Assembly (NCBI RefSeq): GCF_006714895.1
Contig: NZ_VFME01000001.1
Coordinates: 1,488,001 to 1,552,000 of the forward strand
Direction of reading: 5' to 3'
Source of the DNA: Gramella sp. Hel_I_59
GTDB taxonomy: Bacteria; Bacteroidota; Bacteroidia; Flavobacteriales; Flavobacteriaceae
Length of the DNA: 64,000 bases
Below are positions 1-64,000 of this stretch, in pieces. The notes beneath the pieces are model-generated. The model ran no database searches. It was not told the origin of the DNA and was given only the letters and a program-made list of their open reading frames with translations. The position numbers and the translations under genes are program-made. Every line of letters begins with the position of its first letter. The first letter of the stretch is position 1.

Positions 1-1675
1 CCTGAATTTCATCAAAAGGCACAAGATATTTCTTAAGAACCCTGGTGAAAATTTCAATAGAAGTTTCAAATTCTTCCGGGATCACTTCGTCTGCTCCCAA
101 TTTCAGAACTTCTTCCATTTCTTTGACATACTTGGTACGAACAATAATGGTAGCAGTCTTGGTCAGTTGTCTTATAGAAGTAAGCATTTTCCTGGTCGCA
201 CCGGCATCTGATATTGCGATTACAATAACCCGGGCTTCCTGTACATGTGCATGCTTCAGGATCGTTGTATTGATAGCGTCCCCGAATATTACAGGTTCTT
301 TAAGTTCTTTTGCTTTATCAAATGCTTCCGGATTTGCATCGATGATCACATATGGAATTTCAGCTTTTTGAGCAGCTTTGGATATGTTGGAACCATTGAT
401 CCCGTATCCAATAAGTACAAGATGATCCTTCAGATTCTCTTCGGAAAATTCTTCGTCGGCTTTAGTACTTCTCTTAATGTTTTCCAGTCTTTTTCTAACC
501 GCTGGAGGAATTGGCGCCTTCAAAAGTGCATAGGTGATCCTTGGAGCAGATTCTATCAGGAACGGCGTAATTCCCATCGTTATAATAGAAATTGCGAGGA
601 AATACTGGTAGATATTTTCAGGAATAATACCGCTTTCCTTTCCTACTCCAGAAAGTAACAGGGAGAATTCACCAACCTGAAAGAGACTAAAGATAGCAAG
701 AAACATGGTTCTGGCTGGAAACTTCAGGATTAGTACAGTAACTCCAATAACCAGCATTTTCAGTAATACTACTGCGAGTACAAGTCCAATAATGATCAGG
801 ATATTTTCAGCAAAGAAATCAAGGTTCAGCAGTGTCCCTACCGAGATAAAGAAAAAGCTTATAAATATTTCTCTAAAGGGTAATACGTTTGCAGTAGCCT
901 GGTGACTGTAATCTGATTCAGAAATAATGAGTCCGGCGAAAAACGCTCCTAATGCAAGAGATAAACCGACCGTAGAAGTTAACCATGCTACGCCAAAACA
1001 AAATACTACGACCGTAAGAATAAATAATTCCTGGTTTTTTGTCTTCACGACCCATCCAAAGATCTTAGGAGCCACATACCGCGCAAGAATATATACAATC
1101 ACCAATACCAGTAGGATTTTTAAGATCATGATCCCTACTGTCGTGAGAATATTTGGCGTCTCTCCGGCCAGCAGGGGCGTAAACAGCATCATTGGAACTA
1201 CCACAATATCCTGGAAAATAAGAATTCCCAGACCTATTTTTCCATGCGGTGTGGAAATTTCCCCTTTCTCCTGAAGTAATTTTAAGACGATCGCCGTACT
1301 ACTTAAACTAAATAGGAAACCCAGGAATATAGAAGTGTTTAAAGGCAGTCCCAATGCGGTTGATATTCCAGCAGTGGCAAGTATTGTACCTCCAACCTGT
1401 AATCCACCACCAAGAAATATGATCTTCTTGATGGATGCCAGACCTTTTAATGATAGTTCGATCCCAATTACAAACAGTAGGAATATAATTCCAATTTCTG
1501 AAAGTAATTCTACATCATGCTGCGAACTAATTAAGTTAAAAGCATGCGGGCCCGCTATGATTCCAGCAAGAAGAAATCCCAGAATTGCCGGTAGTTTCAA
1601 CTTCTGGAATACGAGAATGATCACGATCGATAATCCTAGTATAATAACAATATCCTGAAGGATTGGAATTTCCAT
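1..1675 (-). CDS. Kef-type monovalent cation:proton antiporter (CPA2), C-terminus cut by window edge
   Basis: The reverse strand is open from an ATG at 1675 to the window edge, giving about 558 residues without a stop. The N-terminal part is a run of hydrophobic helices beginning MEIPILQDIVIILGLSIVII, as in CPA2 Na+/K+:H+ exchangers. After about residue 410 comes a cytosolic TrkA-N/RCK domain: the segment LVLIGYGINGSN carries the GxGxxG dinucleotide-binding loop and is followed by an acidic residue at the end of the second strand (VIID). The protein would exchange K+ or Na+ for protons across the inner membrane under ligand control of the RCK domain. The end of the RCK domain and any TrkA-C domain lie outside the window. 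Plus-strand frames here are antisense shadows. The family is clear; the transported ion is not. Confidence 0.9.
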   Translation of the reverse strand, partial: MEIPILQDIVIILGLSIVIILVFQKLKLPAILGFLLAGIIAGPHAFNLISSQHDVELLSEIGIIFLLFVIGIELSLKGLASIKKIIFLGGGLQVGGTILATAGISTALGLPLNTSIFLGFLFSLSSTAIVLKLLQEKGEISTPHGKIGLGILIFQDIVVVPMMLFTPLLAGETPNILTTVGIMILKILLVLVIVYILARYVAPKIFGWVVKTKNQELFILTVVVFCFGVAWLTSTVGLSLALGAFFAGLIISESDYSHQATANVLPFREIFISFFFISVGTLLNLDFFAENILIIIGLVLAVVLLKMLVIGVTVLILKFPARTMFLAIFSLFQVGEFSLLLSGVGKESGIIPENIYQYFLAISIITMGITPFLIESAPRITYALLKAPIPPAVRKRLENIKRSTKADEEFSEENLKDHLVLIGYGINGSNISKAAQKAEIPYVIIDANPEAFDKAKELKEPVIFGDAINTTILKHAHVQEARVIVIAISDAGATRKMLTSIRQLTKTATIIVRTKYVKEMEEVLKLGADEVIPEEFETSIEIFTRVLKKYLVPFDEIQ

Positions 1676-1738
1676 ATTTTGGCTGGTTAATTAGTTTTTA
1701 AAGATAAAAATACTGCGAGAGCGACTCTAGCATTTAAA

Positions 1739-1767
1739 CAAAAAAAGCGGCAGTAAAAACTGCCGCT
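1739..1767 (-). terminator. Rho-independent terminator after the M61 peptidase gene
   Basis: AGCGGCAGT and ACTGCCGCT form a 9-bp stem (1746-1754 with 1759-1767) with an AAAA loop. On the minus strand it is followed by a run of seven T. It lies between the M61 gene and the antiporter, both on the minus strand, so it separates their transcripts. Confidence 0.85.
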
Positions 1768-1790
1768 CTATATGAAATACCTGGATTTGA

Positions 1791-3659
1791 TTAACCCTTC
1801 AACCAGGCATTTCGTAATTCAATTTTATCACCATCTGCATTCTGTACTTCGCTTAAAGTCATTTGGGTATCCATAGGTGTAGATACCTTCGCTTTCAATT
1901 GCATCTCTTCTTCATTTCGAACAATGGTCATGGTAATGTCATCACCTTCCTTCCATTCCTGGGACTTGCGTATAAGTTCATAAACATTCTGGACATTGTA
2001 TTCCTCTCCATTTACGCTTTTGATCACGTCACCTCCTTCAACTCCTAATTCCTTCAGGAAAGTATTAAACTCTGTGTCTCCACGGAAAACAATCTGCATA
2101 GTTTCCTGATTCGCGGTGATGTATGGTTGCTGACCTTTCAAAAAGAAACCAACTTCCGTCATTTGCTCCTGCTTTTCAATTCCAGCTTTTGCAAAAAACT
2201 CATCATAAGGAATTGGTGTTTCACCGGTTACATACTGGTCAAAGAAATTCTGAATTTCAGGATATGTAAGTTCAACAATCGTAGGAATCAATTCATCATC
2301 ATTGAATGGTTTGTCTTTCCCGTACTTTGCGTTCAATTTTTTCATAAGATCCAGGATTCCCATATTTCCACCGCTAAGTTCTCTTAGCCTGATGTCAAGG
2401 GCCATACCTATAAGCGCTCCCTTCAGGTAAACATTGTAATAGGAATCTTTATACTCATCTGTAAGTATATTTTCACTCATTACGGTAAATGGAACGGTGT
2501 CATCAAATCTCTGTGAAGTTGTGATCTTCTGGTTCATTCGTGTATAGAACTCTTTGTTATCTATAAGTCCTTGATTTACCTGGAAAAGATTCGCGAAATA
2601 TTCTGTTACACCTTCATAAAGCCATAAATGCTTGGACATTTTTGGATCGTTATAGTCAAAATAATGAACCTCGTTAGAGTGAATTCCAAGTGGAGTAATA
2701 ATATGGAAAAACTCATGCGATACAATATCGGTCATACTTTTGTCCAGAGAAGATGCATCCATAGACTCAGGCATTACCACCACCGTTGAGGTATGATGTT
2801 CCAGAGCTCCATAGTTCGAAGCATCTCCTTCACCTTCGGAAAGGTATACAAGGATGGCATATTTATCTGTAGAGTTAATATCACCTAGAAATTCCTTTTG
2901 TGCACGGATCATTTTCTCCATTCCAGGCTTTAATGTCTGCGCCGAATGTTTCTCGTTCGGTGAATAAACACTAAGCAAGACCTGCATGTTTTCTACCATG
3001 AAACTGGTAGTATCTGGTTTTGAATACATGATAGGATTATCGATCACTTCAAAATACCGATCCAGGTTGTAAATATCTGTTTTAGAGTTTCCTGTTTCAG
3101 AATTTTTAGTAGAAGCAATAGTAAGAGAAGTTCCTGCTACAAGATCTTCTGGACGTACAATCTCAAGCTGATATTTCTTTTCGGTCATTCCGTCGAAATA
3201 ACCTACAAAACCATGTAGATTCAGAAGGAAGTTCTTATCCTTCAAAATATTTGTTCCTGCCATGGAATAAACACCGCCTTCTTCTTCCCAGTCGAAAGAA
3301 TCATTTACCAGGTACATAACTTTATCCAGGTTTGCCGCCTTTTCGATCTTATAACTATTATCATTAATCTTTTCGAAGCTTAATTCGTTTCCTTTATAGT
3401 CAATAGCTTTAAAAGACTCAGTAAATTTTCCGTAGTTATCTTCTGAATAAGTTCCGGGAACAGTTTTCGGAATATTGAATATGGTAGATTCCGTTTTAAA
3501 TTCTGCTGGGTCTACGGTAACCCACACTTTGTCATTTTCAACATTTACCAGATCAAGTTGAGCCAGAACTGGCTTTTCAATGGTTGCCTGGGGATTTTTC
3601 TGAGTCTTACAAGCAAACAACATTGAAGCTGCAGCCAGACCCATCACTAATTTTTTCAT
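1791..3659 (-). CDS. M61 family glycyl-aminopeptidase-like lipoprotein with C-terminal PDZ domain
   Basis: This 622-residue protein starts with a lipoprotein signal (MKKLVMGLAAASMLFAC; lipobox Cys near residue 17), so it should be anchored in a membrane facing the periplasm. The zinc protease motif HEFFH lies near residue 315, and a downstream Glu (WLYEGVTEY) supplies the third metal ligand, as in gluzincin peptidases of family M61. The last 120 residues (GVEGGDVIKSVNGEEY and following) form a PDZ domain, the usual M61 arrangement. Known M61 enzymes remove N-terminal Gly/Ala from peptides. Length and order match the family. It is a single gene with its own terminator. Substrate and physiological role cannot be read from sequence. 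Confidence 0.9.
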   Translation of the reverse strand: MKKLVMGLAAASMLFACKTQKNPQATIEKPVLAQLDLVNVENDKVWVTVDPAEFKTESTIFNIPKTVPGTYSEDNYGKFTESFKAIDYKGNELSFEKINDNSYKIEKAANLDKVMYLVNDSFDWEEEGGVYSMAGTNILKDKNFLLNLHGFVGYFDGMTEKKYQLEIVRPEDLVAGTSLTIASTKNSETGNSKTDIYNLDRYFEVIDNPIMYSKPDTTSFMVENMQVLLSVYSPNEKHSAQTLKPGMEKMIRAQKEFLGDINSTDKYAILVYLSEGEGDASNYGALEHHTSTVVVMPESMDASSLDKSMTDIVSHEFFHIITPLGIHSNEVHYFDYNDPKMSKHLWLYEGVTEYFANLFQVNQGLIDNKEFYTRMNQKITTSQRFDDTVPFTVMSENILTDEYKDSYYNVYLKGALIGMALDIRLRELSGGNMGILDLMKKLNAKYGKDKPFNDDELIPTIVELTYPEIQNFFDQYVTGETPIPYDEFFAKAGIEKQEQMTEVGFFLKGQQPYITANQETMQIVFRGDTEFNTFLKELGVEGGDVIKSVNGEEYNVQNVYELIRKSQEWKEGDDITMTIVRNEEEMQLKAKVSTPMDTQMTLSEVQNADGDKIELRNAWLKG

Positions 3660-3808
3660 ATGTGCTTTTGTTTTCTATTTATAAGACTGAACAGTCCTTT
3701 AAACGTTACAGTTATTGGTTTAATTATGTTAGAGAACTGGAAGATTCAGGAAATTAAACCTTTAGTCGAATGGTTATGCGTGAAATATCTCCTTCTGAAA
3801 TCTGGGCA

Positions 3809-3837
3809 CAAAAAAAGCCTGGCATTTGCCAGGCTTT
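3809..3837 (-). terminator. Rho-independent terminator of the proline operon
   Basis: AAAGCCTGGCA pairs with TGCCAGGCTTT (3814-3824 with 3827-3837; the true loop is about 4 nt). On the minus strand the stem is followed by a T run. It sits just downstream of the proA stop codon. Confidence 0.85.
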
Positions 3838-3857
3838 CAAGCTTATTTGGATTGAGA

Positions 3858-5057
3858 TTATACTCTTACATGTCCTTCACCTAATATATAATATTTATTG
3901 GTCACCAATTGTTTAAGGCCTAATGGTCCTCTGTGGTGAAGCTTGTCGGTTGAAATTGCAAGTTCAGCTCCAACGCCCATTTGCCCACCATCAGTAAAAC
4001 GGGTGGAAGCATTATGATACACTGCTGCTGAATCTACCTGCTCCATAAAAGTGATCGCTTCTTCTTTATCTGTAGTGATAATAGAAGCGGAATGACCTCC
4101 GGAGTACTGGTTGATCTTCTCAATGGAATTATCGAGTCCGTCAACGGCTCCAATCACAATTTTCATCGCTAGAAACTCCTCATACCATGTATCTTCAGAA
4201 GGTACTTTAGATTGATCTGTAAGAACTTCAGATACTTTCTCATCTACCAGAATTTCAACTTTATTGTCGCTGAATAATTCTTCCAGTTCCTTCAGTTTAG
4301 ACTCATAACCTTCAATATTAGTATCTACCAATACTTTATCTAATGCATTGCAACCAGAGATCTTATCGATCTTAGCATTCAGCATTACTTTTTTGGCGAT
4401 ATCAAAATCGGCATTTTTAGAGACATACAGGAAGTTATTTCCTCGCCCGGAAACTAATACTGCTCCGGTTGCATGTTCTTTCACAAAAGCGATCAGTCTC
4501 TCGCCACCACGTGGTACGATAAGGTCTAATTGCTCTGGCGGGTTTTTAAGGAATTCCTGAGTCTCGGTTCTATCCAGATGTAAAAGCTTGATCCACTCCT
4601 TTCCTAAACCATTTTCCTCAAGAGCTTCATGCCAGCATTCTTCAAGTATCTTATTACTCTCAATTGCTTCCTTACCACCTTTTAAATAGATCTTATTATT
4701 TGCTTTAAAAGCAAGCACAGCTGCTTCGATAGTTACATCTGGTCTGGATTCATAAATGATCATGATATTTCCAAACGGAGCAGTTTTGTTCGTAATATCC
4801 AGTCCGGTATCCAGCTTTCTATGCTCTATAACCTGACCAACCGGGTCATCCTGTTCCATCACTTCTTTTACAGACTGGATCATGCCTTCAACTTTCTTCT
4901 CATCAACGATCAATCGGTCATACATGGCCTGATCATCTTTCGTAAAAGCATCAAGATCTTTCTTATTAGCTGCTATAATTTCCTGACGTCTCTTGTCCAG
5001 AATATTCATCATAGACTTAAGTACGTTATTTTTAGTATCTGACTTTATCAACTTCAT
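3858..5057 (-). CDS. proA: Glutamate-5-semialdehyde dehydrogenase (gamma-glutamyl phosphate reductase)
   Basis: This 399-residue cytosolic enzyme performs the second step of proline synthesis: NADPH reduction of gamma-glutamyl phosphate to glutamate semialdehyde. It shows the ALDH-fold signatures of ProA: the segment IIYESRPDVTIEAA near residue 100, LIVPRGGERLI, the catalytic cysteine in KISGCNALDKVL, and the C-terminal FTDGGQMGVGAE...LHHRGPLG region. Length matches bacterial ProA (about 400-420). It is the last gene of a proC-proB-proA transcript, with 32 nt separating it from proB and a terminator right behind it. ProB and ProA normally act as a pair, so their adjacency fits channelling of the labile phosphate. 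Confidence 0.96.
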   Translation of the reverse strand: MKLIKSDTKNNVLKSMMNILDKRRQEIIAANKKDLDAFTKDDQAMYDRLIVDEKKVEGMIQSVKEVMEQDDPVGQVIEHRKLDTGLDITNKTAPFGNIMIIYESRPDVTIEAAVLAFKANNKIYLKGGKEAIESNKILEECWHEALEENGLGKEWIKLLHLDRTETQEFLKNPPEQLDLIVPRGGERLIAFVKEHATGAVLVSGRGNNFLYVSKNADFDIAKKVMLNAKIDKISGCNALDKVLVDTNIEGYESKLKELEELFSDNKVEILVDEKVSEVLTDQSKVPSEDTWYEEFLAMKIVIGAVDGLDNSIEKINQYSGGHSASIITTDKEEAITFMEQVDSAAVYHNASTRFTDGGQMGVGAELAISTDKLHHRGPLGLKQLVTNKYYILGEGHVRV

Positions 5058-5089
5058 TTCTTCGTTTCTTTAAGATTATTAATTAGTTG

Positions 5090-5863
5090 TTACGAGGTAA
5101 ACTTAGTACCTACAGGTTTTCCGGCCATTATGTCCAGAATCACGTCTTCACGTTTACCGTTAGCTATATATGTAACGATGTCTTTGGCTGCAGTACCTTT
5201 AGCGATCTTGATCTTGGACTCCATTCCTCCTCGACCTTCGCCTTCACCTTTCTCAGATTGCTGAACGTATTTTTCAACATTCTCATCAATCTGTACTTTA
5301 TTTAATTTTTCTGAATCGTCATGCTCAGGATGTCCCGTGTAAAGACCATCTGTATCACTTAAAATGATCAACTTTTCAGCACCGATTAATTCAGCAACTA
5401 AACTGGCTAACTCGTCATTATCAGAGAACATTGACATGGTTACCGACACAGCATCATCTTCGTTGGCAATTGGAATAATTCCTTCAGATAATAAGGATTC
5501 ATAACAATTGATCATATTCTCACGATGTATACCCGGACTAAAATCTCTTTTAGTGGCTAGTACCTGTGCACATCGCATTCCGTAGTCATGAAAAATACTG
5601 TAATAATGACGCATCATTCTAGGTTGCCCTACAGAAGAGTACACCTGTCTACGTTTGCTGGCGTCCTCAATGCTAATTTGTCCAAGAATCTCCTTTCCTG
5701 CTATTGCAGATCCTGAAGAAACTAGTACAACCATGATGTCTTCTTCGTATAATGTTGCGATCTGTCGCACCAAACTTTTCAATATTGGTCCCAAAATTCT
5801 GTTGTCTTTGTTGGTCATAACATTAGTTCCAACTTTTACGACAATTCTTCTTTTCTTATCCAT
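5090..5863 (-). CDS. proB: Glutamate 5-kinase, short form without PUA domain
   Basis: ProB phosphorylates glutamate with ATP in the first, usually feedback-regulated, step of proline synthesis. The 257-residue protein is an amino-acid-kinase domain: VVKVGTNVMTN at the N-terminus binds phosphate, LVSSGSAIAGKE follows, NEDDAVSV replaces the usual NENDxV substrate loop, and LSDTDGLYTGHP and GGMESKIKIAKG complete the nucleotide site. It ends where the kinase domain ends, so the C-terminal PUA domain of the roughly 370-residue E. coli enzyme is absent. PUA-less ProB proteins occur in several phyla, so I take this as a genuine short form and not a truncation. It lies between proC and proA. Confidence 0.94.
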   Translation of the reverse strand: MDKKRRIVVKVGTNVMTNKDNRILGPILKSLVRQIATLYEEDIMVVLVSSGSAIAGKEILGQISIEDASKRRQVYSSVGQPRMMRHYYSIFHDYGMRCAQVLATKRDFSPGIHRENMINCYESLLSEGIIPIANEDDAVSVTMSMFSDNDELASLVAELIGAEKLIILSDTDGLYTGHPEHDDSEKLNKVQIDENVEKYVQQSEKGEGEGRGGMESKIKIAKGTAAKDIVTYIANGKREDVILDIMAGKPVGTKFTS

Positions 5864-5898
5864 TATAGATGTTTTGGTTATCTGGTTTAGTTAGTAGT

Positions 5899-6705
5899 TT
5901 ATTTTTCTTCTCCTAGTTCCACGGCTCTGTCGAAAGCGGCGTAAGCTGCATCCTTGATAAGCTCTTTTACATTGTTGTCATCCATAGAATCTAATGCTGC
6001 CCTGGTAGTTCCACCTTTAGAGGCCACTCGATCCATCCAGGTATCTGGACTAAGATCGTTTTGATTAAAAAGTTCTACAGCGCCTTCAAAGGTCTGGCTC
6101 ACTAAAACTTTAGAATCATTTTTACTGAAGCCCATTTTACGAGCAGCTTCCAGCATTGAATTCATGAAATAGAAAACATAAGCTGGTCCACTTCCTGAAA
6201 TACCAGTAGAGGCATCAATAAAATTCTCGTTTTTGACATGAATAGATTCACCAGTGGTATCTAAAAGATTACGGACCATTAGGAGTTCTACCCTGGAAAC
6301 TTCTTTAGATTCTGTATAAGAAGTGACACCCTTTCCTACCTGAGCTGGCAAATTAGGCATGGATCGAACTACTTTTTTAATTCCTAATCCATTCTGAATT
6401 TTTTCTATAGTAACACCGGCCATCAAGGATACAAATATCTGATCCTCATTCACCATTGATCTCATCTCCTCAAAAAGCTCATCACAATGATAAGGCTTGA
6501 CAGCTACAAAAATCATATCGGCCTGAGGCAGGCATTCTTCCAGCGATTCGTATACATCGAAATGATCCAGATCTCTAAGTCTTGCGATCACATCTGCTGA
6601 TTTATCGAATACCATAAGATTTCTTCTGTTAAGCATGGCAGATTGCGCCATACCTTCAGCATAAGTTAATCCCATGTTTCCTGCTCCAATTACTAATGTT
6701 TTCAT
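5899..6705 (-). CDS. proC: Pyrroline-5-carboxylate reductase
   Basis: ProC makes proline by NAD(P)H reduction of pyrroline-5-carboxylate. The 268-residue protein opens with a Rossmann fold (VIGAGNMGLTYAEGM), continues with the AVKPYHCDEL and SLMAGVTIEKI strands, and has the diagnostic C-terminal signature SGSGPAYVFYFMNSMLEAA and SKGGTTRAALDSM. Length and order are normal. It is the first gene of the proC-proB-proA operon, so the whole glutamate-to-proline route is encoded together. A 15-bp perfect inverted repeat lies just upstream (6731-6745). Confidence 0.95.
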   Translation of the reverse strand: MKTLVIGAGNMGLTYAEGMAQSAMLNRRNLMVFDKSADVIARLRDLDHFDVYESLEECLPQADMIFVAVKPYHCDELFEEMRSMVNEDQIFVSLMAGVTIEKIQNGLGIKKVVRSMPNLPAQVGKGVTSYTESKEVSRVELLMVRNLLDTTGESIHVKNENFIDASTGISGSGPAYVFYFMNSMLEAARKMGFSKNDSKVLVSQTFEGAVELFNQNDLSPDTWMDRVASKGGTTRAALDSMDDNNVKELIKDAAYAAFDRAVELGEEK

Positions 6706-7308
6706 TTTTGGTATTTTGATTCAAATATTATCGACTTATAGTCGAACGATTTCATGCTCTATGGTGCAATTACCATGCGATATGACAATTTTTAAGTGCC
6801 ATGCGTTTTAATAGAGCTATAATTTACCCACATTCGGTAAGAATTACCATTAATAAAAACTTAAAATAAGATTATTATATCCTGAAGTATAACCAGCTTT
6901 TCGTTATTAAATTGATAAACTGAGCACAGAGAATTCGAATATTTGTAAAGATTCCACTGGTTTTTTGACAGATTGTAAATGGATTATTCCCGGTGGATTC
7001 ATAGAATGTTGAGTTATCTTAAAATTGTGTTAAACATCAGTTATGCAAAATTGCGTTTGCGCAAATCTGTCAATTAACTGTAAGAATGGCAGAACATTCT
7101 CTCTCCTTTCAGTATAAGGGCTCACCGACCGAGAGTAGAGAAAAAGCTCCCAATTCCAGGTAATAATACTGTCATAAGTACTGTAAACACTACTCATTTG
7201 ACTCAACAATTGTTCGAATAGGGTTACTTTAAATCGATTATTTTTTTTATAATTACCAATTGCTAAAAGCCTTAGTGGCTATTCTTTAATTATCTACTAC
7301 TCAGATTA
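6706..7308. other. Divergent intergenic region between proC and the light-signalling operon
   Basis: About 600 bp without a convincing coding frame. It must hold promoters for proC (minus) and for the CheB-CheR fusion (plus). I see an inverted repeat at 6731-6745 near proC, a CAAATATTA at 6722-6730 that reads on the minus strand as a near match to a -7 element, and a small hairpin TTGCG-TTTG-CGCAA at 7051-7064. No tRNA, riboswitch or repeat array was recognised. Confidence 0.6.
6731..6745. promoter_or_regulatory. Perfect inverted repeat upstream of proC
   Basis: TCGACT-TAT-AGTCGA is a 15-bp perfect palindrome 25 bp upstream of the proC start and next to a possible minus-strand -7 element. 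It could be an operator for a dimeric regulator. The binding protein is unknown and chance cannot be excluded. Confidence 0.35.
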
Positions 7309-10300
7309 ATGGAAAGTACAGGAGAACGCTCAAGTGTGACATCTGAAATAAATACCGAAAAGGAACAAACTCGTATTATTGCCGTTGGGGCAAGTGCAGG
7401 CGGGCTGGAAGCTTTAAAAGCTTTTTTTGGAAATATAGATGCAAGTGATGTAAACGCTTATGTGGTAATTCAACATTTGTCCCCAGATTACAAAAGTATG
7501 ATGGGTGAATTATTGAAAAAGAACACAAAATTACCAATTGTCCAGATCGAAAATGAAATGCAGGTTAAGCCTGGACATGTGCACCTGATCCCGCCGGTGA
7601 ACAACCTCAAGCTTGATGGTGACAGGTTGATACTTCTAGACAAACCTAAAAACCAGACGCTTAATCTACCTATCGATTTGTTTTTTGAATCCTTGGCATC
7701 TCAAAGAGGAGACAAAGCGATTGGAGTGATCCTGAGCGGTACCGGAAGTGATGGAACCCGTGGAGTTCGCGCTCTCAAAGAGAATGATGGGATGGTCATG
7801 GTTCAGGAGCCAGAGGAAGCTAAGTTCGATGGGATGCCTATTAGTGCAATTAACACAGGCCTGGTAGATTATGTGCTTTCCGTAGATGATATGGGGCATG
7901 AGCTTAAAAGATTTATTACAACTCCTCCAATATTCCATTCCGAAGAAGGGGATGCAAGTTTCGATGAAACAGAATTAAATAAGATCCTGAATTATGTTGA
8001 CGAGAAATCAGGTCTTGATTTCAGGGAATATAAATATGCTACACTGGCGAGAAGAATCGCGAGAAGAGTAAACATTTGTAATTGCAATAATCTTAACGGT
8101 TATTTTGATTACTTACAAAAGAACGATGAAGAGGTTGAAATCCTTTACAGGGAGTTTTTGATTGGTGTCACTAAGTTTTTTCGAGATGAAGAAGTTTGGA
8201 ATATCCTTAAAGATAAAGTCTTTCCAGAGTTGATAAAGAGTAAAAACAATGGAGATGTTTTAAAGATCTGGGGTGTTGGTTGTAGTACGGGTGAAGAAGC
8301 ATATTCTTTTGCCATGTGCTTGCACGAGGAAATGCAGAAGCAGGGAAAAAATATTGAAATTAAAATCTTTGCTACAGACATTTCACAGGCTCACCTGGAT
8401 ATTGGTAGTAAAGGGATTTATCCTGAAAGCATCGTTGCTGACATACCAAAAGAATTTTTACTCAAGTATTTCTTAAGTAATTCTGAAGGCTATCAGGTTA
8501 CCGATAAATTGAGAAGATCAGTAATTTTCTCCAGACATAATATTATTAAAAATCCACCTTTCAGTAATATGGATATGGTGGTGTGCCGAAACCTTCTCAT
8601 CTATTTTCAGAATAGTATTCAGAAAAAAGCAATGAACATGCTTCATTATGCTTTAAAGAAAAATGGTATTCTGGTGCTGGGTACAAGTGAAAATCCGCAC
8701 ACACTTAAAGATCACTTTTCTGAAATTAGCAGAAAGTGGAAAATTTTCAGAAATAAGAAGATTACTAAACGAATCAATAATGGCATTAGACATGCCGCGC
8801 AAACAAATAAGGATAATTCCAAGATTCTGGAACAGAACGCGAAGCGGGAACGAAAAAATCGCCGATCTCAGGTGAACCCGATCCGTCAAAAGCTACAGCA
8901 GGAATTAAATGACGCAATTCTTGGTCAGTTTGGCGGTGCTGCAGTTTTTGTAGATACCGATTATAACATTCTGCAGGCAGTTGGTGAATTTAGGAAGTAT
9001 GCTGCATTACCGGTTAGCGGATTTTCTATCAACTTGCTGGATATGCTAGATTCCAGCTTGAAATATATCATACAGTCCACTTTTAATAAGGCACTCGAAA
9101 CCGGTGAGGTATCGCTGTATAAAGATGTGATCATCGAAAAGGAGGACAAGAAAATTGGAGTTGATGTTCTTATAAAACCTTTGAAGGAGTATTCTCTGGA
9201 GGATGAGGTTAATTATGTGATCACTTTCATCGAAAAGGAAATTGATTTCTCGAAGATACAGGAAGTTGAAAAGGTTAGTCCATCTAATCAAACCAAGGAG
9301 TACGTTAGCAACCTTGAAAATGAGCTAAAGCGCACCCGGGAAGATCTCCAGACTTCGCTGGAAGAGATAGAAACCAGCAATGAAGAGCTTCAGGCGGCGA
9401 ATGAGGAATTATTGGCTTCCAATGAAGAACTTCAAAGTACCAATGAAGAGCTACAGAGTGTTAATGAGGAAATAAACACTGTTAATGCAGAAAATGTCCA
9501 GAAAATGGATGATTTGGCAGCATTAAACGCAGATATGAACAATCTTTTGAAGAGTACTGATATTGGTGTGATCTTTCTGGATTCGCAATTTAATATTAGG
9601 AAATTCACTCCGGCCATTAAAAAGCACTTTAGTTTGCTAAATGGGGATATTGGAAGGCCAATTGATAACTTCACTAATAGTTTTGGGCTTACACGAAGAC
9701 GAAGCTTTATTGATCGTTGCAAAAAAGTGCTGGAAAGTGGAAAGGTTCTTGAAAAACATATAGTTTCGAGAGAAGGGCGTAATTACCTGCAACGTATTTC
9801 TCCATATCTAAATTCTGAAAATGAGAGAGATGGCGTGGTTATTACCTTTATAGATATTGAAACCATTCAGAAGTCTAAAGAGAAACTGGCAGCCAGCGAA
9901 AAACGTTTTAGATCATTCTACGAAGATGATCCTGTGCTGCATCTTAGCGTAGATCCGAAATCTTCAGAGATAGTTCAATGCAACCGTAAAGCTGTTCAAA
10001 GACTTGGTTATAAACAGAAAGAAGAAGTAGTAGGTAGATCTATTCATGAATTTTTTGATAAGGATGCTAAAATATCCTCTACGAAGCTAAAGACAAATAT
10101 TAAAAAGTCTGGGGAGATCAATAATATCGAACAGAATATGATCACTAAGAATGGTGACATTTTACCTGTGATATTAAATGCAACTGCTGAAAAAGATGAG
10201 GCAGAGAACCTTAAAACCATTCGCTACACCTGCGTGGATATTTCAGCCTTGAAAAAGGCGGAAGCTAAACTTCAGGAGCAAAAAAGTGATCTGGAAAGAG

Positions 10301-10968
10301 CGAATAGAGATCTCGAGCAATTCGTATCCATTTGTTCCCACGATTTACAGGAGCCTTTAGCAACTATCAAATTTGGTAGTGATGTATTGGGGAAAATGTA
10401 TGCCAAGCATTTGGATGAAAAAGGGGAGAACTATATCAAGTATATCAAGAATGCTTCAGATCGACTATCCGGACAGATCAAGGCGCTATTAGAACATTCC
10501 AGAATTGGAAAGAACGGAGCAAAAGAACTGGTCAACGTGAAAGAGGTCGTGGAAATAGTGAAATATGATCTTGGAAAAAGTATTCGAGATACCAACGCTA
10601 AAATTAACGTAGGTTCCATGCCGCAAATTATGGGGTATGAGGTAGAACTAAGATTACTGTTCCAGAATCTTATTAGCAACGCCATCAAATACGTGCCTAA
10701 AGAGCGCAATCCAGAGATAAGAATTTCCTCTTATCGCGAAAACGAATACTGGGTATTTTCCATTATGGACAATGGTGTGGGTATTTCAAAAGAAGACCAG
10801 AAGAACATTTTCACCATTTTCAACCGCGTGCCTGGAAATGAGGACATGGAAGGTACGGGAGTTGGACTTGCACACGTAGAAAAGATCGTACTGCTCCATG
10901 AAGGAACGATCTGGGTAGACTCTCAGGAAGGAGTAGGAAGTACATTTTATTTTAAATTGAAGGCTTAG
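7309..10968 (+). CDS. CheB-CheR-PAS hybrid histidine kinase
   Basis: A 1219-residue multidomain signalling protein. Residues about 24-205 are a CheB methylesterase domain with the catalytic Ser in GASAGG, His in IQHLSPDYKS and Asp in GTGSDGTRG. Residues about 220-475 are a CheR methyltransferase (SAM site WGVGCSTGEEAYSFAM, then NPPFSNMDMVVCRNLLIYF). A PAS-like segment (about 545-645) and a long heptad coiled coil of repeated NEELQ units (about 660-745) lead to two PAS domains. A HisKA domain (SHDLQEP, His near 1010) and HATPase_c (NLISNAIKYV, DNGVGIS, GTGVGLAHV) form the C-terminus. It has no receiver domain and no membrane segment. No chemoreceptor or other che gene is nearby, so the methylation domains probably act outside classical chemotaxis. 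Only 7 nt separate it from the phytochrome gene, suggesting one transcript. Confidence 0.93.
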   Translation: MESTGERSSVTSEINTEKEQTRIIAVGASAGGLEALKAFFGNIDASDVNAYVVIQHLSPDYKSMMGELLKKNTKLPIVQIENEMQVKPGHVHLIPPVNNLKLDGDRLILLDKPKNQTLNLPIDLFFESLASQRGDKAIGVILSGTGSDGTRGVRALKENDGMVMVQEPEEAKFDGMPISAINTGLVDYVLSVDDMGHELKRFITTPPIFHSEEGDASFDETELNKILNYVDEKSGLDFREYKYATLARRIARRVNICNCNNLNGYFDYLQKNDEEVEILYREFLIGVTKFFRDEEVWNILKDKVFPELIKSKNNGDVLKIWGVGCSTGEEAYSFAMCLHEEMQKQGKNIEIKIFATDISQAHLDIGSKGIYPESIVADIPKEFLLKYFLSNSEGYQVTDKLRRSVIFSRHNIIKNPPFSNMDMVVCRNLLIYFQNSIQKKAMNMLHYALKKNGILVLGTSENPHTLKDHFSEISRKWKIFRNKKITKRINNGIRHAAQTNKDNSKILEQNAKRERKNRRSQVNPIRQKLQQELNDAILGQFGGAAVFVDTDYNILQAVGEFRKYAALPVSGFSINLLDMLDSSLKYIIQSTFNKALETGEVSLYKDVIIEKEDKKIGVDVLIKPLKEYSLEDEVNYVITFIEKEIDFSKIQEVEKVSPSNQTKEYVSNLENELKRTREDLQTSLEEIETSNEELQAANEELLASNEELQSTNEELQSVNEEINTVNAENVQKMDDLAALNADMNNLLKSTDIGVIFLDSQFNIRKFTPAIKKHFSLLNGDIGRPIDNFTNSFGLTRRRSFIDRCKKVLESGKVLEKHIVSREGRNYLQRISPYLNSENERDGVVITFIDIETIQKSKEKLAASEKRFRSFYEDDPVLHLSVDPKSSEIVQCNRKAVQRLGYKQKEEVVGRSIHEFFDKDAKISSTKLKTNIKKSGEINNIEQNMITKNGDILPVILNATAEKDEAENLKTIRYTCVDISALKKAEAKLQEQKSDLERANRDLEQFVSICSHDLQEPLATIKFGSDVLGKMYAKHLDEKGENYIKYIKNASDRLSGQIKALLEHSRIGKNGAKELVNVKEVVEIVKYDLGKSIRDTNAKINVGSMPQIMGYEVELRLLFQNLISNAIKYVPKERNPEIRISSYRENEYWVFSIMDNGVGISKEDQKNIFTIFNRVPGNEDMEGTGVGLAHVEKIVLLHEGTIWVDSQEGVGSTFYFKLKA

Positions 10969-10975
10969 TTTTTTA

Positions 10976-13189
10976 ATGATAGAGGATAATAAGTACCCGG
11001 TAGAAGTAGACCTAAGTAGTTGTGAGAAGGAGCCTATTCATATTATAGGAACCACGCAATCACATGGTTTATTGATCGCCTCGTGTATTAAAACCGGGCA
11101 AATTACCCAGGTTGGAGAGAATGCCGGTCCTATTATTGGAATTGCTTCTGAAGAATTACTGAAACATAATATTTCGGAGATTTTGTCTTCAGAAGTACTT
11201 GAAAATATTAATGAATCGCTGCAGAAGGATGAGAGACTTGAAGTCGAAGAAACTCTTGTGAATGGTAAGAAATTTATAGTTATTCCCCATTTAAGCGGTG
11301 ATTCCTTAATTCTGGATATTGAACCTATACATCAAAAGAAAGATTCTTTTGATTTTCAGAAGGAGTTATCTGGATTACTAAATACCTTATCTGCAAGTGA
11401 AAATGCTCAACAGCTTTGTCAGGATGCAGCTAATCTTACCCGTAAATTATTCGAATATGACCGCGTGATGGTTTATAAATTCGATGACGAGTGGAATGGA
11501 AAGGTGATCGCAGAAGCAAAGAATGAAGATCTGGAAGCCTTTCTGGGACTGCAGTATCCAGCGAGTGATATTCCAAAGCAGGCGAGACAATTATTCTTTA
11601 AGAACAGGGTACGTATCATTTCTGACGTTAATTATGCTCCAGTAAAAATAGTTCCTCAAATTTCACCAGTAGGTGGGGAACCTCTGGATATCTCAAAATC
11701 TAAACTAAGGGGAGTATCTCCAATCCATATTGAATATCTTCAAAATATGGGCATTGGCGCGAGTTTGACCGCTGCCTTGATCAGTAATGGGAAATTATGG
11801 GGTCTCTTAGCCTGCCATCATCGGGAAGCTAAATTTGTGAGTTACTACGAGCGGCAAACCTGTGAATTTCTAATCCAGATATTTTCGAATGAACTTTCAC
11901 TCAAGAATTCGAATACTTTTTTAAATAAAATAGGAGAGATAGAAAAGGTCGCAGGACGACTGATGGAACAGGTCTTGAAACAGGATTCCATCAAAAAGGG
12001 ACTCGCAACCAATGAACTTAAGCTTACAGATCTTATTGAATCTTCTGGAGCTGCAGTCGTGATAGATGGTAAGATCAAGCTTGTTGGAAAGACACCATCC
12101 AAAAAAGAAGTGAAAACGCTCATCAAAAAGTTTTTGAGTAAACAACAGGATAATATATTCCATACTAAGAATTTATTAAGCTTGCATCCGGAAGCTAAAG
12201 CTTACAAAGCAACTGGTTCGGGTATTTTAAGTTCGCGACTGGGAAATGACAATAAGAACTATTTGATCTGGTTTCGTCCAGAAGTAATTCAGCAAATTGA
12301 CTGGGGTGGTGATCCCAATAACAAGGCATTCTACGATTCAGAAAAAGAGCGGCTGACTCCGCGTAAATCTTTTCAGAAGTGGACCGAGGATTTGAGCGGT
12401 GTAGCAACTTCCTGGAATGATTATGAATTGAGCGGAGCCAGAAAACTCAGCAAAAACGTTAATTACGTCATTCTTGATCATCAAAAACGTAACATAGATA
12501 ATCTTAATGAGAAGCTGGTAACTGCTCATAAGGAACTGGAACTCTTCAGTCAGGGTCTCTCTCATGATCTAAAAGCACCTCTTCGTGGTGTGGATGGCTA
12601 TGCTCATATTCTAAAGGAAGATCACTTCAGCAGCCTGAATAAAGAGGGGAGAATGGCAGTTGACACGATCCTATCTTCGGTTCAGGAGATGCAGGATCTA
12701 ATAGATAATATTCTTTCTTTTGCGGGGGTTTCAAATGAAAATATCAGCAAACAAGTCGTCTCCACAGATAACATGGTGAGCGATATCTTGAAATCCTTCA
12801 ATTTAAAATCAAACTATAGAACTACGTCTGTTAGTATCGATGATTCTCTACCAAAAATGGTGGGTGACAGAAGGATGCTTGTTCAGGTTTGGTCAAATCT
12901 TATTGCCAATGCGTTAAAATACAGTGAAAGAAGTTCCAGTCCAGCAATTGAAATTGGATATGATTTGGATGGTAATACAACCGTATATTATATTAAGGAT
13001 AACGGGATTGGTTTTGATCCAAAATATAAAGAGCAGATCTTCAATCTTTTTTCAAGACATTCGGGAGATAATTACCAGGGAACAGGAATTGGATTGGCGA
13101 TCGTGAATAAAATTATCGAAAAACATAATGGTAAGATATGGGCAGAGAGCGAACCTGGTAAGGGTTCAACCTTCTACTTTCATGTTTAA
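10976..13189 (+). CDS. bphP: Bacteriophytochrome histidine kinase
   Basis: A 737-residue red/far-red light receptor with PAS-GAF-PHY-HisKA-HATPase order. The biliverdin-attachment cysteine of bacterial phytochromes is present at Cys16 (LSSCEKEPIHIIG). The GAF domain has the PASDIP motif and LRGVSPIHIEYL...LWGLLACHH chromophore-pocket signature. The PHY domain has WFRPEV...WGGDP and the tongue motif PRKSF near residue 461. The kinase has the H-box SHDLKAPLRG (His near 529), NLIANALKYS, DNGIGFD and GTGIGLAIV. All light-sensing residues I can check are intact, so it should be a functional photoreceptor kinase. It lacks a fused receiver. The receiver-only protein and heme oxygenase downstream provide the likely phosphotransfer partner and chromophore source. 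Confidence 0.96.
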   Translation: MIEDNKYPVEVDLSSCEKEPIHIIGTTQSHGLLIASCIKTGQITQVGENAGPIIGIASEELLKHNISEILSSEVLENINESLQKDERLEVEETLVNGKKFIVIPHLSGDSLILDIEPIHQKKDSFDFQKELSGLLNTLSASENAQQLCQDAANLTRKLFEYDRVMVYKFDDEWNGKVIAEAKNEDLEAFLGLQYPASDIPKQARQLFFKNRVRIISDVNYAPVKIVPQISPVGGEPLDISKSKLRGVSPIHIEYLQNMGIGASLTAALISNGKLWGLLACHHREAKFVSYYERQTCEFLIQIFSNELSLKNSNTFLNKIGEIEKVAGRLMEQVLKQDSIKKGLATNELKLTDLIESSGAAVVIDGKIKLVGKTPSKKEVKTLIKKFLSKQQDNIFHTKNLLSLHPEAKAYKATGSGILSSRLGNDNKNYLIWFRPEVIQQIDWGGDPNNKAFYDSEKERLTPRKSFQKWTEDLSGVATSWNDYELSGARKLSKNVNYVILDHQKRNIDNLNEKLVTAHKELELFSQGLSHDLKAPLRGVDGYAHILKEDHFSSLNKEGRMAVDTILSSVQEMQDLIDNILSFAGVSNENISKQVVSTDNMVSDILKSFNLKSNYRTTSVSIDDSLPKMVGDRRMLVQVWSNLIANALKYSERSSSPAIEIGYDLDGNTTVYYIKDNGIGFDPKYKEQIFNLFSRHSGDNYQGTGIGLAIVNKIIEKHNGKIWAESEPGKGSTFYFHV

Positions 13190-13198
13190 CTTTTAGCA

Positions 13199-13230
13199 AT
13201 TGTTTCATACTTGGTTTTAGTTTATTTTCG
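13199..13230 (+). promoter_or_regulatory. Possible Bacteroidota-type promoter before the receiver gene
   Basis: ATTG at 13199-13202 and TATTTTCG at 13223-13230 are spaced by 20 nt and resemble the TTTG / TAnnTTTG elements of flavobacterial housekeeping promoters, with one mismatch in each. It could give the receiver and heme oxygenase genes transcription independent of the phytochrome gene. Confidence 0.35.
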
Positions 13231-13250
13231 CTTTAGATATAGGTACAATC

Positions 13251-13811
13251 ATGATCCACAGAAAACTTAACATACTGCTGGTTGAAGATAATGAGAATGA
13301 TATTTTTCTCATTAAAAGACAAATTTCAAAGATCGTAGAGGAACCTGTGATCGAAACCACAGACAATCTACAGGATTGTAAACAATTACTTTTGAACTTC
13401 GCACCAGATGTAGTCCTTTCAGATTATAATCTACCTAATTGTACTGGTCTGGATGTACTAACTACCGTACAGGAATTTGACGATTCTATTGGATTTATCT
13501 TTATTACGGGCACAATTAACGACGAAGAATTAGCTGCAAATACTATTTTAAATGGAGCTTCAGGTTATATTCTCAAAAAGAATATCAATAATCTAGGTGA
13601 AAAACTGGAACCTCTCCTGAAGAAGTTAGTAATCAATATGACTCAGAAACAGGAGCTCAGAAGTATAATTCGCCAGAATAAAATTACGGTGAACAAGATC
13701 TATGATTACCTGGATAAAATGAATTCTGAAGATCAGGCTCAGAAAGAGAATATTAGTAAGATCAGGGAAGCCATTGGTAATTTTGATACAGATAGGAAAG
13801 ATGCTGAATAA
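13251..13811 (+). CDS. Stand-alone response regulator receiver protein
   Basis: The first 125 residues form a CheY-like receiver: the acidic pair in LLVEDNEND, the phosphoacceptor Asp in VVLSDYNLP, the Thr in FIFITGT and the conserved Lys in GYILKKN. The remaining 60 residues are a charged helical tail without a DNA-binding or enzymatic domain. Phytochrome kinases that lack a fused receiver are often paired with such single-domain regulators, so I infer that it accepts phosphate from the upstream kinase or from the CheB-CheR fusion. Its 3' end overlaps the heme oxygenase start by 11 nt, showing tight co-expression. The downstream output is not evident. Confidence 0.9.
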   Translation: MIHRKLNILLVEDNENDIFLIKRQISKIVEEPVIETTDNLQDCKQLLLNFAPDVVLSDYNLPNCTGLDVLTTVQEFDDSIGFIFITGTINDEELAANTILNGASGYILKKNINNLGEKLEPLLKKLVINMTQKQELRSIIRQNKITVNKIYDYLDKMNSEDQAQKENISKIREAIGNFDTDRKDAE

Positions 13812-14349
13812 ATTACGGGAAGCAACCAAAGCCCAACACGAGGCGTTGGAAGGTCAAAATCTTGCTAACAAGATCATGGATCACAGTATTACTGAAGAAG
13901 AGTATAAATTGCTCCTGCTCCAGAATTTTGCTGCTTATGCTGCTACGGAAGAGAGCATCGCTCAATATCTAAATGATTATACTTCCACTAAAACTGATGC
14001 GATTAGACTCGACCTTGCGAGCCTTGGAATTGATAAGGCTGAAACTTCTCTTGAATTTCATTGTGATAATGAAGCAGAAGCTGTAGGTGCAGCGTATGTT
14101 GTAGAAGGTTCTGCGATGGGAGGTTTGATGATAGGGAAGGAACTGAAGAATTGTCCTCATCTTGAACATTTGCCGGATCAACAATTTTTCAGTGGAAAAA
14201 GAGACCAGATCAAAAGCTGGAATGAATTTCTAAAGTTTCTTCGGAATAAGGACTTTTCAGAAGATCAAAAAGAAATTGCGGCCAGAAAGGCTCAACAAAC
14301 TTTTGATTTGTTTGAAGAAGCATTCAAAATTGAATTAATAAAATTATAA
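13801..14349 (+). CDS. Biliverdin-producing heme oxygenase
   Basis: This 182-residue soluble enzyme opens heme to biliverdin, CO and iron. The N-terminus LREATKAQHEALEG contains the proximal heme ligand His13 in the family signature, and the distal-helix glycine stretch appears as VEGSAMGGLMIGKEL. I place the start at the ATG at 13801, giving the usual N-terminus; a 27-nt in-frame extension upstream is possible but lacks conservation. It overlaps the receiver gene by 11 nt and follows the bacteriophytochrome, the classic bphO-bphP arrangement, so its main role is probably chromophore supply for the photoreceptor. A terminator overlaps its stop codon. Confidence 0.93.
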   Translation: MLNKLREATKAQHEALEGQNLANKIMDHSITEEEYKLLLLQNFAAYAATEESIAQYLNDYTSTKTDAIRLDLASLGIDKAETSLEFHCDNEAEAVGAAYVVEGSAMGGLMIGKELKNCPHLEHLPDQQFFSGKRDQIKSWNEFLKFLRNKDFSEDQKEIAARKAQQTFDLFEEAFKIELIKL

Positions 14350-14370
14350 AGTCCTTTTCAGGACTTTTTT
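14348..14370 (+). terminator. Rho-independent terminator of the light-signalling operon
   Basis: AAGTCCT (14349-14355) pairs with AGGACTT (14360-14366) around a TTTC loop and runs into a T tract. The stem begins at the heme oxygenase stop codon and ends 17 nt before the next gene. Confidence 0.85.
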
Positions 14371-14387
14371 CATTAAAACGCCTTGCT

Positions 14388-16094
14388 ATGTATAAGATAA
14401 AATTACTTCTACTTGTATTTCTCTCAGTTCAACAACTTGATCTGCAGGCACAATCGGGAAGGATTCCCGTGGAAGCCGAAAACGGGATGGTAGCAAGTTC
14501 TCATTATCTGGCTTCAGAAGCAGGTGTGGAAATACTCAAAAAAGGAGGAAATGCTATCGATGCTTCTATAGCAACTGCTTTTACATTAGCGGTGACTTTG
14601 CCTTCTGCTGGTAATATTGGTGGCGGAGGATTTTTACTTTATAAACCGAATGCAAATAAGGCAACCGGATTCAACTTTAGAGAAAAGGCTCCCCAAAAAG
14701 CTACAAAAACCATGTTCCTGGGAGAAGATGGTAAAGTCAAAGATAACTCGAATCATGAAACGACATTGTCTGCAGGTGTTCCGGGGACCGTTGCTGGATT
14801 ATTTCAGGCACATTCCAGCTATGGAACAATGGATTGGGCTAGCCTTGTTCAACCTGCGATCGAACTTGCCCAGAATGGATTCACGGTATATCCCGATCTA
14901 GCCAGGTTTTCTGAATGGGTTTACGAGAACAAAGCAGAATATGCTAGTACAGCTGCAGTTCTCCTGAATAACAATGGAGAAGCTTACCAAACGGGCGATA
15001 CCATTATTCAGAAAGATCTAGCTGAATCTCTTATTAGAATCCGTGATCATGGAGCTGATGGTTTTTATAGGGGTAAAACTGCCCAGCTAATTCATGATTT
15101 TATGAAGAAGACTAATGGTATAATTACCAAAAAAGATCTGGAAGATTATGTGTCAGAAGAAGTAGAACCACTCGTTGGAACTTATCGCGGAAATGAAATT
15201 ATCGGGATGCCTCCTCCAAGTTCTGGTGGAACTGCGATCATAGAAATGCTAAACATTCTTGAGAATTATAATCTTCAGGGACACGGTCTTAACAGCGCTC
15301 AGAGTATTCATTATATTAGTGAAGCAATGCGACTAGCTTTTGCGGACAGAGCGCAATTTCTCGGAGATCCGCAATTTAATCCGGAAATGCCATTGGATTC
15401 ACTTTTATCGAAATCACATGCTCGTAACTTACGTTCAGGAATTAAAGAAAAGAGAGCTTCCGTAAGTGATTCTGCGAATTTCAATAAGAAACATCTTCAG
15501 TATGAAAGTGAAGAAACTACGCATATCTCGGTTGTTGATAAAGAAGGAAATGCTGTTTCACTAACTTATACTTTGGAACATTCCTATGGAAATAGGATCG
15601 TGGTAGAAGGCGCAGGTTTTCTTCTGAATAACGAAATGGGAGATTTTAATGCGATTCCCGGCTTAACAAATTCAGAAGGTAGAATTGGAACAGAGCCTAA
15701 TCAAATCGCTCCCGGAAAACGAATGCTTTCCAGTATGAGCCCCACCATCGTATCGAAAAATGATAAAGCTTATATTGTTATTGGTTCACCAGGTGGCCGA
15801 ACTATTATCAATACTGTTCTACAAGTGATTTTAAACGTTGTAGATTATGATCTGGATATTGCAAAAGCTATCGAATCACCAAAATTTCATCATCAATGGT
15901 TGCCTGATATGATCACTTTTGAAGAATGGGGTTTTTCACAAGATACGATAGAGATCTTAAAAACCTACGGACATGAAACAGGAACGCGATCTTCACAAGG
16001 TAGAGCTATGGGAATTATTATAGATCCTGAAACTGGTGTTTATCAGGGTTCTGCCGATTCCAGAAGCTATACGGGTAAAGCGATGGGATATTAG
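14388..16094 (+). CDS. ggt: Gamma-glutamyltransferase (glutathione hydrolase)
   Basis: A 568-residue secreted N-terminal nucleophile hydrolase that cleaves or transfers the gamma-glutamyl group of glutathione and related peptides in the periplasm. Residues 1-22 look like a Sec signal peptide ending QAQS. The autoprocessing site is ETTHISVVDKEGNAVS; by family homology Thr377 would be the N-terminus of the small subunit and the catalytic nucleophile. Other GGT hallmarks are NIGGGGFLLY near the N-terminus, PPPSSGGTAIIEM, and SSMSPTIV...GSPGGRTIINTV in the small subunit. The length is normal. It follows a terminator, and its stop overlaps the stop of the convergent pseudouridine synthase gene. 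Confidence 0.95.
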   Translation: MYKIKLLLLVFLSVQQLDLQAQSGRIPVEAENGMVASSHYLASEAGVEILKKGGNAIDASIATAFTLAVTLPSAGNIGGGGFLLYKPNANKATGFNFREKAPQKATKTMFLGEDGKVKDNSNHETTLSAGVPGTVAGLFQAHSSYGTMDWASLVQPAIELAQNGFTVYPDLARFSEWVYENKAEYASTAAVLLNNNGEAYQTGDTIIQKDLAESLIRIRDHGADGFYRGKTAQLIHDFMKKTNGIITKKDLEDYVSEEVEPLVGTYRGNEIIGMPPPSSGGTAIIEMLNILENYNLQGHGLNSAQSIHYISEAMRLAFADRAQFLGDPQFNPEMPLDSLLSKSHARNLRSGIKEKRASVSDSANFNKKHLQYESEETTHISVVDKEGNAVSLTYTLEHSYGNRIVVEGAGFLLNNEMGDFNAIPGLTNSEGRIGTEPNQIAPGKRMLSSMSPTIVSKNDKAYIVIGSPGGRTIINTVLQVILNVVDYDLDIAKAIESPKFHHQWLPDMITFEEWGFSQDTIEILKTYGHETGTRSSQGRAMGIIIDPETGVYQGSADSRSYTGKAMGY

Positions 16095-16675
16095 AAACTA
16101 ACGCGTTCTATTTCTCGTACTTCACCACTATCTAAATTACCGAGTTTTTCATTAGCGATACGCACCCGTACCAGTCTTAAGGTGGCAAAGCCAACTGCCG
16201 CGGTCATTTTCTTTACCTGTCTGAACTTGCCTTCGGTAAGGGTAATACTTATCCAGCTTGTAGGCCCATGACGTTCGTCCCGTATTGGTTTGCTTCTTTT
16301 TGGAAATTCTGGTACTGTCTCCAATTTGAAAACCTTGCATTCCTTAGTTTGATAGTTACTACCCTGTATACCTATCTCAACACCATTGCGAAGTTTTGCA
16401 ATGGCTTCTTCTGAAATTTCACCATCAACCTGTACATAGTATTCCTTTTCACTATCACCGGCTGTAACCTTGGTGCTAAGCTTACCATTTGTCGTCAATA
16501 ATAATAGTCCTTCAGAATCTTTATCTAATCTTCCAATAGACATGGTGCCCTCAGGAAAATCACCAAGCTCTCCCAGAAGTTTATGTTTTCCTCCCTTTCT
16601 CTGGTTGGTTATAAACTGACTCAAATAACCGTATGGTTTATAGATCTTAAAATGTCTGTGATAATCTGAAGTCAT
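16091..16675 (-). CDS. RsuA/RluE-type 23S rRNA pseudouridine synthase
   Basis: A 194-residue RNA-modifying enzyme without an S4 domain, like E. coli RluE. The catalytic Asp is in GRLDKDSEGLLLLT. KIYKPYGYLSQF at the N-terminus and EGKFRQVKKMTAAVGFATLRLVR at the C-terminus are family signatures. I chose the ATG at 16675 because conservation begins just after it; an upstream start at 16705 would add ten unconserved residues. The target uridine is inferred only from family and should be treated as unknown. Its stop overlaps that of ggt in convergent orientation, with no space for a separate terminator. Confidence 0.9.
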   Translation of the reverse strand: MTSDYHRHFKIYKPYGYLSQFITNQRKGGKHKLLGELGDFPEGTMSIGRLDKDSEGLLLLTTNGKLSTKVTAGDSEKEYYVQVDGEISEEAIAKLRNGVEIGIQGSNYQTKECKVFKLETVPEFPKRSKPIRDERHGPTSWISITLTEGKFRQVKKMTAAVGFATLRLVRVRIANEKLGNLDSGEVREIERVSF

Positions 16676-16770
16676 AAATTTTGTAAACAATAGAAGATTT
16701 ATCAAAACTTTAAAACTCGTTTTAAACTAATCTGCTTAAGTTAATAGGAGACAAATTTAAAACCTTATTT

Positions 16771-17379
16771 ATGAAAATTGCTATAATTTATTACAGTGCA
16801 ACCGGTACTAATCATCAAATGGCGAAGTGGGCATCTGAAGCCGCAAAGTCAAATGGAGATCATGATGTTCGATTCCGAAAATTAAAGGAAACTGCTCCAA
16901 TGGAAGCTATTGAATCTAATGATGCGTGGAAAAAACATTATCAGGAAACCAAGGATGTTGAGGTTGCAAAGCTCGATGATCTTGATTGGGCAGATGCGAT
17001 AATTTTTAGTATTCCTACCAGATATGGAAATTTACCTTCTCAACTTCAGGCATTTTTTGATACCACAGGAGGTTTATGGAGTAAAGGAAAATTAGTTAAT
17101 AAAGTCGTTTCAGGTATGACCAGTGCACAAAATCCACACGGTGGTCAGGAAACTACGCTTCTTACACTATATAAAAGCATGTTTCATTGGGGAGCTATCG
17201 TTGCCGCTCCGGGTTATACCTCAGAAGAACTATTCAAAACTGGAGGAAATCCCTACGGTTTTAGTTCTGAAGGAGGAGTGGATAATCTTGACGAGCAATC
17301 AAAAACTTCTATAACGCATCAGGTAAAGCGTACTATCAGTATTGCTGAAAGTATTAAAAGCGGAATGAGTAATGCTTAA
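16771..17379 (+). CDS. wrbA: WrbA-type NAD(P)H:quinone oxidoreductase
   Basis: A 202-residue flavodoxin-like protein. The FMN phosphate loop is YYSATGTNHQMA near residue 8. Family signatures follow: DAIIFSIPTRYGNLPSQLQAFFD, SGMTSAQNPHGGQETTLLTLY and GAIVAAPGYT. WrbA proteins carry out two-electron reduction of quinones with NAD(P)H, avoiding semiquinone radicals, and are linked to stress defence. The length is as expected. It appears to be a single gene between a divergent pseudouridine synthase and a bidirectional terminator. Confidence 0.93.
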   Translation: MKIAIIYYSATGTNHQMAKWASEAAKSNGDHDVRFRKLKETAPMEAIESNDAWKKHYQETKDVEVAKLDDLDWADAIIFSIPTRYGNLPSQLQAFFDTTGGLWSKGKLVNKVVSGMTSAQNPHGGQETTLLTLYKSMFHWGAIVAAPGYTSEELFKTGGNPYGFSSEGGVDNLDEQSKTSITHQVKRTISIAESIKSGMSNA

Positions 17380-17417
17380 TAGATAGTCAGTAAGATTATA
17401 AGACATAAATCTAAAAC

Positions 17418-17448
17418 AAAAAATGCCCTGAAACTTCAGGGCATTTTC
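17418..17448. terminator. Bidirectional terminator between wrbA and dcp
   Basis: AAATGCCCTGAA pairs with TTCAGGGCATTT (17421-17432 with 17435-17446). It has A-rich sequence on the left and T-rich on the right, so it can stop transcription from both convergent genes. Confidence 0.85.
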
Positions 17449-17468
17449 TATTAGTACAAGTTCTGAAT

Positions 17469-19628
17469 TTAATCTTCAGTGGTTTTTGAACTTTCAGGAA
17501 CAGGAAAACCACGATCACGCATCAACGCATCAATTTCGGCATCCCTTCCACGGAATTTCTTGTAAGCATCTGCAGGATCCATCGCATTTCTAGGTGCAAA
17601 AAGATATTTCACCAGCTTGCGAGCAACTTCCTTATCATAGAAACCACCTTCAGCTTCAGCAAAAGCTTCCGCAGCATCAGCAGTTAAGACATCTGCCCAT
17701 AGATATCCGTAATAACCGGAAGCATAACCTTCACCGGAGAACACATGTCCAAAATGAGGCGTTCTATGACGCATTACGATCTCTTCCGGCATATTAAGCT
17801 CTTTTAAAGTTTCCTTTTCGAATTTTGCAGGATCGATCTTGTCTGGATCTGTCGTATGATACTTCATATCCATGATCGCAGAAGCTAAAAATTCGGTCGT
17901 ACCAAATCCCTGGTTGAAAGTAGAAGCTTTCTTGATCTTTGCAACCAATGCTTCAGGAATCACTTCATTGGTTTCATGATGTCTTAGAAACTGGTTGATC
18001 ACCTTGTCTGTAGACAACCATCTCTCCAGTAATTGCGATTGAAATTCAGTATAATCACGTACGCCACCGTTCAAGGTAGGATACTCAACATTAGCCGATA
18101 AAAAGTGCAGGGCATGACCAAATTCATGGAAAAATGTTTCAGCATCATCCCAGGAAACAAGTACTGGTTCACCCGGAGCAGGTTCAATAAAGTTGGAGTT
18201 GTTAGAAGCCAATACTGGTTTTTCTCCTGTTAGCTTGGTATAACCTCTGTAAGTAGTTGCCCATGCTCCAGAGCGTTTTCCCTGTCGCGCATATGGATCC
18301 AAGTACCATAATCCTACAATTTCACCCGAATCTTTATCGCTTACTTCCCAAACGTTCACATCCTCATGAAAGACGGGCACACTATTATTCTCTACTGGAG
18401 TAAAGGCAAAATTGAACAATTCACCAGCTGTGAAAAATAACGCCTGAGTCAGATTGCCTAATTCCAGGTATTGTTTTACTTCTTCACTATCCAGATCATA
18501 TTTTTCTTTTCTAACTTTTTCAGCATAGAATCTATAATCCCATGGCTTAATAGTTATATCGGCATTCTCAGAGTCTGCAACCTTCTGCATGTCTGCTACC
18601 TCTTCTTTAACTCTTGCCAAAGCCGCTGGCCATACCTGCATCATTAGATCCATGGCATTTTCAGGATTTTTTGCCATACGATTCTGTAAACGCCACTGCG
18701 CATAATTATCGAAACCAAGTAATTCTACTCGCTCATCTCTAAGCTTCAGGATCTTTTGAATGGTTTCTTTGTTATCAAATTCATCATTATTGTCACCTCG
18801 TGAATAGTAGTTCTTCCATACCTTTTCACGCAGTTCTCTTTCCGTAGAATAGGTAAGAAATGGATCCATGGAAGATCTTGTATTGGTAACTGCATATGAA
18901 CCTTTATGATCACGGTCTTCAGCAGCTTTAGCGGCAGATTTCACATATGATTCAGGCAGTCCACCAGTTTGATCTTTTGTAAGATAGATCACATAGTTCT
19001 CTTCATCTGCCAATACGTTGCTTGAAAACTTAGTATATAATGCAGAAAGTTCCTTGTTGATCTCTGCATAACGCTTTTTGTCTTCCTCACTTAGGTCTGC
19101 TCCCTGCATAGCGAACTCTTCATATACAAGATCGATCACTCTTTGTTCTGCGGAATCTAACGGCTTCTGCTGAGAATTCTCATAGACCGTTTTAATTCGT
19201 TTGAATAAAGCTTCATTCTGACTGATTTTTGAGGAATATTCTGAAATCTCTGGAGCCAGTTCTTTCTGAACTGCTCTAAATTCCGGGCTGGAAACATTGC
19301 TGCTATAGATACCATAATAGGTAAAAGCACGATCCAGTTCCTTACCTGCTTTTTCCATTGGAATAATGGTGTTTTCAAAGGTAGCTTCAGCAGTATTGTT
19401 AGCGATCTGGTTAATTTCTTCCAGATGGGATTCCATTCCCTTCCGAATAGCTGGCTTTACAAGTGAAACTTCCATTTTGTCAAAAGCCGGAACTCCTTCA
19501 TAAGGGCCCTGCCATTCTTTTAGCAATGGATTTTGCATAATTTCCTGATTATTTTCCTGAGCACTGGACTGACTTATTATCGCAAATAGCGCAATCATAC
19601 TCAAGCCTGTTCGTAATTTCTTTTTCAT
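17469..19628 (-). CDS. dcp: Peptidyl-dipeptidase Dcp, M3 family zinc metallopeptidase
   Basis: A 719-residue member of the thimet/oligopeptidase family. A signal peptide (MKKKLRTGLSMIALFAIISQ, ending SSAQ) indicates export, unlike the cytosolic enterobacterial enzyme; secreted M3 peptidases are common in Bacteroidota. The zinc site is FFHEFGHALHFL near residue 500. The C-terminus has the family pattern RTPHFGHVFSGEGYASGYYGYLWADV, whose Tyr and His residues bind substrate. Dcp removes C-terminal dipeptides from short peptides, so a role in using peptide nutrients is likely. It lies downstream of an araC-type gene but a terminator-like hairpin separates them. Confidence 0.93.
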   Translation of the reverse strand: MKKKLRTGLSMIALFAIISQSSAQENNQEIMQNPLLKEWQGPYEGVPAFDKMEVSLVKPAIRKGMESHLEEINQIANNTAEATFENTIIPMEKAGKELDRAFTYYGIYSSNVSSPEFRAVQKELAPEISEYSSKISQNEALFKRIKTVYENSQQKPLDSAEQRVIDLVYEEFAMQGADLSEEDKKRYAEINKELSALYTKFSSNVLADEENYVIYLTKDQTGGLPESYVKSAAKAAEDRDHKGSYAVTNTRSSMDPFLTYSTERELREKVWKNYYSRGDNNDEFDNKETIQKILKLRDERVELLGFDNYAQWRLQNRMAKNPENAMDLMMQVWPAALARVKEEVADMQKVADSENADITIKPWDYRFYAEKVRKEKYDLDSEEVKQYLELGNLTQALFFTAGELFNFAFTPVENNSVPVFHEDVNVWEVSDKDSGEIVGLWYLDPYARQGKRSGAWATTYRGYTKLTGEKPVLASNNSNFIEPAPGEPVLVSWDDAETFFHEFGHALHFLSANVEYPTLNGGVRDYTEFQSQLLERWLSTDKVINQFLRHHETNEVIPEALVAKIKKASTFNQGFGTTEFLASAIMDMKYHTTDPDKIDPAKFEKETLKELNMPEEIVMRHRTPHFGHVFSGEGYASGYYGYLWADVLTADAAEAFAEAEGGFYDKEVARKLVKYLFAPRNAMDPADAYKKFRGRDAEIDALMRDRGFPVPESSKTTED

Positions 19629-19658
19629 ATTCTTTATTTATTCGAAGTCTGTTAACAT

Positions 19659-19698
19659 ACAAAACCCGGACCAAAGCGATGCTTTGAAAATCCCGGTT
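19659..19698 (-). terminator. Probable terminator after the first AraC regulator gene
   Basis: AACCCGGA and TCCCGGTT (19663-19670 with 19691-19698) pair with one C-C mismatch, enclosing an inner AAAGC-GAT-GCTTT stem. On the minus strand a short T run follows. It lies between araC and dcp, both on the minus strand. Confidence 0.5.
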
Positions 19699-19717
19699 AG
19701 TCTATTAATATTAAAAA

Positions 19718-20737
19718 TTATTTAGTTGGTAATTCATTTTTGGAAAGTACTTTCCTTGGAGAAACTCCGTATTTTTTCTTGAAGATCTTTGAAAAGTAAC
19801 TTCGGCTGGATAATCCTAATTCATAAACAACCTCACTAACGTTCTTTTTTCCTGAAGAAAGCATATGTAGAGCCTTTGTAAGGCGTATATCCCGCACGTA
19901 TTCATTCACGGTTTTCCCATATACCTTCTGAAAAACTTCCTGAAGTTTGTTCGTGTTAACGCCGGCAATCTGTGCCAGTTCGTTCACGGTTCCAGCCTGG
20001 GCGAGATTGGAATCTATATACTTAACAACTTTTTCTACAGCCGCCCGGTCTTTATCTTTTAGTTCATTCTGGGTTTGCTGATCCTCCTTTTTAAAACGAT
20101 TCAGCATATAGCTCAGGATCTCCAGAGATTTTGCTCCCACAAAATTAATCCTTGGAAAACCCGTAAGATCAGATGTTTTAATTTCTTTAATAATCTGGCT
20201 AGTTTGAAGACTAATGTTTCCCAAAGTTGAAACCCGATTATGAGCCTGTACATCACTAAATAGTTTGTAGAAAATTGGCTCAAGTTCATGAAGGTCAAAA
20301 CTAAAATATTCCTGAAATTTTAAACGATCAATTTCCAGGTAACAGAGCGTGGTTTCTATATCCTTCTTCAAGGTAATATTATAAGTCTCCTTGCTTTTTG
20401 GAGCGGCGATCACAAATTCATGTTCGTTTACGAGGTCTTCAGCACCTATAAAATCAAAACTACTTCCAATCATTCCATCCAGACAATAGATAAAGCGAAT
20501 CGGCTTTATAGTTGGGTGGGAAATTCTAAGTTCTGTGTCTTCACGAACCGTCACATGATACATATATAGACCTATACCATTAGGAAAATTAATTCCACGA
20601 ATGTTTCCATCGCCAATAGAGTCAGGTATAAATAGAGAGAATTCGCCGAGGTGTTCCGAATGATCTATTCCTACAGTCTTCGCAAGTTCAGGAATAAAAT
20701 CATCCACATCATTTATTTCTAAATGATAAGTCTTCAT
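19718..20737 (-). CDS. AraC family transcriptional regulator (paralogue 1)
   Basis: A 339-residue regulator. The last 105 residues are a double helix-turn-helix AraC domain (VNELAQIAGVNTNKLQEVFQ, then VSEVVYELGLSSRSYFSKIF). The N-terminal 200 residues are a cupin-like sensing domain with the motif GDGNIRGINFPNGIGLYMY. The protein is clearly paralogous along its length to the AraC protein at 56640-57656, which shares GINFP.G.G, PF/IRFIY.L.G and SRS.FSKIFK.KYG. The ligand is unknown. It lies between dcp and an ABC permease gene on the same strand, with a terminator-like hairpin downstream, so its targets are not obvious from position. Confidence 0.9.
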   Translation of the reverse strand: MKTYHLEINDVDDFIPELAKTVGIDHSEHLGEFSLFIPDSIGDGNIRGINFPNGIGLYMYHVTVREDTELRISHPTIKPIRFIYCLDGMIGSSFDFIGAEDLVNEHEFVIAAPKSKETYNITLKKDIETTLCYLEIDRLKFQEYFSFDLHELEPIFYKLFSDVQAHNRVSTLGNISLQTSQIIKEIKTSDLTGFPRINFVGAKSLEILSYMLNRFKKEDQQTQNELKDKDRAAVEKVVKYIDSNLAQAGTVNELAQIAGVNTNKLQEVFQKVYGKTVNEYVRDIRLTKALHMLSSGKKNVSEVVYELGLSSRSYFSKIFKKKYGVSPRKVLSKNELPTK

Positions 20738-20845
20738 AAAAATCGAGTTAGCTTGTTAACTCATACAAGGTACACAGCGGCTTAAACTATCATGGCTAAA
20801 GAATTGTTAAATTCATATTGACTTTTTGAACACCATCAATTTAAT

Positions 20846-23389
20846 TTATCCTAACTCCTTCCGAAGTACAGCCAGAGGTGGACTTTTTACTACACTATAA
20901 CTATTCGCAAGTCCAATAATTACCACCAATGCAGTAATCGCAGGGAACACTACTAAAAATGGAATCCATGAAGGTATAAACGTAGTATCGAACAGGAAAT
21001 AACCAATTAGAAAACTGGAGATCAAGGAAAGTAATATTCCGGAAAGGCTTCCCAGGATTCCCAGAAATAAGTATTCCAGCCCCAGGATTTTTAAGATCTG
21101 CCTGTTCTTGGCACCAAGGGTTCTTAGTAGTACACTCTCGCGAATTCTTTGATATTTACTGGTTCTAACTGCACCAATGAGTACGATGATACCAGTAAGA
21201 ATACTGAAAAATGCCATAAAATTGATTAGCCAGGAAATCTTACCAAGAATTTCTTCCACAACTTTTAGAACCTGTCTTAGATCGATAATGGTCACATTAG
21301 GAAATTGCTGTACCAGTTTCTGCTGAAGCTTCGCTGAAGAATTATCGTCTTCAACCCGCGTTGTCATTACTGTGAATTGCGGAGCATCCTCCAGAACACC
21401 GGTCGGGAATAAAATTGAAAAATTGATCTGCATATTACTCCAGTCCACTCTACGAATACTCGCAACTTCAGTTTCCAGCTGAACACCCTGAACATTAAAT
21501 ATCATTTGATCTCCAATTGTGGCCTCGGCATCTTCAGCAAGATTATCACTTATAGAGATTGGAATAAGACCTTCTCCATTAAAATTAGCTTGCCATTTTC
21601 CATCCAGAATTTCTTCACCTTCAGCAAGAGAGTTCCTGTAGGTAGTCCTGAATTCGTGATCCAGAACCCAGTTATTGATCGTACTGCTGGTATCCTTGCG
21701 AATTTCGTTCGCGCTTCTACCTTTCAGCTCAATAACACGCATAGTGACAATGGGAATGTTCTGTAAAAGCTCCAGGTTGCTACTGTCCATTACCTGTTCA
21801 ACCTCTTCTTTTTGCTCACTTTGAACGTCCAGCAAGATCATATTTGGAGTATTCTGCTGACTCTCCAATGTAGTTTGAGCCAGAAGCAGATCCCTGGTAA
21901 AGTATAAAGTGCTTATTAAAAATGTTCCAATTCCAATAGCAAGAATGAGAATGAGCGTTTGATTTTGTGGCCGATAAAGATTTAAAACACTTTGTCTTGC
22001 CGGGAATCCCCAGTTCTTCGGAAAATACCTTTTCAGCAATTTCATGATCAAAGCTGCAAATCCGCTCAAAATAGCAAAGGTGATTGCCAGGCCCAGAACG
22101 AACCAGATCGCATATAACCAATTATCGAGTAACCAGAATGCAAAGATCCAGATGAAAATTATGACTGCGACTGACACCAAGATTTTATACTTTTTGTTCG
22201 ATCCTGCAGATTGCTGCATGCGTAGAGTCTGCAAAGGAGATATATTTAGGGTAGTAAGTAGTGGGTATAAAGCAAAAAGAACCGACATGCTTACCCCAAG
22301 AATAATTCCTGTAAGAATTACAAGAGGTGAAATTTGGAGATCTATTTCTACCGGCAAAAGATCCTGCAACAAGTAGGGAAATAATTCCTGCAATCCGAGT
22401 CCTAAGAGGGTTCCAATTACAGACCCGATCAATCCAATAACGATTACCTGAATCAAAAAGATTTGAAAACTTTGTTTTCTGGAAGCTCCCAGGCATTTTA
22501 AAATAGCGATCGATGCAACTTTTTCTTTTATATAGATATGTATGGCGCTGGCTATTCCAACACAACCAAGTAATAGCGCAATGAAAGCAACCAGGTTTAG
22601 GAACTTTGCAAAATTCTCATAACGTCTCCCTAATCTCTGACTAGTAGATAGGTGAGTGTCCAGATCTGCATCGTTCTCATCAAGTATAGGATCAAGTTCT
22701 TCATCAAACTTTTCCATATCAAGACTTTCCGGAGCGGTAAAATAGTACCTGTAATCAATTCGGCTACCGGTTTGGACCAGTCCCGACTTTTCTATGGCAG
22801 AAAAGGGCACCAGTAGAGGAGGAGCTATAGAACTAAAAATGCTGGAACTGCCAGGAACATTGTTTAATGCTCCGCCAATTTCCAAACTTGTATTTCCAAT
22901 TTTTACAAAATCGCCAATTTCAAGTCCCAATTGTAGCATGACCGTGGCATCCACCAGGGCAACCTCAGACTCTTTAAAATTATTTCCTGCTTCGGGAGGT
23001 GTAGTTTCAATTTCTCCATAAAATGGGAAACCACCTTCTATTCCCCGAACCTGCATTAATTTTGTTCCCTGGTTCCCAGGAAAAGCTGCCATAGAGGCGA
23101 AGCTAATCTCTCTTGCTTCTGCGCCTCCAAGAGAATCGATAATACCGTAAACTTTTTCCGTAGGAAGTTTATCGCTGTCAATAATATAATCGGCACCCAT
23201 CAGGGATTTCGATTGTAGAGAGATATTCCGTTTGAGGTTAGCGCTAAAAGATTGTATTGAAACTACCGCAGCAATTCCAAGTACGATCGATGCGATAAAT
23301 AAAAACAATTTTCGACTGCTAGCTTTCCCATCCCTTAAAGCCATTTTTAATAGCCAAGGAAAACCAGCGCTGGATCTTTCTGAACTCAT
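20846..23389 (-). CDS. FtsX-like ABC transporter permease (YbbP type)
   Basis: An 847-residue inner-membrane protein with an N-terminal transmembrane segment, a large periplasmic domain, two FtsX/MacB permease blocks (about residues 265-400 and 720-845) and extra central helices. This two-block layout is that of YbbP and LolC/E-like permeases. The start codon is separated from the partner ATPase stop codon by one base. In E. coli, ybbA-ybbP lie divergent from tesA, and the same trio is found here. YbbAP-TesA has been linked to handling of hydrophobic compounds or lipids at the membrane; the substrate here is inferred only. Membrane topology was judged by eye. Confidence 0.9.
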   Translation of the reverse strand: MSSERSSAGFPWLLKMALRDGKASSRKLFLFIASIVLGIAAVVSIQSFSANLKRNISLQSKSLMGADYIIDSDKLPTEKVYGIIDSLGGAEAREISFASMAAFPGNQGTKLMQVRGIEGGFPFYGEIETTPPEAGNNFKESEVALVDATVMLQLGLEIGDFVKIGNTSLEIGGALNNVPGSSSIFSSIAPPLLVPFSAIEKSGLVQTGSRIDYRYYFTAPESLDMEKFDEELDPILDENDADLDTHLSTSQRLGRRYENFAKFLNLVAFIALLLGCVGIASAIHIYIKEKVASIAILKCLGASRKQSFQIFLIQVIVIGLIGSVIGTLLGLGLQELFPYLLQDLLPVEIDLQISPLVILTGIILGVSMSVLFALYPLLTTLNISPLQTLRMQQSAGSNKKYKILVSVAVIIFIWIFAFWLLDNWLYAIWFVLGLAITFAILSGFAALIMKLLKRYFPKNWGFPARQSVLNLYRPQNQTLILILAIGIGTFLISTLYFTRDLLLAQTTLESQQNTPNMILLDVQSEQKEEVEQVMDSSNLELLQNIPIVTMRVIELKGRSANEIRKDTSSTINNWVLDHEFRTTYRNSLAEGEEILDGKWQANFNGEGLIPISISDNLAEDAEATIGDQMIFNVQGVQLETEVASIRRVDWSNMQINFSILFPTGVLEDAPQFTVMTTRVEDDNSSAKLQQKLVQQFPNVTIIDLRQVLKVVEEILGKISWLINFMAFFSILTGIIVLIGAVRTSKYQRIRESVLLRTLGAKNRQILKILGLEYLFLGILGSLSGILLSLISSFLIGYFLFDTTFIPSWIPFLVVFPAITALVVIIGLANSYSVVKSPPLAVLRKELG

Positions 23390-23390
23390 A

Positions 23391-24074
23391 TTAAACCTGG
23401 GTTTGTAGTTCCTGAACTTTTCCCCCTCGAAGCTTAAGAATTCGCTGCGTTTTCTGCGCTAGTTCCATATCATGGGTAACTATTACCAGGGTTGTACCCA
23501 AATCCTTATTCAGTGTTAAAAGCAGATCGATCACATTTTGTCCAGTAGCTTCATCCAGGTTGCCCGTTGGCTCATCTGCAAAAAGTATCCTGGGTTTATT
23601 ACAAAATGCCCGGGCAAGTGCAACTCTCTGTTGTTCCCCTCCAGATAATTGTGTTGGGTAATGATGCATTCTATCCTTTAAACCAACTTTTTCCAGAAGG
23701 GCTGTGGCTTCATGTTCTGCACTCGAATCTCCACGAAGTTCCAATGGAACAGCAACATTTTCAAGAGCCGTAAGGGTTGGGATAAGCTGAAAGTTCTGAA
23801 ATACGAATCCAACATGCCTGTTCCTCAAGGCAGCGCGACCATCTTCATCAAGTTGACTTAGATTTTCGCCGCAGAGTTCTATAGTGCCTTCATCACTTCG
23901 ATCAAGTCCTGCACTCAGGCCAAGTAAAGTTGTTTTCCCACTACCTGAAGGGCCAACGATAGCAAAAGTTTCTCCTTCTTCAATATCAAAATTGATCTTG
24001 TCCAGGATGACCAGCTTTTTACTACCATTATTATAGGTTTTGCTGAGATTTTCAACCCTTAAAATTTTTGCCAT
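23391..24074 (-). CDS. ABC transporter ATP-binding protein (YbbA/LolD type)
   Basis: A 227-residue ATPase with Walker A GPSGSGKTT, signature LSGGEQQRVALARA, Walker B ILFADEPTGNLDE and switch His in VIVTHD, all intact. The LolD/MacB/YbbA group pairs with FtsX-type permeases such as the one immediately downstream. I place the start at 24074 (MAKILRVENLSKTY); a longer frame to 24110 would add a basic, unconserved extension. The gene is divergent from the TesA-type esterase, with 52 nt between starts, so the two probably share a control region. Confidence 0.94.
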   Translation of the reverse strand: MAKILRVENLSKTYNNGSKKLVILDKINFDIEEGETFAIVGPSGSGKTTLLGLSAGLDRSDEGTIELCGENLSQLDEDGRAALRNRHVGFVFQNFQLIPTLTALENVAVPLELRGDSSAEHEATALLEKVGLKDRMHHYPTQLSGGEQQRVALARAFCNKPRILFADEPTGNLDEATGQNVIDLLLTLNKDLGTTLVIVTHDMELAQKTQRILKLRGGKVQELQTQV

Positions 24075-24126
24075 CTTAGTTCTTTTAATTTTCTTTACTC
24101 GGACCAACAAAATAAGAAATGATTTT

Positions 24127-24834
24127 ATGAATACTGCACCTATCTTTCGAAGCTTTCAAATCTTTACGCTTAGTTTAGTTTTACTGCTGAATCTATCCTG
24201 CGGAAACGAAAAAAAATCGGTTGCAGCTGAAGAGAAATCTGCTACTGAAGAATCTGAGGATAATTCAGAAGAAGAAAATTCTAAAACGATCCTCTTTTTT
24301 GGAGATAGTATTACTGCAGGCTACGGGCTTGAGACCGATGAAGCTTTCCCGAATCTAATTCAGCAGCGACTCGATTCTCTTGGGTTTGATTACACGGTGA
24401 TCAATGCAGGGCTTAGTGGAGAGACTACCGCTGGGGGATTGAACCGAATCGATTGGGTGCTAAAACAGAATGTGGAGATTTTTGTTCTGGAGCTTGGTGC
24501 GAATGATGGATTACGCGGTGTTCCTTTGGCTGAAACCAGGTCTAATCTAAATAAGATCGTAGATTATGTTCAGGAGAAAAATTCAGAAACTAAGATCATT
24601 CTTGCCGGAATGCAGATCCCACCAAATCTTGGAGCAGATTATACTACAGAATTCAGAAACCTATTTCCAGAGCTTGCCAAAAAAGAAAATATTTATTTGA
24701 TACCATTTATACTGGATGGTGTCGCTGGCGATCCGGAACTTAATCAGCAGGATGGGATTCATCCAACGGCCGAAGCTCAGCCAATTTTAGTGGAAAATAT
24801 CTGGGAAACTTTAGAACCCCTTCTTAAAAACTAA
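24127..24834 (+). CDS. TesA-type GDSL/SGNH esterase lipoprotein
   Basis: A 235-residue SGNH hydrolase. The start at 24127 gives a lipoprotein signal with the lipobox LNLSC, followed by an acidic linker rich in Glu and Ser (about residues 30-52). Catalytic blocks are FFGDSITAGYG (Ser61), GLSGETTAGG, LELGANDGLRG and the Asp/His pair in DGIHPTAEAQP. E. coli TesA is a periplasmic thioesterase/lysophospholipase; membrane anchoring here suggests action on lipids at the envelope. It lies divergent from ybbA/ybbP homologues, a conserved neighbourhood. Its 3' end overlaps the convergent membrane-protein gene by 24 nt. Confidence 0.93.
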   Translation: MNTAPIFRSFQIFTLSLVLLLNLSCGNEKKSVAAEEKSATEESEDNSEEENSKTILFFGDSITAGYGLETDEAFPNLIQQRLDSLGFDYTVINAGLSGETTAGGLNRIDWVLKQNVEIFVLELGANDGLRGVPLAETRSNLNKIVDYVQEKNSETKIILAGMQIPPNLGADYTTEFRNLFPELAKKENIYLIPFILDGVAGDPELNQQDGIHPTAEAQPILVENIWETLEPLLKN

Positions 24835-25197
24835 TTGCTGAAATCCCAGGCTGGCGAAAAATGCGATCGCAGCTGTGGTTCCTAAACTTCCACCAAAACC
24901 TTCAAAGAAAACTCCGGTACAATAGAATAGTATTCCGAAGAAAATAGAGGATAAGATAATAATGCGGTTTCTGGACGCGATCTCTTCCGAAGCCATTCCA
25001 ACAAAGCTTGCACCCATAATAACCAGAGGTAAAGTTTCTTGCAGAACTTCAGATAATGGAGTGTAGATCAATAATCCTCCTGAAATGCTCACCAGAGAAG
25101 ACGCAATGACAGCACCCAGATTTAAACTATTATTTAAGGTATACGTGAGCTGACCCGAAAGTACGCTACATGCTACTATGAGTAATAAATTCATCAT
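24811..25197 (-). CDS. Small membrane protein, related to the adjacent upstream membrane protein
   Basis: A 128-residue, very hydrophobic protein with about four transmembrane segments. I do not recognise the family. It aligns by eye with the C-terminal 120 residues of its neighbour at 25194-25736: both have an SGGLL/FGGII step, then GA(S)FVGM, an IIIL(S/A)S(I/F)F stretch, and F-G-GxLG. The two genes overlap by four bases (ATGA) and look like a duplicated pair, perhaps subunits of one heteromeric membrane complex. The start is ATG 25197, or ATG 25194 just after it. The function is unknown. Confidence 0.75.
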   Translation of the reverse strand: MMNLLLIVACSVLSGQLTYTLNNSLNLGAVIASSLVSISGGLLIYTPLSEVLQETLPLVIMGASFVGMASEEIASRNRIIILSSIFFGILFYCTGVFFEGFGGSLGTTAAIAFFASLGFQQLVFKKGF

Positions 25198-25736
25198 AGT
25201 AGCATATAACTTAAAAGGCTTACCAGGCTTACTCCTGCAAATGCGATACTACCAAGTTTTCCAGCATAACCATTAAAACTCTCACGTGTAAGTATGAGTA
25301 TAGAGCCAGCGAAAAATGAAGCTAGTATTATAAATAGATAATTACCTGCCAAAACCGGAGGAGTCATTCCAACAAAAGCACCACAATATATGGCCGGCGA
25401 AGCGATCTTAGTCAAAGGTTTATTTATGATCTTAGGTATAATCCCGCCGAAAAGGCCAATGATTCCAGCAGAGAGTACCGCTGAAAGTTCAAATTGATCC
25501 TGTAGAAGAAAAGTTGCAAGTCCACCTAAAATAGCAAATATGATCGTCGGTATCTGTATATCCTTTTCTGCCAGTTCCTTACTTTTCGAAAAATTATGAA
25601 GATAAAAGTATAGAAGCAACGTAGTGATCATCACCAGCGGTATAAGCTGATAGAGGTTCTCCTGACTCTCGCATACTGCAATTCCGATAAAAAGTGTGTG
25701 GAATAGCAGGAAAATGAATTGGGGTAAATTTTTCAT
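25194..25736 (-). CDS. Membrane protein of unknown function with a paralogous partner
   Basis: A 180-residue integral membrane protein with about six hydrophobic segments. No family was recognised. The first 60 residues (two helices and a charged Lys/Glu loop at 49-60) are unique. The remainder resembles the whole of the next protein, with the shared motif GAFVGMTPP versus GASFVGMAS and a similar FNGYAGKLGS versus FEGFGGSLGT ending. Translational overlap with the partner suggests equal amounts are made. It may be a transporter or channel half, but this is a guess from hydrophobicity and duplication alone. Confidence 0.75.
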   Translation of the reverse strand: MKNLPQFIFLLFHTLFIGIAVCESQENLYQLIPLVMITTLLLYFYLHNFSKSKELAEKDIQIPTIIFAILGGLATFLLQDQFELSAVLSAGIIGLFGGIIPKIINKPLTKIASPAIYCGAFVGMTPPVLAGNYLFIILASFFAGSILILTRESFNGYAGKLGSIAFAGVSLVSLLSYMLL

Positions 25737-26130
25737 TAATTCCTATGTCTCTTATAAAAGGTAAACCTTTCGAGAACTAACCGGAATCTCCAAACCATAG
25801 AAATGAAAGTCCTAGCTCGTAATTTTAACTATTGTTCACTTATCATCAATCTAAATTAATCGCTATTTTTAGCCTTGATCTATTAATTGTTTGATTATTA
25901 ATGGTATAAACGTTCTAGCCGCTCTCAATTCTATCATTTTAAAATGAATTTGAACTGTTACTTTTAGAAATCTAACCTTGCCTATAGATCTGTTTTAATA
26001 ATGTTCACCTTCGAAAAAAGCTTCTTTCCAGAAGCTTTTTTCTTTTTGCTTAGTTTATCAAGCAAGCACCTAAAATAGAAAGAGTCTAAACCTGCTTTGA
26101 AGTATCTTCGTATTTCAACTAATAGAAATT
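25737..26130. other. Intergenic region with an orphan terminator
   Basis: About 390 bp without a credible coding frame between a minus-strand membrane protein gene and the plus-strand CDGSH gene. The only clear structure is the strong hairpin at 26014-26041. Nothing upstream on either strand obviously needs terminating, so a small RNA ending here is possible. TATCTTCG at 26103-26110 is a near match to a -7 element for the CDGSH gene. Confidence 0.5.
26014..26046. terminator. Orphan bidirectional rho-independent terminator
   Basis: AAAAAAGCTTCT and AGAAGCTTTTTT form a perfect 12-bp stem (26014-26025 with 26030-26041) around a TTCC loop, followed by a T-rich run. No annotated gene ends here on either strand: the minus-strand gene to the left starts at 25736 and the CDGSH gene starts at 26131. 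Confidence 0.75.
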
Positions 26131-26355
26131 ATGTCGAAAACAAAATTAACAGTCAATAGTAATGGATCCCTTAAAGTAGAAGGAGATTTCGAAATTGTAG
26201 ATAAGAATGGTAATATATATGACCTGGGTGGAAGAGACCTGGTTTCAGTATGTAGATGTGGATTGTCGAAAAATAAGCCATTTTGTGACGGAGCTCATCG
26301 AAATCATTTTGAGCACGAAGCAATAGCTTTTGACTTACCTCCAAAAAAGAAATAA
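26131..26355 (+). CDS. CDGSH-type iron-sulfur protein
   Basis: A 74-residue protein with the complete CDGSH (mitoNEET-like) [2Fe-2S] motif: CRCGLSKNKPFCDGAH, ligands Cys41, Cys43, Cys52 and His56. Such small proteins bind a redox-active cluster with a labile His ligand and are implicated in cluster or electron transfer; specific bacterial roles are mostly unknown. It is monocistronic, with a terminator right after the stop codon. The high Lys/Glu content and lack of a signal peptide suggest a cytosolic protein. Confidence 0.93.
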   Translation: MSKTKLTVNSNGSLKVEGDFEIVDKNGNIYDLGGRDLVSVCRCGLSKNKPFCDGAHRNHFEHEAIAFDLPPKKK

Positions 26356-26356
26356 A

Positions 26357-26386
26357 AAAAAGCCTCTGATCTTTCAGAGGCTTTTC
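26357..26386. terminator. Bidirectional terminator between CDGSH gene and DJ-1-like gene
   Basis: AAAAGCCTCTGA pairs with TCAGAGGCTTTT (26358-26369 with 26374-26385), with A and T runs on the two sides. It serves both convergent genes. Confidence 0.88.
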
Positions 26387-26405
26387 TTTCTGTAGAATTA
26401 AATTC

Positions 26406-27083
26406 TTATTTCAGCATATCATATAATCTGGAAGCAACTGCTCCAGAAGATTGCGGATTTTGTCCTGTAATCAAATGACCGTCTGTAACTGCATACTCAT
26501 TCCAGTCAGCTTCCTTGGAATAGATTCCTCCATTTTCCTTTAGCATATCCTCTACTAAGAATGGTACAACATCGGTTAGTTGAACCGCTTCCTCTTCAGA
26601 ATTTGTAAATCCGGTTACTTTTTTACCTTTTACAAGAGCGTTACCATCCTTCGCTTTCACATTTTTCAAAGCTGCAGGCGCATGGCATACAAATGCAATT
26701 GGTTTTCCAGCTTCGTTGAAGCTCTCAATTAGCTTAATAGATTTTTCATCATTAGATAGATCCCAAAGTGGTCCATGTCCTCCTGGATAAAACACTCCAT
26801 CAAAATCCTGCTCCTTAACATCAGAAAGCTTATGCGTATTATTGATCACTTTCTGCGCAGCTTCATCGTCTTTGAATCGTTTGGTATCTTCCGTTTGATT
26901 ATCTTCAGAATCACTGGTAGGATCAATGGGTGCCTTTCCTCCTTTTGGAGTTGCAACAGTAATTTCAACACCTTTGTCTAACAGGCTATAATATGGATTA
27001 GCGAATTCTTCGATCCAGAAACCAGTTTTGTTTCCAGTATCTCCTAATTTATCGTGTGATGTAAGTACAAATAAAACTTTCAT
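26406..27083 (-). CDS. DJ-1/PfpI superfamily protein (Hsp31-like)
   Basis: A 225-residue class I glutamine-amidotransferase-like protein. The nucleophile elbow is FVCHAPAAL, the preceding acidic residue lies in FYPGGHGPLWDL, and the N-terminal segment NKTGFWIEEFANPYY is typical of the Hsp31/YDR533C branch. Members act as chaperones, glyoxalase III-type enzymes or deglycases; which applies here cannot be told. The start is taken at 27083 (MKVLFVLTS), where conservation begins, and not at 27110. It is convergent with the CDGSH gene and divergent from the molybdenum operon. Confidence 0.9.
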   Translation of the reverse strand: MKVLFVLTSHDKLGDTGNKTGFWIEEFANPYYSLLDKGVEITVATPKGGKAPIDPTSDSEDNQTEDTKRFKDDEAAQKVINNTHKLSDVKEQDFDGVFYPGGHGPLWDLSNDEKSIKLIESFNEAGKPIAFVCHAPAALKNVKAKDGNALVKGKKVTGFTNSEEEAVQLTDVVPFLVEDMLKENGGIYSKEADWNEYAVTDGHLITGQNPQSSGAVASRLYDMLK

Positions 27084-27300
27084 AATAATATTTTTTTGGT
27101 TTATTCTCAAGTTCCAACTTAATGTTCAGTCAGAGAATTAATTAGCACAAATTTAAGCATGTAACTAGCGTATCAAGTTGATATAAATCAATTAGACTGG
27201 TTAAATTCTTGTTAGTTCCTGATAATAAAAAAGCTTCCTAAATGTTCAGAATGCTAGTTTCGCTTTGGATAATTGCGTAATTTTTAGGAAAATTTAAGAA

Positions 27301-27765
27301 ATGGCGGCAATTACTCTTAGCATTAATGATAAAGAACATTCTTTTGATATAGATCCCAATACACCATTACTATGGGTTTTGAGAGATCATTTGAATCTGG
27401 TAGGCACAAAATTTGGCTGCGGAATCGCTCAATGTGGCGCTTGCACTGTGCATTTTAATGGCAATGCTATAAGATCCTGTCAGCTGCCGGTATCTTCGGC
27501 AGCAGGAAATAAAATTACTACAATCGAAGGTCTTTCTGAAAACGGAGATCACCCCGTTCAGAAAGCCTGGCTGGAACATGATGTTCCGCAATGTGGATAC
27601 TGCCAGGCTGGCCAGATCATGTCTGCAACTGCACTGCTGAACCGGAATCCCAATCCTACAGATTCTGAGATAGAGAATGCTATGAATGGGAACGTTTGTA
27701 GGTGTGGAACCTATACCCGAATCAAAGCAGCCATCAAAACAGCATCCAGTTCTCAGGCAGTTTAA
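27301..27765 (+). CDS. Two-iron-two-sulfur subunit of a molybdenum hydroxylase (IorA-like)
   Basis: A 154-residue small subunit. The N-terminal plant-type [2Fe-2S] cluster is bound by [14 protein letters not shown] and a later Cys (RSCQL). The C-terminal helical domain binds the second cluster through CGYCQAG and NVCRCGTY. The domain order is that of isoquinoline 1-oxidoreductase alpha subunits. There is no signal peptide, so export would have to occur together with the Tat-tagged large subunit. It starts a long operon; 21 nt separate it from the large-subunit gene. Electrons from substrate hydroxylation would leave through these clusters. Confidence 0.93.
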
Positions 27766-27786
27766 TTATAGTCAAAGAAGATCAAC

Positions 27787-30051
27787 ATGAGTAAAGTAAA
27801 AACAACATTTGGACGTAGATCCTTTATAAAGAGTGTTTCTATCGCTAGTGGCGGACTAATAATTGGCTTTAACTGGATGGCTTGTAAAGGCCCGGCGGAA
27901 GAAGGCAGTGAAGAACTGGCGATGCAAATGCCAGACGAATGGTTCGAATTGAACGGCTATCTTAAAATTGGGGATAATGGTATCGTAACCATCTATTCAC
28001 CAAATCCTGAAATTGGTCAGAATGTAAAGACTTCTATGCCTATGATCGTGGCAGAGGAACTTGATGTCGACTGGAATAATGTAATTGTAGAGCAGGCTCC
28101 GCTAAATACTGAAATTTTTACAAGGCAACTTGCTGGAGGGAGTCAATCTATTAGACAGGGCTGGCAATCTTTAAGAACAGCCGGTGCCACTGCAAGATAT
28201 ATGCTGGTTGCAGCGGCTGCAAAACAGTGGGAAGTCCCTCAGGAAGAAATTACGGTTAACAATGGTATGATCGAACATGCCAAATCCGGACAGAAAATTG
28301 GATTTGGAGACATTGCAAAATCGGCTGCCTCGATTGAAGTTCCTGAGGAAGTAAGCTTAAAGGAAAATACAGATTTCAAGATCATTGGTACATCCAGAAA
28401 AAATGTAGATGCCAGAAAGATCGTGACCGGGCAGCCTTTATATGGACTGGACACCCAAAGAGATGGAATGCTTATCGCAATGGTGATGCAGCCACCAGCT
28501 TTTGGAATGGAATTTAAAAATATGAATGCTGAAAAGGCTAAAGGCCTACCTGGTATTACTGATATTTTCACCATCGATACCTATCCTGAAGACATGGAGA
28601 AGGAATGGAGTGATGTTGGCTCGTTCTCGAAACTTGTCGTTATCGTTGGAGAAACCACCTGGCAGGTGATGCAGGCAAGAAAAGAACTGGATGTTGAATG
28701 GGATCTTAATCCTGAACTTACCAAAGAAATCGAGATTCTGGAGAAGTCGGCTGGAATGCAGGATGCAAGCGGACTCGAAAGTAGCGATATACACAACTCA
28801 TTAATGGCAGAAGCAGGTAGTAAAAATGCTGAAGTTGTAAGAAAAGATGGAGATCCTGAAAAAGCATTTAAGAATGCGGCGAGAGTGATCGAGAGGTCTT
28901 ATACCTGCCCGTTCCTGGCGCATAATTGTATGGAGCCCATGAATTTTTTCGCGAATGTTTCCAATGGAAAAGCGGAATTAATTGGTCCTATACAAACTCC
29001 GGAATATGCTGAAAAAAGCGTACAGAAGCGTCTTGGTTTGGATCTTGAAAATATTGACATCCAGATGACGCGAATGGGTGGAGGTTTTGGAAGAAGACTT
29101 TACGGTCATTTTCTGGTCGAAGCAGCGGTGATTTCAGAAAAGGTGGGTGCTCCTATCAAACTGGTTTATACACGTGAAGATGATATGACAAACGGTGTAT
29201 ACCGGCCGGCTTATCATGTAACTTATAAGGCAGCATTGGATGCTAATAAGCAATTAACCGCTTTCCATGTTACTGCGGGAGGTATTCCCGAAAGTCCGCT
29301 TTTCGCCAATAGATTTCCGGCAGGAGCTATTGATAATTACCTGGCAGAAAGCTGGGTGGTAGAATCCAATATTTCCGTTGGAGCTTTTAGAGCACCAAGG
29401 TCGAATTTTATTGCTGGGGCCGAGCAGTCTTTCCTCGATGAACTTGCTGAAGAAATGGATAAGGATCCTATTGAATTCAGATTAGAAATGCTGGAAAAAG
29501 CGAAAAATAAGCCAGTTGGCGAAAACAATGATTATGATCCGGAGAGGTATGCCGGAGTTTTGAAACTGGCCAGGGATAAATCAGGCTGGAATTCGAATTC
29601 AACGATGGCCAGAGGGGTTTCTGCCTATTATTGCCATAATTCTTATGTCGCCCAGATCCTCGATATGACCGTTGAGAATAATCAGCCACTTATCGATAAA
29701 GTGACCTGCGCCGTTGACTGCGGAATCGTGGTAAATCCTGAAGCTGCTAAGAACATGGTGGAAGGTGGTACGATCGATGGAATTGGTCATGCTTTGTTCA
29801 GTGAAATGACCTTTGCTGAAGGAGCTCCGCAACAAAACAATTTTGATGGCTACCGACTCATAAGACATAAAGAAGCCCCTAAAAAGATCGATGTTCATTT
29901 TGTAGAGAATGGGATTGATCCAACAGGATTGGGTGAGCCGCCATTCCCACCTGTTCAGGGAGCATTGGCGAATGCACTTTATAAAGCAACCGGAAAAAGG
30001 TTTTATAAGCAACCATTTATTACTGGGTTGCAGGGCGATCTTAAAACCTGA
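27787..30051 (+). CDS. Molybdopterin-binding subunit of a xanthine-oxidase-family hydroxylase (IorB-like)
   Basis: A 754-residue catalytic subunit. The N-terminus has a Tat motif (GRRSFIKSVSIASGG) followed by a possible lipobox (NWMAC), suggesting a folded, cofactor-loaded enzyme exported to the periplasm. Molybdopterin-binding segments include RMGGGFGRRLYGHF and GAFRAPRSNF. The base-catalyst glutamate is in GLGEPPFPP near the C-terminus. This two-subunit type without an FAD subunit resembles isoquinoline 1-oxidoreductase. The true substrate may be an aldehyde or N-heterocycle. The presence of cofactor genes immediately downstream supports its being a molybdenum enzyme. Confidence 0.93.
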   Translation: MSKVKTTFGRRSFIKSVSIASGGLIIGFNWMACKGPAEEGSEELAMQMPDEWFELNGYLKIGDNGIVTIYSPNPEIGQNVKTSMPMIVAEELDVDWNNVIVEQAPLNTEIFTRQLAGGSQSIRQGWQSLRTAGATARYMLVAAAAKQWEVPQEEITVNNGMIEHAKSGQKIGFGDIAKSAASIEVPEEVSLKENTDFKIIGTSRKNVDARKIVTGQPLYGLDTQRDGMLIAMVMQPPAFGMEFKNMNAEKAKGLPGITDIFTIDTYPEDMEKEWSDVGSFSKLVVIVGETTWQVMQARKELDVEWDLNPELTKEIEILEKSAGMQDASGLESSDIHNSLMAEAGSKNAEVVRKDGDPEKAFKNAARVIERSYTCPFLAHNCMEPMNFFANVSNGKAELIGPIQTPEYAEKSVQKRLGLDLENIDIQMTRMGGGFGRRLYGHFLVEAAVISEKVGAPIKLVYTREDDMTNGVYRPAYHVTYKAALDANKQLTAFHVTAGGIPESPLFANRFPAGAIDNYLAESWVVESNISVGAFRAPRSNFIAGAEQSFLDELAEEMDKDPIEFRLEMLEKAKNKPVGENNDYDPERYAGVLKLARDKSGWNSNSTMARGVSAYYCHNSYVAQILDMTVENNQPLIDKVTCAVDCGIVVNPEAAKNMVEGGTIDGIGHALFSEMTFAEGAPQQNNFDGYRLIRHKEAPKKIDVHFVENGIDPTGLGEPPFPPVQGALANALYKATGKRFYKQPFITGLQGDLKT

Positions 30052-30056
30052 TATCT

Positions 30057-30395
30057 ATGAAAAGTATCAAGGTGAAATGCTGGATCGAGACTAGTGGAGA
30101 TAAATTCTATGGTCCCGGTCCGCATGAATTACTTCGGAATATTAAAGCTGAAGGTAGTTTGTCCAAAGCAGCTGAAAAAATGCAGTTATCATATCGTAAA
30201 GCCTGGGAGATGATTCGGCAGTTGAATATGCATTCTGAACAACCTTTGGTGATATTGAGAAAAGGTGGGAAGACTGGAGGTGGTGCTGAAGTGACTATGC
30301 ATGCACAAGAAGTAATGGAAGCCTACAATAAACTTCAGCAAAAACTGCAAGAGGTTACAGAAGAAGAGAAGCAGCTACTTAAAATCTTAAATTAA
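30057..30395 (+). CDS. ModE-type winged-helix regulator lacking the molybdate-binding domain
   Basis: A 112-residue protein matching the N-terminal DNA-binding domain of ModE/LysR-type molybdenum regulators: GPHELLRNIKAEGSLSKAAEKMQLSYRKAWEMIRQLN is split between recognition helix and wing, followed by RKGGKTGGGAEVT. It lacks the TOBE domains that bind molybdate in full-length ModE, so effector sensing is unclear. It starts 5 nt after the hydroxylase gene and precedes the cofactor genes by 80 nt. I infer that it controls this operon, possibly by autoregulation. Confidence 0.88.
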   Translation: MKSIKVKCWIETSGDKFYGPGPHELLRNIKAEGSLSKAAEKMQLSYRKAWEMIRQLNMHSEQPLVILRKGGKTGGGAEVTMHAQEVMEAYNKLQQKLQEVTEEEKQLLKILN

Positions 30396-30475
30396 AACTA
30401 AAACTGAGAAATTTAAAGCCTTCTTTCATAGTTTTAAAGTCCGATATATATTTAAATACATAACGCTCAAAGCAT

Positions 30476-31627
30476 TTGTTAAAACCCGCGAAAATATACC
30501 TTGATCATAATGCCACAACTCCGGTTCACGAACAGGTGTTGGAAAAGATGCTACCATATTTTACTCAAAATTTTGCAAATCCTCATAGTGATCATGCATT
30601 TGGCTGGGATGCCAGTGAAGCATTAGAGCAAGCAAGAAAGCAAGTGGCCAATCTGATTAATGCCAGAGCTTCAGAAATTACTTTTACTTCAGGAGCTACA
30701 GAAGCAGCTAATCTAGCCTTGTTCGGGTTTGCAAAAGAAAACAGGAATAAAGGACAGCATATCATTAGTTGTAGAACCGAGCATAAAGCAGTTCTGGAAA
30801 CCTTAAATGCTTTAGAAAAGGATGGGTATGAAATTGGCTATGTAGAGGTCAATTGCGACGGAATAGTCGATCTGGAACAATTTCAAAATTTGCTGCGTCC
30901 AGATACCAGTATGGTAGTGATGATGCTCGCCAATAACGAAACCGGGGTTATCCAGGATATCTCTGAAATTTCAAAGTTGGCGCATCAGAATGGTAGCTTG
31001 GTCATGAGCGATATCACCCAGGCAGTCGGTAAAATTGAGGTTGATATAAAAGCTATGGGAATAGATATCGCAATTTTTTCGTCTCATAAGATTTATGGAC
31101 CTAAAGGAGCAGGTGCATTTTACAGTTCATCTAAAACCGACTTAGCCAGGTATATGTATGGAGGAAATCAGGAAAACGGTATGAGACCGGGAACTGTGAA
31201 CGTTCCAGCAGTGGTAGGATTTGGGTTTGCTTCGGAATTGGCAAGTAAGCAATTGCAAGAAACTTCAGAAGGAATGTTATTGCTACGTAATGATTTTGAA
31301 GAGCAGCTGCAGAGTTTAGAGGATGTTCAAATAAATGCCAAAGATCAGGATCGACTTCCAAATACCACTAGCCTTAGTGTACACAATGTTGATGGAGATG
31401 CACTTTATCGAAGAATGAACAGGATCGCGATTTCGAGAGGTTCAGCCTGCACTTCTAATGTAATAGAAGCTTCACATGTTTTAACCGCTATGGGAATCGA
31501 AGAAAGTCTGGCGCTGGCTACCTATCGTATTAGTCTGGGTAAAAGTACAACCCGGCAAGATCTGAACCTGGCATTCGAAAATATTAAAACTGCGATCAAT
31601 AGTATTAGAAAAACCAGCCTGGTATGA
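30476..31627 (+). CDS. NifS/IscS-like cysteine desulfurase of the molybdenum operon
   Basis: A 383-residue PLP enzyme that takes sulfur from cysteine. The N-terminus KIYLDHNATTPVHEQV, the PLP lysine in FSSHKIYGPKGAG and the persulfide cysteine in SRGSACTSNVIEASHVL are all present. The start is apparently TTG at 30476, because no ATG precedes the conserved N-terminus. Its overlap of 4 nt with xdhC points to a dedicated role: supplying the terminal sulfido ligand of the molybdenum cofactor through XdhC, as known for NifS4-XdhC in Rhodobacter, or sulfur for MoaD. This is inference from context; a general Fe-S role is possible. Confidence 0.92.
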   Translation: MLKPAKIYLDHNATTPVHEQVLEKMLPYFTQNFANPHSDHAFGWDASEALEQARKQVANLINARASEITFTSGATEAANLALFGFAKENRNKGQHIISCRTEHKAVLETLNALEKDGYEIGYVEVNCDGIVDLEQFQNLLRPDTSMVVMMLANNETGVIQDISEISKLAHQNGSLVMSDITQAVGKIEVDIKAMGIDIAIFSSHKIYGPKGAGAFYSSSKTDLARYMYGGNQENGMRPGTVNVPAVVGFGFASELASKQLQETSEGMLLLRNDFEEQLQSLEDVQINAKDQDRLPNTTSLSVHNVDGDALYRRMNRIAISRGSACTSNVIEASHVLTAMGIEESLALATYRISLGKSTTRQDLNLAFENIKTAINSIRKTSLV

Positions 31628-32763
31628 GAGAAATTGATGCAATTTTAGCGGAATACAACAAGCTGAAAGCTGAAGAAATATCCTGTGTTCTGGCGACAGT
31701 AGTTCATGTGGAAGGATCTTCATATCGCAGAGCTGGTGCAAGAATGTTAGTAGATGAATTTGGTAATCTCACCGGGGCGATTAGCGGGGGATGTCTTGAA
31801 GGCGATGCACTTCGGAAAGCTCTGCATGCTATGCATCAGCAAAAGAATAAGCTTGTTACTTATGATACCAGTGATGAAAATGATGCTGTAATTGGTGCGC
31901 AATTAGGTTGCAACGGGATCATAAAGGTATTATTTGAAGCGATTGATTTTGATAAAGAGCATAATGCTTGCGAATTGCTTCAAATTGCAAGAAAAACCGA
32001 GGAAAATGCATCAATTCTGGTGGAATTCGATCTGGAAGAAAGCAATTTCCAACCTGGAACTACTGCTTTGATCTATTCTGAAGATAAAATCTTCACTTCA
32101 GCTGAAATAGATAAAGATGTTTTATTTAAAGCTTCAGAAGTTATTCAGAAAAAGCGATCTGATATTTTAAAATTGAAGAAAAATGGAAACAGCTGTATAA
32201 GCTATATCCAGTTTTATAAGCCAGCAATTAAATTAGTTCTGATTGGTGCAGGGAATGATGCGATGGTTCTGGCCAACCAGGCAGAGCTTCTAGGATGGAA
32301 GATCATTATTGCAGATGGCAGGCCAACTCATGCGAATACAAACCGATTTTCCTCAGGTTGTCAGGTGATCGTGACCAGGCCGGAAGATACTCTGGAGAAT
32401 ATTGAGATAGATGAAAGAACCTGTTTTGCACTTATGAGTCATAATTACAATTATGATCTCGCAGTCCTTAAATTATTGCTTAATAAAAGAGAAGTTCCTT
32501 ATATAGGTATTCTCGGTCCGCTTAAAAAATGGGAACGTATGCAGGATGATCTAAATCACGCAGGGATACAAATCTCTAATGTCGATGAAGATCGAATTCA
32601 CGCGCCAATAGGCTTGGAATTAGGAGCTGAAACGCCAGCTGAGATAGGTTTATCTATTCTATCAGAAATTCAGGCAAAACTAACCGCTTCCAGCGCTAAA
32701 TCTTTAAAACATAAAAATTCGCCAATTCACGAAAGAAGAACTTTAGAAATATTGAGTATTTAA
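31624..32763 (+). CDS. XdhC/CoxI family molybdenum-cofactor insertion protein
   Basis: A 379-residue protein with the XdhC N-terminal domain (VVHVEGSSYRRAGARMLV and GAISGGCLEGDAL) and a C-terminal Rossmann domain (LVLIGAGNDAMVLANQAELLGW). XdhC proteins bind molybdenum cofactor, bring it to a cysteine desulfurase for sulfuration and insert it into xanthine-oxidase-type enzymes. Its gene overlaps the desulfurase gene and lies between two hydroxylase gene sets, so it could serve both. E. coli PaoD, the XdhC-like factor for PaoABC, is the closest functional parallel. Confidence 0.93.
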   Translation: MREIDAILAEYNKLKAEEISCVLATVVHVEGSSYRRAGARMLVDEFGNLTGAISGGCLEGDALRKALHAMHQQKNKLVTYDTSDENDAVIGAQLGCNGIIKVLFEAIDFDKEHNACELLQIARKTEENASILVEFDLEESNFQPGTTALIYSEDKIFTSAEIDKDVLFKASEVIQKKRSDILKLKKNGNSCISYIQFYKPAIKLVLIGAGNDAMVLANQAELLGWKIIIADGRPTHANTNRFSSGCQVIVTRPEDTLENIEIDERTCFALMSHNYNYDLAVLKLLLNKREVPYIGILGPLKKWERMQDDLNHAGIQISNVDEDRIHAPIGLELGAETPAEIGLSILSEIQAKLTASSAKSLKHKNSPIHERRTLEILSI

Positions 32764-32766
32764 GAT

Positions 32767-33381
32767 ATGAACGGGAAAAAATCAAATATTGCCGTTCTAA
32801 TTCTCGCTGCAGGTTCTAGTAAGCGGTTGGGAAAGCCAAAACAATTGGTGAAATTCAAAAATAAAACGCTGCTGCAGCATAGTATCGATGTTTCTGAAGC
32901 TTTAGATTTTTCAGAAAAAATAATTGTTTTGGGCGCAAATGAGGAGAAAATTTTAAACGAGGTTGATCTGAAAAATCACAAACTTTTAGTCAATAATAAC
33001 TGGCAGGAAGGCATGTCCACAAGCCTCAAAAAGGGACTGGAAGAAATTCAAAAATTACATCCTGCTATTGAGAATGTTCTGGTATTGCTTTCAGATCAGC
33101 CATTTATAAGTGAGTTGGTTTTGCAAGAACTTATAGATAAGCACTTAAAGTCAAATTGCCTGGCAAGTTTTTCAGAATACCAGAAAATACCGGGCGTACC
33201 AGCTATATTTTCCAGGGAAATTTTCCCGCACTTGCTTAAGATCGAAGGTGATCGTGGTGCGAGAGATTTGATTAAGAACGGACTTACTAATTACCAATTG
33301 GTGCCATTTGAAAAAGGTATAGTAGACATTGATACTGAAAAAGATTTGCAACTTTTAAAACAACTAGAGCATGAAGCTTAA
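32767..33381 (+). CDS. MocA/MobA-like molybdenum cofactor nucleotidyltransferase
   Basis: A 204-residue NTP-transferase. The signature LILAAGSSKRLGKPKQLVKF at the N-terminus binds nucleotide, and LLSDQPFIS and PGVPAIF mark the rest of the fold. Proteins of this group next to XdhC and PaoABC-like enzymes usually attach CMP, making the cytosine-dinucleotide form of the cofactor (MocA), while MobA makes the guanine form. I favour MocA from context, but residues that decide CTP versus GTP were not verified. It overlaps moaD by 11 nt. Confidence 0.88.
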   Translation: MNGKKSNIAVLILAAGSSKRLGKPKQLVKFKNKTLLQHSIDVSEALDFSEKIIVLGANEEKILNEVDLKNHKLLVNNNWQEGMSTSLKKGLEEIQKLHPAIENVLVLLSDQPFISELVLQELIDKHLKSNCLASFSEYQKIPGVPAIFSREIFPHLLKIEGDRGARDLIKNGLTNYQLVPFEKGIVDIDTEKDLQLLKQLEHEA

Positions 33382-33607
33382 ACTTAAATACTTCGGAAAA
33401 CTCGCTGAAACTGCAGGCTTACAGGAAGAATATAAAGAATTGGAGAGTGCAGATACACTAGCAGAACTCAAAAGAATAGTATTCGAGGAATATAAATTTG
33501 ATGATTCTGAGACCATTCAGGTAGCAGTAAATCAGCAACTTGATGAAAATAAAACTTTAAAAGAAGGAGACGAGATTGCATTTCTACCTCCTTTCGCCGG
33601 AGGATGA
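33371..33607 (+). CDS. moaD: Molybdopterin synthase small subunit
   Basis: A 78-residue ubiquitin-like sulfur carrier ending in the required Gly-Gly (LPPFAGG). The C-terminal glycine is adenylated by MoeB, converted to a thiocarboxylate and used by MoaE to make the dithiolene. The N-terminal strand LKLKYFGKLAETAG is typical. Its stop overlaps the start of moeB (ATGA), and moaE is one gene further on, so all partners are translated together. Confidence 0.93.
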   Translation: MKLKLKYFGKLAETAGLQEEYKELESADTLAELKRIVFEEYKFDDSETIQVAVNQQLDENKTLKEGDEIAFLPPFAGG

Positions 33608-34614
33608 GATACGACAGGCAGATAACATTGGAGGATATTGGGATTTCCGGACAGGAGAAGCTCCAGAATGCCAGTATTCTAATTATTGGGATGGGCGGCC
33701 TTGGCTGTCCCGCTGCAACTTATCTTGCAGGCGCTGGGATAGGCCGACTTGGATTGCTTGATCATGACAGCGTATCTATCACAAATCTACACAGGCAAAC
33801 ATTGTATGCTCAAGCTGATACCGGTAGGAAAAAAGTAGAAGTAGCAGCAGAAAAATTACAGGCTTTAAATTCAGATGTTTACCTGGATATTTACGATGAA
33901 AGACTAAATGCTTCTAATGCCCGCCAACTAATCGCCAATTACGACCTGATCATTGACGGGACCGATAATTTTGAAACCAAGTACCTGATAAACGATGCCT
34001 GCTTACTGGAAGACAAACCTTGGATCTATGCTTCGGTTTATAAACATGAAGGTCAGTGTTCTGTTTTTAATTATCAAGGCGGACCAAGTTATCGATGTCT
34101 TTTTCCGAAGATAGCGCGTGAAAATATAAGTTGTGAAATTACGGGAACCCTTGGCATGTTACCTGGGATTTTCGGAATGTACCAGGCCATGGAAGCTGTG
34201 AAAATCATCCTGGGAACCGGAACGATATTATCTGGAAAACTTAAAATTCAGAATTTGATGCTTCAGCAGGATCAACTTATTGAGATAAAAAAACGACCGG
34301 AGCAGATCACAATGATACTGGAAAAAGGTATTCAAAGTATGGCCACTAACTGTGTTTTAAAAGATACAGATCAGTTTTACCTGGATGTTCGAGAATCGCA
34401 TGAAGAGCCGTTGATCGAATCTAAAAATGTACTTAGAATCCCACTTCAGCAATTGGAGAAACGTGTGGAAGAGATTCCTAAGAATAAAGAAATACAGGTC
34501 TTTTGCCAGTCTGGAATTAGAAGTCTGCGCGCAAAGGAATTATTAGAAAATAAATTTCATTTCGGGAATCTTAAAAATGTTTCCGGTGGAGTTCAAACAA
34601 TTATAAATGGATAA
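33604..34614 (+). CDS. moeB: MoeB/ThiF-type adenylyltransferase with C-terminal rhodanese domain
   Basis: A 336-residue E1-like enzyme. The ATP-binding motif is IIGMGGLGCPAATYLAGAGI, followed by DHDSVSITNLHRQTLY, DGTDNFETKYLIND and EITGTLGMLPGIFGMYQAMEA. Residues about 255-336 are a rhodanese domain with persulfide loop FCQSGIRSLR. The enzyme would adenylate the MoaD C-terminus and deliver sulfur itself, as in MOCS3-like proteins. A ThiF role is less likely because no thiamine gene is nearby and moaD overlaps it. Confidence 0.92.
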   Translation: MRYDRQITLEDIGISGQEKLQNASILIIGMGGLGCPAATYLAGAGIGRLGLLDHDSVSITNLHRQTLYAQADTGRKKVEVAAEKLQALNSDVYLDIYDERLNASNARQLIANYDLIIDGTDNFETKYLINDACLLEDKPWIYASVYKHEGQCSVFNYQGGPSYRCLFPKIARENISCEITGTLGMLPGIFGMYQAMEAVKIILGTGTILSGKLKIQNLMLQQDQLIEIKKRPEQITMILEKGIQSMATNCVLKDTDQFYLDVRESHEEPLIESKNVLRIPLQQLEKRVEEIPKNKEIQVFCQSGIRSLRAKELLENKFHFGNLKNVSGGVQTIING

Positions 34615-35050
34615 AAAAAAACCTAAAAAGGTATTTTTACAGGGAGCAATTCCTCCTGAAAAGATCGCGAAATCCATCGCGAATCATCAGTCCAAGACCA
34701 ATATTGGTGCACATAGTATCTTTCTTGGTCAGATTCGGGCAGATGAGGTGGATGGTAAAATAGTTCAGGCTATAGAATATAGTGCTTACGAAGAAATGGC
34801 GGAACAGGTATTTCACGAAATAAGGGAAAAAGCTTTCTCAAAGTTCGATATCACCTGCGCTCATATTTATCATAGTATGGGTACGGTTAATGCTGGCGAA
34901 ATCTGTTTGTTCGTGTTCACTTCTTCGGCACATCGAAAGATAGCGATAGAAGCTTGTAATTTTTTCGTGGAAGAGATCAAAGCGAAAGCACCAATTTTTG
35001 GAAAGGAACTTTTTGGAGACGATTCTCACCAATGGAAAGTAAATAAATAA
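34607..35050 (+). CDS. moaE: Molybdopterin synthase catalytic subunit
   Basis: A 147-residue protein. The N-terminal strand SIFLGQIRADEVDGK, the central IEYSAYEEMAEQVFHEI and the C-terminal KAKAPIFGKELFGDDSHQW (equivalent of the KxxxPIWKKE region of MoaE, containing the catalytic lysines) are conserved. It transfers sulfur from MoaD thiocarboxylate to cyclic pyranopterin monophosphate. It overlaps moeB by 8 nt and the fused moaC-moaB gene by one base. Confidence 0.93.
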   Translation: MDKKKPKKVFLQGAIPPEKIAKSIANHQSKTNIGAHSIFLGQIRADEVDGKIVQAIEYSAYEEMAEQVFHEIREKAFSKFDITCAHIYHSMGTVNAGEICLFVFTSSAHRKIAIEACNFFVEEIKAKAPIFGKELFGDDSHQWKVNK

Positions 35051-35946
35051 TGGTAGACATAACACACAAAATAAATACGCTGAGAGAAGCAACGGCCTTG
35101 GCGATTGTGAAAACTTCTTCGGAAGAAACCATTGAGGCGATTCGAAATAATACGGTGCCTAAAGGAAATGTTTTCGAAATGGCTAAGGCTGCCGGACTTT
35201 TAGGGGTGAAGAAAACTCCAGACCTGCTTCCAGATTGTCATCCTTTACCGATCGAATATACTGGTATTCATTATGAGATTAAGGACCTTGAGATCCATAT
35301 TTCGGTAGAGGTGAAAACGATCTATAAAACCGGTGTTGAGGTCGAAGCTATGCATGGCGCTAGTATCGTCGCGCTGACCTTATACGATATGCTGAAACCC
35401 ATCGATAAACAGGTGGAGATTGGCAGTATAAAACTACAGCAAAAAAAAGGCGGTAAATCTTCTTTTAAAATTAATTCTGAAGGGATTACGGCCAGTGTGA
35501 TTGTATGTTCCGATACTATTTCTGAAGGGAATGGCGAGGATAAGGCTGGAGAAGTGATCCTTTCCAAACTGAAGGACCTAGACATTCCTGGCACAAAATC
35601 TATCATTGCAGATGAACCTTCAGAAATAAAGACAGCTTTGGAAAATGCCGAAGGAAACCTGGTAATTTTTACAGGTGGCACTGGGGTAAGCGAAAGGGAT
35701 AACACTCCCGGGGTAATTAGGGAATGGCTGGACAAAAGTCTGCCTGGTGTGGAAGAGCAAATTAGAAGTTATGGACAACAGCGTATGCCTTTTGCTATGC
35801 TGTCAAGATCTGTAGCAGGTGTTATGAACGGGAAGCTTGTACTTGCGTTTCCAGGATCCACCAAAGGCGCTGCAGAATGCATGGCTGCCATATTTCCGCA
35901 TGTTTTGCATGCATTTAAAGTTTTAGAAGGAAAGAGACATGATTGA
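35050..35946 (+). CDS. moaCB: Fused MoaC-MoaB molybdenum cofactor protein
   Basis: A 298-residue two-domain protein. Residues 1-150 are MoaC, the cyclic pyranopterin monophosphate synthase: LLPDCHPLPIEYTGIHYEI and VEAMHGASIVALTLYDM are its signatures. Residues about 155-298 are a MoaB/MogA domain, which adenylates molybdopterin before metal insertion: VIVCSDTISEGNGEDKAG, IFTGGTGVSERDNTPGVI and LAFPGSTKGAAECM. The fusion joins two non-consecutive pathway steps. Overlap with moaE (1 nt) and moaA (8 nt) shows operon organisation. Such fusions occur in Bacteroidota and some proteobacteria. Confidence 0.93.
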   Translation: MVDITHKINTLREATALAIVKTSSEETIEAIRNNTVPKGNVFEMAKAAGLLGVKKTPDLLPDCHPLPIEYTGIHYEIKDLEIHISVEVKTIYKTGVEVEAMHGASIVALTLYDMLKPIDKQVEIGSIKLQQKKGGKSSFKINSEGITASVIVCSDTISEGNGEDKAGEVILSKLKDLDIPGTKSIIADEPSEIKTALENAEGNLVIFTGGTGVSERDNTPGVIREWLDKSLPGVEEQIRSYGQQRMPFAMLSRSVAGVMNGKLVLAFPGSTKGAAECMAAIFPHVLHAFKVLEGKRHD

Positions 35947-36931
35947 AGAAAGAAAGCAGATCGTAGATAATTTTGGAAGACCACATACCTATTTAAGGAT
36001 ATCACTTACAGATCGCTGTAATTTGAGATGTTTTTATTGTATGCCTGAGGATGGAATTCAGCTAATGGACAAACCCAGTATTATGACCCTGGAAGAGATT
36101 ATTAGTCTGGCAACTAGCTTTAGAGATCTTGGAGTCGATACTATTCGGCTTACGGGCGGTGAACCTTTGGTTCGTAAGAATTTTGGTTATCTCGTGGAGG
36201 AACTTTCCAAATTGGGAGTGACCTTGAAGATCACTACAAACGGTATTGTACTGGATAAATATCTGGATCTCTTTCAGAAAATAGGTTTAAAAAAGATCAA
36301 TTTCAGCCTTGATACTCTGGATAAAGCAAGGTCTATTTTTATCACCAAGCGGGATTTTTATGACCGGATAATGGTTAATTTGGAGAAGGCACTGGAGATG
36401 GGCATGCACATCAAACTTAACATAGTGCTGATAAAAGGAGTAAACGATGCCGAGATCAATGATTTTATTGCACTTACAAAGCATAAGAATCTGGTTGTGA
36501 AATTCATAGAATTCATGCCATTTAAAGGAAATGAATGGGACTGGAGTAAGGGAGTGAGTAAACAGGAAATACTGGATACGGTTGAGAAAAAATTTGGGAA
36601 GATCGAAGTACTCGAAAACCCAAAGCATAGTACAAGTACAAATTTTAAAGTGGCTGGTCATACTGGAAGCTTTGCCATTGTTAGCACGATCACCAATCCT
36701 TTTTGCAGCGAATGTAACCGGATTAGAGTTACTGCCGATGGAAAAATGAAAAACTGCCTTTTCGCCAATTCTGAAACCGATCTGCTTAGTCCTATGCGAG
36801 CCGGTGAAGAACTAAGTCCGATTATCTTAAACGCCATTAAATCCAAGAAACATTCCAGAGATGGTATGGATGTGAAAATGGATGCAGAGCATTATGAACA
36901 GAACCGGTCTATGATCTCAATAGGAGGATAA
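35939..36931 (+). CDS. moaA: GTP 3',8-cyclase (radical SAM)
   Basis: A 330-residue radical SAM enzyme that starts molybdopterin synthesis by rearranging GTP with MoaC. The N-terminal cluster motif is DRCNLRCFYCMPEDG. The C-terminal cluster that binds GTP is FCSECNRIRVTADGKMKNCLF. The protein ends in the Gly-Gly pair (MISIGG) needed for activity in characterised MoaA. IRLTGGEPLVRKNF and INFSLDTLDK are further signatures. All essential residues appear intact. Confidence 0.95.
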   Translation: MIEERKQIVDNFGRPHTYLRISLTDRCNLRCFYCMPEDGIQLMDKPSIMTLEEIISLATSFRDLGVDTIRLTGGEPLVRKNFGYLVEELSKLGVTLKITTNGIVLDKYLDLFQKIGLKKINFSLDTLDKARSIFITKRDFYDRIMVNLEKALEMGMHIKLNIVLIKGVNDAEINDFIALTKHKNLVVKFIEFMPFKGNEWDWSKGVSKQEILDTVEKKFGKIEVLENPKHSTSTNFKVAGHTGSFAIVSTITNPFCSECNRIRVTADGKMKNCLFANSETDLLSPMRAGEELSPIILNAIKSKKHSRDGMDVKMDAEHYEQNRSMISIGG

Positions 36932-38097
36932 TGGTAGAAATTAAGGAGGCATTAGAAATTATCAGGTCACAGGATGTGCAACTAGATTCTGAAGTAGTGA
37001 GTCTTAAAGATTCACTTGACAGAGTTTTGGCTGAAGATTTAAAAGCAGGTTTTGATCTGCCGGGTTTTGATAATTCGGCTATGGATGGTTATGCTTTGGG
37101 CGGACTTCAGCAAGAATATAAGATCGTTGGTGAAGTTGCTGCAGGTGATTCTCAGGAGTTTATGCTGAAGATCGGTGAAGCTGTTCGAATCTTTACCGGT
37201 GCAAAAGTTCCAGAGGGTACTTCCGCAGTGATCATGCAGGAAAAAACTAAGGTAGATCACAACTTACTTATCCTTGAGGAATTACCAAAAGTAGGCCAGT
37301 GCATTCGAAAGAAAGGTGAAGAATTAAAGAAAGGAGAACTGGTATTTAGCAAGTCTTATCAAATTACCGCTGCCGGAATTGGGATGTTAGGCAGCCTGGG
37401 ACTAAATCAAATCAAGGTATTTAAGAAACCGATCATTCAATTGATTACCACCGGGAATGAACTGGTCGCTCCCGGAGAATCACTGCAAGTTGGGCAGATC
37501 TATGAATCCAATAGTGGTGCTATAGAAGCGGCATTGAAAAGCAAAGGATTTTCCAGTTCAGCAAGCAGGAAGATCAAGGATGATTTTGAATTGATCAAAA
37601 CTGGCATTTCAGAATCTTTACAAAATACGGAAGTACTGATTCTTTCAGGAGGAATTTCAGTAGGAGATTACGATTTTGTAAAGCAGGCGCTGGAGGAAAA
37701 TGGGGTAGAAGAGCTATTCTATAAGGTGAAGCAAAAACCTGGAAAACCTTTATATTTTGGAAAGAAAGGAAACCAATTCGTATTTGCGCTGCCCGGAAAT
37801 CCCGCGTCTTCGCTTAGTTGCTTTTATATCTATGTGCTACCACTCTTACAAATACTTAGCGGACTACTAGGTAAAGGATTGCTTGAACTCAATTTGCCAA
37901 TTTCCACTGATTTCGAGAATAGGGGAGACCGTCCGGTTTTTTTGAAAGCTAATATTGACAATAATTCGGTAGAAATTTTAAACGCTCAGGGATCTTCCAT
38001 GATAGGTTCAATGGCAAAAGGCAACGCCCTGGCATATGTTGAAGCCTTCGAAAAAATGGAGAAAGGTTCATTAATTAAAACATTTCTGATCTCATAA
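36931..38097 (+). CDS. moeA: Molybdopterin molybdenumtransferase
   Basis: A 388-residue enzyme that inserts molybdate into adenylated molybdopterin. Signatures are LPGFDNSAMDGYAL near residue 43, IFTGAKVPEGTSAVIMQE, the MoCF domain motif LSGGISVGDYDFV and FALPGNPASSLSCFYIYV. The length is about 20 residues shorter than E. coli MoeA, within the family range. Its start shares a base with the moaA stop codon. The MoaB domain upstream provides its substrate. Confidence 0.94.
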   Translation: MVEIKEALEIIRSQDVQLDSEVVSLKDSLDRVLAEDLKAGFDLPGFDNSAMDGYALGGLQQEYKIVGEVAAGDSQEFMLKIGEAVRIFTGAKVPEGTSAVIMQEKTKVDHNLLILEELPKVGQCIRKKGEELKKGELVFSKSYQITAAGIGMLGSLGLNQIKVFKKPIIQLITTGNELVAPGESLQVGQIYESNSGAIEAALKSKGFSSSASRKIKDDFELIKTGISESLQNTEVLILSGGISVGDYDFVKQALEENGVEELFYKVKQKPGKPLYFGKKGNQFVFALPGNPASSLSCFYIYVLPLLQILSGLLGKGLLELNLPISTDFENRGDRPVFLKANIDNNSVEILNAQGSSMIGSMAKGNALAYVEAFEKMEKGSLIKTFLIS

Positions 38098-38098
38098 G

Positions 38099-38854
38099 AT
38101 GCCTCTGGAATACTTGCCATTGTTATTTTTCTTTATCGCACTATTCTATAGTTCGGTTGGATTTGGTGGAGGTTCCAGTTACCTGGCTATACTTAGCCTT
38201 TTCATGGCCGATTTCTACGAAATTCGCTCCACCGCTTTGGTGTTGAATATTTGCGTTGTTTCTATTAGCACCCTTGTTTTTGCGAGGAATGGTGTATTAA
38301 AACCACGTATTCTCTGGCCATTTTTTGTACTGAGTATTCCCCTTGCCTACCTGGGTGCGCAGATAAAATTATCACAGGATATTTTCTTTATAATTCTTGG
38401 GTTTGCACTTTTACTGGCAGGCATTTTTATGTGTCTCCGATTTTGGAAATCTGCGCAGATATCTACGGAATTCACCAATCTTAAGAAAGCAGTTCTGGGT
38501 GGAGGTATTGGATTGTTGTCAGGTATTTCTGGTATTGGAGGAGGAATTTTTCTTTCACCTGTACTTAATTTAATGAGATGGAAAGATACACGGGTCATCG
38601 CCTCCCTGGCTTCAGTATTTATACTCGTAAATAGTATCGCTGGATTAGTGGGACTACATATGGCTGATACTTTTAAACTTGATACAGATCTGCTTTTTAA
38701 ATTAATCATAGCTGTAGTTTTAGGGGGAATAATTGGTTCTTATCTAAGCAGTAAAAAATTTAACTTAAAAGTCCTCGGGATTTTGACTGCTGTCCTGGTG
38801 TTTTATGTTGGACTGAGACTTATCCTAAAGTTTGGACTTGATCTAAGCATCTGA
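38099..38854 (+). CDS. TauE/SafE (TSUP) family membrane transporter
   Basis: A 251-residue integral membrane protein with about eight hydrophobic segments and two family repeats: FFIALFYSSVGFGGGSSYLAIL near the N-terminus and GGGIGLLSGISGIGGGIFLSPVL in the middle. TSUP proteins move sulfite, sulfonates or other small sulfur-containing or organic anions. It lies one base after moeA, so its substrate may relate to molybdenum enzymes or their sulfur chemistry, but direction and substrate are unknown. No ModABC molybdate transporter is encoded in the cluster; I would not assume that this protein replaces it. Confidence 0.9.
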   Translation: MPLEYLPLLFFFIALFYSSVGFGGGSSYLAILSLFMADFYEIRSTALVLNICVVSISTLVFARNGVLKPRILWPFFVLSIPLAYLGAQIKLSQDIFFIILGFALLLAGIFMCLRFWKSAQISTEFTNLKKAVLGGGIGLLSGISGIGGGIFLSPVLNLMRWKDTRVIASLASVFILVNSIAGLVGLHMADTFKLDTDLLFKLIIAVVLGGIIGSYLSSKKFNLKVLGILTAVLVFYVGLRLILKFGLDLSI

Positions 38855-38993
38855 TATTTTTCTATTAATTATAAACTTTGGTTAAAAAGAGTGTTGAATC
38901 ATTGATTAATGCTGGCTATTAACAGATCAGTAACATTTCCCAAGTCTAAATTCTGTAATTTTAAAGGGTAGACTTACCTCCAAAAATAATTAC

Positions 38994-39794
38994 ATGAAAG
39001 ATTTAGACAAATGGAAAGCCAAGGTTGAGGCAGATGACTTCACTGATGATGAAAAAAAGGTTTTTGATGAAATGGGGCTGAAAGGTTCCTCAAGGCGAAC
39101 CTTTTTAAAGCAGGTCTCAGTGGCGAGTATGAGTCTCTGGGCAACATCATATTTTACAAATGACCTGTTTGCCAGCAATATGGAAGACCTTCCAGAAGAA
39201 GTACGGGTTTTATTAAATGAGGTAAAAGTGAATTTGCGCGTGAATGATATTAGCAAACCACTAAATATCGATTCCAGAATGAGTTTGCTGGATGCACTCA
39301 GGGAACGTCTTGCTCTTACCGGAACTAAAAAAGGTTGTGATCATGGCCAATGTGGGGCATGTACAGTGATGATCGATGGGAAAAGAAAATTATCCTGTTT
39401 AACTCTTGCAGCAACCTGCAACGATAAAGAGATCACCACGGTAGAAGGTCTTGCCAGCGATGGGAAACTTCATCCTATGCAGGAAGCTTTTGTAAAACAT
39501 GACGGCTACCAATGTGGATACTGTACTCCTGGACAGGTTTGTTCTTCTGTAGCATTACTCGAGGAAGCTAAAAATGGAGAAGCCAGCTATTTAACTGAAG
39601 ATCTGAAAACTATCAAAAAAGACCTGAAACTTTCTGAAGCAGAAATCAGAGAGCGCATGTCTGGAAATATTTGCCGTTGTGGTGCTTACAATAATATTGT
39701 ACAGGCCTTTAAGGAAGTTCATTCCGGAGATAGTGAAATGCCAACCTGGGAATTTGCTACCCAGGAACAAATGGAAAATGCAAAGAACGCTTAA
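38994..39794 (+). CDS. Tat-exported [2Fe-2S] subunit of an aldehyde oxidoreductase (PaoA/YagT-like)
   Basis: A 266-residue small subunit. A twin-arginine motif SRRTFLKQVS begins near residue 33, preceded by an unusually long charged N-terminus, so the complex should be exported folded to the periplasm. The plant-type cluster is bound by KGCDHGQCGACTVMI and a following Cys. The second cluster is bound by QCGYCTPGQVCSS and GNICRCGAYNN. A Lys/Glu-rich insertion separates the two Cys pairs of the second domain. It begins the three-subunit set PaoABC-like, 139 nt after the transporter gene, perhaps with its own promoter. Confidence 0.93.
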   Translation: MKDLDKWKAKVEADDFTDDEKKVFDEMGLKGSSRRTFLKQVSVASMSLWATSYFTNDLFASNMEDLPEEVRVLLNEVKVNLRVNDISKPLNIDSRMSLLDALRERLALTGTKKGCDHGQCGACTVMIDGKRKLSCLTLAATCNDKEITTVEGLASDGKLHPMQEAFVKHDGYQCGYCTPGQVCSSVALLEEAKNGEASYLTEDLKTIKKDLKLSEAEIRERMSGNICRCGAYNNIVQAFKEVHSGDSEMPTWEFATQEQMENAKNA

Positions 39795-39806
39795 TACCAA
39801 CCAGAT

Positions 39807-40793
39807 ATGAGACCATTCACTTATACGAATGCCAAAAATACACAGGAAGCTTTGCAGGAAACTACTGCAACGACACATTACCTGGCCGGAGGAACTAATC
39901 TGGTGGATCTAATGAAAGAAGATGTTGAACGTCCAGATCAATTAGTGGATGTGAACAATCTTGAGTTCAAAAAAATTGAAAAGAATCAGTCAGGAGGCTG
40001 GAGTCTTGGAGGTATGCTAAATAACTCTGATACTGCGAATCATCCGGATATCCGTCAGAATTACCCATTATTGTCCATGGCGATGCTATCTGCTGCAACT
40101 GCACAGATCAGGAATATGGCTACCAATGGTGGTAATTTACTGCAAAGAACCAGATGTCCCTATTTTTTCGAGACTTCGATGCCTTGCAATAAAAGAGAAC
40201 CAGGTTCTGGTTGTGGTGCAATTGATGGAATGAATGCAACTCATGCAATTTTTGGTTATAGCAAGGAATGTATCGCTACACATCCTTCAGATATGTGTGT
40301 TGCCCTTGCCGCGATGGGAGCTGAAGTTGAGGTTCAAAAGACAGACGGTTCCAGTCGCAGAATTCCATTTAACGAGTTCCATAGATTGCCCGGAGATAGA
40401 CCTGAAAAAGATACTACTCTAGAAGAAGGAGAATTGATATCTGAGATACATTTATCTTCTCCGGAGTTTTCTGATAATTACTATTACCTGAAGATTAGAG
40501 AGCGTTCCAGTTATGCTTTTGCGCTTATTTCAGTCGCAGCAGGATTATCTATTCAAAATGGTATGATTTCCAAAGTAGGTCTGGCTATGGGCGGAGTCGC
40601 TCATAAACCCTGGAAACTTTCAGAAGCTGAAGATTTTCTGAAGGGTAAAAAAGCAAATACCGAAAATTTTGAAAAGGCAGCGGAACTGGCTCTAAAAGAT
40701 GCCAAACCTTTTGAGAAGAATATATACAAGGTCGAGATGGGTAAGAAAGCTATAGTGCGGGCACTGGAGCAGGCTAAAAATCGAACAGCATAA
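39807..40793 (+). CDS. FAD-binding subunit of an aldehyde oxidoreductase (PaoB/YagS-like)
   Basis: A 328-residue middle subunit of the xanthine-oxidase family. FAD-binding motifs are YLAGGTNLVDLMKED and the ATAQIRNMATNGGNLLQRTRCPYF region. A Cys-rich insertion (Cys residues in RTRCPYF, SMPCNKREPGSGCGA and SKECIA) corresponds to the extra [4Fe-4S] site of E. coli PaoB. There is no signal peptide; it would be carried out with the Tat-tagged small subunit. Spacing to neighbours is 12 and 21 nt. Confidence 0.93.
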   Translation: MRPFTYTNAKNTQEALQETTATTHYLAGGTNLVDLMKEDVERPDQLVDVNNLEFKKIEKNQSGGWSLGGMLNNSDTANHPDIRQNYPLLSMAMLSAATAQIRNMATNGGNLLQRTRCPYFFETSMPCNKREPGSGCGAIDGMNATHAIFGYSKECIATHPSDMCVALAAMGAEVEVQKTDGSSRRIPFNEFHRLPGDRPEKDTTLEEGELISEIHLSSPEFSDNYYYLKIRERSSYAFALISVAAGLSIQNGMISKVGLAMGGVAHKPWKLSEAEDFLKGKKANTENFEKAAELALKDAKPFEKNIYKVEMGKKAIVRALEQAKNRTA

Positions 40794-40814
40794 CCAATTT
40801 CAAAAAATTATAAG

Positions 40815-42986
40815 ATGAAGACAATGAACAAAACTGGAGTTGGTGCAGCTATAGACCGAGTAGAAGGACATTTGAAGGTTACCGGAAAAGCTACGTATGC
40901 TTCAGAATTTCCAATAGAGAATAAGGTTTACGCACAGGGTATCAATAGTACCATAGCGAAAGGAACTATTGTTTCTATAGATACTACGGAAGCAGAAAAT
41001 TCTGCCGGCGTACTGGCGGTAATCACTCATAAGAATGCTGAAAAGCTTAATGACTTCAAGAAAGATCGATATCAGATCGCTACAGATACAATTGCACCGG
41101 TACTTCAGAGTAATAAAGTGCACTATTATGGAGAATACGTAGGGGTTGTGGTTGCTGAAACTTTTGAGCAGGCTCAATATGCTGCAAGACTGGTTAAATT
41201 CGAATATAGTAAGGCAAGTGATCCTGCGATACATTTTGATAAACAACGGGATAATGCATTTTTTCCAAGTGAGGATTCAGATTATTCTCGTGGTGATATG
41301 GAAAAAGGACTTGCTGAGGCAGATGAGGTTGTTGAGCAGACTTATATCACTTCTATCGAACATCATCATCCCATGGAACTTCATGCGGTTATCGCCGAGT
41401 GGAATAATGGTAAGGTAACAGCGTATGCTAGTCAGCAAATGGTGGAAGATGCTACAATTGCTATCTCAGATACTTTCCAGATTCCGCAGAAGGATGTGAG
41501 AGTGATCGCAGCCTATGTTGGTGGAGGATTTGGTTCCAAACTTAACGTAGAACGACATGTAACCTTAGCGGTTATGGCGGCTAAAAAAGTGGGCAGACCT
41601 GTGCAGGTAACAGTGACCAGAACCCAGATGTTCACTAATACAGGTCTTAGACAGAAGAATGAGCAAACGATGAAGATTGGTGCTAAAAAGGATGGAACCA
41701 TGACAGCCTTATCTCATGATACCCTGTCGCATACTTCACCTAATCTTGTTTACCAGGAACCCTGCGGAATGGTTTCAAAAATGTTATATAACAGTCCGAA
41801 TGCAAAGGTGACTGAGCGGCTAATGCCCATGAACCTGCAAACACCTTTTGCCATGAGAGCTCCGGGAGAAGCAACCGGAAGTTTTGCACTGGAATCTGCG
41901 ATGGACGAAATGGCCTGGAAATTAAAAATGGACCCGTTAGAGTTCAGAATTAAAAACGATACTCAAACAGATCTTCATAAGAACCAACCTTTTTCCTCCC
42001 GATTGCTGGTAGAATGTTTACGCATTGGCGCTGAAAAATTTGGGTGGAAAGATCGTAAGGATCAACCTCGAACTAATGTAAAAGGAAACTGGCTTGTAGG
42101 TTATGGTGTTAGCGCAGCTTCCAGAAATTCGCCTTATCGCAAAACTCACGCAAAAGTACTTCTGGAACTTGTAGAAGATAAGGTAGAAGCAACTATACAA
42201 ATGGATGCGACCGATATTGGTACAGGAACTTATACAATCGTGGCTCAAACTGCTGCGGAATATCTTGGAATTCCTGTAGAACAGGTCAAGGTAGAGCTTG
42301 GAGATTCTAACTTCCCGGTAACTCCTGGATCTGGAGGATCGTGGGGTGCCGCATCTTACTGTAATGGAGCGAGAGCTGCCTGTGAGAATGCAGTCATGAA
42401 ACTAAAGGATAATAGAAGTATTCCTAAAGATGAGGAGGTTGCTTTAACTGAACTTTTGAAGCAGAACCAGATCACTAAATTTGAAATGACCGGGATGGCA
42501 GAGCCTTCCACGGAATTTGAAAAACATTCTGTATTCTCTTTTGGTGCCAACTTCGCTGAAGTGTGGGTAGATAAAGATACAGGAATGTGGAGGATCGAAA
42601 GAATGGTAAATGTTGGAGCTGCCGGAAAGATCTTAAATCCCAAAACTGCATACGGACAAATAATTGGTGGTCTCACCATGGGAGCAGGTATGGCTATCGC
42701 CGAAAAGACAGATGTGGAACCAAATTTCGGGAATTTTATAACTCGTTCTTTCGCAGATTATCATGTACCTGTCAACCTGGATATGGCGAACATTGATGTC
42801 ATTTTCCTGCCGGAGGAAGATAAGATCGCGAACAAAATGGGAATCAAAGGAATTGGGGAACTGGGAATTACGAGTGTCGCCGCTTCGTTATCAAATGCCA
42901 TTTTTAACGCTACTGGTAAGAGAATGCGAGAATTACCTATAACACCTGAGAAACTAATCGAAGCACCGCTTGAACCCGGTGTTTAG
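40815..42986 (+). CDS. Molybdenum-binding catalytic subunit of an aldehyde oxidoreductase (PaoC/YagR-like)
   Basis: A 723-residue large subunit. It starts with a fold shared with PaoC (RVEGHLKVTGKATYASEF), has AAYVGGGFGSKL for cofactor binding, MRAPGEATGSFALES and the active-site glutamate in GIKGIGELGITSVAAS. With the two preceding genes it forms an alpha-beta-gamma periplasmic enzyme likely to oxidise aldehydes to carboxylic acids, a detoxifying activity in E. coli. The substrate here is inferred from the family. It ends the island and is followed by a strong terminator. Confidence 0.94.
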   Translation: MKTMNKTGVGAAIDRVEGHLKVTGKATYASEFPIENKVYAQGINSTIAKGTIVSIDTTEAENSAGVLAVITHKNAEKLNDFKKDRYQIATDTIAPVLQSNKVHYYGEYVGVVVAETFEQAQYAARLVKFEYSKASDPAIHFDKQRDNAFFPSEDSDYSRGDMEKGLAEADEVVEQTYITSIEHHHPMELHAVIAEWNNGKVTAYASQQMVEDATIAISDTFQIPQKDVRVIAAYVGGGFGSKLNVERHVTLAVMAAKKVGRPVQVTVTRTQMFTNTGLRQKNEQTMKIGAKKDGTMTALSHDTLSHTSPNLVYQEPCGMVSKMLYNSPNAKVTERLMPMNLQTPFAMRAPGEATGSFALESAMDEMAWKLKMDPLEFRIKNDTQTDLHKNQPFSSRLLVECLRIGAEKFGWKDRKDQPRTNVKGNWLVGYGVSAASRNSPYRKTHAKVLLELVEDKVEATIQMDATDIGTGTYTIVAQTAAEYLGIPVEQVKVELGDSNFPVTPGSGGSWGAASYCNGARAACENAVMKLKDNRSIPKDEEVALTELLKQNQITKFEMTGMAEPSTEFEKHSVFSFGANFAEVWVDKDTGMWRIERMVNVGAAGKILNPKTAYGQIIGGLTMGAGMAIAEKTDVEPNFGNFITRSFADYHVPVNLDMANIDVIFLPEEDKIANKMGIKGIGELGITSVAASLSNAIFNATGKRMRELPITPEKLIEAPLEPGV

Positions 42987-43001
42987 GAAGTTTAAGATAA
43001 C

Positions 43002-43028
43002 AACCCGGAAAATTTTCCGGGTTTTTTT
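43002..43028 (+). terminator. Rho-independent terminator of the molybdenum island
   Basis: AACCCGG (43002-43008) pairs with CCGGGTT (43017-43023), with inner AAAA/TTTT pairs extending the stem, followed by seven T. It lies 16 nt after the last hydroxylase gene. Confidence 0.88.
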
Positions 43029-43080
43029 GCACCTCATGAGAGCTTAACAACTGTTAATTAAGATATAAACTATCATATAT

Positions 43081-43103
43081 TAATAGTATTACTATTAGAT
43101 TTG
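43081..43103 (+). promoter_or_regulatory. Palindromic operator overlapping a -7 element before the TetR gene
   Basis: TAATAGTA-T-TACTATTA (43081-43097) is a perfect 17-bp inverted repeat. Its last two bases begin TAGATTTG (43096-43103), a perfect TAnnTTTG -7 element. Transcription would start a few bases before the GTG start at 43120. A regulator bound here would block the promoter, so the TetR protein encoded next is the natural candidate. No good -33 TTTG is visible. Confidence 0.6.
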
Positions 43104-43119
43104 CCTGAAATAAGATTAG

Positions 43120-43806
43120 GTGGATAAATTATATCAGAACATAAATATTTCGGTGAATTCAGAATTATTTCTGAAAGATCCTGAGTCCAGTGAGTTAGGG
43201 AAAAAAATTGTAGGGCAGGGAATCCTTCTCATTGATGATATAGGTTTTGAGAAGTTCACCTTTAAAAAGCTAGGTGTTCAGATAAAATCAAACGAAAGCT
43301 CTATCTATCGTTATTTTGAGAACAAACATAAGTTCCTGGTTTATATAACCAACTGGTTCTGGGGATGGAAAGAATTTCAGCTGACCATGTCCACCTATGG
43401 CATTTCAGACTCCAATGAAAAATTACTGAAAGCCATCGAAGTGATTACGCATCCTGTTGTTCAGGATTTTAGGTTTCAGCATATAAATGAGGTTGCCTTG
43501 AACCATATTATCATCAATGAATCTTCAAAATCTTATCTTACCAAAGAGGTGGAAACAGATAATAAAGAAGGTTATTTTTCCATTTACAAAAGACTGGTTA
43601 CCAGAATTGCGGAAATGATTTCTGAAGTATCTTCAGATTATGAATATTCTCTTAGCCTTTCCAGCATGGTTCTGGATGGCGCTTTACATCAGCATTTTCT
43701 AAAAGACCATATTCAGTCGATAACAGACTGTTCAGAAAAGAAAAGTGTATCCAATTATTTTAAAGACCTCGTGATCAATACCCTAAAAATTGAACTCAAT
43801 GGCTGA
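43120..43806 (+). CDS. TetR family regulator of the adjacent export operon
   Basis: A 228-residue regulator. The helix-turn-helix is GFEKFTFKKLGVQIKSNESSIYRYFENKHKF, interrupted only by usual variation; the remainder is helical and unlike any family I can name, as expected for a ligand domain. It begins with GTG at 43120, directly after an in-frame stop (43117-43119), which fixes the start. The stop overlaps the start of the ABC gene (8 nt), so it is in one operon with the three export genes and probably controls them through the palindrome at 43081-43097. Confidence 0.87.
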   Translation: MDKLYQNINISVNSELFLKDPESSELGKKIVGQGILLIDDIGFEKFTFKKLGVQIKSNESSIYRYFENKHKFLVYITNWFWGWKEFQLTMSTYGISDSNEKLLKAIEVITHPVVQDFRFQHINEVALNHIIINESSKSYLTKEVETDNKEGYFSIYKRLVTRIAEMISEVSSDYEYSLSLSSMVLDGALHQHFLKDHIQSITDCSEKKSVSNYFKDLVINTLKIELNG

Positions 43807-45463
43807 AGAAAAAATGACCGCCTGGCAGCGCTTCGTTGGCCTGCTAAAGCTTGATAAAAAAGATTTTCTGCAAATTCTTTATTATGCAATTTTCGCCGGA
43901 TTGGTAAACCTTTCGGTACCATTAGGAATCCAGGCTATTGTAAACCTTATTCAGGGTGCTCGTATTACGACTTCATGGATAATTCTGGTAATTTTAGTGA
44001 CTCTGGGGGTTGCTTTTGTAGGAGTGCTTCAGCTAATGCAGATCAGGATTCTTGAGAATATTCAGCAAAAAATATTTACCAGGGCATCTTTTGAATTTAC
44101 CTATAGATTTCCAAAGATCAAAATGTCTGAGCTTGAGAACTTTTATCCTCCTGAGCTTGCCAATAGATTCTTTGATGTAATCACCATTCAGAAGGGAATC
44201 GCCAAACTGGTTCTGGACTTTCCAGCCGCGATTTTACAGATCGTTTTTGGATTAATTTTGCTTTCGCTGTATCACCCTTTCTTTATTTTCTACGGAATAT
44301 TACTGGTACTTCTAATTTATCTGGTATTCAGATTCACCGCAAAAAGAGGTTTGAATACGAGTATCAAGGAATCCAAGATGAAGTATAAGATCGCTCACTG
44401 GATTCAGGAAGTAGCCAGAACTTTAATTAGTTTCAAAGTAGCTGGAAAAACCAAACATGCCATCCAGAAGAATGACGCACTTGTAACTAAGTATCTTGAA
44501 GAACGTGAGAGCCACTTCCAGGTGCTTAAGCTTCAGTTCATTCAAATGGTTGGTTTTAAAACTCTCGTGACTGCCGGTTTACTTTTAATAGGAGGTTTCC
44601 TCGTGCTTAATCAGCAAATGAATATTGGTCAGTTTGTAGCTGCAGAGATCATTATTTTATTGATCATTAGTTCTGTAGAGAAAATGATCATGGGACTGGA
44701 AAACTTTTACGATTTACTGACTTCCCTTGAAAAACTTGGAGAAGTAGTAGACAAGAAACTGGAAAGATCTGGAGGGGACACTTCTTTTTCTGAACATAAA
44801 GATCTGGAAATAGAACTTAAGAATATTGGTTTCAAAACTCCTGATGGACAGGAAGTTCTAAAAGATATTAATTTGACAATTAGGGCTGGTGAGAAGATAC
44901 TCCTGAAAGGTCCAAATGGTTCCGGGAAGTCTTTATTACTTAGGATTATCGCAGGATTGATAGAACCAACTCAGGGAAAGATATATGTGAATGGAATTTC
45001 GTTGAAGAATATAGATCTCAACTATTATCATGGTCTGCTTGGACAGTCGCTTACAGAGGAGTCATTGTTTGAAGGTACATTATTAGAGAACCTTACATTC
45101 GCTGATAATACTATTACCAATTCAGCAATTTTTTCGGTACTGGATAAAACCGGCTTAAAAGAATTCGTTCGTCAGCAACCCGATGGGCTGGAAACTTTGA
45201 TCTATCCAGAGGGAATGAAATTACCGCATACGGTCGCCAAGAAGATCATTCTGGCCAGGACGTTATTACGGAACCCAAGATTGTTAATTCTGAATGAACC
45301 TTTACATCAAATCGATTATGAAGAGGAGAAGCGTATTGTAGATCATTTAATGTCTGAAGATCAACAATGGTCTATTATAGTCGCTAGTGGAGATGAAGTA
45401 TGGCAGAATCGTTGTAATCGTCATATCATTCTAAGGGATGGTAAACTTGAATCTAATCTTTAA
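43799..45463 (+). CDS. Peptidase-less HlyB-like ABC protein with degenerate nucleotide-binding domain
   Basis: A 554-residue ABC membrane-ATPase fusion: five or six helices in the first 300 residues, then an NBD. Walker A is intact (KGPNGSGKSLLL) and the Q-loop region GLLGQSLTEESLFEGTLLENL is normal. In place of the LSGGQ signature there is KLPHTVAKKIILARTLL. Walker B reads RLLILNEPLHQID, with Asn where Asp is expected. The switch histidine is replaced in IVASGDEVW. ATP hydrolysis may thus be weak or absent. The ATG at 43799 is chosen over an upstream TTG. Adaptor and channel genes follow, so it likely belongs to a tripartite type-I-like exporter. Confidence 0.88.
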   Translation: MAEEKMTAWQRFVGLLKLDKKDFLQILYYAIFAGLVNLSVPLGIQAIVNLIQGARITTSWIILVILVTLGVAFVGVLQLMQIRILENIQQKIFTRASFEFTYRFPKIKMSELENFYPPELANRFFDVITIQKGIAKLVLDFPAAILQIVFGLILLSLYHPFFIFYGILLVLLIYLVFRFTAKRGLNTSIKESKMKYKIAHWIQEVARTLISFKVAGKTKHAIQKNDALVTKYLEERESHFQVLKLQFIQMVGFKTLVTAGLLLIGGFLVLNQQMNIGQFVAAEIIILLIISSVEKMIMGLENFYDLLTSLEKLGEVVDKKLERSGGDTSFSEHKDLEIELKNIGFKTPDGQEVLKDINLTIRAGEKILLKGPNGSGKSLLLRIIAGLIEPTQGKIYVNGISLKNIDLNYYHGLLGQSLTEESLFEGTLLENLTFADNTITNSAIFSVLDKTGLKEFVRQQPDGLETLIYPEGMKLPHTVAKKIILARTLLRNPRLLILNEPLHQIDYEEEKRIVDHLMSEDQQWSIIVASGDEVWQNRCNRHIILRDGKLESNL

Positions 45464-45468
45464 AGACT

Positions 45469-46821
45469 ATGCTTAACATAACTAGAAATCCATTGAATGA
45501 GCAGGTTGACCTAAGGCAATTCAAAGCCGGGAAAAAGGTTCTGCACACAAGACACTTTAAATACTTTAACAGGTTTCTCAAGTTCTCTGCGATCTTTGGA
45601 GTGATCGTACTTTTCCTTCCGTGGACCCAGACGATATCGGGAAATGGTTCTGTAACGACTTTAAGTCCGGAGCAAAGACCACAAACAATCCAATCAGTGA
45701 TTCCGGGTAAGATCGAAAGATGGTATGTAAATGAGGGAGATTATGTGGAAAAAGGAGATACGATCCTACATATTACCGAAGTCAAAAACGAATATTTTGA
45801 TCCATCACTTGTAGAAAGAACTGGAGACCAGGTTGCCTCCAAGTCTAATTCCCTGAAATCCTATGATCAAAAGATCTCTGCTCTAGGCACGCAGTTACAG
45901 GCCCTGGCACAGGAACGAGAACTTAAGCTGGAACAGGCAAGAAACAAATTGGAACAGGCAAAACTGAAAACAAAAAGCGATAGCATTGATCTGCAGGCGG
46001 CAAAAACAAATTTGAGCATTGCTGAAACTCAGTTTAATCGTACTAAAACTCTTCAGGAAGAGGGTTTGAAAGCGATGACAGATGTAGAAGAAAAGCGACT
46101 TAAACTGCAGGAAACTCAGGCGAAACTGATTTCGCAAGAGAATAAATTGATGGCGAGTAGAAACGATATTATTAATGCCAGAATCGAAATTAATCGTACT
46201 GCTGCAGAATATAGCGACAAGATCTCCAAAACTCAGAGTGATCGATCTTCTGCAGAGTCAGGGAAATTCGATGCCCAGGCTGAAGTGAGTAAACTGGAGA
46301 ATGCCTATACTAATTATGAAATGAGGCAGGATCTTTATTACGTCAAAGCTCCGCAGAACGGTTATATTAATAAGGCAATCAAAGCCGGGATTGGCGAAAC
46401 TTTTAAAGAAGGAGAGCAGCTGGTGAATATCATGCCTTCAGATTATGACCTTGCCGTGGAAACATTTGTGAAACCAATTGATCTTCCATTATTACATAAA
46501 GGCGAGGAGGTTAGAGTACAATTTGATGGCTGGCCTGCGATCGTTTTTAGTGGATGGCCGAATGTGTCTTACGGTACTTACGGAGCAAAAGTGGTCGCTA
46601 TAGAGAATTTTATAAGTCCGAATGGAAAGTACAGAGTATTACTGGCACCAGATGAAAACGATCACGATTGGCCAGATGCTTTAAGAGTGGGCTCTGGAGC
46701 GAATACCCTGGCGCTACTGGAAGACGTGCCTATCTGGTATGAATTATGGCGACATTTAAATGGTTTCCCTCCAAATTATTATACTCCGGAAGGTCAAACT
46801 CAAACCGACAAGAAGCAATGA
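45469..46821 (+). CDS. HlyD-type periplasmic adaptor protein
   Basis: A 450-residue membrane-fusion protein. One N-terminal transmembrane helix (about residues 43-60, FSAIFGVIVLFLPWTQT) is followed by the first half of a lipoyl domain (PGKIERWYVNEGDYVEKGDTIL), a long coiled coil from about 120 to 275 rich in Glu, Lys and Gln, the second lipoyl half (YVKAPQNGYINKAIKAGIGE) and a beta-barrel domain. It would connect the ABC protein to the TolC-like channel. It is 5 nt after the ABC gene and overlaps the channel gene by four bases. Confidence 0.92.
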   Translation: MLNITRNPLNEQVDLRQFKAGKKVLHTRHFKYFNRFLKFSAIFGVIVLFLPWTQTISGNGSVTTLSPEQRPQTIQSVIPGKIERWYVNEGDYVEKGDTILHITEVKNEYFDPSLVERTGDQVASKSNSLKSYDQKISALGTQLQALAQERELKLEQARNKLEQAKLKTKSDSIDLQAAKTNLSIAETQFNRTKTLQEEGLKAMTDVEEKRLKLQETQAKLISQENKLMASRNDIINARIEINRTAAEYSDKISKTQSDRSSAESGKFDAQAEVSKLENAYTNYEMRQDLYYVKAPQNGYINKAIKAGIGETFKEGEQLVNIMPSDYDLAVETFVKPIDLPLLHKGEEVRVQFDGWPAIVFSGWPNVSYGTYGAKVVAIENFISPNGKYRVLLAPDENDHDWPDALRVGSGANTLALLEDVPIWYELWRHLNGFPPNYYTPEGQTQTDKKQ

Positions 46822-48206
46822 GTTTAAAAAAGACATTTCTTATTGCCTTACTGCTTCTGCCTATGTTACAATATGGCCAGACTCAGGATAGTATTGTTCT
46901 GAATTTTGAAGAATACCTGCAGATGGTTAAAACCTTTCATCCGGTAGTTAGACAAGCCAGGCTGAAAACCGATCTTGGTGATGCGGAATTGCTGAAGGCT
47001 AGAGGTGGATTTGACCCGAAGATCGAGGCCAATTACGATCGAAAGGACTTTAAGGATACCCGTTATTTCGATCTATTCAATGCGGCTTTCAAGATCCCAA
47101 CCTGGTATGGAGTTGAACTGAAGGCAAAATTTGAACAGAACGAAGGTTTTTATTTGAATCCGCAAAACACGGTGCCAGATGATGGTTTATTTGCAGCAGG
47201 AATATCTGTGCCTATAGGACAGGGTTTGTTCATCAATGAGCGAATGGCTGCATTGAAACAAGCAAAAGCCTACCAGCAGCAGTCTATTGCAGATCAACAA
47301 TTGGCGGTGAACAAGATTCTGTATGAAGCATCTGTAGCTTATTTTGACTGGATTAGTGCGTATCGGGAGCTTAAGCTTTACAATAACTTTATTGAGAATG
47401 CGCAGTTTCGATATGACGGAATCCTGTCCAGCTTTGAAGTAGGGGATAAGCCGGCTATTGATACCCTGGAAGCCGATATTCAAATACAGGACCGTAAGCT
47501 GAGTCTGGAGCAGGCACGATTGAAGTTTTTCAAAGCCTCTCAGCAATTAGGAACTTATTTATGGGCTGAAAATAACACACCTTTGGTCATTAGGGAGCGT
47601 GTGTATCCCGAGCATGCGTTGTTCGAGAATAGCACGATTCCTGCCGAGTTCTTAAGCGATACTGAAATTACCACGCACCCAAAAATTCGGTCATTGGAGT
47701 ATAAAGTAGAAATTCTGGAATTTGACAGAAGATTGAAGGCGAATAAATTACTTCCAAAGCTGGATCTGGAATATAATTTTTTAAGTGGTGATCCCGATAT
47801 TTTAAGAAGTTTTGTCAATGAGAATTATAAGGTGGGTGTAAACTTCAGTATTCCTTTATTTCTTCGGAAAGAACGCGGAGATCTACAAAAATCGAAGATC
47901 AAACTTCAGGATGCAGAATTAGAATTATATAGTGAACAGCTCAATCTTCAGAATAAAATAAGAGCGCTGAAAGAGCAATTTCTTTCCTACCAGGAGCAGG
48001 TATTGATGATCAATCAACTGGTAGAAAATTACGAAATCATGCTTAATGCTGAAGAGCGAAAGCTGCAACTTGGTGAAAGTTCTGTTTTTCTCGTCAATAC
48101 CCGGGAAAAAAGTCTAATAAGCGCACGATTGAAGCAGATTAGCGTACAGGAGAAACTCTGGAACACTCGCGCTGAACTTACGCAGGTTCTGGCAATACTG
48201 GAATAA
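46818..48206 (+). CDS. TolC-like outer-membrane channel protein
   Basis: A 462-residue protein. The ATG at 46818, overlapping the adaptor stop codon (ATGA), gives a signal peptide MSLKKTFLIALLLLPMLQYGQ; the longer upstream frame is not needed. The body has the alternating helical and strand pattern of the outer membrane efflux protein family, with repeated Glu/Leu/Gln-rich helical stretches, for example DTLEADIQIQDRKLSLEQAR and the matching second-half RKLQLGESSVFLVNTREKSL. It is the last gene of the TetR-ABC-HlyD-TolC set. Confidence 0.9.
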   Translation: MSLKKTFLIALLLLPMLQYGQTQDSIVLNFEEYLQMVKTFHPVVRQARLKTDLGDAELLKARGGFDPKIEANYDRKDFKDTRYFDLFNAAFKIPTWYGVELKAKFEQNEGFYLNPQNTVPDDGLFAAGISVPIGQGLFINERMAALKQAKAYQQQSIADQQLAVNKILYEASVAYFDWISAYRELKLYNNFIENAQFRYDGILSSFEVGDKPAIDTLEADIQIQDRKLSLEQARLKFFKASQQLGTYLWAENNTPLVIRERVYPEHALFENSTIPAEFLSDTEITTHPKIRSLEYKVEILEFDRRLKANKLLPKLDLEYNFLSGDPDILRSFVNENYKVGVNFSIPLFLRKERGDLQKSKIKLQDAELELYSEQLNLQNKIRALKEQFLSYQEQVLMINQLVENYEIMLNAEERKLQLGESSVFLVNTREKSLISARLKQISVQEKLWNTRAELTQVLAILE

Positions 48207-48267
48207 ATTAACATTCGAAATCATTACAATTTCCAAGGAAATTTAAGTTTCAAGCCATTGTTCATAG

Positions 48268-48275
48268 TATCTTTG
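48268..48275 (+). promoter_or_regulatory. Perfect -7 element before the Cys-motif small protein gene
   Basis: TATCTTTG matches TAnnTTTG exactly. The upstream element is poor (TTTC at 48248-48251). Transcription would begin only a few bases before the ATG at 48287, giving a very short leader; the ATG at 48293 is then an alternative start. Confidence 0.5.
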
Positions 48276-48286
48276 CGGTCGGAAAA

Positions 48287-48688
48287 ATGGCCATGCAAAA
48301 GTCTTTCAGTCTATTCGTACTTTCCCTCTTTATCTGGAGCATGCTTGCACCTGTAGTTCCGGTTTTCGAATATTTTATCAATTACGATTATATAGTAGAG
48401 GTTCTATGTATCAATAAGGATAAACCCGAGCTTGAATGTGATGGTAAGTGTTATCTAAAAGATCAGCTTTCAGAAAGTTCTATTATCAAGAATGATACTT
48501 CAGAAAAACAACTGGTTGATTACAGGTATAAACCTTTTCCGCTCTATTTTCATCAGGGAATTAAAATATTTACAAATCAATTCGTTACAGGTTCTAGTAA
48601 GGTATTGCCTGATTACAAAATAGTTGCTACAGAATATATTACCGAAATTCCTTCTCCTCCTCCGCGGAATTTTCTGCTTTCCGTGTAA
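48287..48688 (+). CDS. Small membrane-associated protein with a CxGKCYL motif
   Basis: A 133-residue protein. An N-terminal hydrophobic segment (FSLFVLSLFIWSMLAPVV) could be a signal peptide or anchor. The notable feature is a pair of cysteines in LECDGKCYLKDQL, preceded by a third Cys in LCINKDKP. I recall similar short proteins with this motif in other Flavobacteria but no assigned function. The downstream gene encodes an outer-membrane protein rich in Met and His, so metal handling, perhaps copper, is a plausible but untested idea. It seems to have its own promoter. Confidence 0.7.
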   Translation: MAMQKSFSLFVLSLFIWSMLAPVVPVFEYFINYDYIVEVLCINKDKPELECDGKCYLKDQLSESSIIKNDTSEKQLVDYRYKPFPLYFHQGIKIFTNQFVTGSSKVLPDYKIVATEYITEIPSPPPRNFLLSV

Positions 48689-48716
48689 AAAATAAGTCAA
48701 CTTATAATATTAAGAA

Positions 48717-49733
48717 ATGAAGAAATTTTTAATCCCTTTTCTGGGATCAGTATTGATGTGCTCAAACATGATGGTAGCGCAGGAGAAGTGGAGTAGTGAC
48801 AGGGCAGATGGACATGCACCAATTAGTATTATGGGTGATCATACTCATAACAAAGGTGAGTTTATGCTCTCATACCGATATATACCAATGTGGATGGACG
48901 GTTTGATAAATGGTAGTGGTGAGATCGAAAATGCAGAGGCATTCGACAGGTATATGGCGGTTCCTCAAGATATGCGTATGGATATGCATATGCTTGGAGC
49001 GATGTACGCCATTTCCAATAAAGTAACCCTTGCGGCTATGCTGAACTATATTGATAACGATATGGTTCTTAGATCTAAAATGGGTATAAATTTCACTACA
49101 GAATCTTCAGGATTTGGTGATATCGCCGTAAATGCGCTGGTGAACTTTTATGATAAGAACAGGCAAAAAATGCACACGAATATTGGTGTGTCAATTCCTA
49201 CCGGCGATCTAGAGCAGTCCGGTGATACGCCAATGATGGAAAATGCTAGACTTGCATACCCTATGCAACTGGGTAGTGGTACGCTAGATCCAACAGTAGG
49301 AGTTACTTATCTTGGACAAACTGATAAACTTTCCTGGGGTTTCCAGCCAAAATTCAAATTTAGATTAGGTGAAAATTCTCAGGATTATACTTTAGGAAAT
49401 CGATTTGATGCAGTCGCATGGACAGCTTATAGTCTATTTCAAAGCTGGAGTGTTTCAGGTAGTTTAAGTTACTTCGATCAACAGGAGATCGATGGAGTAG
49501 ATGCAGCAATGAACCCTATGATGATGCCTTTATTCGATACTATCAATTCGGGTAGAAGTCAGTTAGATCTGGGTTTAGGAAGTAATTTTTATGTGCCAAC
49601 CGGTACATTAAAGAACCTAAGAGTGGGCATTGAAGTAAAGCTACCGTTATACCAGGAAATGAATGGTATTCAGATGAAAAACCAGCTTGCTGGAACTATC
49701 GGACTTCAATATTCATTGAGTACAAAAAAGTAG
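48717..49733 (+). CDS. Met-rich outer-membrane beta-barrel protein, transporter-like
   Basis: A 338-residue exported protein with a signal peptide ending in VAQ. After it comes HAPISIMGDHTHNKGEFMLSY, then Met-rich stretches (DMRMDMHMLGAMYA and MNPMMMPL) and alternating amphipathic strands ending in a C-terminal aromatic-rich strand (GLQYSLSTKK). It resembles the MetA-pathway/transporter-type outer-membrane proteins of Bacteroidota. The His/Met content suggests contact with soft metals such as copper; this is inference. It is 28 nt after the Cys-motif gene and is followed by a strong terminator. Confidence 0.75.
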   Translation: MKKFLIPFLGSVLMCSNMMVAQEKWSSDRADGHAPISIMGDHTHNKGEFMLSYRYIPMWMDGLINGSGEIENAEAFDRYMAVPQDMRMDMHMLGAMYAISNKVTLAAMLNYIDNDMVLRSKMGINFTTESSGFGDIAVNALVNFYDKNRQKMHTNIGVSIPTGDLEQSGDTPMMENARLAYPMQLGSGTLDPTVGVTYLGQTDKLSWGFQPKFKFRLGENSQDYTLGNRFDAVAWTAYSLFQSWSVSGSLSYFDQQEIDGVDAAMNPMMMPLFDTINSGRSQLDLGLGSNFYVPTGTLKNLRVGIEVKLPLYQEMNGIQMKNQLAGTIGLQYSLSTKK

Positions 49734-49753
49734 TCTTTAAAGCTGCTGAATAT

Positions 49754-49782
49754 AAAAGCCACTCTGCAGAGTGGCTTTTTTT
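49754..49782. terminator. Bidirectional terminator between the barrel gene and the methyltransferase-like gene
   Basis: AAAAGCCACTC pairs with GAGTGGCTTTT around CTGCA-type loop sequence, with T runs on the plus side and A runs on the minus side. The minus-strand gene stop codon overlaps its right edge. Confidence 0.85.
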
Positions 49783-50236
49783 ATAAAAACTTTCTGGTAT
49801 TCTTTCTATAATTTGCATATTCCGGATATTTCAGTAGTAAAAGTTTCTCTTCATAATTTGATTTGAAGTAGAATAATATGAGTAGCAACACGGTGATGAT
49901 AAGTTTAAATTCCGATTCAGAAAAGATTCCGAAGCTAAAAGCAGAGAGAATTATTGCAGTATATATTGGATGCCTGGATATCGAAAATGCACCACTGGTA
50001 ATCAATTTACCGCTATCTACTGGTGTAGGGAAAACAGACAACATATTTCTGAGTTGAAATAGTGTAAATAAAGCCAACCCAATTCCAAAGATGCCGGGAA
50101 GCAAGGTGATCATTCTTAACCAACCTGAGAGCTCTATTCTAAAGAGATCTACTGGTATGAAATAAGTAATGAATAATAGCAGCTGCAGACTAACGAAAAA
50201 GTAATCCTTCACCTGCAAATTCCCTAGGCGCGTCAT
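49781..50236 (-). CDS. Isoprenylcysteine-carboxyl/phospholipid methyltransferase-like membrane protein
   Basis: A 151-residue protein with four hydrophobic helices. The C-terminal half has the family signature of ICMT/PEMT-type enzymes: SGAFSISRHPIYTAIIL, then NYEEKLLLLKYPEYANYRKNT. The His in RHP and the EE pair contribute to SAM binding in the family. The substrate is unknown; bacteria lack prenylated CAAX proteins, so lipid or small-molecule methylation is more likely. It lies one base after the DUF2490 gene stop codon, on the same strand. Confidence 0.85.
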   Translation of the reverse strand: MTRLGNLQVKDYFFVSLQLLLFITYFIPVDLFRIELSGWLRMITLLPGIFGIGLALFTLFQLRNMLSVFPTPVDSGKLITSGAFSISRHPIYTAIILSAFSFGIFSESEFKLIITVLLLILFYFKSNYEEKLLLLKYPEYANYRKNTRKFL

Positions 50237-50237
50237 T

Positions 50238-50951
50238 TTAGAAAGTGTAACTTAAAATAGTATCCCATATATGCCTGTGCAGATCATTTCCAGATCGCGG
50301 TAAGATTATAAAGTGATAACCAGAAGTAATATTCAGGCCTTTCGCAATGCCTATTCGTGGACCTATAAACACCCAGTTTTGATCCACCGTGTCCGGTAAG
50401 ATTCCGGAATCAAAATTTAGAAATAACTCATCATAGGCTACCAGAGATATATTAGGATTTTTCAAGACACCTATACTGGCTGTCAAGCGGTATCTTAGTC
50501 GGGTTCGGTAATTACTACCATCAATAAGTTCCTGGCCATCACGCTCTACGATCGCATCGATAAAACGTTCCTCTACTCTCAATCGATGATTAAAATTCAT
50601 TGAACCAATTTCGTGGGACAGTGCAACCTGTTGCCAGAGATTATGCTCATAAAAATCTGGTTTGGCGATGTTTATATTTTGATCATTATGCAGATAACTA
50701 TACCCGGCAGCAAAACTAAAAATACTATCAAGTCGATAATCGACAGACGGCCGAATTACAGTTTGTTCGTGATACTTAAGAAAAGAAGTGGTACGATGAT
50801 GATATTCGAGCCTTACATGCCAGTCTTCGCCAATATTCTTAGTTACAAATGCAGCATTCCAGCTGCCGTATTCCTTTCTATCCTGGGCATGCCCTGCAAA
50901 TGAAAAACCTAAAATTGATAATAAGAAGATTGCGTAATTTATTTTTCTCAT
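50238..50951 (-). CDS. DUF2490 family outer-membrane-type protein
   Basis: A 237-residue protein with a signal peptide ending GHAQ. It has about ten amphipathic beta strands alternating aromatic and charged residues, such as WHVRLEYHHRTTSFL and YRTRLRYRLTASIGVL, and ends in an aromatic residue (ILSYTF) as outer-membrane barrels do. This is the DUF2490 pattern. The function is unknown. The gene lies between a rhodanese gene and a membrane methyltransferase gene, spaced by 9 nt and 1 nt, so the three probably form a transcript. Confidence 0.85.
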   Translation of the reverse strand: MRKINYAIFLLSILGFSFAGHAQDRKEYGSWNAAFVTKNIGEDWHVRLEYHHRTTSFLKYHEQTVIRPSVDYRLDSIFSFAAGYSYLHNDQNINIAKPDFYEHNLWQQVALSHEIGSMNFNHRLRVEERFIDAIVERDGQELIDGSNYRTRLRYRLTASIGVLKNPNISLVAYDELFLNFDSGILPDTVDQNWVFIGPRIGIAKGLNITSGYHFIILPRSGNDLHRHIWDTILSYTF

Positions 50952-50960
50952 GAATTTTTT

Positions 50961-51308
50961 TTAGAGATCATATCCTGAGATTCCTCCTCTTAAATCATAG
51001 ATCTTTGTAAAACCATTGCGGGATAAAAGCCTGGCAGCCTTCATACTTCTCATTCCGGACTGACAGTAAAGATAAACAGGCTCAGATTTGGACCAATGAA
51101 ATGATGCCTGTAGAAAATCATTCTTTTGCATAAGATCGTGATTGATCGCGCCGGGAATTACACCGGTAGCGAATTCTCTTTTCGTACGCACATCGATAAG
51201 TTTCCCGGAATTTTTTGAAATAGCTTTTTTAAAATCAACCGGATCTAACCTGACTATGTTGTGATTTTTGTTTTGCTGACTTCGGAATAATCTTTGGAAG
51301 AGGTTCAT
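50961..51308 (-). CDS. Single-domain rhodanese sulfurtransferase
   Basis: A 115-residue protein with one rhodanese domain. The active-site loop is YCQSGMRSMKA with the persulfide-forming cysteine. The CH2A motif is LIDVRTKREFATGVIPGAIN. A short basic extension precedes the domain. It would carry sulfane sulfur between cytosolic partners. It lies divergent from a methyltransferase gene and about 700 nt from a persulfide-dioxygenase-like gene, and another rhodanese is fused to MoeB elsewhere in the window. Confidence 0.9.
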   Translation of the reverse strand: MNLFQRLFRSQQNKNHNIVRLDPVDFKKAISKNSGKLIDVRTKREFATGVIPGAINHDLMQKNDFLQASFHWSKSEPVYLYCQSGMRSMKAARLLSRNGFTKIYDLRGGISGYDL

Positions 51309-51346
51309 TTAATTTTTTTGCTAAAGTAAGATAGAATTGCCACCTG

Positions 51347-51377
51347 TTGAGTAACATAAGTTGCTTCTCTATCTTTG
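51347..51377 (+). promoter_or_regulatory. Bacteroidota-type promoter for the SAM methyltransferase gene
   Basis: TTG at 51347-51349 and TATCTTTG at 51370-51377 are spaced by 20 nt and fit the TTTG-N(17-23)-TAnnTTTG consensus well. Transcription should start near 51383, which lies after the alternative start at 51361 and so supports the ATG at 51397. Confidence 0.65.
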
Positions 51378-51396
51378 TTTCGAAAATAAGACTCCG

Positions 51397-51984
51397 ATGG
51401 AAGAATCACAAATATTTAAATACATACAAAACATGGATATCTACCTGATCGACCGGATCATGAAGCAGAAGTATAGGAGAAATGATAGAATACTTGATGC
51501 AGGATGTGGTGAAGGAAGAAATCTAAGATGGTTCGCCGGTTTTGATTATGATATTTGGGGAATTGACATGGATCTGGAAAGATTGAGCATAGCGCAGGAA
51601 ATCTTTCCAAATTTAAAGGAGAATTTGATGCATGCAAGGCTTTCAGAAATACCATTTCCAGATGCTCATTTTGATCATATGATTTGCAGCGCTGTACTTC
51701 ATTTTGCTGAAGATGAAAATCATTTTTATAAAATGTTTTCAGAATTGATAAGAGTTTTGAAGCCTACAGGAAGTATTTTAATTAGAACAGCTTCTAATAT
51801 TGGTTTGCTGGAAGCTACAGAAGAATTATCTGATTCTTATAATGATAGAAAAGCAGGCTTTTATTTAGACAGAGAGACTATTTCCCAATTGCTGGACAAA
51901 TACGATCTTAAATTGCTGGAACCTATAAAGACTACGAATGTTCAGGATATTAGAGCGATGACTACCCTGGTTCTACAAAAATAA
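51397..51984 (+). CDS. Class I SAM-dependent methyltransferase
   Basis: A 195-residue cytosolic methyltransferase. Motif I is ILDAGCGEGRNLRWF, followed by an acidic residue at the end of strand 2 (GIDMDLERL) and the later FDHMICSAVLHFAEDENHF and IRVLKPTGSILI segments. It resembles the TehB/UbiE-like small methyltransferases. The substrate is unknown. The start at 51397 is supported by the promoter spacing. It lies between a rhodanese gene and a persulfide-dioxygenase-like gene. Confidence 0.9.
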   Translation: MEESQIFKYIQNMDIYLIDRIMKQKYRRNDRILDAGCGEGRNLRWFAGFDYDIWGIDMDLERLSIAQEIFPNLKENLMHARLSEIPFPDAHFDHMICSAVLHFAEDENHFYKMFSELIRVLKPTGSILIRTASNIGLLEATEELSDSYNDRKAGFYLDRETISQLLDKYDLKLLEPIKTTNVQDIRAMTTLVLQK

Positions 51985-52006
51985 AGGCGATCAAATAGAC
52001 CGCCTT
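51984..52006. terminator. Weak bidirectional terminator hairpin
   Basis: AAGGCG (51984-51989) pairs with CGCCTT (52001-52006) in the short convergent space between the methyltransferase and persulfide-dioxygenase-like genes. The loop is 11 nt and the T run is poor. Confidence 0.4.
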
Positions 52007-52027
52007 ATATATTTAGTAGTGTATCGC

Positions 52028-53431
52028 TTATAATGTAGAAGGACACACGTAGTTAGTCGTTTTGAGACCGGCATCCCTGATGGCTTTAAAACCACCCTGT
52101 ACATCGACAAGGTTATGAATTCCCCTGCTTTTTAAAATTGAAGCAGCGATCATACTCCGGTAACCGCCGGCACAATGAAGATAAAATTTCTCATTTTCAG
52201 GATATTCTGAAAGGTGCTCATTTATTTCGGAAAGAGCTGTGTGAACTGCGTTAGGCAAGTGTTTAGATTGAAATTCGCCTGGTTTTCTTACATCAAAAAC
52301 AGGTGCGTCTTCTACAATTGTCTTCAAGTCTATCGCACTGATCGTTTCCACAGTATCGGTTTCCTTAGAAGCATCGATCCACGATTTGAAACCACCTTTA
52401 AGATAGCCAATGGTATTATCGAAACCAACTCTGGACAATCTGGTGATAGCTTCTTCAATTCTGTCTTCATCACCAATTAGTAGAATTGTTTGTGCAATGT
52501 CTTTAATAAGATCGCCCACCCATGGAGCGAAACTGCCATCAAGACCTATAAATATGGAGCCAGGAATATGTGATTTTGCAAATTCATCCTGGTGTCTAAT
52601 ATCCAGCATGACCGCAGCAGTCTCATTCGCTGCCGCTTCAAATGCTTCAGGACTTAGTGCCTGTAAGCCTTTAGCCATCACTTTATCGATGCTTTCGTAA
52701 CCTTCTTTATTCAGCTTGACATTCATTGGAAAGTAGGCAGGAGGAGGTAGTAAACCATCAGTCACTTCTTTCACAAATTCAGCTTTGGTCATATCTGCTC
52801 TCAAAGCGTAATTCATTTTCTTTTGATTACCAAGCGTGTCCACTGTTTCCTTCATCATATTCTTTCCGCAGGCAGAACCTGCACCGTGGGCAGGATATAC
52901 TATAATATCATCTGCAAGCGGCATGATCTTTTCCCTAAGACTATCATACAATATTCCTGCGAGTTCTTCCTGGGTCATACTGGCGGCTTTCTGAGCAAGA
53001 TCAGGACGACCAACGTCTCCAAGGAAAAGCGTATCTCCCGTAAATAAGGCATGATCCTTACCATTCTCATCCTTCAGTAGATAGGTCGTGCTTTCCATGG
53101 TATGTCCCGGAGTATGCAGCACTTTAATCTTCAGCTTACCTAGTTTGAACTCCTGTCCATCTTCAGCAAGAATAGCGTCAAACCCTGGATTCGCCTCTGG
53201 CCCGTAGATAATGGGAGCATTTGTTTTTTCTGAAAGTGTTACGTGTCCCGAAACAAAATCGGCATGAAAATGTGTTTCAAAAATATAGCTGAGTTTTGCG
53301 CCAGCTTCAGTTATCCTATCCAGATAAGGCTGAACTTCCCTTAACGGATCTATAATAGCGACTTCTCCTTCACTCTCTATATAATATGCGCCCTGAGCCA
53401 GGCATCCAGTATAAATTTGTTCGATTTTCAT
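52028..53431 (-). CDS. Persulfide-dioxygenase-like metallo-beta-lactamase-fold protein with two rhodanese domains
   Basis: A 467-residue fusion. Residues 1-240 are an MBL-fold hydrolase of the ETHE1 type: ETHFHADFVSGH, HTPGHTMES, FTGDTLFLGDVGRPDL and VYPAHGAGSACG supply the iron ligands. Residues about 265-355 form a rhodanese fold lacking the catalytic cysteine (TILLIGDEDR in place of the Cys loop). Residues about 365-467 form a second rhodanese with the active loop LHCAGGYRSM. ETHE1-like enzymes oxidise glutathione or other persulfides to sulfite, and the rhodanese can move sulfane sulfur. A role in sulfide detoxification is inferred. Confidence 0.92.
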   Translation of the reverse strand: MKIEQIYTGCLAQGAYYIESEGEVAIIDPLREVQPYLDRITEAGAKLSYIFETHFHADFVSGHVTLSEKTNAPIIYGPEANPGFDAILAEDGQEFKLGKLKIKVLHTPGHTMESTTYLLKDENGKDHALFTGDTLFLGDVGRPDLAQKAASMTQEELAGILYDSLREKIMPLADDIIVYPAHGAGSACGKNMMKETVDTLGNQKKMNYALRADMTKAEFVKEVTDGLLPPPAYFPMNVKLNKEGYESIDKVMAKGLQALSPEAFEAAANETAAVMLDIRHQDEFAKSHIPGSIFIGLDGSFAPWVGDLIKDIAQTILLIGDEDRIEEAITRLSRVGFDNTIGYLKGGFKSWIDASKETDTVETISAIDLKTIVEDAPVFDVRKPGEFQSKHLPNAVHTALSEINEHLSEYPENEKFYLHCAGGYRSMIAASILKSRGIHNLVDVQGGFKAIRDAGLKTTNYVCPSTL

Positions 53432-53451
53432 GATTGTAGTGTTTGATAATA

Positions 53452-53459
53452 CAAAGATA
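53452..53459 (-). promoter_or_regulatory. Perfect -7 element for the persulfide-dioxygenase-like gene
   Basis: CAAAGATA on the plus strand reads TATCTTTG on the minus strand, matching TAnnTTTG. It ends 20 nt upstream of the start codon at 53431. The -33 element is not clear. Confidence 0.5.
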
Positions 53460-53616
53460 GGATTGCAGATTGAAAGCTAAAGTAACATTGGTCACCTAAA
53501 GAGCTTTGGATAATAAAACCCGCGCCCTTAACAAAGAGATAATGCGAACTCACTTTATTTAAAATAGCAGAAACACCAATTCAAAACAAAGCGGTTAAAT
53601 TACCATAAACTAATGT

Positions 53617-53889
53617 ATGAATGTACAGCAACTCTTCGATACTCTATTTAGCCTATTTAGAAATGGTAAGAAAATCCACATTTTTTATGTTGAAAAGCGA
53701 TTAAGATTTGGTAAGTATCATGTACTACATCTGGATGACTGTGAATTGTTACCTGATGAGAGTGGAAGAGTGGAAATAGGAAGAGGAAATGATGTTGATA
53801 CGATCCTTACACAGGCGAACCAGGAATATGAAAACGTAAAACTTTGCCAGGAATGCTGTGAGTCGGATAAACCTAAATTGAAAGCATAA
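53617..53889 (+). CDS. Small hypothetical protein with a C-terminal CxxCC motif
   Basis: A 90-residue protein without signal peptide or recognised domain. The N-terminal two thirds are mixed charged and aromatic. The C-terminus contains LCQECCES, three closely spaced cysteines that could bind a metal or form disulfides. A coding gene is supported by the ATG at 53617, the steady amino-acid composition and the strong terminator that begins at the stop codon. It is isolated from neighbouring genes. Confidence 0.65.
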   Translation: MNVQQLFDTLFSLFRNGKKIHIFYVEKRLRFGKYHVLHLDDCELLPDESGRVEIGRGNDVDTILTQANQEYENVKLCQECCESDKPKLKA

Positions 53890-53920
53890 AAAAGAGCAGC
53901 CTTTTGGGGCTGCTCTTTTT
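53890..53920. terminator. Bidirectional terminator after the small CxxCC protein gene
   Basis: AAAAGAGCAGCC and GGCTGCTCTTTT form a 12-bp perfect stem (53890-53901 with 53908-53919) with a TTTTGG loop and T/A flanks. It serves both convergent genes. Confidence 0.9.
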
Positions 53921-53937
53921 AAAATATGTATGTAAAA

Positions 53938-54504
53938 TTAAGCGTTCCACTTAAAAGGCTCAAAACCTTTATCGATTGGAGTTTCTGCAATATGATTGGT
54001 ATAGTTACTAATCACTTTCTGAGAAAGTCCTAGTACGATATCAAGCAATTGTCTTTGAGAATAACCTTCATCATAGAATTTCTGGATCTCAGATTTAGAG
54101 ATATTTCCTCGATTCTTAGTAAGAGTAAGCGTCGTATTTCTTAGAACTTCAAGCTTTTCAGAAGGTAGTTCAGTTTTATCACGTAAAGCATTACTAATAG
54201 CATCATCCACTTTCATCGCTTTGGCGATAGCTGTATGAGCTGGAACGCAATAATGACATTCATGCTCCACATTAATTGTTTGCCATACTACAGTTAGTTC
54301 ATCCTTGTCAAATGAAGAGTTAGAGAATAGCTCATGCAATTGTTGGTAAGCGTCCAGTAGTTGTGGTGAACCTGCAAGTACCGCATGCAGATTAGGTACA
54401 TAACCGTAAGCTTTTTCAGATTTTTCTAAAAGTTCTTTCCCTCCTTCAGGAGCAGATTCTTTCGTGTGTACAGTTAAAACGTCTGTGTTCTTTTCAGTAT
54501 TCAT
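53938..54504 (-). CDS. Carboxymuconolactone decarboxylase/AhpD-like protein
   Basis: A 188-residue helical protein of the CMD/peroxidase-related family. The redox motif is ECHYCVPAHTAIA, with the CxxC pair and downstream His used by AhpD-like enzymes to reduce peroxides. I start at ATG 54504; a TTG at 54513 is less likely. The TetR gene lies just upstream on the same strand, and near-identical palindromes precede both genes, so it is most likely controlled by this repressor. The electron donor and true substrate are unknown; quinone or peroxide detoxification is a reasonable guess. Confidence 0.9.
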   Translation of the reverse strand: MNTEKNTDVLTVHTKESAPEGGKELLEKSEKAYGYVPNLHAVLAGSPQLLDAYQQLHELFSNSSFDKDELTVVWQTINVEHECHYCVPAHTAIAKAMKVDDAISNALRDKTELPSEKLEVLRNTTLTLTKNRGNISKSEIQKFYDEGYSQRQLLDIVLGLSQKVISNYTNHIAETPIDKGFEPFKWNA

Positions 54505-54538
54505 AATTATCAATTTTTAATTAAAGAATTAATCTTAT

Positions 54539-54554
54539 CTAAACGATCGTTTAG
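54539..54554. promoter_or_regulatory. TetR operator before the carboxymuconolactone decarboxylase-like gene
   Basis: CTAAACGATCGTTTAG is a perfect 16-bp palindrome 34 bp upstream of the start codon. A second copy with two differences precedes the TetR gene (55151-55166). Both sit at corresponding positions in their promoters, so they are probably the two binding sites of that repressor. Confidence 0.7.
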
Positions 54555-54571
54555 TTTTAAGATAAATTTTT

Positions 54572-55135
54572 TTATATGTTTTTAAATATGTTCTCTATGT
54601 AATGTCTCAATTGTTCTTCAGAAAAAATTCTGGTGGCAGAGGAAAGTCCGAACATCGATATCAATAGGTAATCTGCCTGTTCTTCAATCTTTTCCAGATT
54701 GTAATTTCTTTCAATTTTAAGTTTATCAGCAAAAACCTGTTTGATCTCATCGGTAAAACTCTTTAAAACCTGCGGAATTTGCTCTTCGCTTTCTAAACCA
54801 ATTTCATTCGCAGTATTGGTAACCAGGCAACCTTTACCATTTTTAGTGTCTCTCGTAAAATCGACGAAGTCGTAGAAGTATTCCTTGATCGCGGGAATGC
54901 CTTCTGTTGACTTTACAAGCTTATCGATTAGAACGAACAATCTTGACTTATAGCAATCCAGACTTTTTAGAAATAGACCATCTTTATTGCCAAAGCTGGA
55001 GTAGATAGAGAACTTATTAATTCCCATTTCTTTCTCGAGCATTTGCATAGATGTATTGGCATAACCGTTTTTCCAGAAAAGATTCATTGCCTTTTCTGCT
55101 ACTTCTGTCTCATTATATTTTTTGGATCTTGCCAT
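54572..55135 (-). CDS. TetR family repressor, autoregulated with the CMD-like gene
   Basis: A 187-residue regulator. The N-terminal HTH is typical: VAEKAMNLFWKNGYANTSMQ, then MLEKEMGINKFSIYSSFGNK. The C-terminal ligand domain is of the TetR_C type (KGCLVTNTANEIG). The single Cys in KGCLV is conserved in many TetR proteins of this group, and may be redox sensitive; this is inference. It is preceded by the imperfect palindrome at 55151-55166 that overlaps its -7 element TAGATTTG, and followed by the CMD-like gene with a matching perfect palindrome. Confidence 0.92.
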   Translation of the reverse strand: MARSKKYNETEVAEKAMNLFWKNGYANTSMQMLEKEMGINKFSIYSSFGNKDGLFLKSLDCYKSRLFVLIDKLVKSTEGIPAIKEYFYDFVDFTRDTKNGKGCLVTNTANEIGLESEEQIPQVLKSFTDEIKQVFADKLKIERNYNLEKIEEQADYLLISMFGLSSATRIFSEEQLRHYIENIFKNI

Positions 55136-55145
55136 AATGCTGGTG

Positions 55146-55166
55146 CAAATCTAACCAATCGTTTAG
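55146..55166 (-). promoter_or_regulatory. TetR operator overlapping the -7 element of the tetR gene
   Basis: CTAACCAATCGTTTAG (55151-55166) matches the palindrome at 54539-54554 at 14 of 16 positions. On the minus strand, TAGATTTG (55146-55153) is a perfect -7 element and shares three bases with the palindrome. Binding would block the promoter, giving autorepression. Confidence 0.65.
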
Positions 55167-55327
55167 TTTACTCCATAAGCTTTAAGAAAACCTTATCATT
55201 CAGGTTTTAATATCACAAGACATTACTTGCACAATCACTGTTTTATAGTCTTAACACTACTATTTCATTGATCTATCCTGGAATAATGCGAAGCAGTTAT
55301 AGTTTCATTGATTGTACTATTCGAAAA

Positions 55328-55804
55328 TCAAACTTCACTATATATTCTTCTGAAATATTCACAAACGATGATCATATTCTCATCAAATTCATCACTGTAA
55401 GTTTCCATTTCTCTTTCGTAATAAGCCTGATGTACTTCTTTCCAATATTTAAGCGACTTATCTCCCTCTCCTTCAATCTCTGCAACTTCCGCGGTAATTT
55501 GATTAAAAGCTACATGTTCTATTTTAGTAGTTTCGATGATTGTTTTGGGATTTCCAGTCCAGTCTGTTACAATTGCGAGATCACCAATTTTCGGTAATAT
55601 TTCGTTATGCTGCTCGAAATACCAAAGGGAAGTAGCTGTGGCTTTCTTAATATCCTGCACAACCAGGTCTGCACACTCATCTGCGTCCTTTTTATTATCA
55701 CAAAAATAGTAGGATTGCGGAATTGCCTTGGAACAATAATCTGGGTTGGAAATTATAAACCTGTTCCAAAACTTTTCAATATCAGACGTAGTTTTCATAT
55801 TCAT
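55328..55804 (-). CDS. ASCH domain protein
   Basis: A 158-residue cytosolic protein matching ASCH (ASC-1 homology) proteins: FWNRFIISNPDYC at the N-terminus, CADLVVQDIKKATATSLWYF as the RNA-binding-like core, DWTGNPKTIIETTKIEHVAF and the very characteristic EIEGEGDKSLKYWKEVHQAYY. ASCH proteins have a PUA-like fold. Some hydrolyse N4-acetylcytidine (YqfB type), but the function of this subgroup is unknown. It is monocistronic and lies downstream of the DUF3891 gene on the same strand, 95 nt away. Confidence 0.9.
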   Translation of the reverse strand: MNMKTTSDIEKFWNRFIISNPDYCSKAIPQSYYFCDNKKDADECADLVVQDIKKATATSLWYFEQHNEILPKIGDLAIVTDWTGNPKTIIETTKIEHVAFNQITAEVAEIEGEGDKSLKYWKEVHQAYYEREMETYSDEFDENMIIVCEYFRRIYSEV

Positions 55805-55899
55805 GCCTTTTTTGCAATGGTTAGCATTACTAAGATCACTAGAAAATTTCAGTTAACTACATTAGTATATATAAAGAATCTGCTGAGCTCTAAGAAGAA

Positions 55900-56643
55900 T
55901 CATTTCAGTTTACTAATTTTCCAATGCCTCAAGCTGATTGGAGTATTCCGTAGGCAATCTTCAAATTCTTTGTTTCCAGAGAATGAGGCCTTCTCCAGCA
56001 TTTTATATTCACAACTTAATTCAAAAGAATCCTGTTCAAAGATCCAGGGATGTATAAATATTTCGTCATGTTCATTTCTTGAGATCACATACTTCCTGTT
56101 TTGAATACTTGTATTGATCTCTAATTCGCGATCTTTTGCAGGTACTCCGTTCTGGCAAAGAATAAGTGAACATCTATCTGCAAATACCATGATCTGGTAA
56201 AGTTCATGTACCTCACGATCATTTAGTGAATTTACTTTCATGAGATCCTTTATTTCCACACTGATCTCGTTCATAAAGCGATGGATCATTTTGCTTTCTT
56301 CGGAAAGATCCTGGTATAAGAACTCCAGGTGTTTCATTACTAAAATCGTTACCCAACTTGACTTGAGCCTGGCTTGTTCGAGTAACCTGCGACTTCTTTT
56401 AATGATCTCGTTGATATTTCTGTCCTCATCGAGAAAATCCTGCGGAGTTCCAATTTTAGTGAGGTAATCCTTTTCTCTGAAGTTTAATTGCCGGTCATCA
56501 TGTTCTACGATCGCAGTTAAAGTAGCGACCCAGTTTCTACCTTTAATATCTTGCTTCAGTTCGTCTGCAATTTTACCCGCAAGCAATCCATGTGCAGAAT
56601 GTGAGAAGATCTCCCAGCCTTCAGCGTTAGAATTAACGATCAT
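55900..56643 (-). CDS. DUF3891 family protein
   Basis: A 247-residue protein. The N-terminus (AEGWEIFSHSAHGLLAGKIAD) and IVEHDDRQLNF, with its His-Asp-Asp triad, match DUF3891 proteins, which have a helical fold with conserved His and Asp residues that may bind metal, as in HD-like hydrolases. Enzymatic activity is unproven. Its start overlaps the stop of the upstream AraC regulator gene (ATGA, 56640-56643), so the two are translationally coupled and probably functionally linked. Confidence 0.87.
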   Translation of the reverse strand: MIVNSNAEGWEIFSHSAHGLLAGKIADELKQDIKGRNWVATLTAIVEHDDRQLNFREKDYLTKIGTPQDFLDEDRNINEIIKRSRRLLEQARLKSSWVTILVMKHLEFLYQDLSEESKMIHRFMNEISVEIKDLMKVNSLNDREVHELYQIMVFADRCSLILCQNGVPAKDRELEINTSIQNRKYVISRNEHDEIFIHPWIFEQDSFELSCEYKMLEKASFSGNKEFEDCLRNTPISLRHWKISKLK

Positions 56644-57656
56644 ACTTTATCTTTTTTTCTTACGGCAGTTGGAGTCATTCCATACTTTTCTTTAAAGATC
56701 TTGGAAAAATGACTTCGGCTGTTTAGTCCGACTTCGTATACGATCTCACTAATGGTCTTATTGGTTTTCAGTAATAAAAGCATCGCAGTTTCCATCCGCT
56801 TGCGCTGAATGTATTCATGAACTGTGCAATTAAAAAGTATTTGAAACCCTTCCTGTAATTTAGTTTCGGTAATCTCAACCGATTGTGCCAGGGAAATAAT
56901 ATTGCCAAGCTCTGCGATGTTTTTATCAATTTGAAAGATCACCTGTTTTACCTTTTCAAGATCTCTTTGCCTGAGTACATTTTGATGGTCCTCTGGTTTA
57001 CTATCATCCCGGTAGAGCATAAGCATGTATGTAAGAAGCTCCAGTGCTTTTGCACCATGATAGCTGACCCTTTCCAGTCCGGGCGTCGTAAAATCTCTTA
57101 GCTCCTGGATGAGATGAGACATTTTAAGACTGTATTGCGTATGGTGATAAAGAGTACGAATGGCATTCGTATCTGCAAAGATCCTGTGATAGATGTCGTC
57201 CATCTCTTCCAGTGGAAATGTGAGCTGATCCACAAATTTCTTCCTGTCCACATCCAGCATAACTACTGAAATAGTCATCCCGCCTGGAAACATGATCTTA
57301 TTCCCGCTGCCACTGTGCGCGCCAATGATCACCGATTGATCCTTTTCAATATGATGAACAATCTCCTCGTTATGAAAACTATGATCCAGTCGTCCTTCAA
57401 GCACGTATATAAATTTAAAGGGATGCACCAGATCTCCATGAAAATTGAGGCAGGTGTTTTCCTTTAACTGGGTTTCAAATCTGAAAATTCCAACGCCACT
57501 CGGGAAGTTGATACCTGAAATTATTCCATCTCCATGCTCGTTTGAAAACTCTATATAGGCTTCTCCATAGTTCTCTGAATAGTCAGTATCGAAAGCTGAT
57601 GCTAATTTTTTTAATATAGATTTTGCTGAAGTTTCAGCGATCTTGACGGTCTGCAT
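56640..57656 (-). CDS. AraC family transcriptional regulator (paralogue 2)
   Basis: A 338-residue protein parallel to the regulator at 19718-20737. The N-terminal domain has HGDGIISGINFPSGVGIFRF and HPFKFIYVLEGRLDHSF; the C-terminal AraC domain has LAQSVEITETKLQEGFQ and ISEIVYEVGLNSRSHFSKIF. The conserved N-terminal motif suggests a common type of small ligand. It is coupled to DUF3891 downstream. The glycosyltransferase operon begins 165 nt away in the divergent direction, so it could regulate that operon; no palindrome was seen in the gap. Confidence 0.9.
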   Translation of the reverse strand: MQTVKIAETSAKSILKKLASAFDTDYSENYGEAYIEFSNEHGDGIISGINFPSGVGIFRFETQLKENTCLNFHGDLVHPFKFIYVLEGRLDHSFHNEEIVHHIEKDQSVIIGAHSGSGNKIMFPGGMTISVVMLDVDRKKFVDQLTFPLEEMDDIYHRIFADTNAIRTLYHHTQYSLKMSHLIQELRDFTTPGLERVSYHGAKALELLTYMLMLYRDDSKPEDHQNVLRQRDLEKVKQVIFQIDKNIAELGNIISLAQSVEITETKLQEGFQILFNCTVHEYIQRKRMETAMLLLLKTNKTISEIVYEVGLNSRSHFSKIFKEKYGMTPTAVRKKDKV

Positions 57657-57821
57657 TTTTGGTGGTCGATTTTTGTAATACTAAAATATTAACAAGTCTC
57701 TATTCCTGCAGGAATCTGAAGTTAAACCTTTCCTAATTAGAAGAATATCGTTAAGCTCAAATGTAAAACCGCACACATTCACGCGCTACTTCCACCAAAT
57801 TCGTAAAAAGAAAAGGAAATT

Positions 57822-59300
57822 TTGAAAGTATCTCAAAACATTTTAATGCTTAGTTACATCATGATCTTTGTGATGGTACTATCCTATTTTGTAGTTGGTT
57901 TTGAATCAACTTTGATGTTATTTCTGAGCTTTCTAAGTCTTCTAATGTTTGTAGAATCTGTGGTAAGGATTAGATTCTGCCGTCGCCAGAATAAAATCAG
58001 TTCAAAATCTTCGAGGCTTCGGAGTTCACCAAGAGTTTCAATACATATTGCCACTTGCAATGAACCTTCAGATTTGGTAATCAAAACAGTTCGAGCGGCT
58101 CTTCAGTTAAACTATGAGAATTACGAGATCGTAGTGCTAGATAATAATACTTCAGATATAAAACTATGGAAACCGGTTCGGGAATTTTGTAACAGATATC
58201 CTGAAAAAGTGATCTTCAAACATTTCGACAGGCTTGTTGGATATAAGGCAGGCGCTTTAAACCAGTGTTTAAAAATAATGCATCCCGATACAGAATATAT
58301 ATTCACTGTAGACGCCGATTATATTTTGAGACCAGATAGTCTTTCTAAGGCTGTAGCGGCGATTGATGGTACAGATGCGGCAGTGGTTCAGTTTCCTCAG
58401 CATTATACACTTCATCATGAACGCCATGGTTTATTCAACGAATTGGAACACTTTTTTAGCGGGTATGCCCAAGCTGGAAATCGTAGTCTTAGCACTTTAC
58501 CAACCGGCACCTTGAGTATGGTTAGAGTAGAATCACTACTTTCTGTATCAGGTTGGCCTACAGAATCGCTTACAGAAGATGCACACCTGGGAATTAAATT
58601 CCTGTCTGAAAAGTTTACTACTTATTTTTCAAATGAAATTTTAGGGGTGGGAGTTATGCCTGGAAGTATTGCAGATCTACGCAAACAAAGACATCGTTGG
58701 GTATATGGAAATACTCAGTGTTTTTTAAAATTTTGCAGTGTTCGTGTGAAAGACCAGTGTAAGCTATCAGTTTTCATGCAATTATCTGCCTGGGTGAATT
58801 TATTATCATTGCCTATCTTATTCAGTTTAGTTTATATCCTGGCAGAAATATTTACGAACTGGCAGATTTCAGACTGGATTCCTATGCTTATCCTGAGTCA
58901 GTTTAGTATCTACGTGTTGGGTAAATTATTCTTATTCCTGTCTAATTCTAAAAACACCTTTCAGTATAATTTTAAAGCATTTCTAATCCATATTGCACTG
59001 AGTTTTGAGATGGCTTTTTCACCAATTATGGCTTTGCTAGGAATGCCAGCCAGCTTTGTAACAACCAGCAAGTTTGCAAAGGTTTCCAGTCTCAAACATA
59101 TTCCGCTCAGGATTCCGGCACTATTGCTTATCATGACCATTTTATTATTTGCCGTGGGAAAAACCGGAATTGCCATGTATAGCCTTCAGGTTAGCTTGCT
59201 TTTTCTTCTATCAGGAATTTACCTCTATTCTGAATTTACACCTAAAACCATTAACCAACTAAAAATACTTCCAGATGAAAATAGCCATTCTCGCGCATAA
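57822..59300 (+). CDS. Membrane-bound glycosyltransferase family 2 (processive, cellulose-synthase-like)
   Basis: A 492-residue protein. Two N-terminal helices, a GT2 domain and about five C-terminal helices give the layout of processive inverting transferases. Catalytic residues are visible: the DxD in FTVDADYIL, the base in SLTEDAHLGIKF and the QxxRW motif in RKQRHRWVYG. Such enzymes make polysaccharides while passing them through the membrane. The start is TTG at 57822 (after AGGAAATT); ATG at 57846 is the alternative. It overlaps the next gene by 26 nt and heads a seven-gene operon. Confidence 0.9.
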   Translation: MKVSQNILMLSYIMIFVMVLSYFVVGFESTLMLFLSFLSLLMFVESVVRIRFCRRQNKISSKSSRLRSSPRVSIHIATCNEPSDLVIKTVRAALQLNYENYEIVVLDNNTSDIKLWKPVREFCNRYPEKVIFKHFDRLVGYKAGALNQCLKIMHPDTEYIFTVDADYILRPDSLSKAVAAIDGTDAAVVQFPQHYTLHHERHGLFNELEHFFSGYAQAGNRSLSTLPTGTLSMVRVESLLSVSGWPTESLTEDAHLGIKFLSEKFTTYFSNEILGVGVMPGSIADLRKQRHRWVYGNTQCFLKFCSVRVKDQCKLSVFMQLSAWVNLLSLPILFSLVYILAEIFTNWQISDWIPMLILSQFSIYVLGKLFLFLSNSKNTFQYNFKAFLIHIALSFEMAFSPIMALLGMPASFVTTSKFAKVSSLKHIPLRIPALLLIMTILLFAVGKTGIAMYSLQVSLLFLLSGIYLYSEFTPKTINQLKILPDENSHSRA

Positions 59301-60336
59301 TAAATTTCCAATTGCCGAGCCATATGCCGGTGGCTTGGAAATGATCACTCACCAGTTGGTGCAAACACTTATGGAACGAGGACACGAAGTTCATTTGTAT
59401 GCGCTATCTGGTTCAGACCCTCAATTTGATGTGACATCTCTAGATATTGTTCAGGTTGCAAATAATGAGTTGACCGAATCCAAAATTGATGAACTTATGT
59501 ATAGAAATGTACTGGAGATCATTGAATCCATAGATTACGATGTGGTGCACAACCATAGTATGCATGAATTACCAATTATCTGGGGAGCTAGTAGCAGGCA
59601 CCAGTTTCTGACTTCTTTTCATACACCGGTCTTTGATAGCATTCACTCTGGTCTGGAAAATATCTCCGGAAGAGATCATAGTGAAAAATTTAGCGTGGTA
59701 AGTAAAAAATTAGGCGAGACTTATGCTCACTTACTTCCGGAAAAAAATGTAGTCTACAACGGAATAGACACCACTGCGTGGACTTTTTCTAAATCTACTG
59801 AAGTAGATAAACTTTGTTGGATTGGTCGTATTTGCAAGGAAAAAGCACCACATCTGGCTATTGATTACGCGTTAAAAGCCAATAAGAAGATTGTTCTGGC
59901 CGGACCACTAAGCAATTCTGAATATTTCAAAGAATATGTGGAGCCGAGATTAGAGCTGGAAGGAGTCGAATATATTGGACACCTAAAGCATACAGGATTG
60001 AACAAATTGATTGGTTCTTCTGAAGCAACCTTATTTACCAGTGTGTGGGATGAACCTTACGGACTCGTAATTGCTGAATCACTCGCTTGTGGAACGCCAG
60101 TTGTTTCCTTTAATGTAGGAGCTGCCCCGGAAATCCTGACAAAAGAAACCGGTTTTCTGGTCGAACTTGAGGATGAAGCAGGATTTGTAAATGCAATCAA
60201 ATCCTGTACGAAGCTTGACAGAAATGATTGCCGTGAGAGAGCTATAGATTTTTGTGATAAAGGGCAGATGGTAGATGCCTATGAAAATCTGTATGAGAAA
60301 ATGATATCCGAAAACCTGAAAAAAGTTGCAGTATGA
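59275..60336 (+). CDS. Glycosyltransferase family 4
   Basis: A 353-residue GT-B-fold enzyme. The N-terminus is MKIAILAHNKFPIAEPYAGGLEMITHQLVQTL, cut here only by family variation; the C-terminal EX7E motif is EPYGLVIAESLACGTPVVSFNVG. The retaining mechanism and use of a nucleotide sugar are expected from the family. It has no membrane segments and is probably cytosolic or peripheral. It overlaps the upstream transferase gene by 26 nt and the downstream one by 4 nt, so equimolar synthesis is likely. The sugar is unknown. Confidence 0.9.
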   Translation: MKIAILAHNKFPIAEPYAGGLEMITHQLVQTLMERGHEVHLYALSGSDPQFDVTSLDIVQVANNELTESKIDELMYRNVLEIIESIDYDVVHNHSMHELPIIWGASSRHQFLTSFHTPVFDSIHSGLENISGRDHSEKFSVVSKKLGETYAHLLPEKNVVYNGIDTTAWTFSKSTEVDKLCWIGRICKEKAPHLAIDYALKANKKIVLAGPLSNSEYFKEYVEPRLELEGVEYIGHLKHTGLNKLIGSSEATLFTSVWDEPYGLVIAESLACGTPVVSFNVGAAPEILTKETGFLVELEDEAGFVNAIKSCTKLDRNDCRERAIDFCDKGQMVDAYENLYEKMISENLKKVAV

Positions 60337-61391
60337 TTGGGTATTACGCACATCAGCATGGTAGTGGTCATCTCAATTTTGCCCGCTTGTTCGCAAAGGT
60401 TTTTGAAGATGAAATTTGCACTTTTAGTAGTCTAAAGAAGCCTGAGGCTTTGAAAGGGCAATTCGTGCAATTGCCAGATGAAAATCCAGATGGCACGGCA
60501 TTTACTGATAATCAGATTCCAGTACCAGATTATCTGCATTACAGTCCGGTGGGACAAAGATCTATTCAGTTGCGCAGCGCTCAGATCCTAAGGGAAGTTG
60601 TGAAAAGGAACATCAAATTAATGATCGTGGATGTAAGTGTAGAAATTGCAGCTTTGATGAGGGCGTCTTCAATACCTTATGCTTACGTCAAACTTCCAGG
60701 TCACAGGGATGATGCGGCACATGTACAGGCTTTTCAAGGTGCTGTTTTTGTCCTTGCTTATTACCCTGAAGAATTTGAAAGTGGGCAAACACCTGATTGG
60801 CTTCGGAAGAAAACTATTTATCTAGGCTTTATTACAGATCGTAAGATCGGGCAACCAATAGCTTCTACTTCAGAAGAAGTTAATAACATACTCGTGATCA
60901 GTGGAGGAGGAGGTAATGATAGGCTTATTAAAGCGATCCATATTCTTCCGGAACGATTTGCTTCCGCAGAGATCAAAATTGTCGGGATGCCGGAGGAAAA
61001 TTTCAACAACTTCAGGATCAGGAATTGTGGTTATGTTCAAAACTTTCAGAATTTAATTGAGCAGGCTGATCTTGTGGTGGCGAATTGCGGACTCAACTCC
61101 GTAACCGAAATTTTGCAGGCTAAGAAAGCTTTTGTGGCGATCCCGGAAGAAAGACCTTATGAAGAACAGGAGACTACGGCATTCCATCTTTACCAGCATG
61201 ATCTGGCGATTGATCCAAATTCTATAGTTGAACTGGAAGATTTAGAAATCTTAAAGCACAGAACATGGGATGTGGAAAATGACCTTAGTGCCATTAGTAA
61301 ATTGAAAAACCATTTAGATGGGAACTATGATCGGTTACCATTAATTCCAGAACTATTTGCAAACCAACAACAAGAAGAACATGCAGAATAA
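60333..61391 (+). CDS. MurG/GT28-like glycosyltransferase
   Basis: A 352-residue GT-B-type protein. The N-terminal glycine-rich turn YYAHQHGSGHLNFARLFAK is like that of MurG-type and macrolide-type transferases. The C-terminal donor site is partly recognisable as VISGGGGNDRLI, ADLVVANCGLNSVTEIL and AIPEERPYEEQETTA, where an Asn-Cys-Gly replaces the usual sugar-binding loop of MurG. It is distinct from MurG (no signal for lipid I handling near the N-terminus). It overlaps both neighbours (4 and 11 nt). Confidence 0.8.
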   Translation: MIGYYAHQHGSGHLNFARLFAKVFEDEICTFSSLKKPEALKGQFVQLPDENPDGTAFTDNQIPVPDYLHYSPVGQRSIQLRSAQILREVVKRNIKLMIVDVSVEIAALMRASSIPYAYVKLPGHRDDAAHVQAFQGAVFVLAYYPEEFESGQTPDWLRKKTIYLGFITDRKIGQPIASTSEEVNNILVISGGGGNDRLIKAIHILPERFASAEIKIVGMPEENFNNFRIRNCGYVQNFQNLIEQADLVVANCGLNSVTEILQAKKAFVAIPEERPYEEQETTAFHLYQHDLAIDPNSIVELEDLEILKHRTWDVENDLSAISKLKNHLDGNYDRLPLIPELFANQQQEEHAE

Positions 61392-62250
61392 GATAAAATT
61401 TTCAGTGATCACGATTGTGAAGGGGCGGGAAGCACATTTATATAATTTACTACAGGGTGTCAAAAGAAGTAGTCTGCAGCCAGATGAAATTAGAATTGTG
61501 GCGATTGATGATTTGCCAGATTTATCCACTTTTCAGGATTTACCTATAAAGATTTCGGAAATTAGTTCCAAAGGCCCAAATCTTCCGATAGCTGAAGCAA
61601 GGAATATAGGAGCTCAAAATGCCAAATTTGATCACTTGATATTTCTCGATGTTGATTGTATTCCTCATCCAGATTTTTTTGATGATATGATCACGCAAGG
61701 TCTTGCTCATAAAACATTGATTATGGGTAATCCACATTATCTTGAGAGTAAAATTCCGCAGGATTTTGAGTTGAACGATTTGAAACAACTTAGCGCTGCG
61801 CATCCTGCCAGGCCAGAGATCAAAGAACTAGCCGAGGCTAGTGATTATATGCTTTTCTGGAGCCTGGCATTTTATATTCCGAAGCAGCTTTTTAAATTAC
61901 TGGAAGGTTTTGATGCGCAATTTACTGGCTACGGTGCAGAAGATACAGATATGGCTATGAAGATTAGTAAGCTTAAAAGTATTTATCCCTTGCTGTTGTC
62001 ACCGGCAAAAGTCTATCACCAGCAACATCCGGTGCACTCGCCACCAGTTCATCAGGTAGAAGCGATTGTTATAAATGCACGAATATTTTATGAGAAATGG
62101 GAACGATCGGTGATGGAGAACTGGCTAGAAGAATTTACTAAGCTTGGTTTAATCCAATGGCAGGCAAATGGAAGTACTATTGAAATACTGAAGCAGCCAG
62201 ATAATGATTTAATTGAGCAGTCTTACCAGCCAGAGGCTGCCTATATGTAG
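61381..62250 (+). CDS. Glycosyltransferase family 2 (soluble)
   Basis: A 289-residue GT-A-fold enzyme. The N-terminal strand FSVITIVKGREAHLYNLLQGV and the metal-binding DxD in LIFLDVDCIPHPDFF are typical; the acceptor-side motif GYGAEDTDMAMKI contains the likely base (Glu-Asp). The ATG at 61381 is preferred over the upstream ATG at 61357. It has no membrane helices. As the fourth transferase in the row it overlaps the previous gene by 11 nt and is followed 13 nt later by the YqcI/YcgG gene. Confidence 0.9.
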   Translation: MQNKIKFSVITIVKGREAHLYNLLQGVKRSSLQPDEIRIVAIDDLPDLSTFQDLPIKISEISSKGPNLPIAEARNIGAQNAKFDHLIFLDVDCIPHPDFFDDMITQGLAHKTLIMGNPHYLESKIPQDFELNDLKQLSAAHPARPEIKELAEASDYMLFWSLAFYIPKQLFKLLEGFDAQFTGYGAEDTDMAMKISKLKSIYPLLLSPAKVYHQQHPVHSPPVHQVEAIVINARIFYEKWERSVMENWLEEFTKLGLIQWQANGSTIEILKQPDNDLIEQSYQPEAAYM

Positions 62251-62263
62251 AAATAAAAATTGA

Positions 62264-62905
62264 ATGATGATGAAAACGAAAGAGAAATTTGAACATTGGA
62301 TCCTTGACGAAGACCATCCTTGTATCATGGCGCAAACAGTATTTAGCCAGGAACATGTAAAAACTAAAAAATACGGGCAGTTGGGTGAACCTTCACAAAC
62401 CGAAGCTTTGCTCAAAGACCTTAAGAATTATATCGCTGAGTATGATTTTGAAACAAATGACTTTAAATCTTTTATCGCTGTTTTTCCTGATTCCAATATC
62501 GCTACGGAAGATGAATTTGAGCAATTGTTATGGAAGCAATTAGAAGAAATTGAGAAAATCGATACGAAAGATTGGGATCCTTCCGTAAGCAGAGATCCAG
62601 AGGATGATAATTTCAGTTTCAGTATTGCCGGAAGATCTTTCTATATTGTAGGTATGCATCCCAATAGTTCGAGACAGGCTCGTAGAAGTCCGTATCCTTC
62701 GATTGCCTTTAACCTGCATGTTCAATTTGAGAAATTGAGGGACATGGGAGCTTATGAAAAGGTGCGTGATAAAATTAGAGCCAGAGATAAAGAATTACAG
62801 GGAAATATGAATCCAATGTTAGAAGACTTTGGATCATCAAGTGAAGCAAAACAATATAGTGGTAAAGCTACCGAAAATGATTGGGTTTGTCCATTTCACC
62901 AGTAA
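62264..62905 (+). CDS. YqcI/YcgG (GntA-like) family protein
   Basis: A 213-residue cytosolic protein. The family is recognisable from HPCIMAQTVFSQEHV near the N-terminus, FSIAGRSFYIVGMHPNSSRQARRSPYP in the centre and the C-terminal CPFH ending (WVCPFHQ). Studied members are heme-dependent enzymes: GntA N-hydroxylates a guanidine compound in guanitoxin biosynthesis, and RohS-type enzymes act in azomycin synthesis. The Cys and His of CPFH and the His of GMHPN are candidate heme or metal ligands. Its place inside a glycosyltransferase operon is unusual and suggests an N-oxidised, glycosylated product, but this is inference. Confidence 0.82.
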   Translation: MMMKTKEKFEHWILDEDHPCIMAQTVFSQEHVKTKKYGQLGEPSQTEALLKDLKNYIAEYDFETNDFKSFIAVFPDSNIATEDEFEQLLWKQLEEIEKIDTKDWDPSVSRDPEDDNFSFSIAGRSFYIVGMHPNSSRQARRSPYPSIAFNLHVQFEKLRDMGAYEKVRDKIRARDKELQGNMNPMLEDFGSSSEAKQYSGKATENDWVCPFHQ

Positions 62906-62919
62906 AAAAATCAGGAGCA

Positions 62920-63498
62920 ATGAGAAATTTTTTTAAGGAAAACAGAAAGGCAATTTATGGCGGAATTGTAGCTACCGTATTCACAGGCATAGGAATATTT
63001 CTGTTAGGTCAGCTTTCCGGTTATGAAGCTAAAGAACTTATTGAATCCTCTCATAGTGGTCTAAATATGCTTTGTAATACGATCACTCTTGCCTCTGCCA
63101 CGATACTAACCTTGCTATTAACGCTACTGGGAATAAGTACAGGAACTGAATCGAAACTTAAAAGCGAGCATTACCATCAGGTTTTGGATATCGCAAAACT
63201 TGATACCGTGCTAATAGTTAGTGCAATTGTAATGTTTCAACTATTTAATATTCAGATCACAGAAGCAGATAATGTACCTCTAAACTGGTATTCGTCCATT
63301 TACTGGATAAGCTTATTCTGTACTTCAGTTTTAAGCGGAATGATGATCACGGTTGTACTGATGCTTTATACGACTATTACAGCGATCATTCACATAGTTG
63401 GTCTTAAAAACGACCATAGATTGATTACCAGAGAAGAAGAGGAAGAGAAAAAAGAAGAAATAAAGAACGAAAAAGAGAAGATGTCGAACGAAAAATGA
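62920..63498 (+). CDS. Four-helix membrane protein of unknown function
   Basis: A 192-residue protein. The ATG at 62920 follows an AGGAG sequence and begins MRNFFKENRKAIYGGIV; a frame from 62881 overlaps the previous gene. There are four hydrophobic segments (about residues 11-30, 45-66, 92-110 and 126-150), and the C-terminus is a highly charged Lys/Glu tail. No family was recognised. It lies 14 nt after the YqcI/YcgG gene and is probably part of the same transcript. Confidence 0.8.
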   Translation: MRNFFKENRKAIYGGIVATVFTGIGIFLLGQLSGYEAKELIESSHSGLNMLCNTITLASATILTLLLTLLGISTGTESKLKSEHYHQVLDIAKLDTVLIVSAIVMFQLFNIQITEADNVPLNWYSSIYWISLFCTSVLSGMMITVVLMLYTTITAIIHIVGLKNDHRLITREEEEEKKEEIKNEKEKMSNEK

Positions 63499-63502
63499 TA
63501 TT

Positions 63503-63760
63503 ATGAATACAACAGCCAAACACCTGCAAACAATCAACTCAATCCTGTCCAATAAACAACTGAGCAAGAAAGAATTTAAATTTCTAAATAGAATTGAAGC
63601 AGACCATGTAAAAAGTATATCAATCACCACAGATGGCGGTTTTGATCCTGAATCGGGAGAATTTCATAAAGAAGACCGCCCTTTGAATTACAAGATCCGA
63701 CTCAAGTACACAGATGCGGGAAATCTTCGATTCAAATGTTTACATGCAGAGAAAGCATAA
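63503..63760 (+). CDS. Small hypothetical protein, last gene of the glycosyltransferase operon
   Basis: An 85-residue protein with no recognised domain. Only 4 nt separate it from the preceding membrane protein gene, and a strong terminator overlaps its end. The composition is balanced and basic, without signal peptide; the second half (TDGGFDPESGEFHKEDRPLN and following) is rich in Asp, Gly and Glu. Conservation would be needed to confirm coding; the close spacing and terminator favour it. Confidence 0.6.
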   Translation: MNTTAKHLQTINSILSNKQLSKKEFKFLNRIEADHVKSISITTDGGFDPESGEFHKEDRPLNYKIRLKYTDAGNLRFKCLHAEKA

Positions 63761-63794
63761 AAAAAGCAGATCAATTATTGATCTGCTTTTTTTA
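63759..63794. terminator. Strong bidirectional terminator closing the glycosyltransferase operon
   Basis: AAAAAGCAGATCAA and TTGATCTGCTTTTT form a stem of 14 bp (63761-63774 with 63778-63791) around a TTA loop, with long A and T runs at both sides. The minus-strand gene on the right also ends nearby, so it serves both. Confidence 0.92.
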
Positions 63795-63809
63795 TAAAGA
63801 TTTTACAAT

Positions 63810-64000
63810 CTATAGCTTAATCCTGTAAATGCTGAATTTCATATCTGAAATATCTCCTCTCACTTCATTGATCCTGGAATTCGTATAATATAAATATCCA
63901 TCATAAAGACTAAAAGTATCTGCCCAGCGTATTTTTTCACCCTGTGCAAGGACTTCCTGCTCTCCTAATTTCGTATTATATCTCATGATCGCATTATTTT
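63810..64000 (-). CDS. C-terminal fragment of a major royal jelly/yellow-like protein, cut by window edge
   Basis: The reverse strand is open from the window edge to a TAG at 63810-63812, giving about 63 residues. The reading RWADTFSLYDGYLYYTNSRI, followed by ISDMKFSIYRIKL at the end, resembles the C-terminus of the MRJP/yellow family, which in bacteria are secreted beta-propeller proteins of uncertain function. The N-terminal part lies outside the window, so the family call is tentative. Confidence 0.55.
   Translation of the reverse strand, partial: NNAIMRYNTKLGEQEVLAQGEKIRWADTFSLYDGYLYYTNSRINEVRGDISDMKFSIYRIKL

Follow-up and report, generated by a model that had tools for sequence, protein, structure and literature searches.

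The YqcI/YcgG enzymes characterised so far belong to natural-product pathways, and the paper on AglA, the YqcI/YcgG heme-thiolate guanidine N-hydroxylase of argolaphos, counts six of them in bacteria (PMC12866846). A conserved cysteine in these proteins is noted in PMC2922099, and in AglA and ChmN an N-terminal cysteine is the heme ligand (PMC12866846, PMC11177257). PMC8976061 on D-cycloserine describes a YqcI/YcgG protein, DcsA, that is paired with a hydroxyarginase, i.e. with a hydrolase of guanidino chemistry. PMC11271267 places carboxyguanidine deiminase in the DUF1989 family, and in PMC8319176 a DUF1989 gene appears in a table only. Among the matches listed from the open-access literature searched, no paper was found that joins YqcI/YcgG with DUF1989; the term 'urea carboxylase-associated' was absent from the papers listed in the search for that pairing, and a search for DcsA/DcsB found no paper.

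We have analysed a window of 64,000 nt from Gramella sp. Hel_I_59, i.e. the whole stretch of DNA studied here. ORF calling places seven genes (g1 to g7) head to tail on the + strand, spanning 57822-63760. The unit also takes in a divergent regulator gene and a conserved element in the spacer, and its features are as follows.

56640-57656, - strand: AraC-type regulator, divergent (PF12833, 75 bits)
57721-57755, + strand: conserved spacer element GTTAAACCTTTCCTAATTAGAAGAATATCGTTAAG, present at 9 of 13 AraC loci
57822-59300, + strand: g1, membrane GT2 of the processive (cellulose/PgaC/NodC-like) type (PF00535, PF13641)
59275-60336, + strand: g2, GT4 glycosyltransferase (PF00534, PF13439)
60333-61391, + strand: g3, GT28/MurG-like glycosyltransferase (PF04101, weak)
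61381-62250, + strand: g4, soluble GT2 with GT7C motif (PF10111, PF02709), ATG start
62264-62905, + strand: g5, GntA-type YqcI/YcgG enzyme, predicted heme-thiolate N-oxygenase (PF08892, NF041366)
62920-63498, + strand: g6, membrane protein with four predicted TM segments, no Pfam family above cut-off
63503-63760, + strand: g7, 85-aa protein, family unassigned, no Pfam or NCBIfam match
63756-63796, either strand: terminator-like stem-loop with a 19-pair stem; a convergent gene follows

The first four genes overlap by 26 nt (g1/g2), 4 nt (g2/g3) and 11 nt (g3/g4), and the remainder are separated by gaps of 13 nt (g4-g5), 14 nt (g5-g6) and 4 nt (g6-g7). This is the compact run that the first-pass annotation described, closed, it was claimed, by one strong terminator. 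The 19-pair stem does lie at the end of the run, and A/T tracts flank it on both sides so that it could serve both strands. However, shuffled sequences yield terminator-like sites about as often (7 found here compared with 6.1 expected), so the strength of this site rests on its own stem and position. The identical seven-gene order was found in six genomes of the genus (G000, G220, G210, G212, G201 and G203, the Christiangramia type), and given this recurrence the arrangement is more than chance. Pairwise dN/dS ratios among the four closest genomes lie at 0.04-0.19 for g1-g7 (0.06-0.12 for g7, which is thus conserved) and at 0.02-0.07 for the AraC regulator, with 8 of the 51 values not computable due to saturated dS; the ratios indicate strong purifying selection on all these genes.

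The four glycosyltransferases are of different types, as first proposed; the Pfam match of g3 to the GT28 C-terminal domain is weak (PF04101, 25.8 bits, cut-off 22). The start of g1 is TTG, with an ATG available at 57846. The protein has DAD, TED and QRHRW motifs together with predicted TM segments, i.e. the DxD, TED, QxxRW and TM helices of a processive membrane GT2, and both TED and QxxRW are present in 11 of the 11 g1 proteins listed, our own included. In this it resembles PgaC, CesA and NodC, but it scores far below the NCBIfam equivalog cut-offs (78.8 against 422, 74.1 against 699 and 36.4 against 550 bits, respectively) and is followed by three soluble transferases. We suggest that g1-g4 build a short envelope glycan or glycolipid, where g1 probably elongates the glycan and passes the chain through the membrane. 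Among 24 other proteins of the window scanned against Pfam, none was recognised as the product of an O-antigen or capsule gene, in keeping with the first annotation; its statement that there is no export is less certain, since g1 carries the motifs of a processive synthase.

Homologues of g3 number 78 at E<=1e-10, and those named are mostly from Flavobacteriaceae and Cytophagales. A phylum-wide search matched 185 of 395 genomes at E<=0.001. Among the matches listed nearly all cover the C-terminal part alone, at E of 1e-10 or weaker, and these are most probably MurG itself; the only ones listed below 1e-15 besides our own genome are G391, G442, G298 and G351. In the family sample G158 and G186 gave weak matches (E about 1e-3 to 1e-4), which were discounted as likely MurG. 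The neighbours of the transferase-only loci gave no clue to the identity of the glycan.

By its profile matches g5 is a genuine member of the YqcI/YcgG family, as was originally claimed, scoring 212.5 bits with PF08892 (gathering cut-off 27) and 303 bits with NF041366, the guanitoxin GntA equivalog and its best NCBIfam match (cut-off 145). The AlphaFold2 model (pLDDT 84) has an AglA-like sandwich fold. Its best PDB match in Foldseek is AglA (9ub3; TM 0.76, E 8e-10), and all five matches at E<=0.001 are AglA, although identity over the fold is just 18-20%. The N-terminal Cys20 is invariant in 43 of 43 aligned sequences, and by position, rather than by alignment, it would be the counterpart of AglA Cys44. 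In our own reading of a partial alignment whose aligned stretch excludes the cysteine, AglA R166 falls on the invariant g5 residue R140, and F182, Q177, R179 and F152 fall on F155, N150, H152 and Y127, respectively. Unlike AglA, g5 has one more invariant cysteine, C209, within a CPF motif, and a scan of the operon and of neighbouring genes recognised neither phosphonate genes nor a reductase.

YqcI usually neighbours a DUF1989 gene. Of the 43 other flavobacterial YqcI copies examined, 41 have one on their own strand no more than 5 kb away, i.e. those at 22 of 22 core loci of the genus and 19 of 20 loci of other genera. The 43rd locus, the core of G204 (L087), is a further exception with no DUF1989, its YqcI having been missed by the ORF caller; L142 (G145, 29 bits), a partial match (G013:C18) and a copy on a 4.9-kb contig (G106) were left out of the count. 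DUF1989 is directly downstream of YqcI at 13 of the 16 top-ranked plasmid loci (H1-H16), which come from several phyla, and the pairing is frequent in Bacteroidota, Deinococcota and Pseudomonadota. DUF1989 is single-copy in all 24 genus genomes. The partner protein, encoded outside the window, matches PF09347 with 198.5 bits, and its C92, C110 and C174 are invariant in 45 of 45 sequences. These fall on cysteines of TDM that, allowing for a tag offset of 22 residues, we identify with the zinc ligands C263, C279 and C343 described in PMC12560246; the partner would be a zinc enzyme. Carboxyguanidine deiminase is of the same Pfam family with three conserved cysteines, whereas here the neighbour is YqcI.

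In two genomes the operon and the separately located core locus appear to complement one another. The operon YqcI of G212 is the sole copy in that genome. At its core locus YetF, FMN_bind_2 and DUF1989 remain, and a gap of 156 bp stands in the place of YqcI. The gap contains two pieces like the DNA of the G000 core YqcI (84% over 45 bp and 81% over 37 bp, a comparison of one short region with no control), and no YqcI was found there at the protein level (best tblastn E 0.67); the core gene thus seems to have left a remnant. G204 carries its single DUF1989 behind the transferases and its YqcI at the core. The two genomes serve as natural experiments, since a step of one locus has apparently been assumed by the other, and two purified proteins would suffice for a direct test of the YqcI-DUF1989 pairing.

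The YqcI and membrane genes do not occur independently of the transferases in all relatives. g3 was found in 11 Flavobacteriaceae genomes, comprising 8 of the 24 in the genus together with G074, G687 and G691. YqcI is present in the same gene run in nine of these, DUF1989 in three and one or other in ten, although loci from a single genus do not count as independent cases. The transferase cassette joins the YqcI/DUF1989 pathway in three different arrangements, and in G074 and G687 the transferases, YqcI, FMN_bind_2 and DUF1989 lie together in a single gene run. In two Comamonas plasmids YqcI-DUF1989 is followed by a glycosyltransferase and glf. This repeated joining could mean that there is one dedicated pathway, in which the four transferases make a glycan or glycolipid, and YqcI and DUF1989 N-oxidise or trim a nitrogen group that it carries. 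We regard that as rather unlikely, because the parts are separable both ways. Fourteen of the 24 genus genomes (two of them just 67% and 73% complete) carry a single YqcI, next to DUF1989, and lack g3, and no strong match to g3 was found in 21 of 22 other YqcI-bearing genera, each sampled by one genome. G205 and G215 have AraC-YqcI-g6-g7 without transferases; conversely the cassette is complete in G691 and partial in G391, G298, G351 and G442, all of them genomes with no YqcI. The solitary operon YqcI of G212 also argues against it. Hence the N-oxidised glycan, which the first-pass annotation raised as a possibility, is lowered as the main reading, while the gene run, the enzyme family and their recurrence stand.

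The comparison with relatives suggests instead that what the two parts have in common is their control, and not a product. An AraC homologue adjoins all 11 transferase loci found in Flavobacteriaceae and both transferase-less YqcI-g6-g7 loci, and the divergent AraC is probably a dedicated regulator of the operon. The spacer element is found at loci with and without transferases, including both of the latter. A matrix made from seven of the nine element sites retrieved the nine loci, which is in part built into the test, and gave no further match in the 64 sequences scanned; our own genome has one site at up to three mismatches, and a reversed-pattern control gave none. The element is probably an operator or promoter. 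It was not detected at the loci of G691, G074 and G687, nor at that of G204, where there is just a weak likeness in the alignment. A promoter common to the operon and the core locus was considered and rejected; the element was detected neither at any core locus nor in the other-genus arrangement, and our own genome has the one site, so the data do not show a regulon that includes the core locus. A guanidine riboswitch was likewise sought, but an Rfam scan of six loci gave no match except two tRNAs and so lends guanidine no riboswitch support.

Our best explanation, to which we give about an even chance, is an operon under AraC control whose two parts are separable, namely the glycan cassette and an inducible second YqcI that feeds the DUF1989 pathway. 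g5, with g6 and g7, would provide the second copy of a GntA-type heme-thiolate N-oxygenase. It would hydroxylate a small guanidino compound, not the glycan, and the product would be taken on by the DUF1989 enzyme (with FMN_bind_2) of the core locus. Such a two-step N-oxidation and hydrolysis would be analogous to the action of DcsA and then hydroxyarginase, with DUF1989 as the hydrolase and no cycloserine cluster. Hydroxyarginase is arginase-like and is not known to be related to DUF1989. AraC would switch on both parts under one condition, probably envelope or osmotic stress, a role suggested solely by the neighbours (YetF, LigD parts, an SDR, an ion channel and TerC). The seven-gene order in six genomes, the YqcI/DUF1989 linkage, the cases of G212 and G204, the three invariant cysteines of DUF1989 and the shared spacer element support this explanation. 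Counting against it, besides the repeated joining, are the four AraC loci and the core loci, where the element was undetected, and the operon itself, from which FMN_bind_2 is absent and in which no reductase was recognised. Moreover, operon copies of YqcI differ from core copies at nine positions including W153, which we place beside the pocket, so that the substrate of the operon copy may differ. Many forks of the YqcI tree are open; the genus operon copies and the two transferase-less copies group with 85/87 support, i.e. under the starred level, and the G074 copy falls outside.

Could g5-g7 be passengers, placed behind the transferases by chance rearrangement with no common regulation or function? 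The transferase and YqcI parts do occur separately, but gaps of 4-14 nt, strong purifying selection, an AraC gene and spacer element common to the loci, linkage at 10 of 11 and a different arrangement in another genus make this improbable. A guanitoxin or related natural-product pathway, as implied by the GntA score and by the same NCBI name on many of the 120 relatives listed, is very improbable indeed, since the recurrent neighbour of YqcI in several phyla is DUF1989, all 24 genus genomes have YqcI, and none of 30 other window proteins scanned was peptide- or polyketide-synthetase-like. No gnt cluster gene was recognised among these 30 proteins.

The automatic name 'guanitoxin biosynthesis GntA' for g5 is probably an over-call. 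It is also attached to YqcI copies adjoining DUF1989 in several phyla, and the frequent pairing points to a common pathway hidden by this annotation. We raise tentatively, as a possibility on the doubtful side, that GntA-type YqcI and DUF1989 form an unrecognised, widespread two-enzyme pathway of ordinary metabolism. This would N-hydroxylate and cleave a guanidino compound, releasing a hydroxyurea-, hydroxylamine- or NO-like stress signal or protectant, and in some flavobacteria it would be wired through AraC to an envelope-glycan cassette.

The model of g6 is of moderate confidence (pLDDT 73) and gave no PDB match at E<=0.001. Homologues of g6 are also found near other YqcI/YetF loci, namely within 5 kb of YqcI in loci L124, L130, L132 and L134 and in the YqcI clusters of G074 and G687. 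Elsewhere in the window an ABC/HlyD/OEP export set is located at 43790-48206, about 10 kb from the operon.

The gene run is genuine, and it is conserved. The seven genes of the first-pass annotation were confirmed at the positions it described, i.e. four glycosyltransferases (g1 to g4), a GntA-type YqcI/YcgG protein (g5), a membrane protein (g6) and an 85-aa protein (g7), and the terminator that it placed at the operon end is present as a 19-pair terminator-like stem after g7. The transferases overlap by 26, 4 and 11 nt, and the gaps g4/g5, g5/g6 and g6/g7 are 13, 14 and 4 nt. The window covers 1488001-1552000 of a 3.44-Mb genome in a single contig; among the named relatives found, an uncultured Christiangramia comes closest (89% identity in g5). 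As read from the sequence, the unit extends beyond the seven genes annotated earlier, and includes an AraC-type gene:

56640-57656, divergent from the operon, AraC-type gene

The complete seven-gene order is found here (G000) and in genomes G220, G210, G212, G201 and G203, while in G200 only the transferases and g5 are present; loci within the genus share common ancestry and are not independent trials. Among the four closest genomes the seven genes have dN/dS values of 0.04-0.19 and the regulator values of 0.02-0.07 (8 of 51 values were not computable). Two arrangements differ in structure. G204 has g1-g4 followed by an ion-channel gene and DUF1989. In G074 and G687, of another genus, a single cluster with one small gene inverted holds YetF, a small membrane protein, g6, AraC (on the operon's own strand), g1-g4, g5, FMN_bind_2 and DUF1989. 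G691 has AraC and g1-g4 in a genome lacking YqcI; near this cassette (L173:15374-16711) a PIG-L de-N-acetylase is joined to a NodS-like methyltransferase. Partial transferase cassettes without YqcI or DUF1989 occur in other families (G391, G298, G351, G442).

All 11 g1 proteins listed, our own included, carry TED and QxxRW, motifs found in processive membrane synthases, but g1 scores far under equivalog cut-offs. From its sequence g1 could possibly carry out export itself. A search that reaches only relatives with shared short exact words gave 78 g3-like proteins at E<=1e-10 among 5.8 billion.

An AraC homologue adjoins 11/11 Flavobacteriaceae transferase loci found, and also two loci (G215, G205) that lack transferases but have g5, g6 and g7. 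The spacer between AraC and the operon contains a conserved block at 9 of the 13 AraC loci, including both transferase-less ones, with one site in our genome at <=3 mismatches (control pattern, 0). It was undetected at G204, G691, G074, G687 and every scanned core locus, i.e. the separate YqcI locus of genus genomes. The matrix was built from seven of the nine sites, whose recovery is thus partly by construction; the informative part of the scan is the absence of the block from the remaining sequences. The shared regulator and element suggest that the run is regulated as a unit. Co-regulation of the glycan cassette with the second YqcI, to which we give an even chance, ranks above a single joint product of transferases and YqcI, which we consider unlikely.

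In this run a glycan cassette is coupled with a second YqcI, an enzyme usually partnered by DUF1989. YqcI is present in 24/24 genus genomes and in 23 of 199 family genomes sampled at one per genus (the match in G145 is weak). Among 43 copies examined outside AraC loci (22 genus core, 20 other-genus and the G204 core), DUF1989 lies on the same strand <=5 kb away at 22/22 and 19/20 of the first two groups and at 41/43 overall, the exceptions being a second copy in G111 and the G204 core. At some genus loci LigD genes lie between the two. DNA ligase D is split into separate genes at the Christiangramia core loci L086:6502-9031, L144, L145, L147, L149 and L152, mostly within the YqcI-FMN_bind_2-DUF1989 run (outside it in L152).

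A YqcI match was found in 28 plasmid records, of which 17 (H1-H16 and H18) were examined. DUF1989 is directly downstream in 13 of H1-H16, a raw count lacking a matched control for chance adjacency, in Chryseobacterium, Hymenobacter, Deinococcus, Comamonadaceae, Sphingomonadaceae and Skermanella; in L186 and L199 it is an unannotated tblastn match, in two pieces in L186. No DUF1989 lies beside YqcI in two Streptomyces and one Rahnella, nor in H18 (Priestia, 28% identity). Most annotated H1-H16 genes are named 'guanitoxin biosynthesis GntA' by NCBI, which their neighbourhoods do not support. A ligD gene lies beside the pair in Chryseobacterium plasmid L183. In Comamonas plasmids L185:5941-11062 and L192:4941-10189 another such unit adjoins glycan genes: behind gntA-DUF1989 come a large glycosyltransferase gene and glf (UDP-galactopyranose mutase).

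The YqcI-DUF1989 unit itself is the most interesting part. The YqcI/YcgG enzymes characterised to date depend on heme and N-oxygenate guanidino groups (PMC12866846, PMC11177257, PMC8976061), and the family conserves an N-terminal cysteine (PMC2922099), which g5 has and 43/43 aligned relatives keep. The predicted g5 model matches the structure of the known enzyme AglA (TM 0.76). C209, in a CPF motif near the C-terminus, is a second invariant cysteine (43/43 aligned GntA-type proteins). Carboxyguanidine deiminase (PMC11271267) and a zinc domain of TMAO demethylase (PMC12560246) belong to the DUF1989 proteins, and three cysteines are kept in 45/45 distinct DUF1989 proteins aligned. The simplest joint reading would be that YqcI N-hydroxylates and DUF1989 then hydrolyses or deiminates, by analogy with DcsA and hydroxyarginase (PMC8976061).

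DUF1989 is single-copy in 24/24 genus genomes. That of G204 is located behind the transferases, and its core locus keeps YqcI and FMN_bind_2 but lacks DUF1989. G212 has no YqcI other than that of the operon; YetF, FMN_bind_2 and DUF1989 remain at the core locus, and its 156-bp gap (L174:5864-6019) holds two short stretches resembling G000 core YqcI DNA, which we read as a decayed remnant. The operon YqcI therefore appears to have replaced the core copy in G212, most simply explained if the two perform the same reaction. Counting against this, the copies differ at nine positions; one of these, 153, we place beside the pocket, whose residues were assigned by our reading of a partial alignment that stops short of the cysteine.

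Directly after the terminator lies a convergent PF03022 (Major royal jelly protein) gene (window 63810-63998, onward in L070:11810-12853), with a homologue at the same place in four genomes. A molybdenum enzyme cluster occupies window 27787-42986, with molybdopterin-enzyme subunits and XdhC, ThiF, cofactor-synthesis and MoeA genes.
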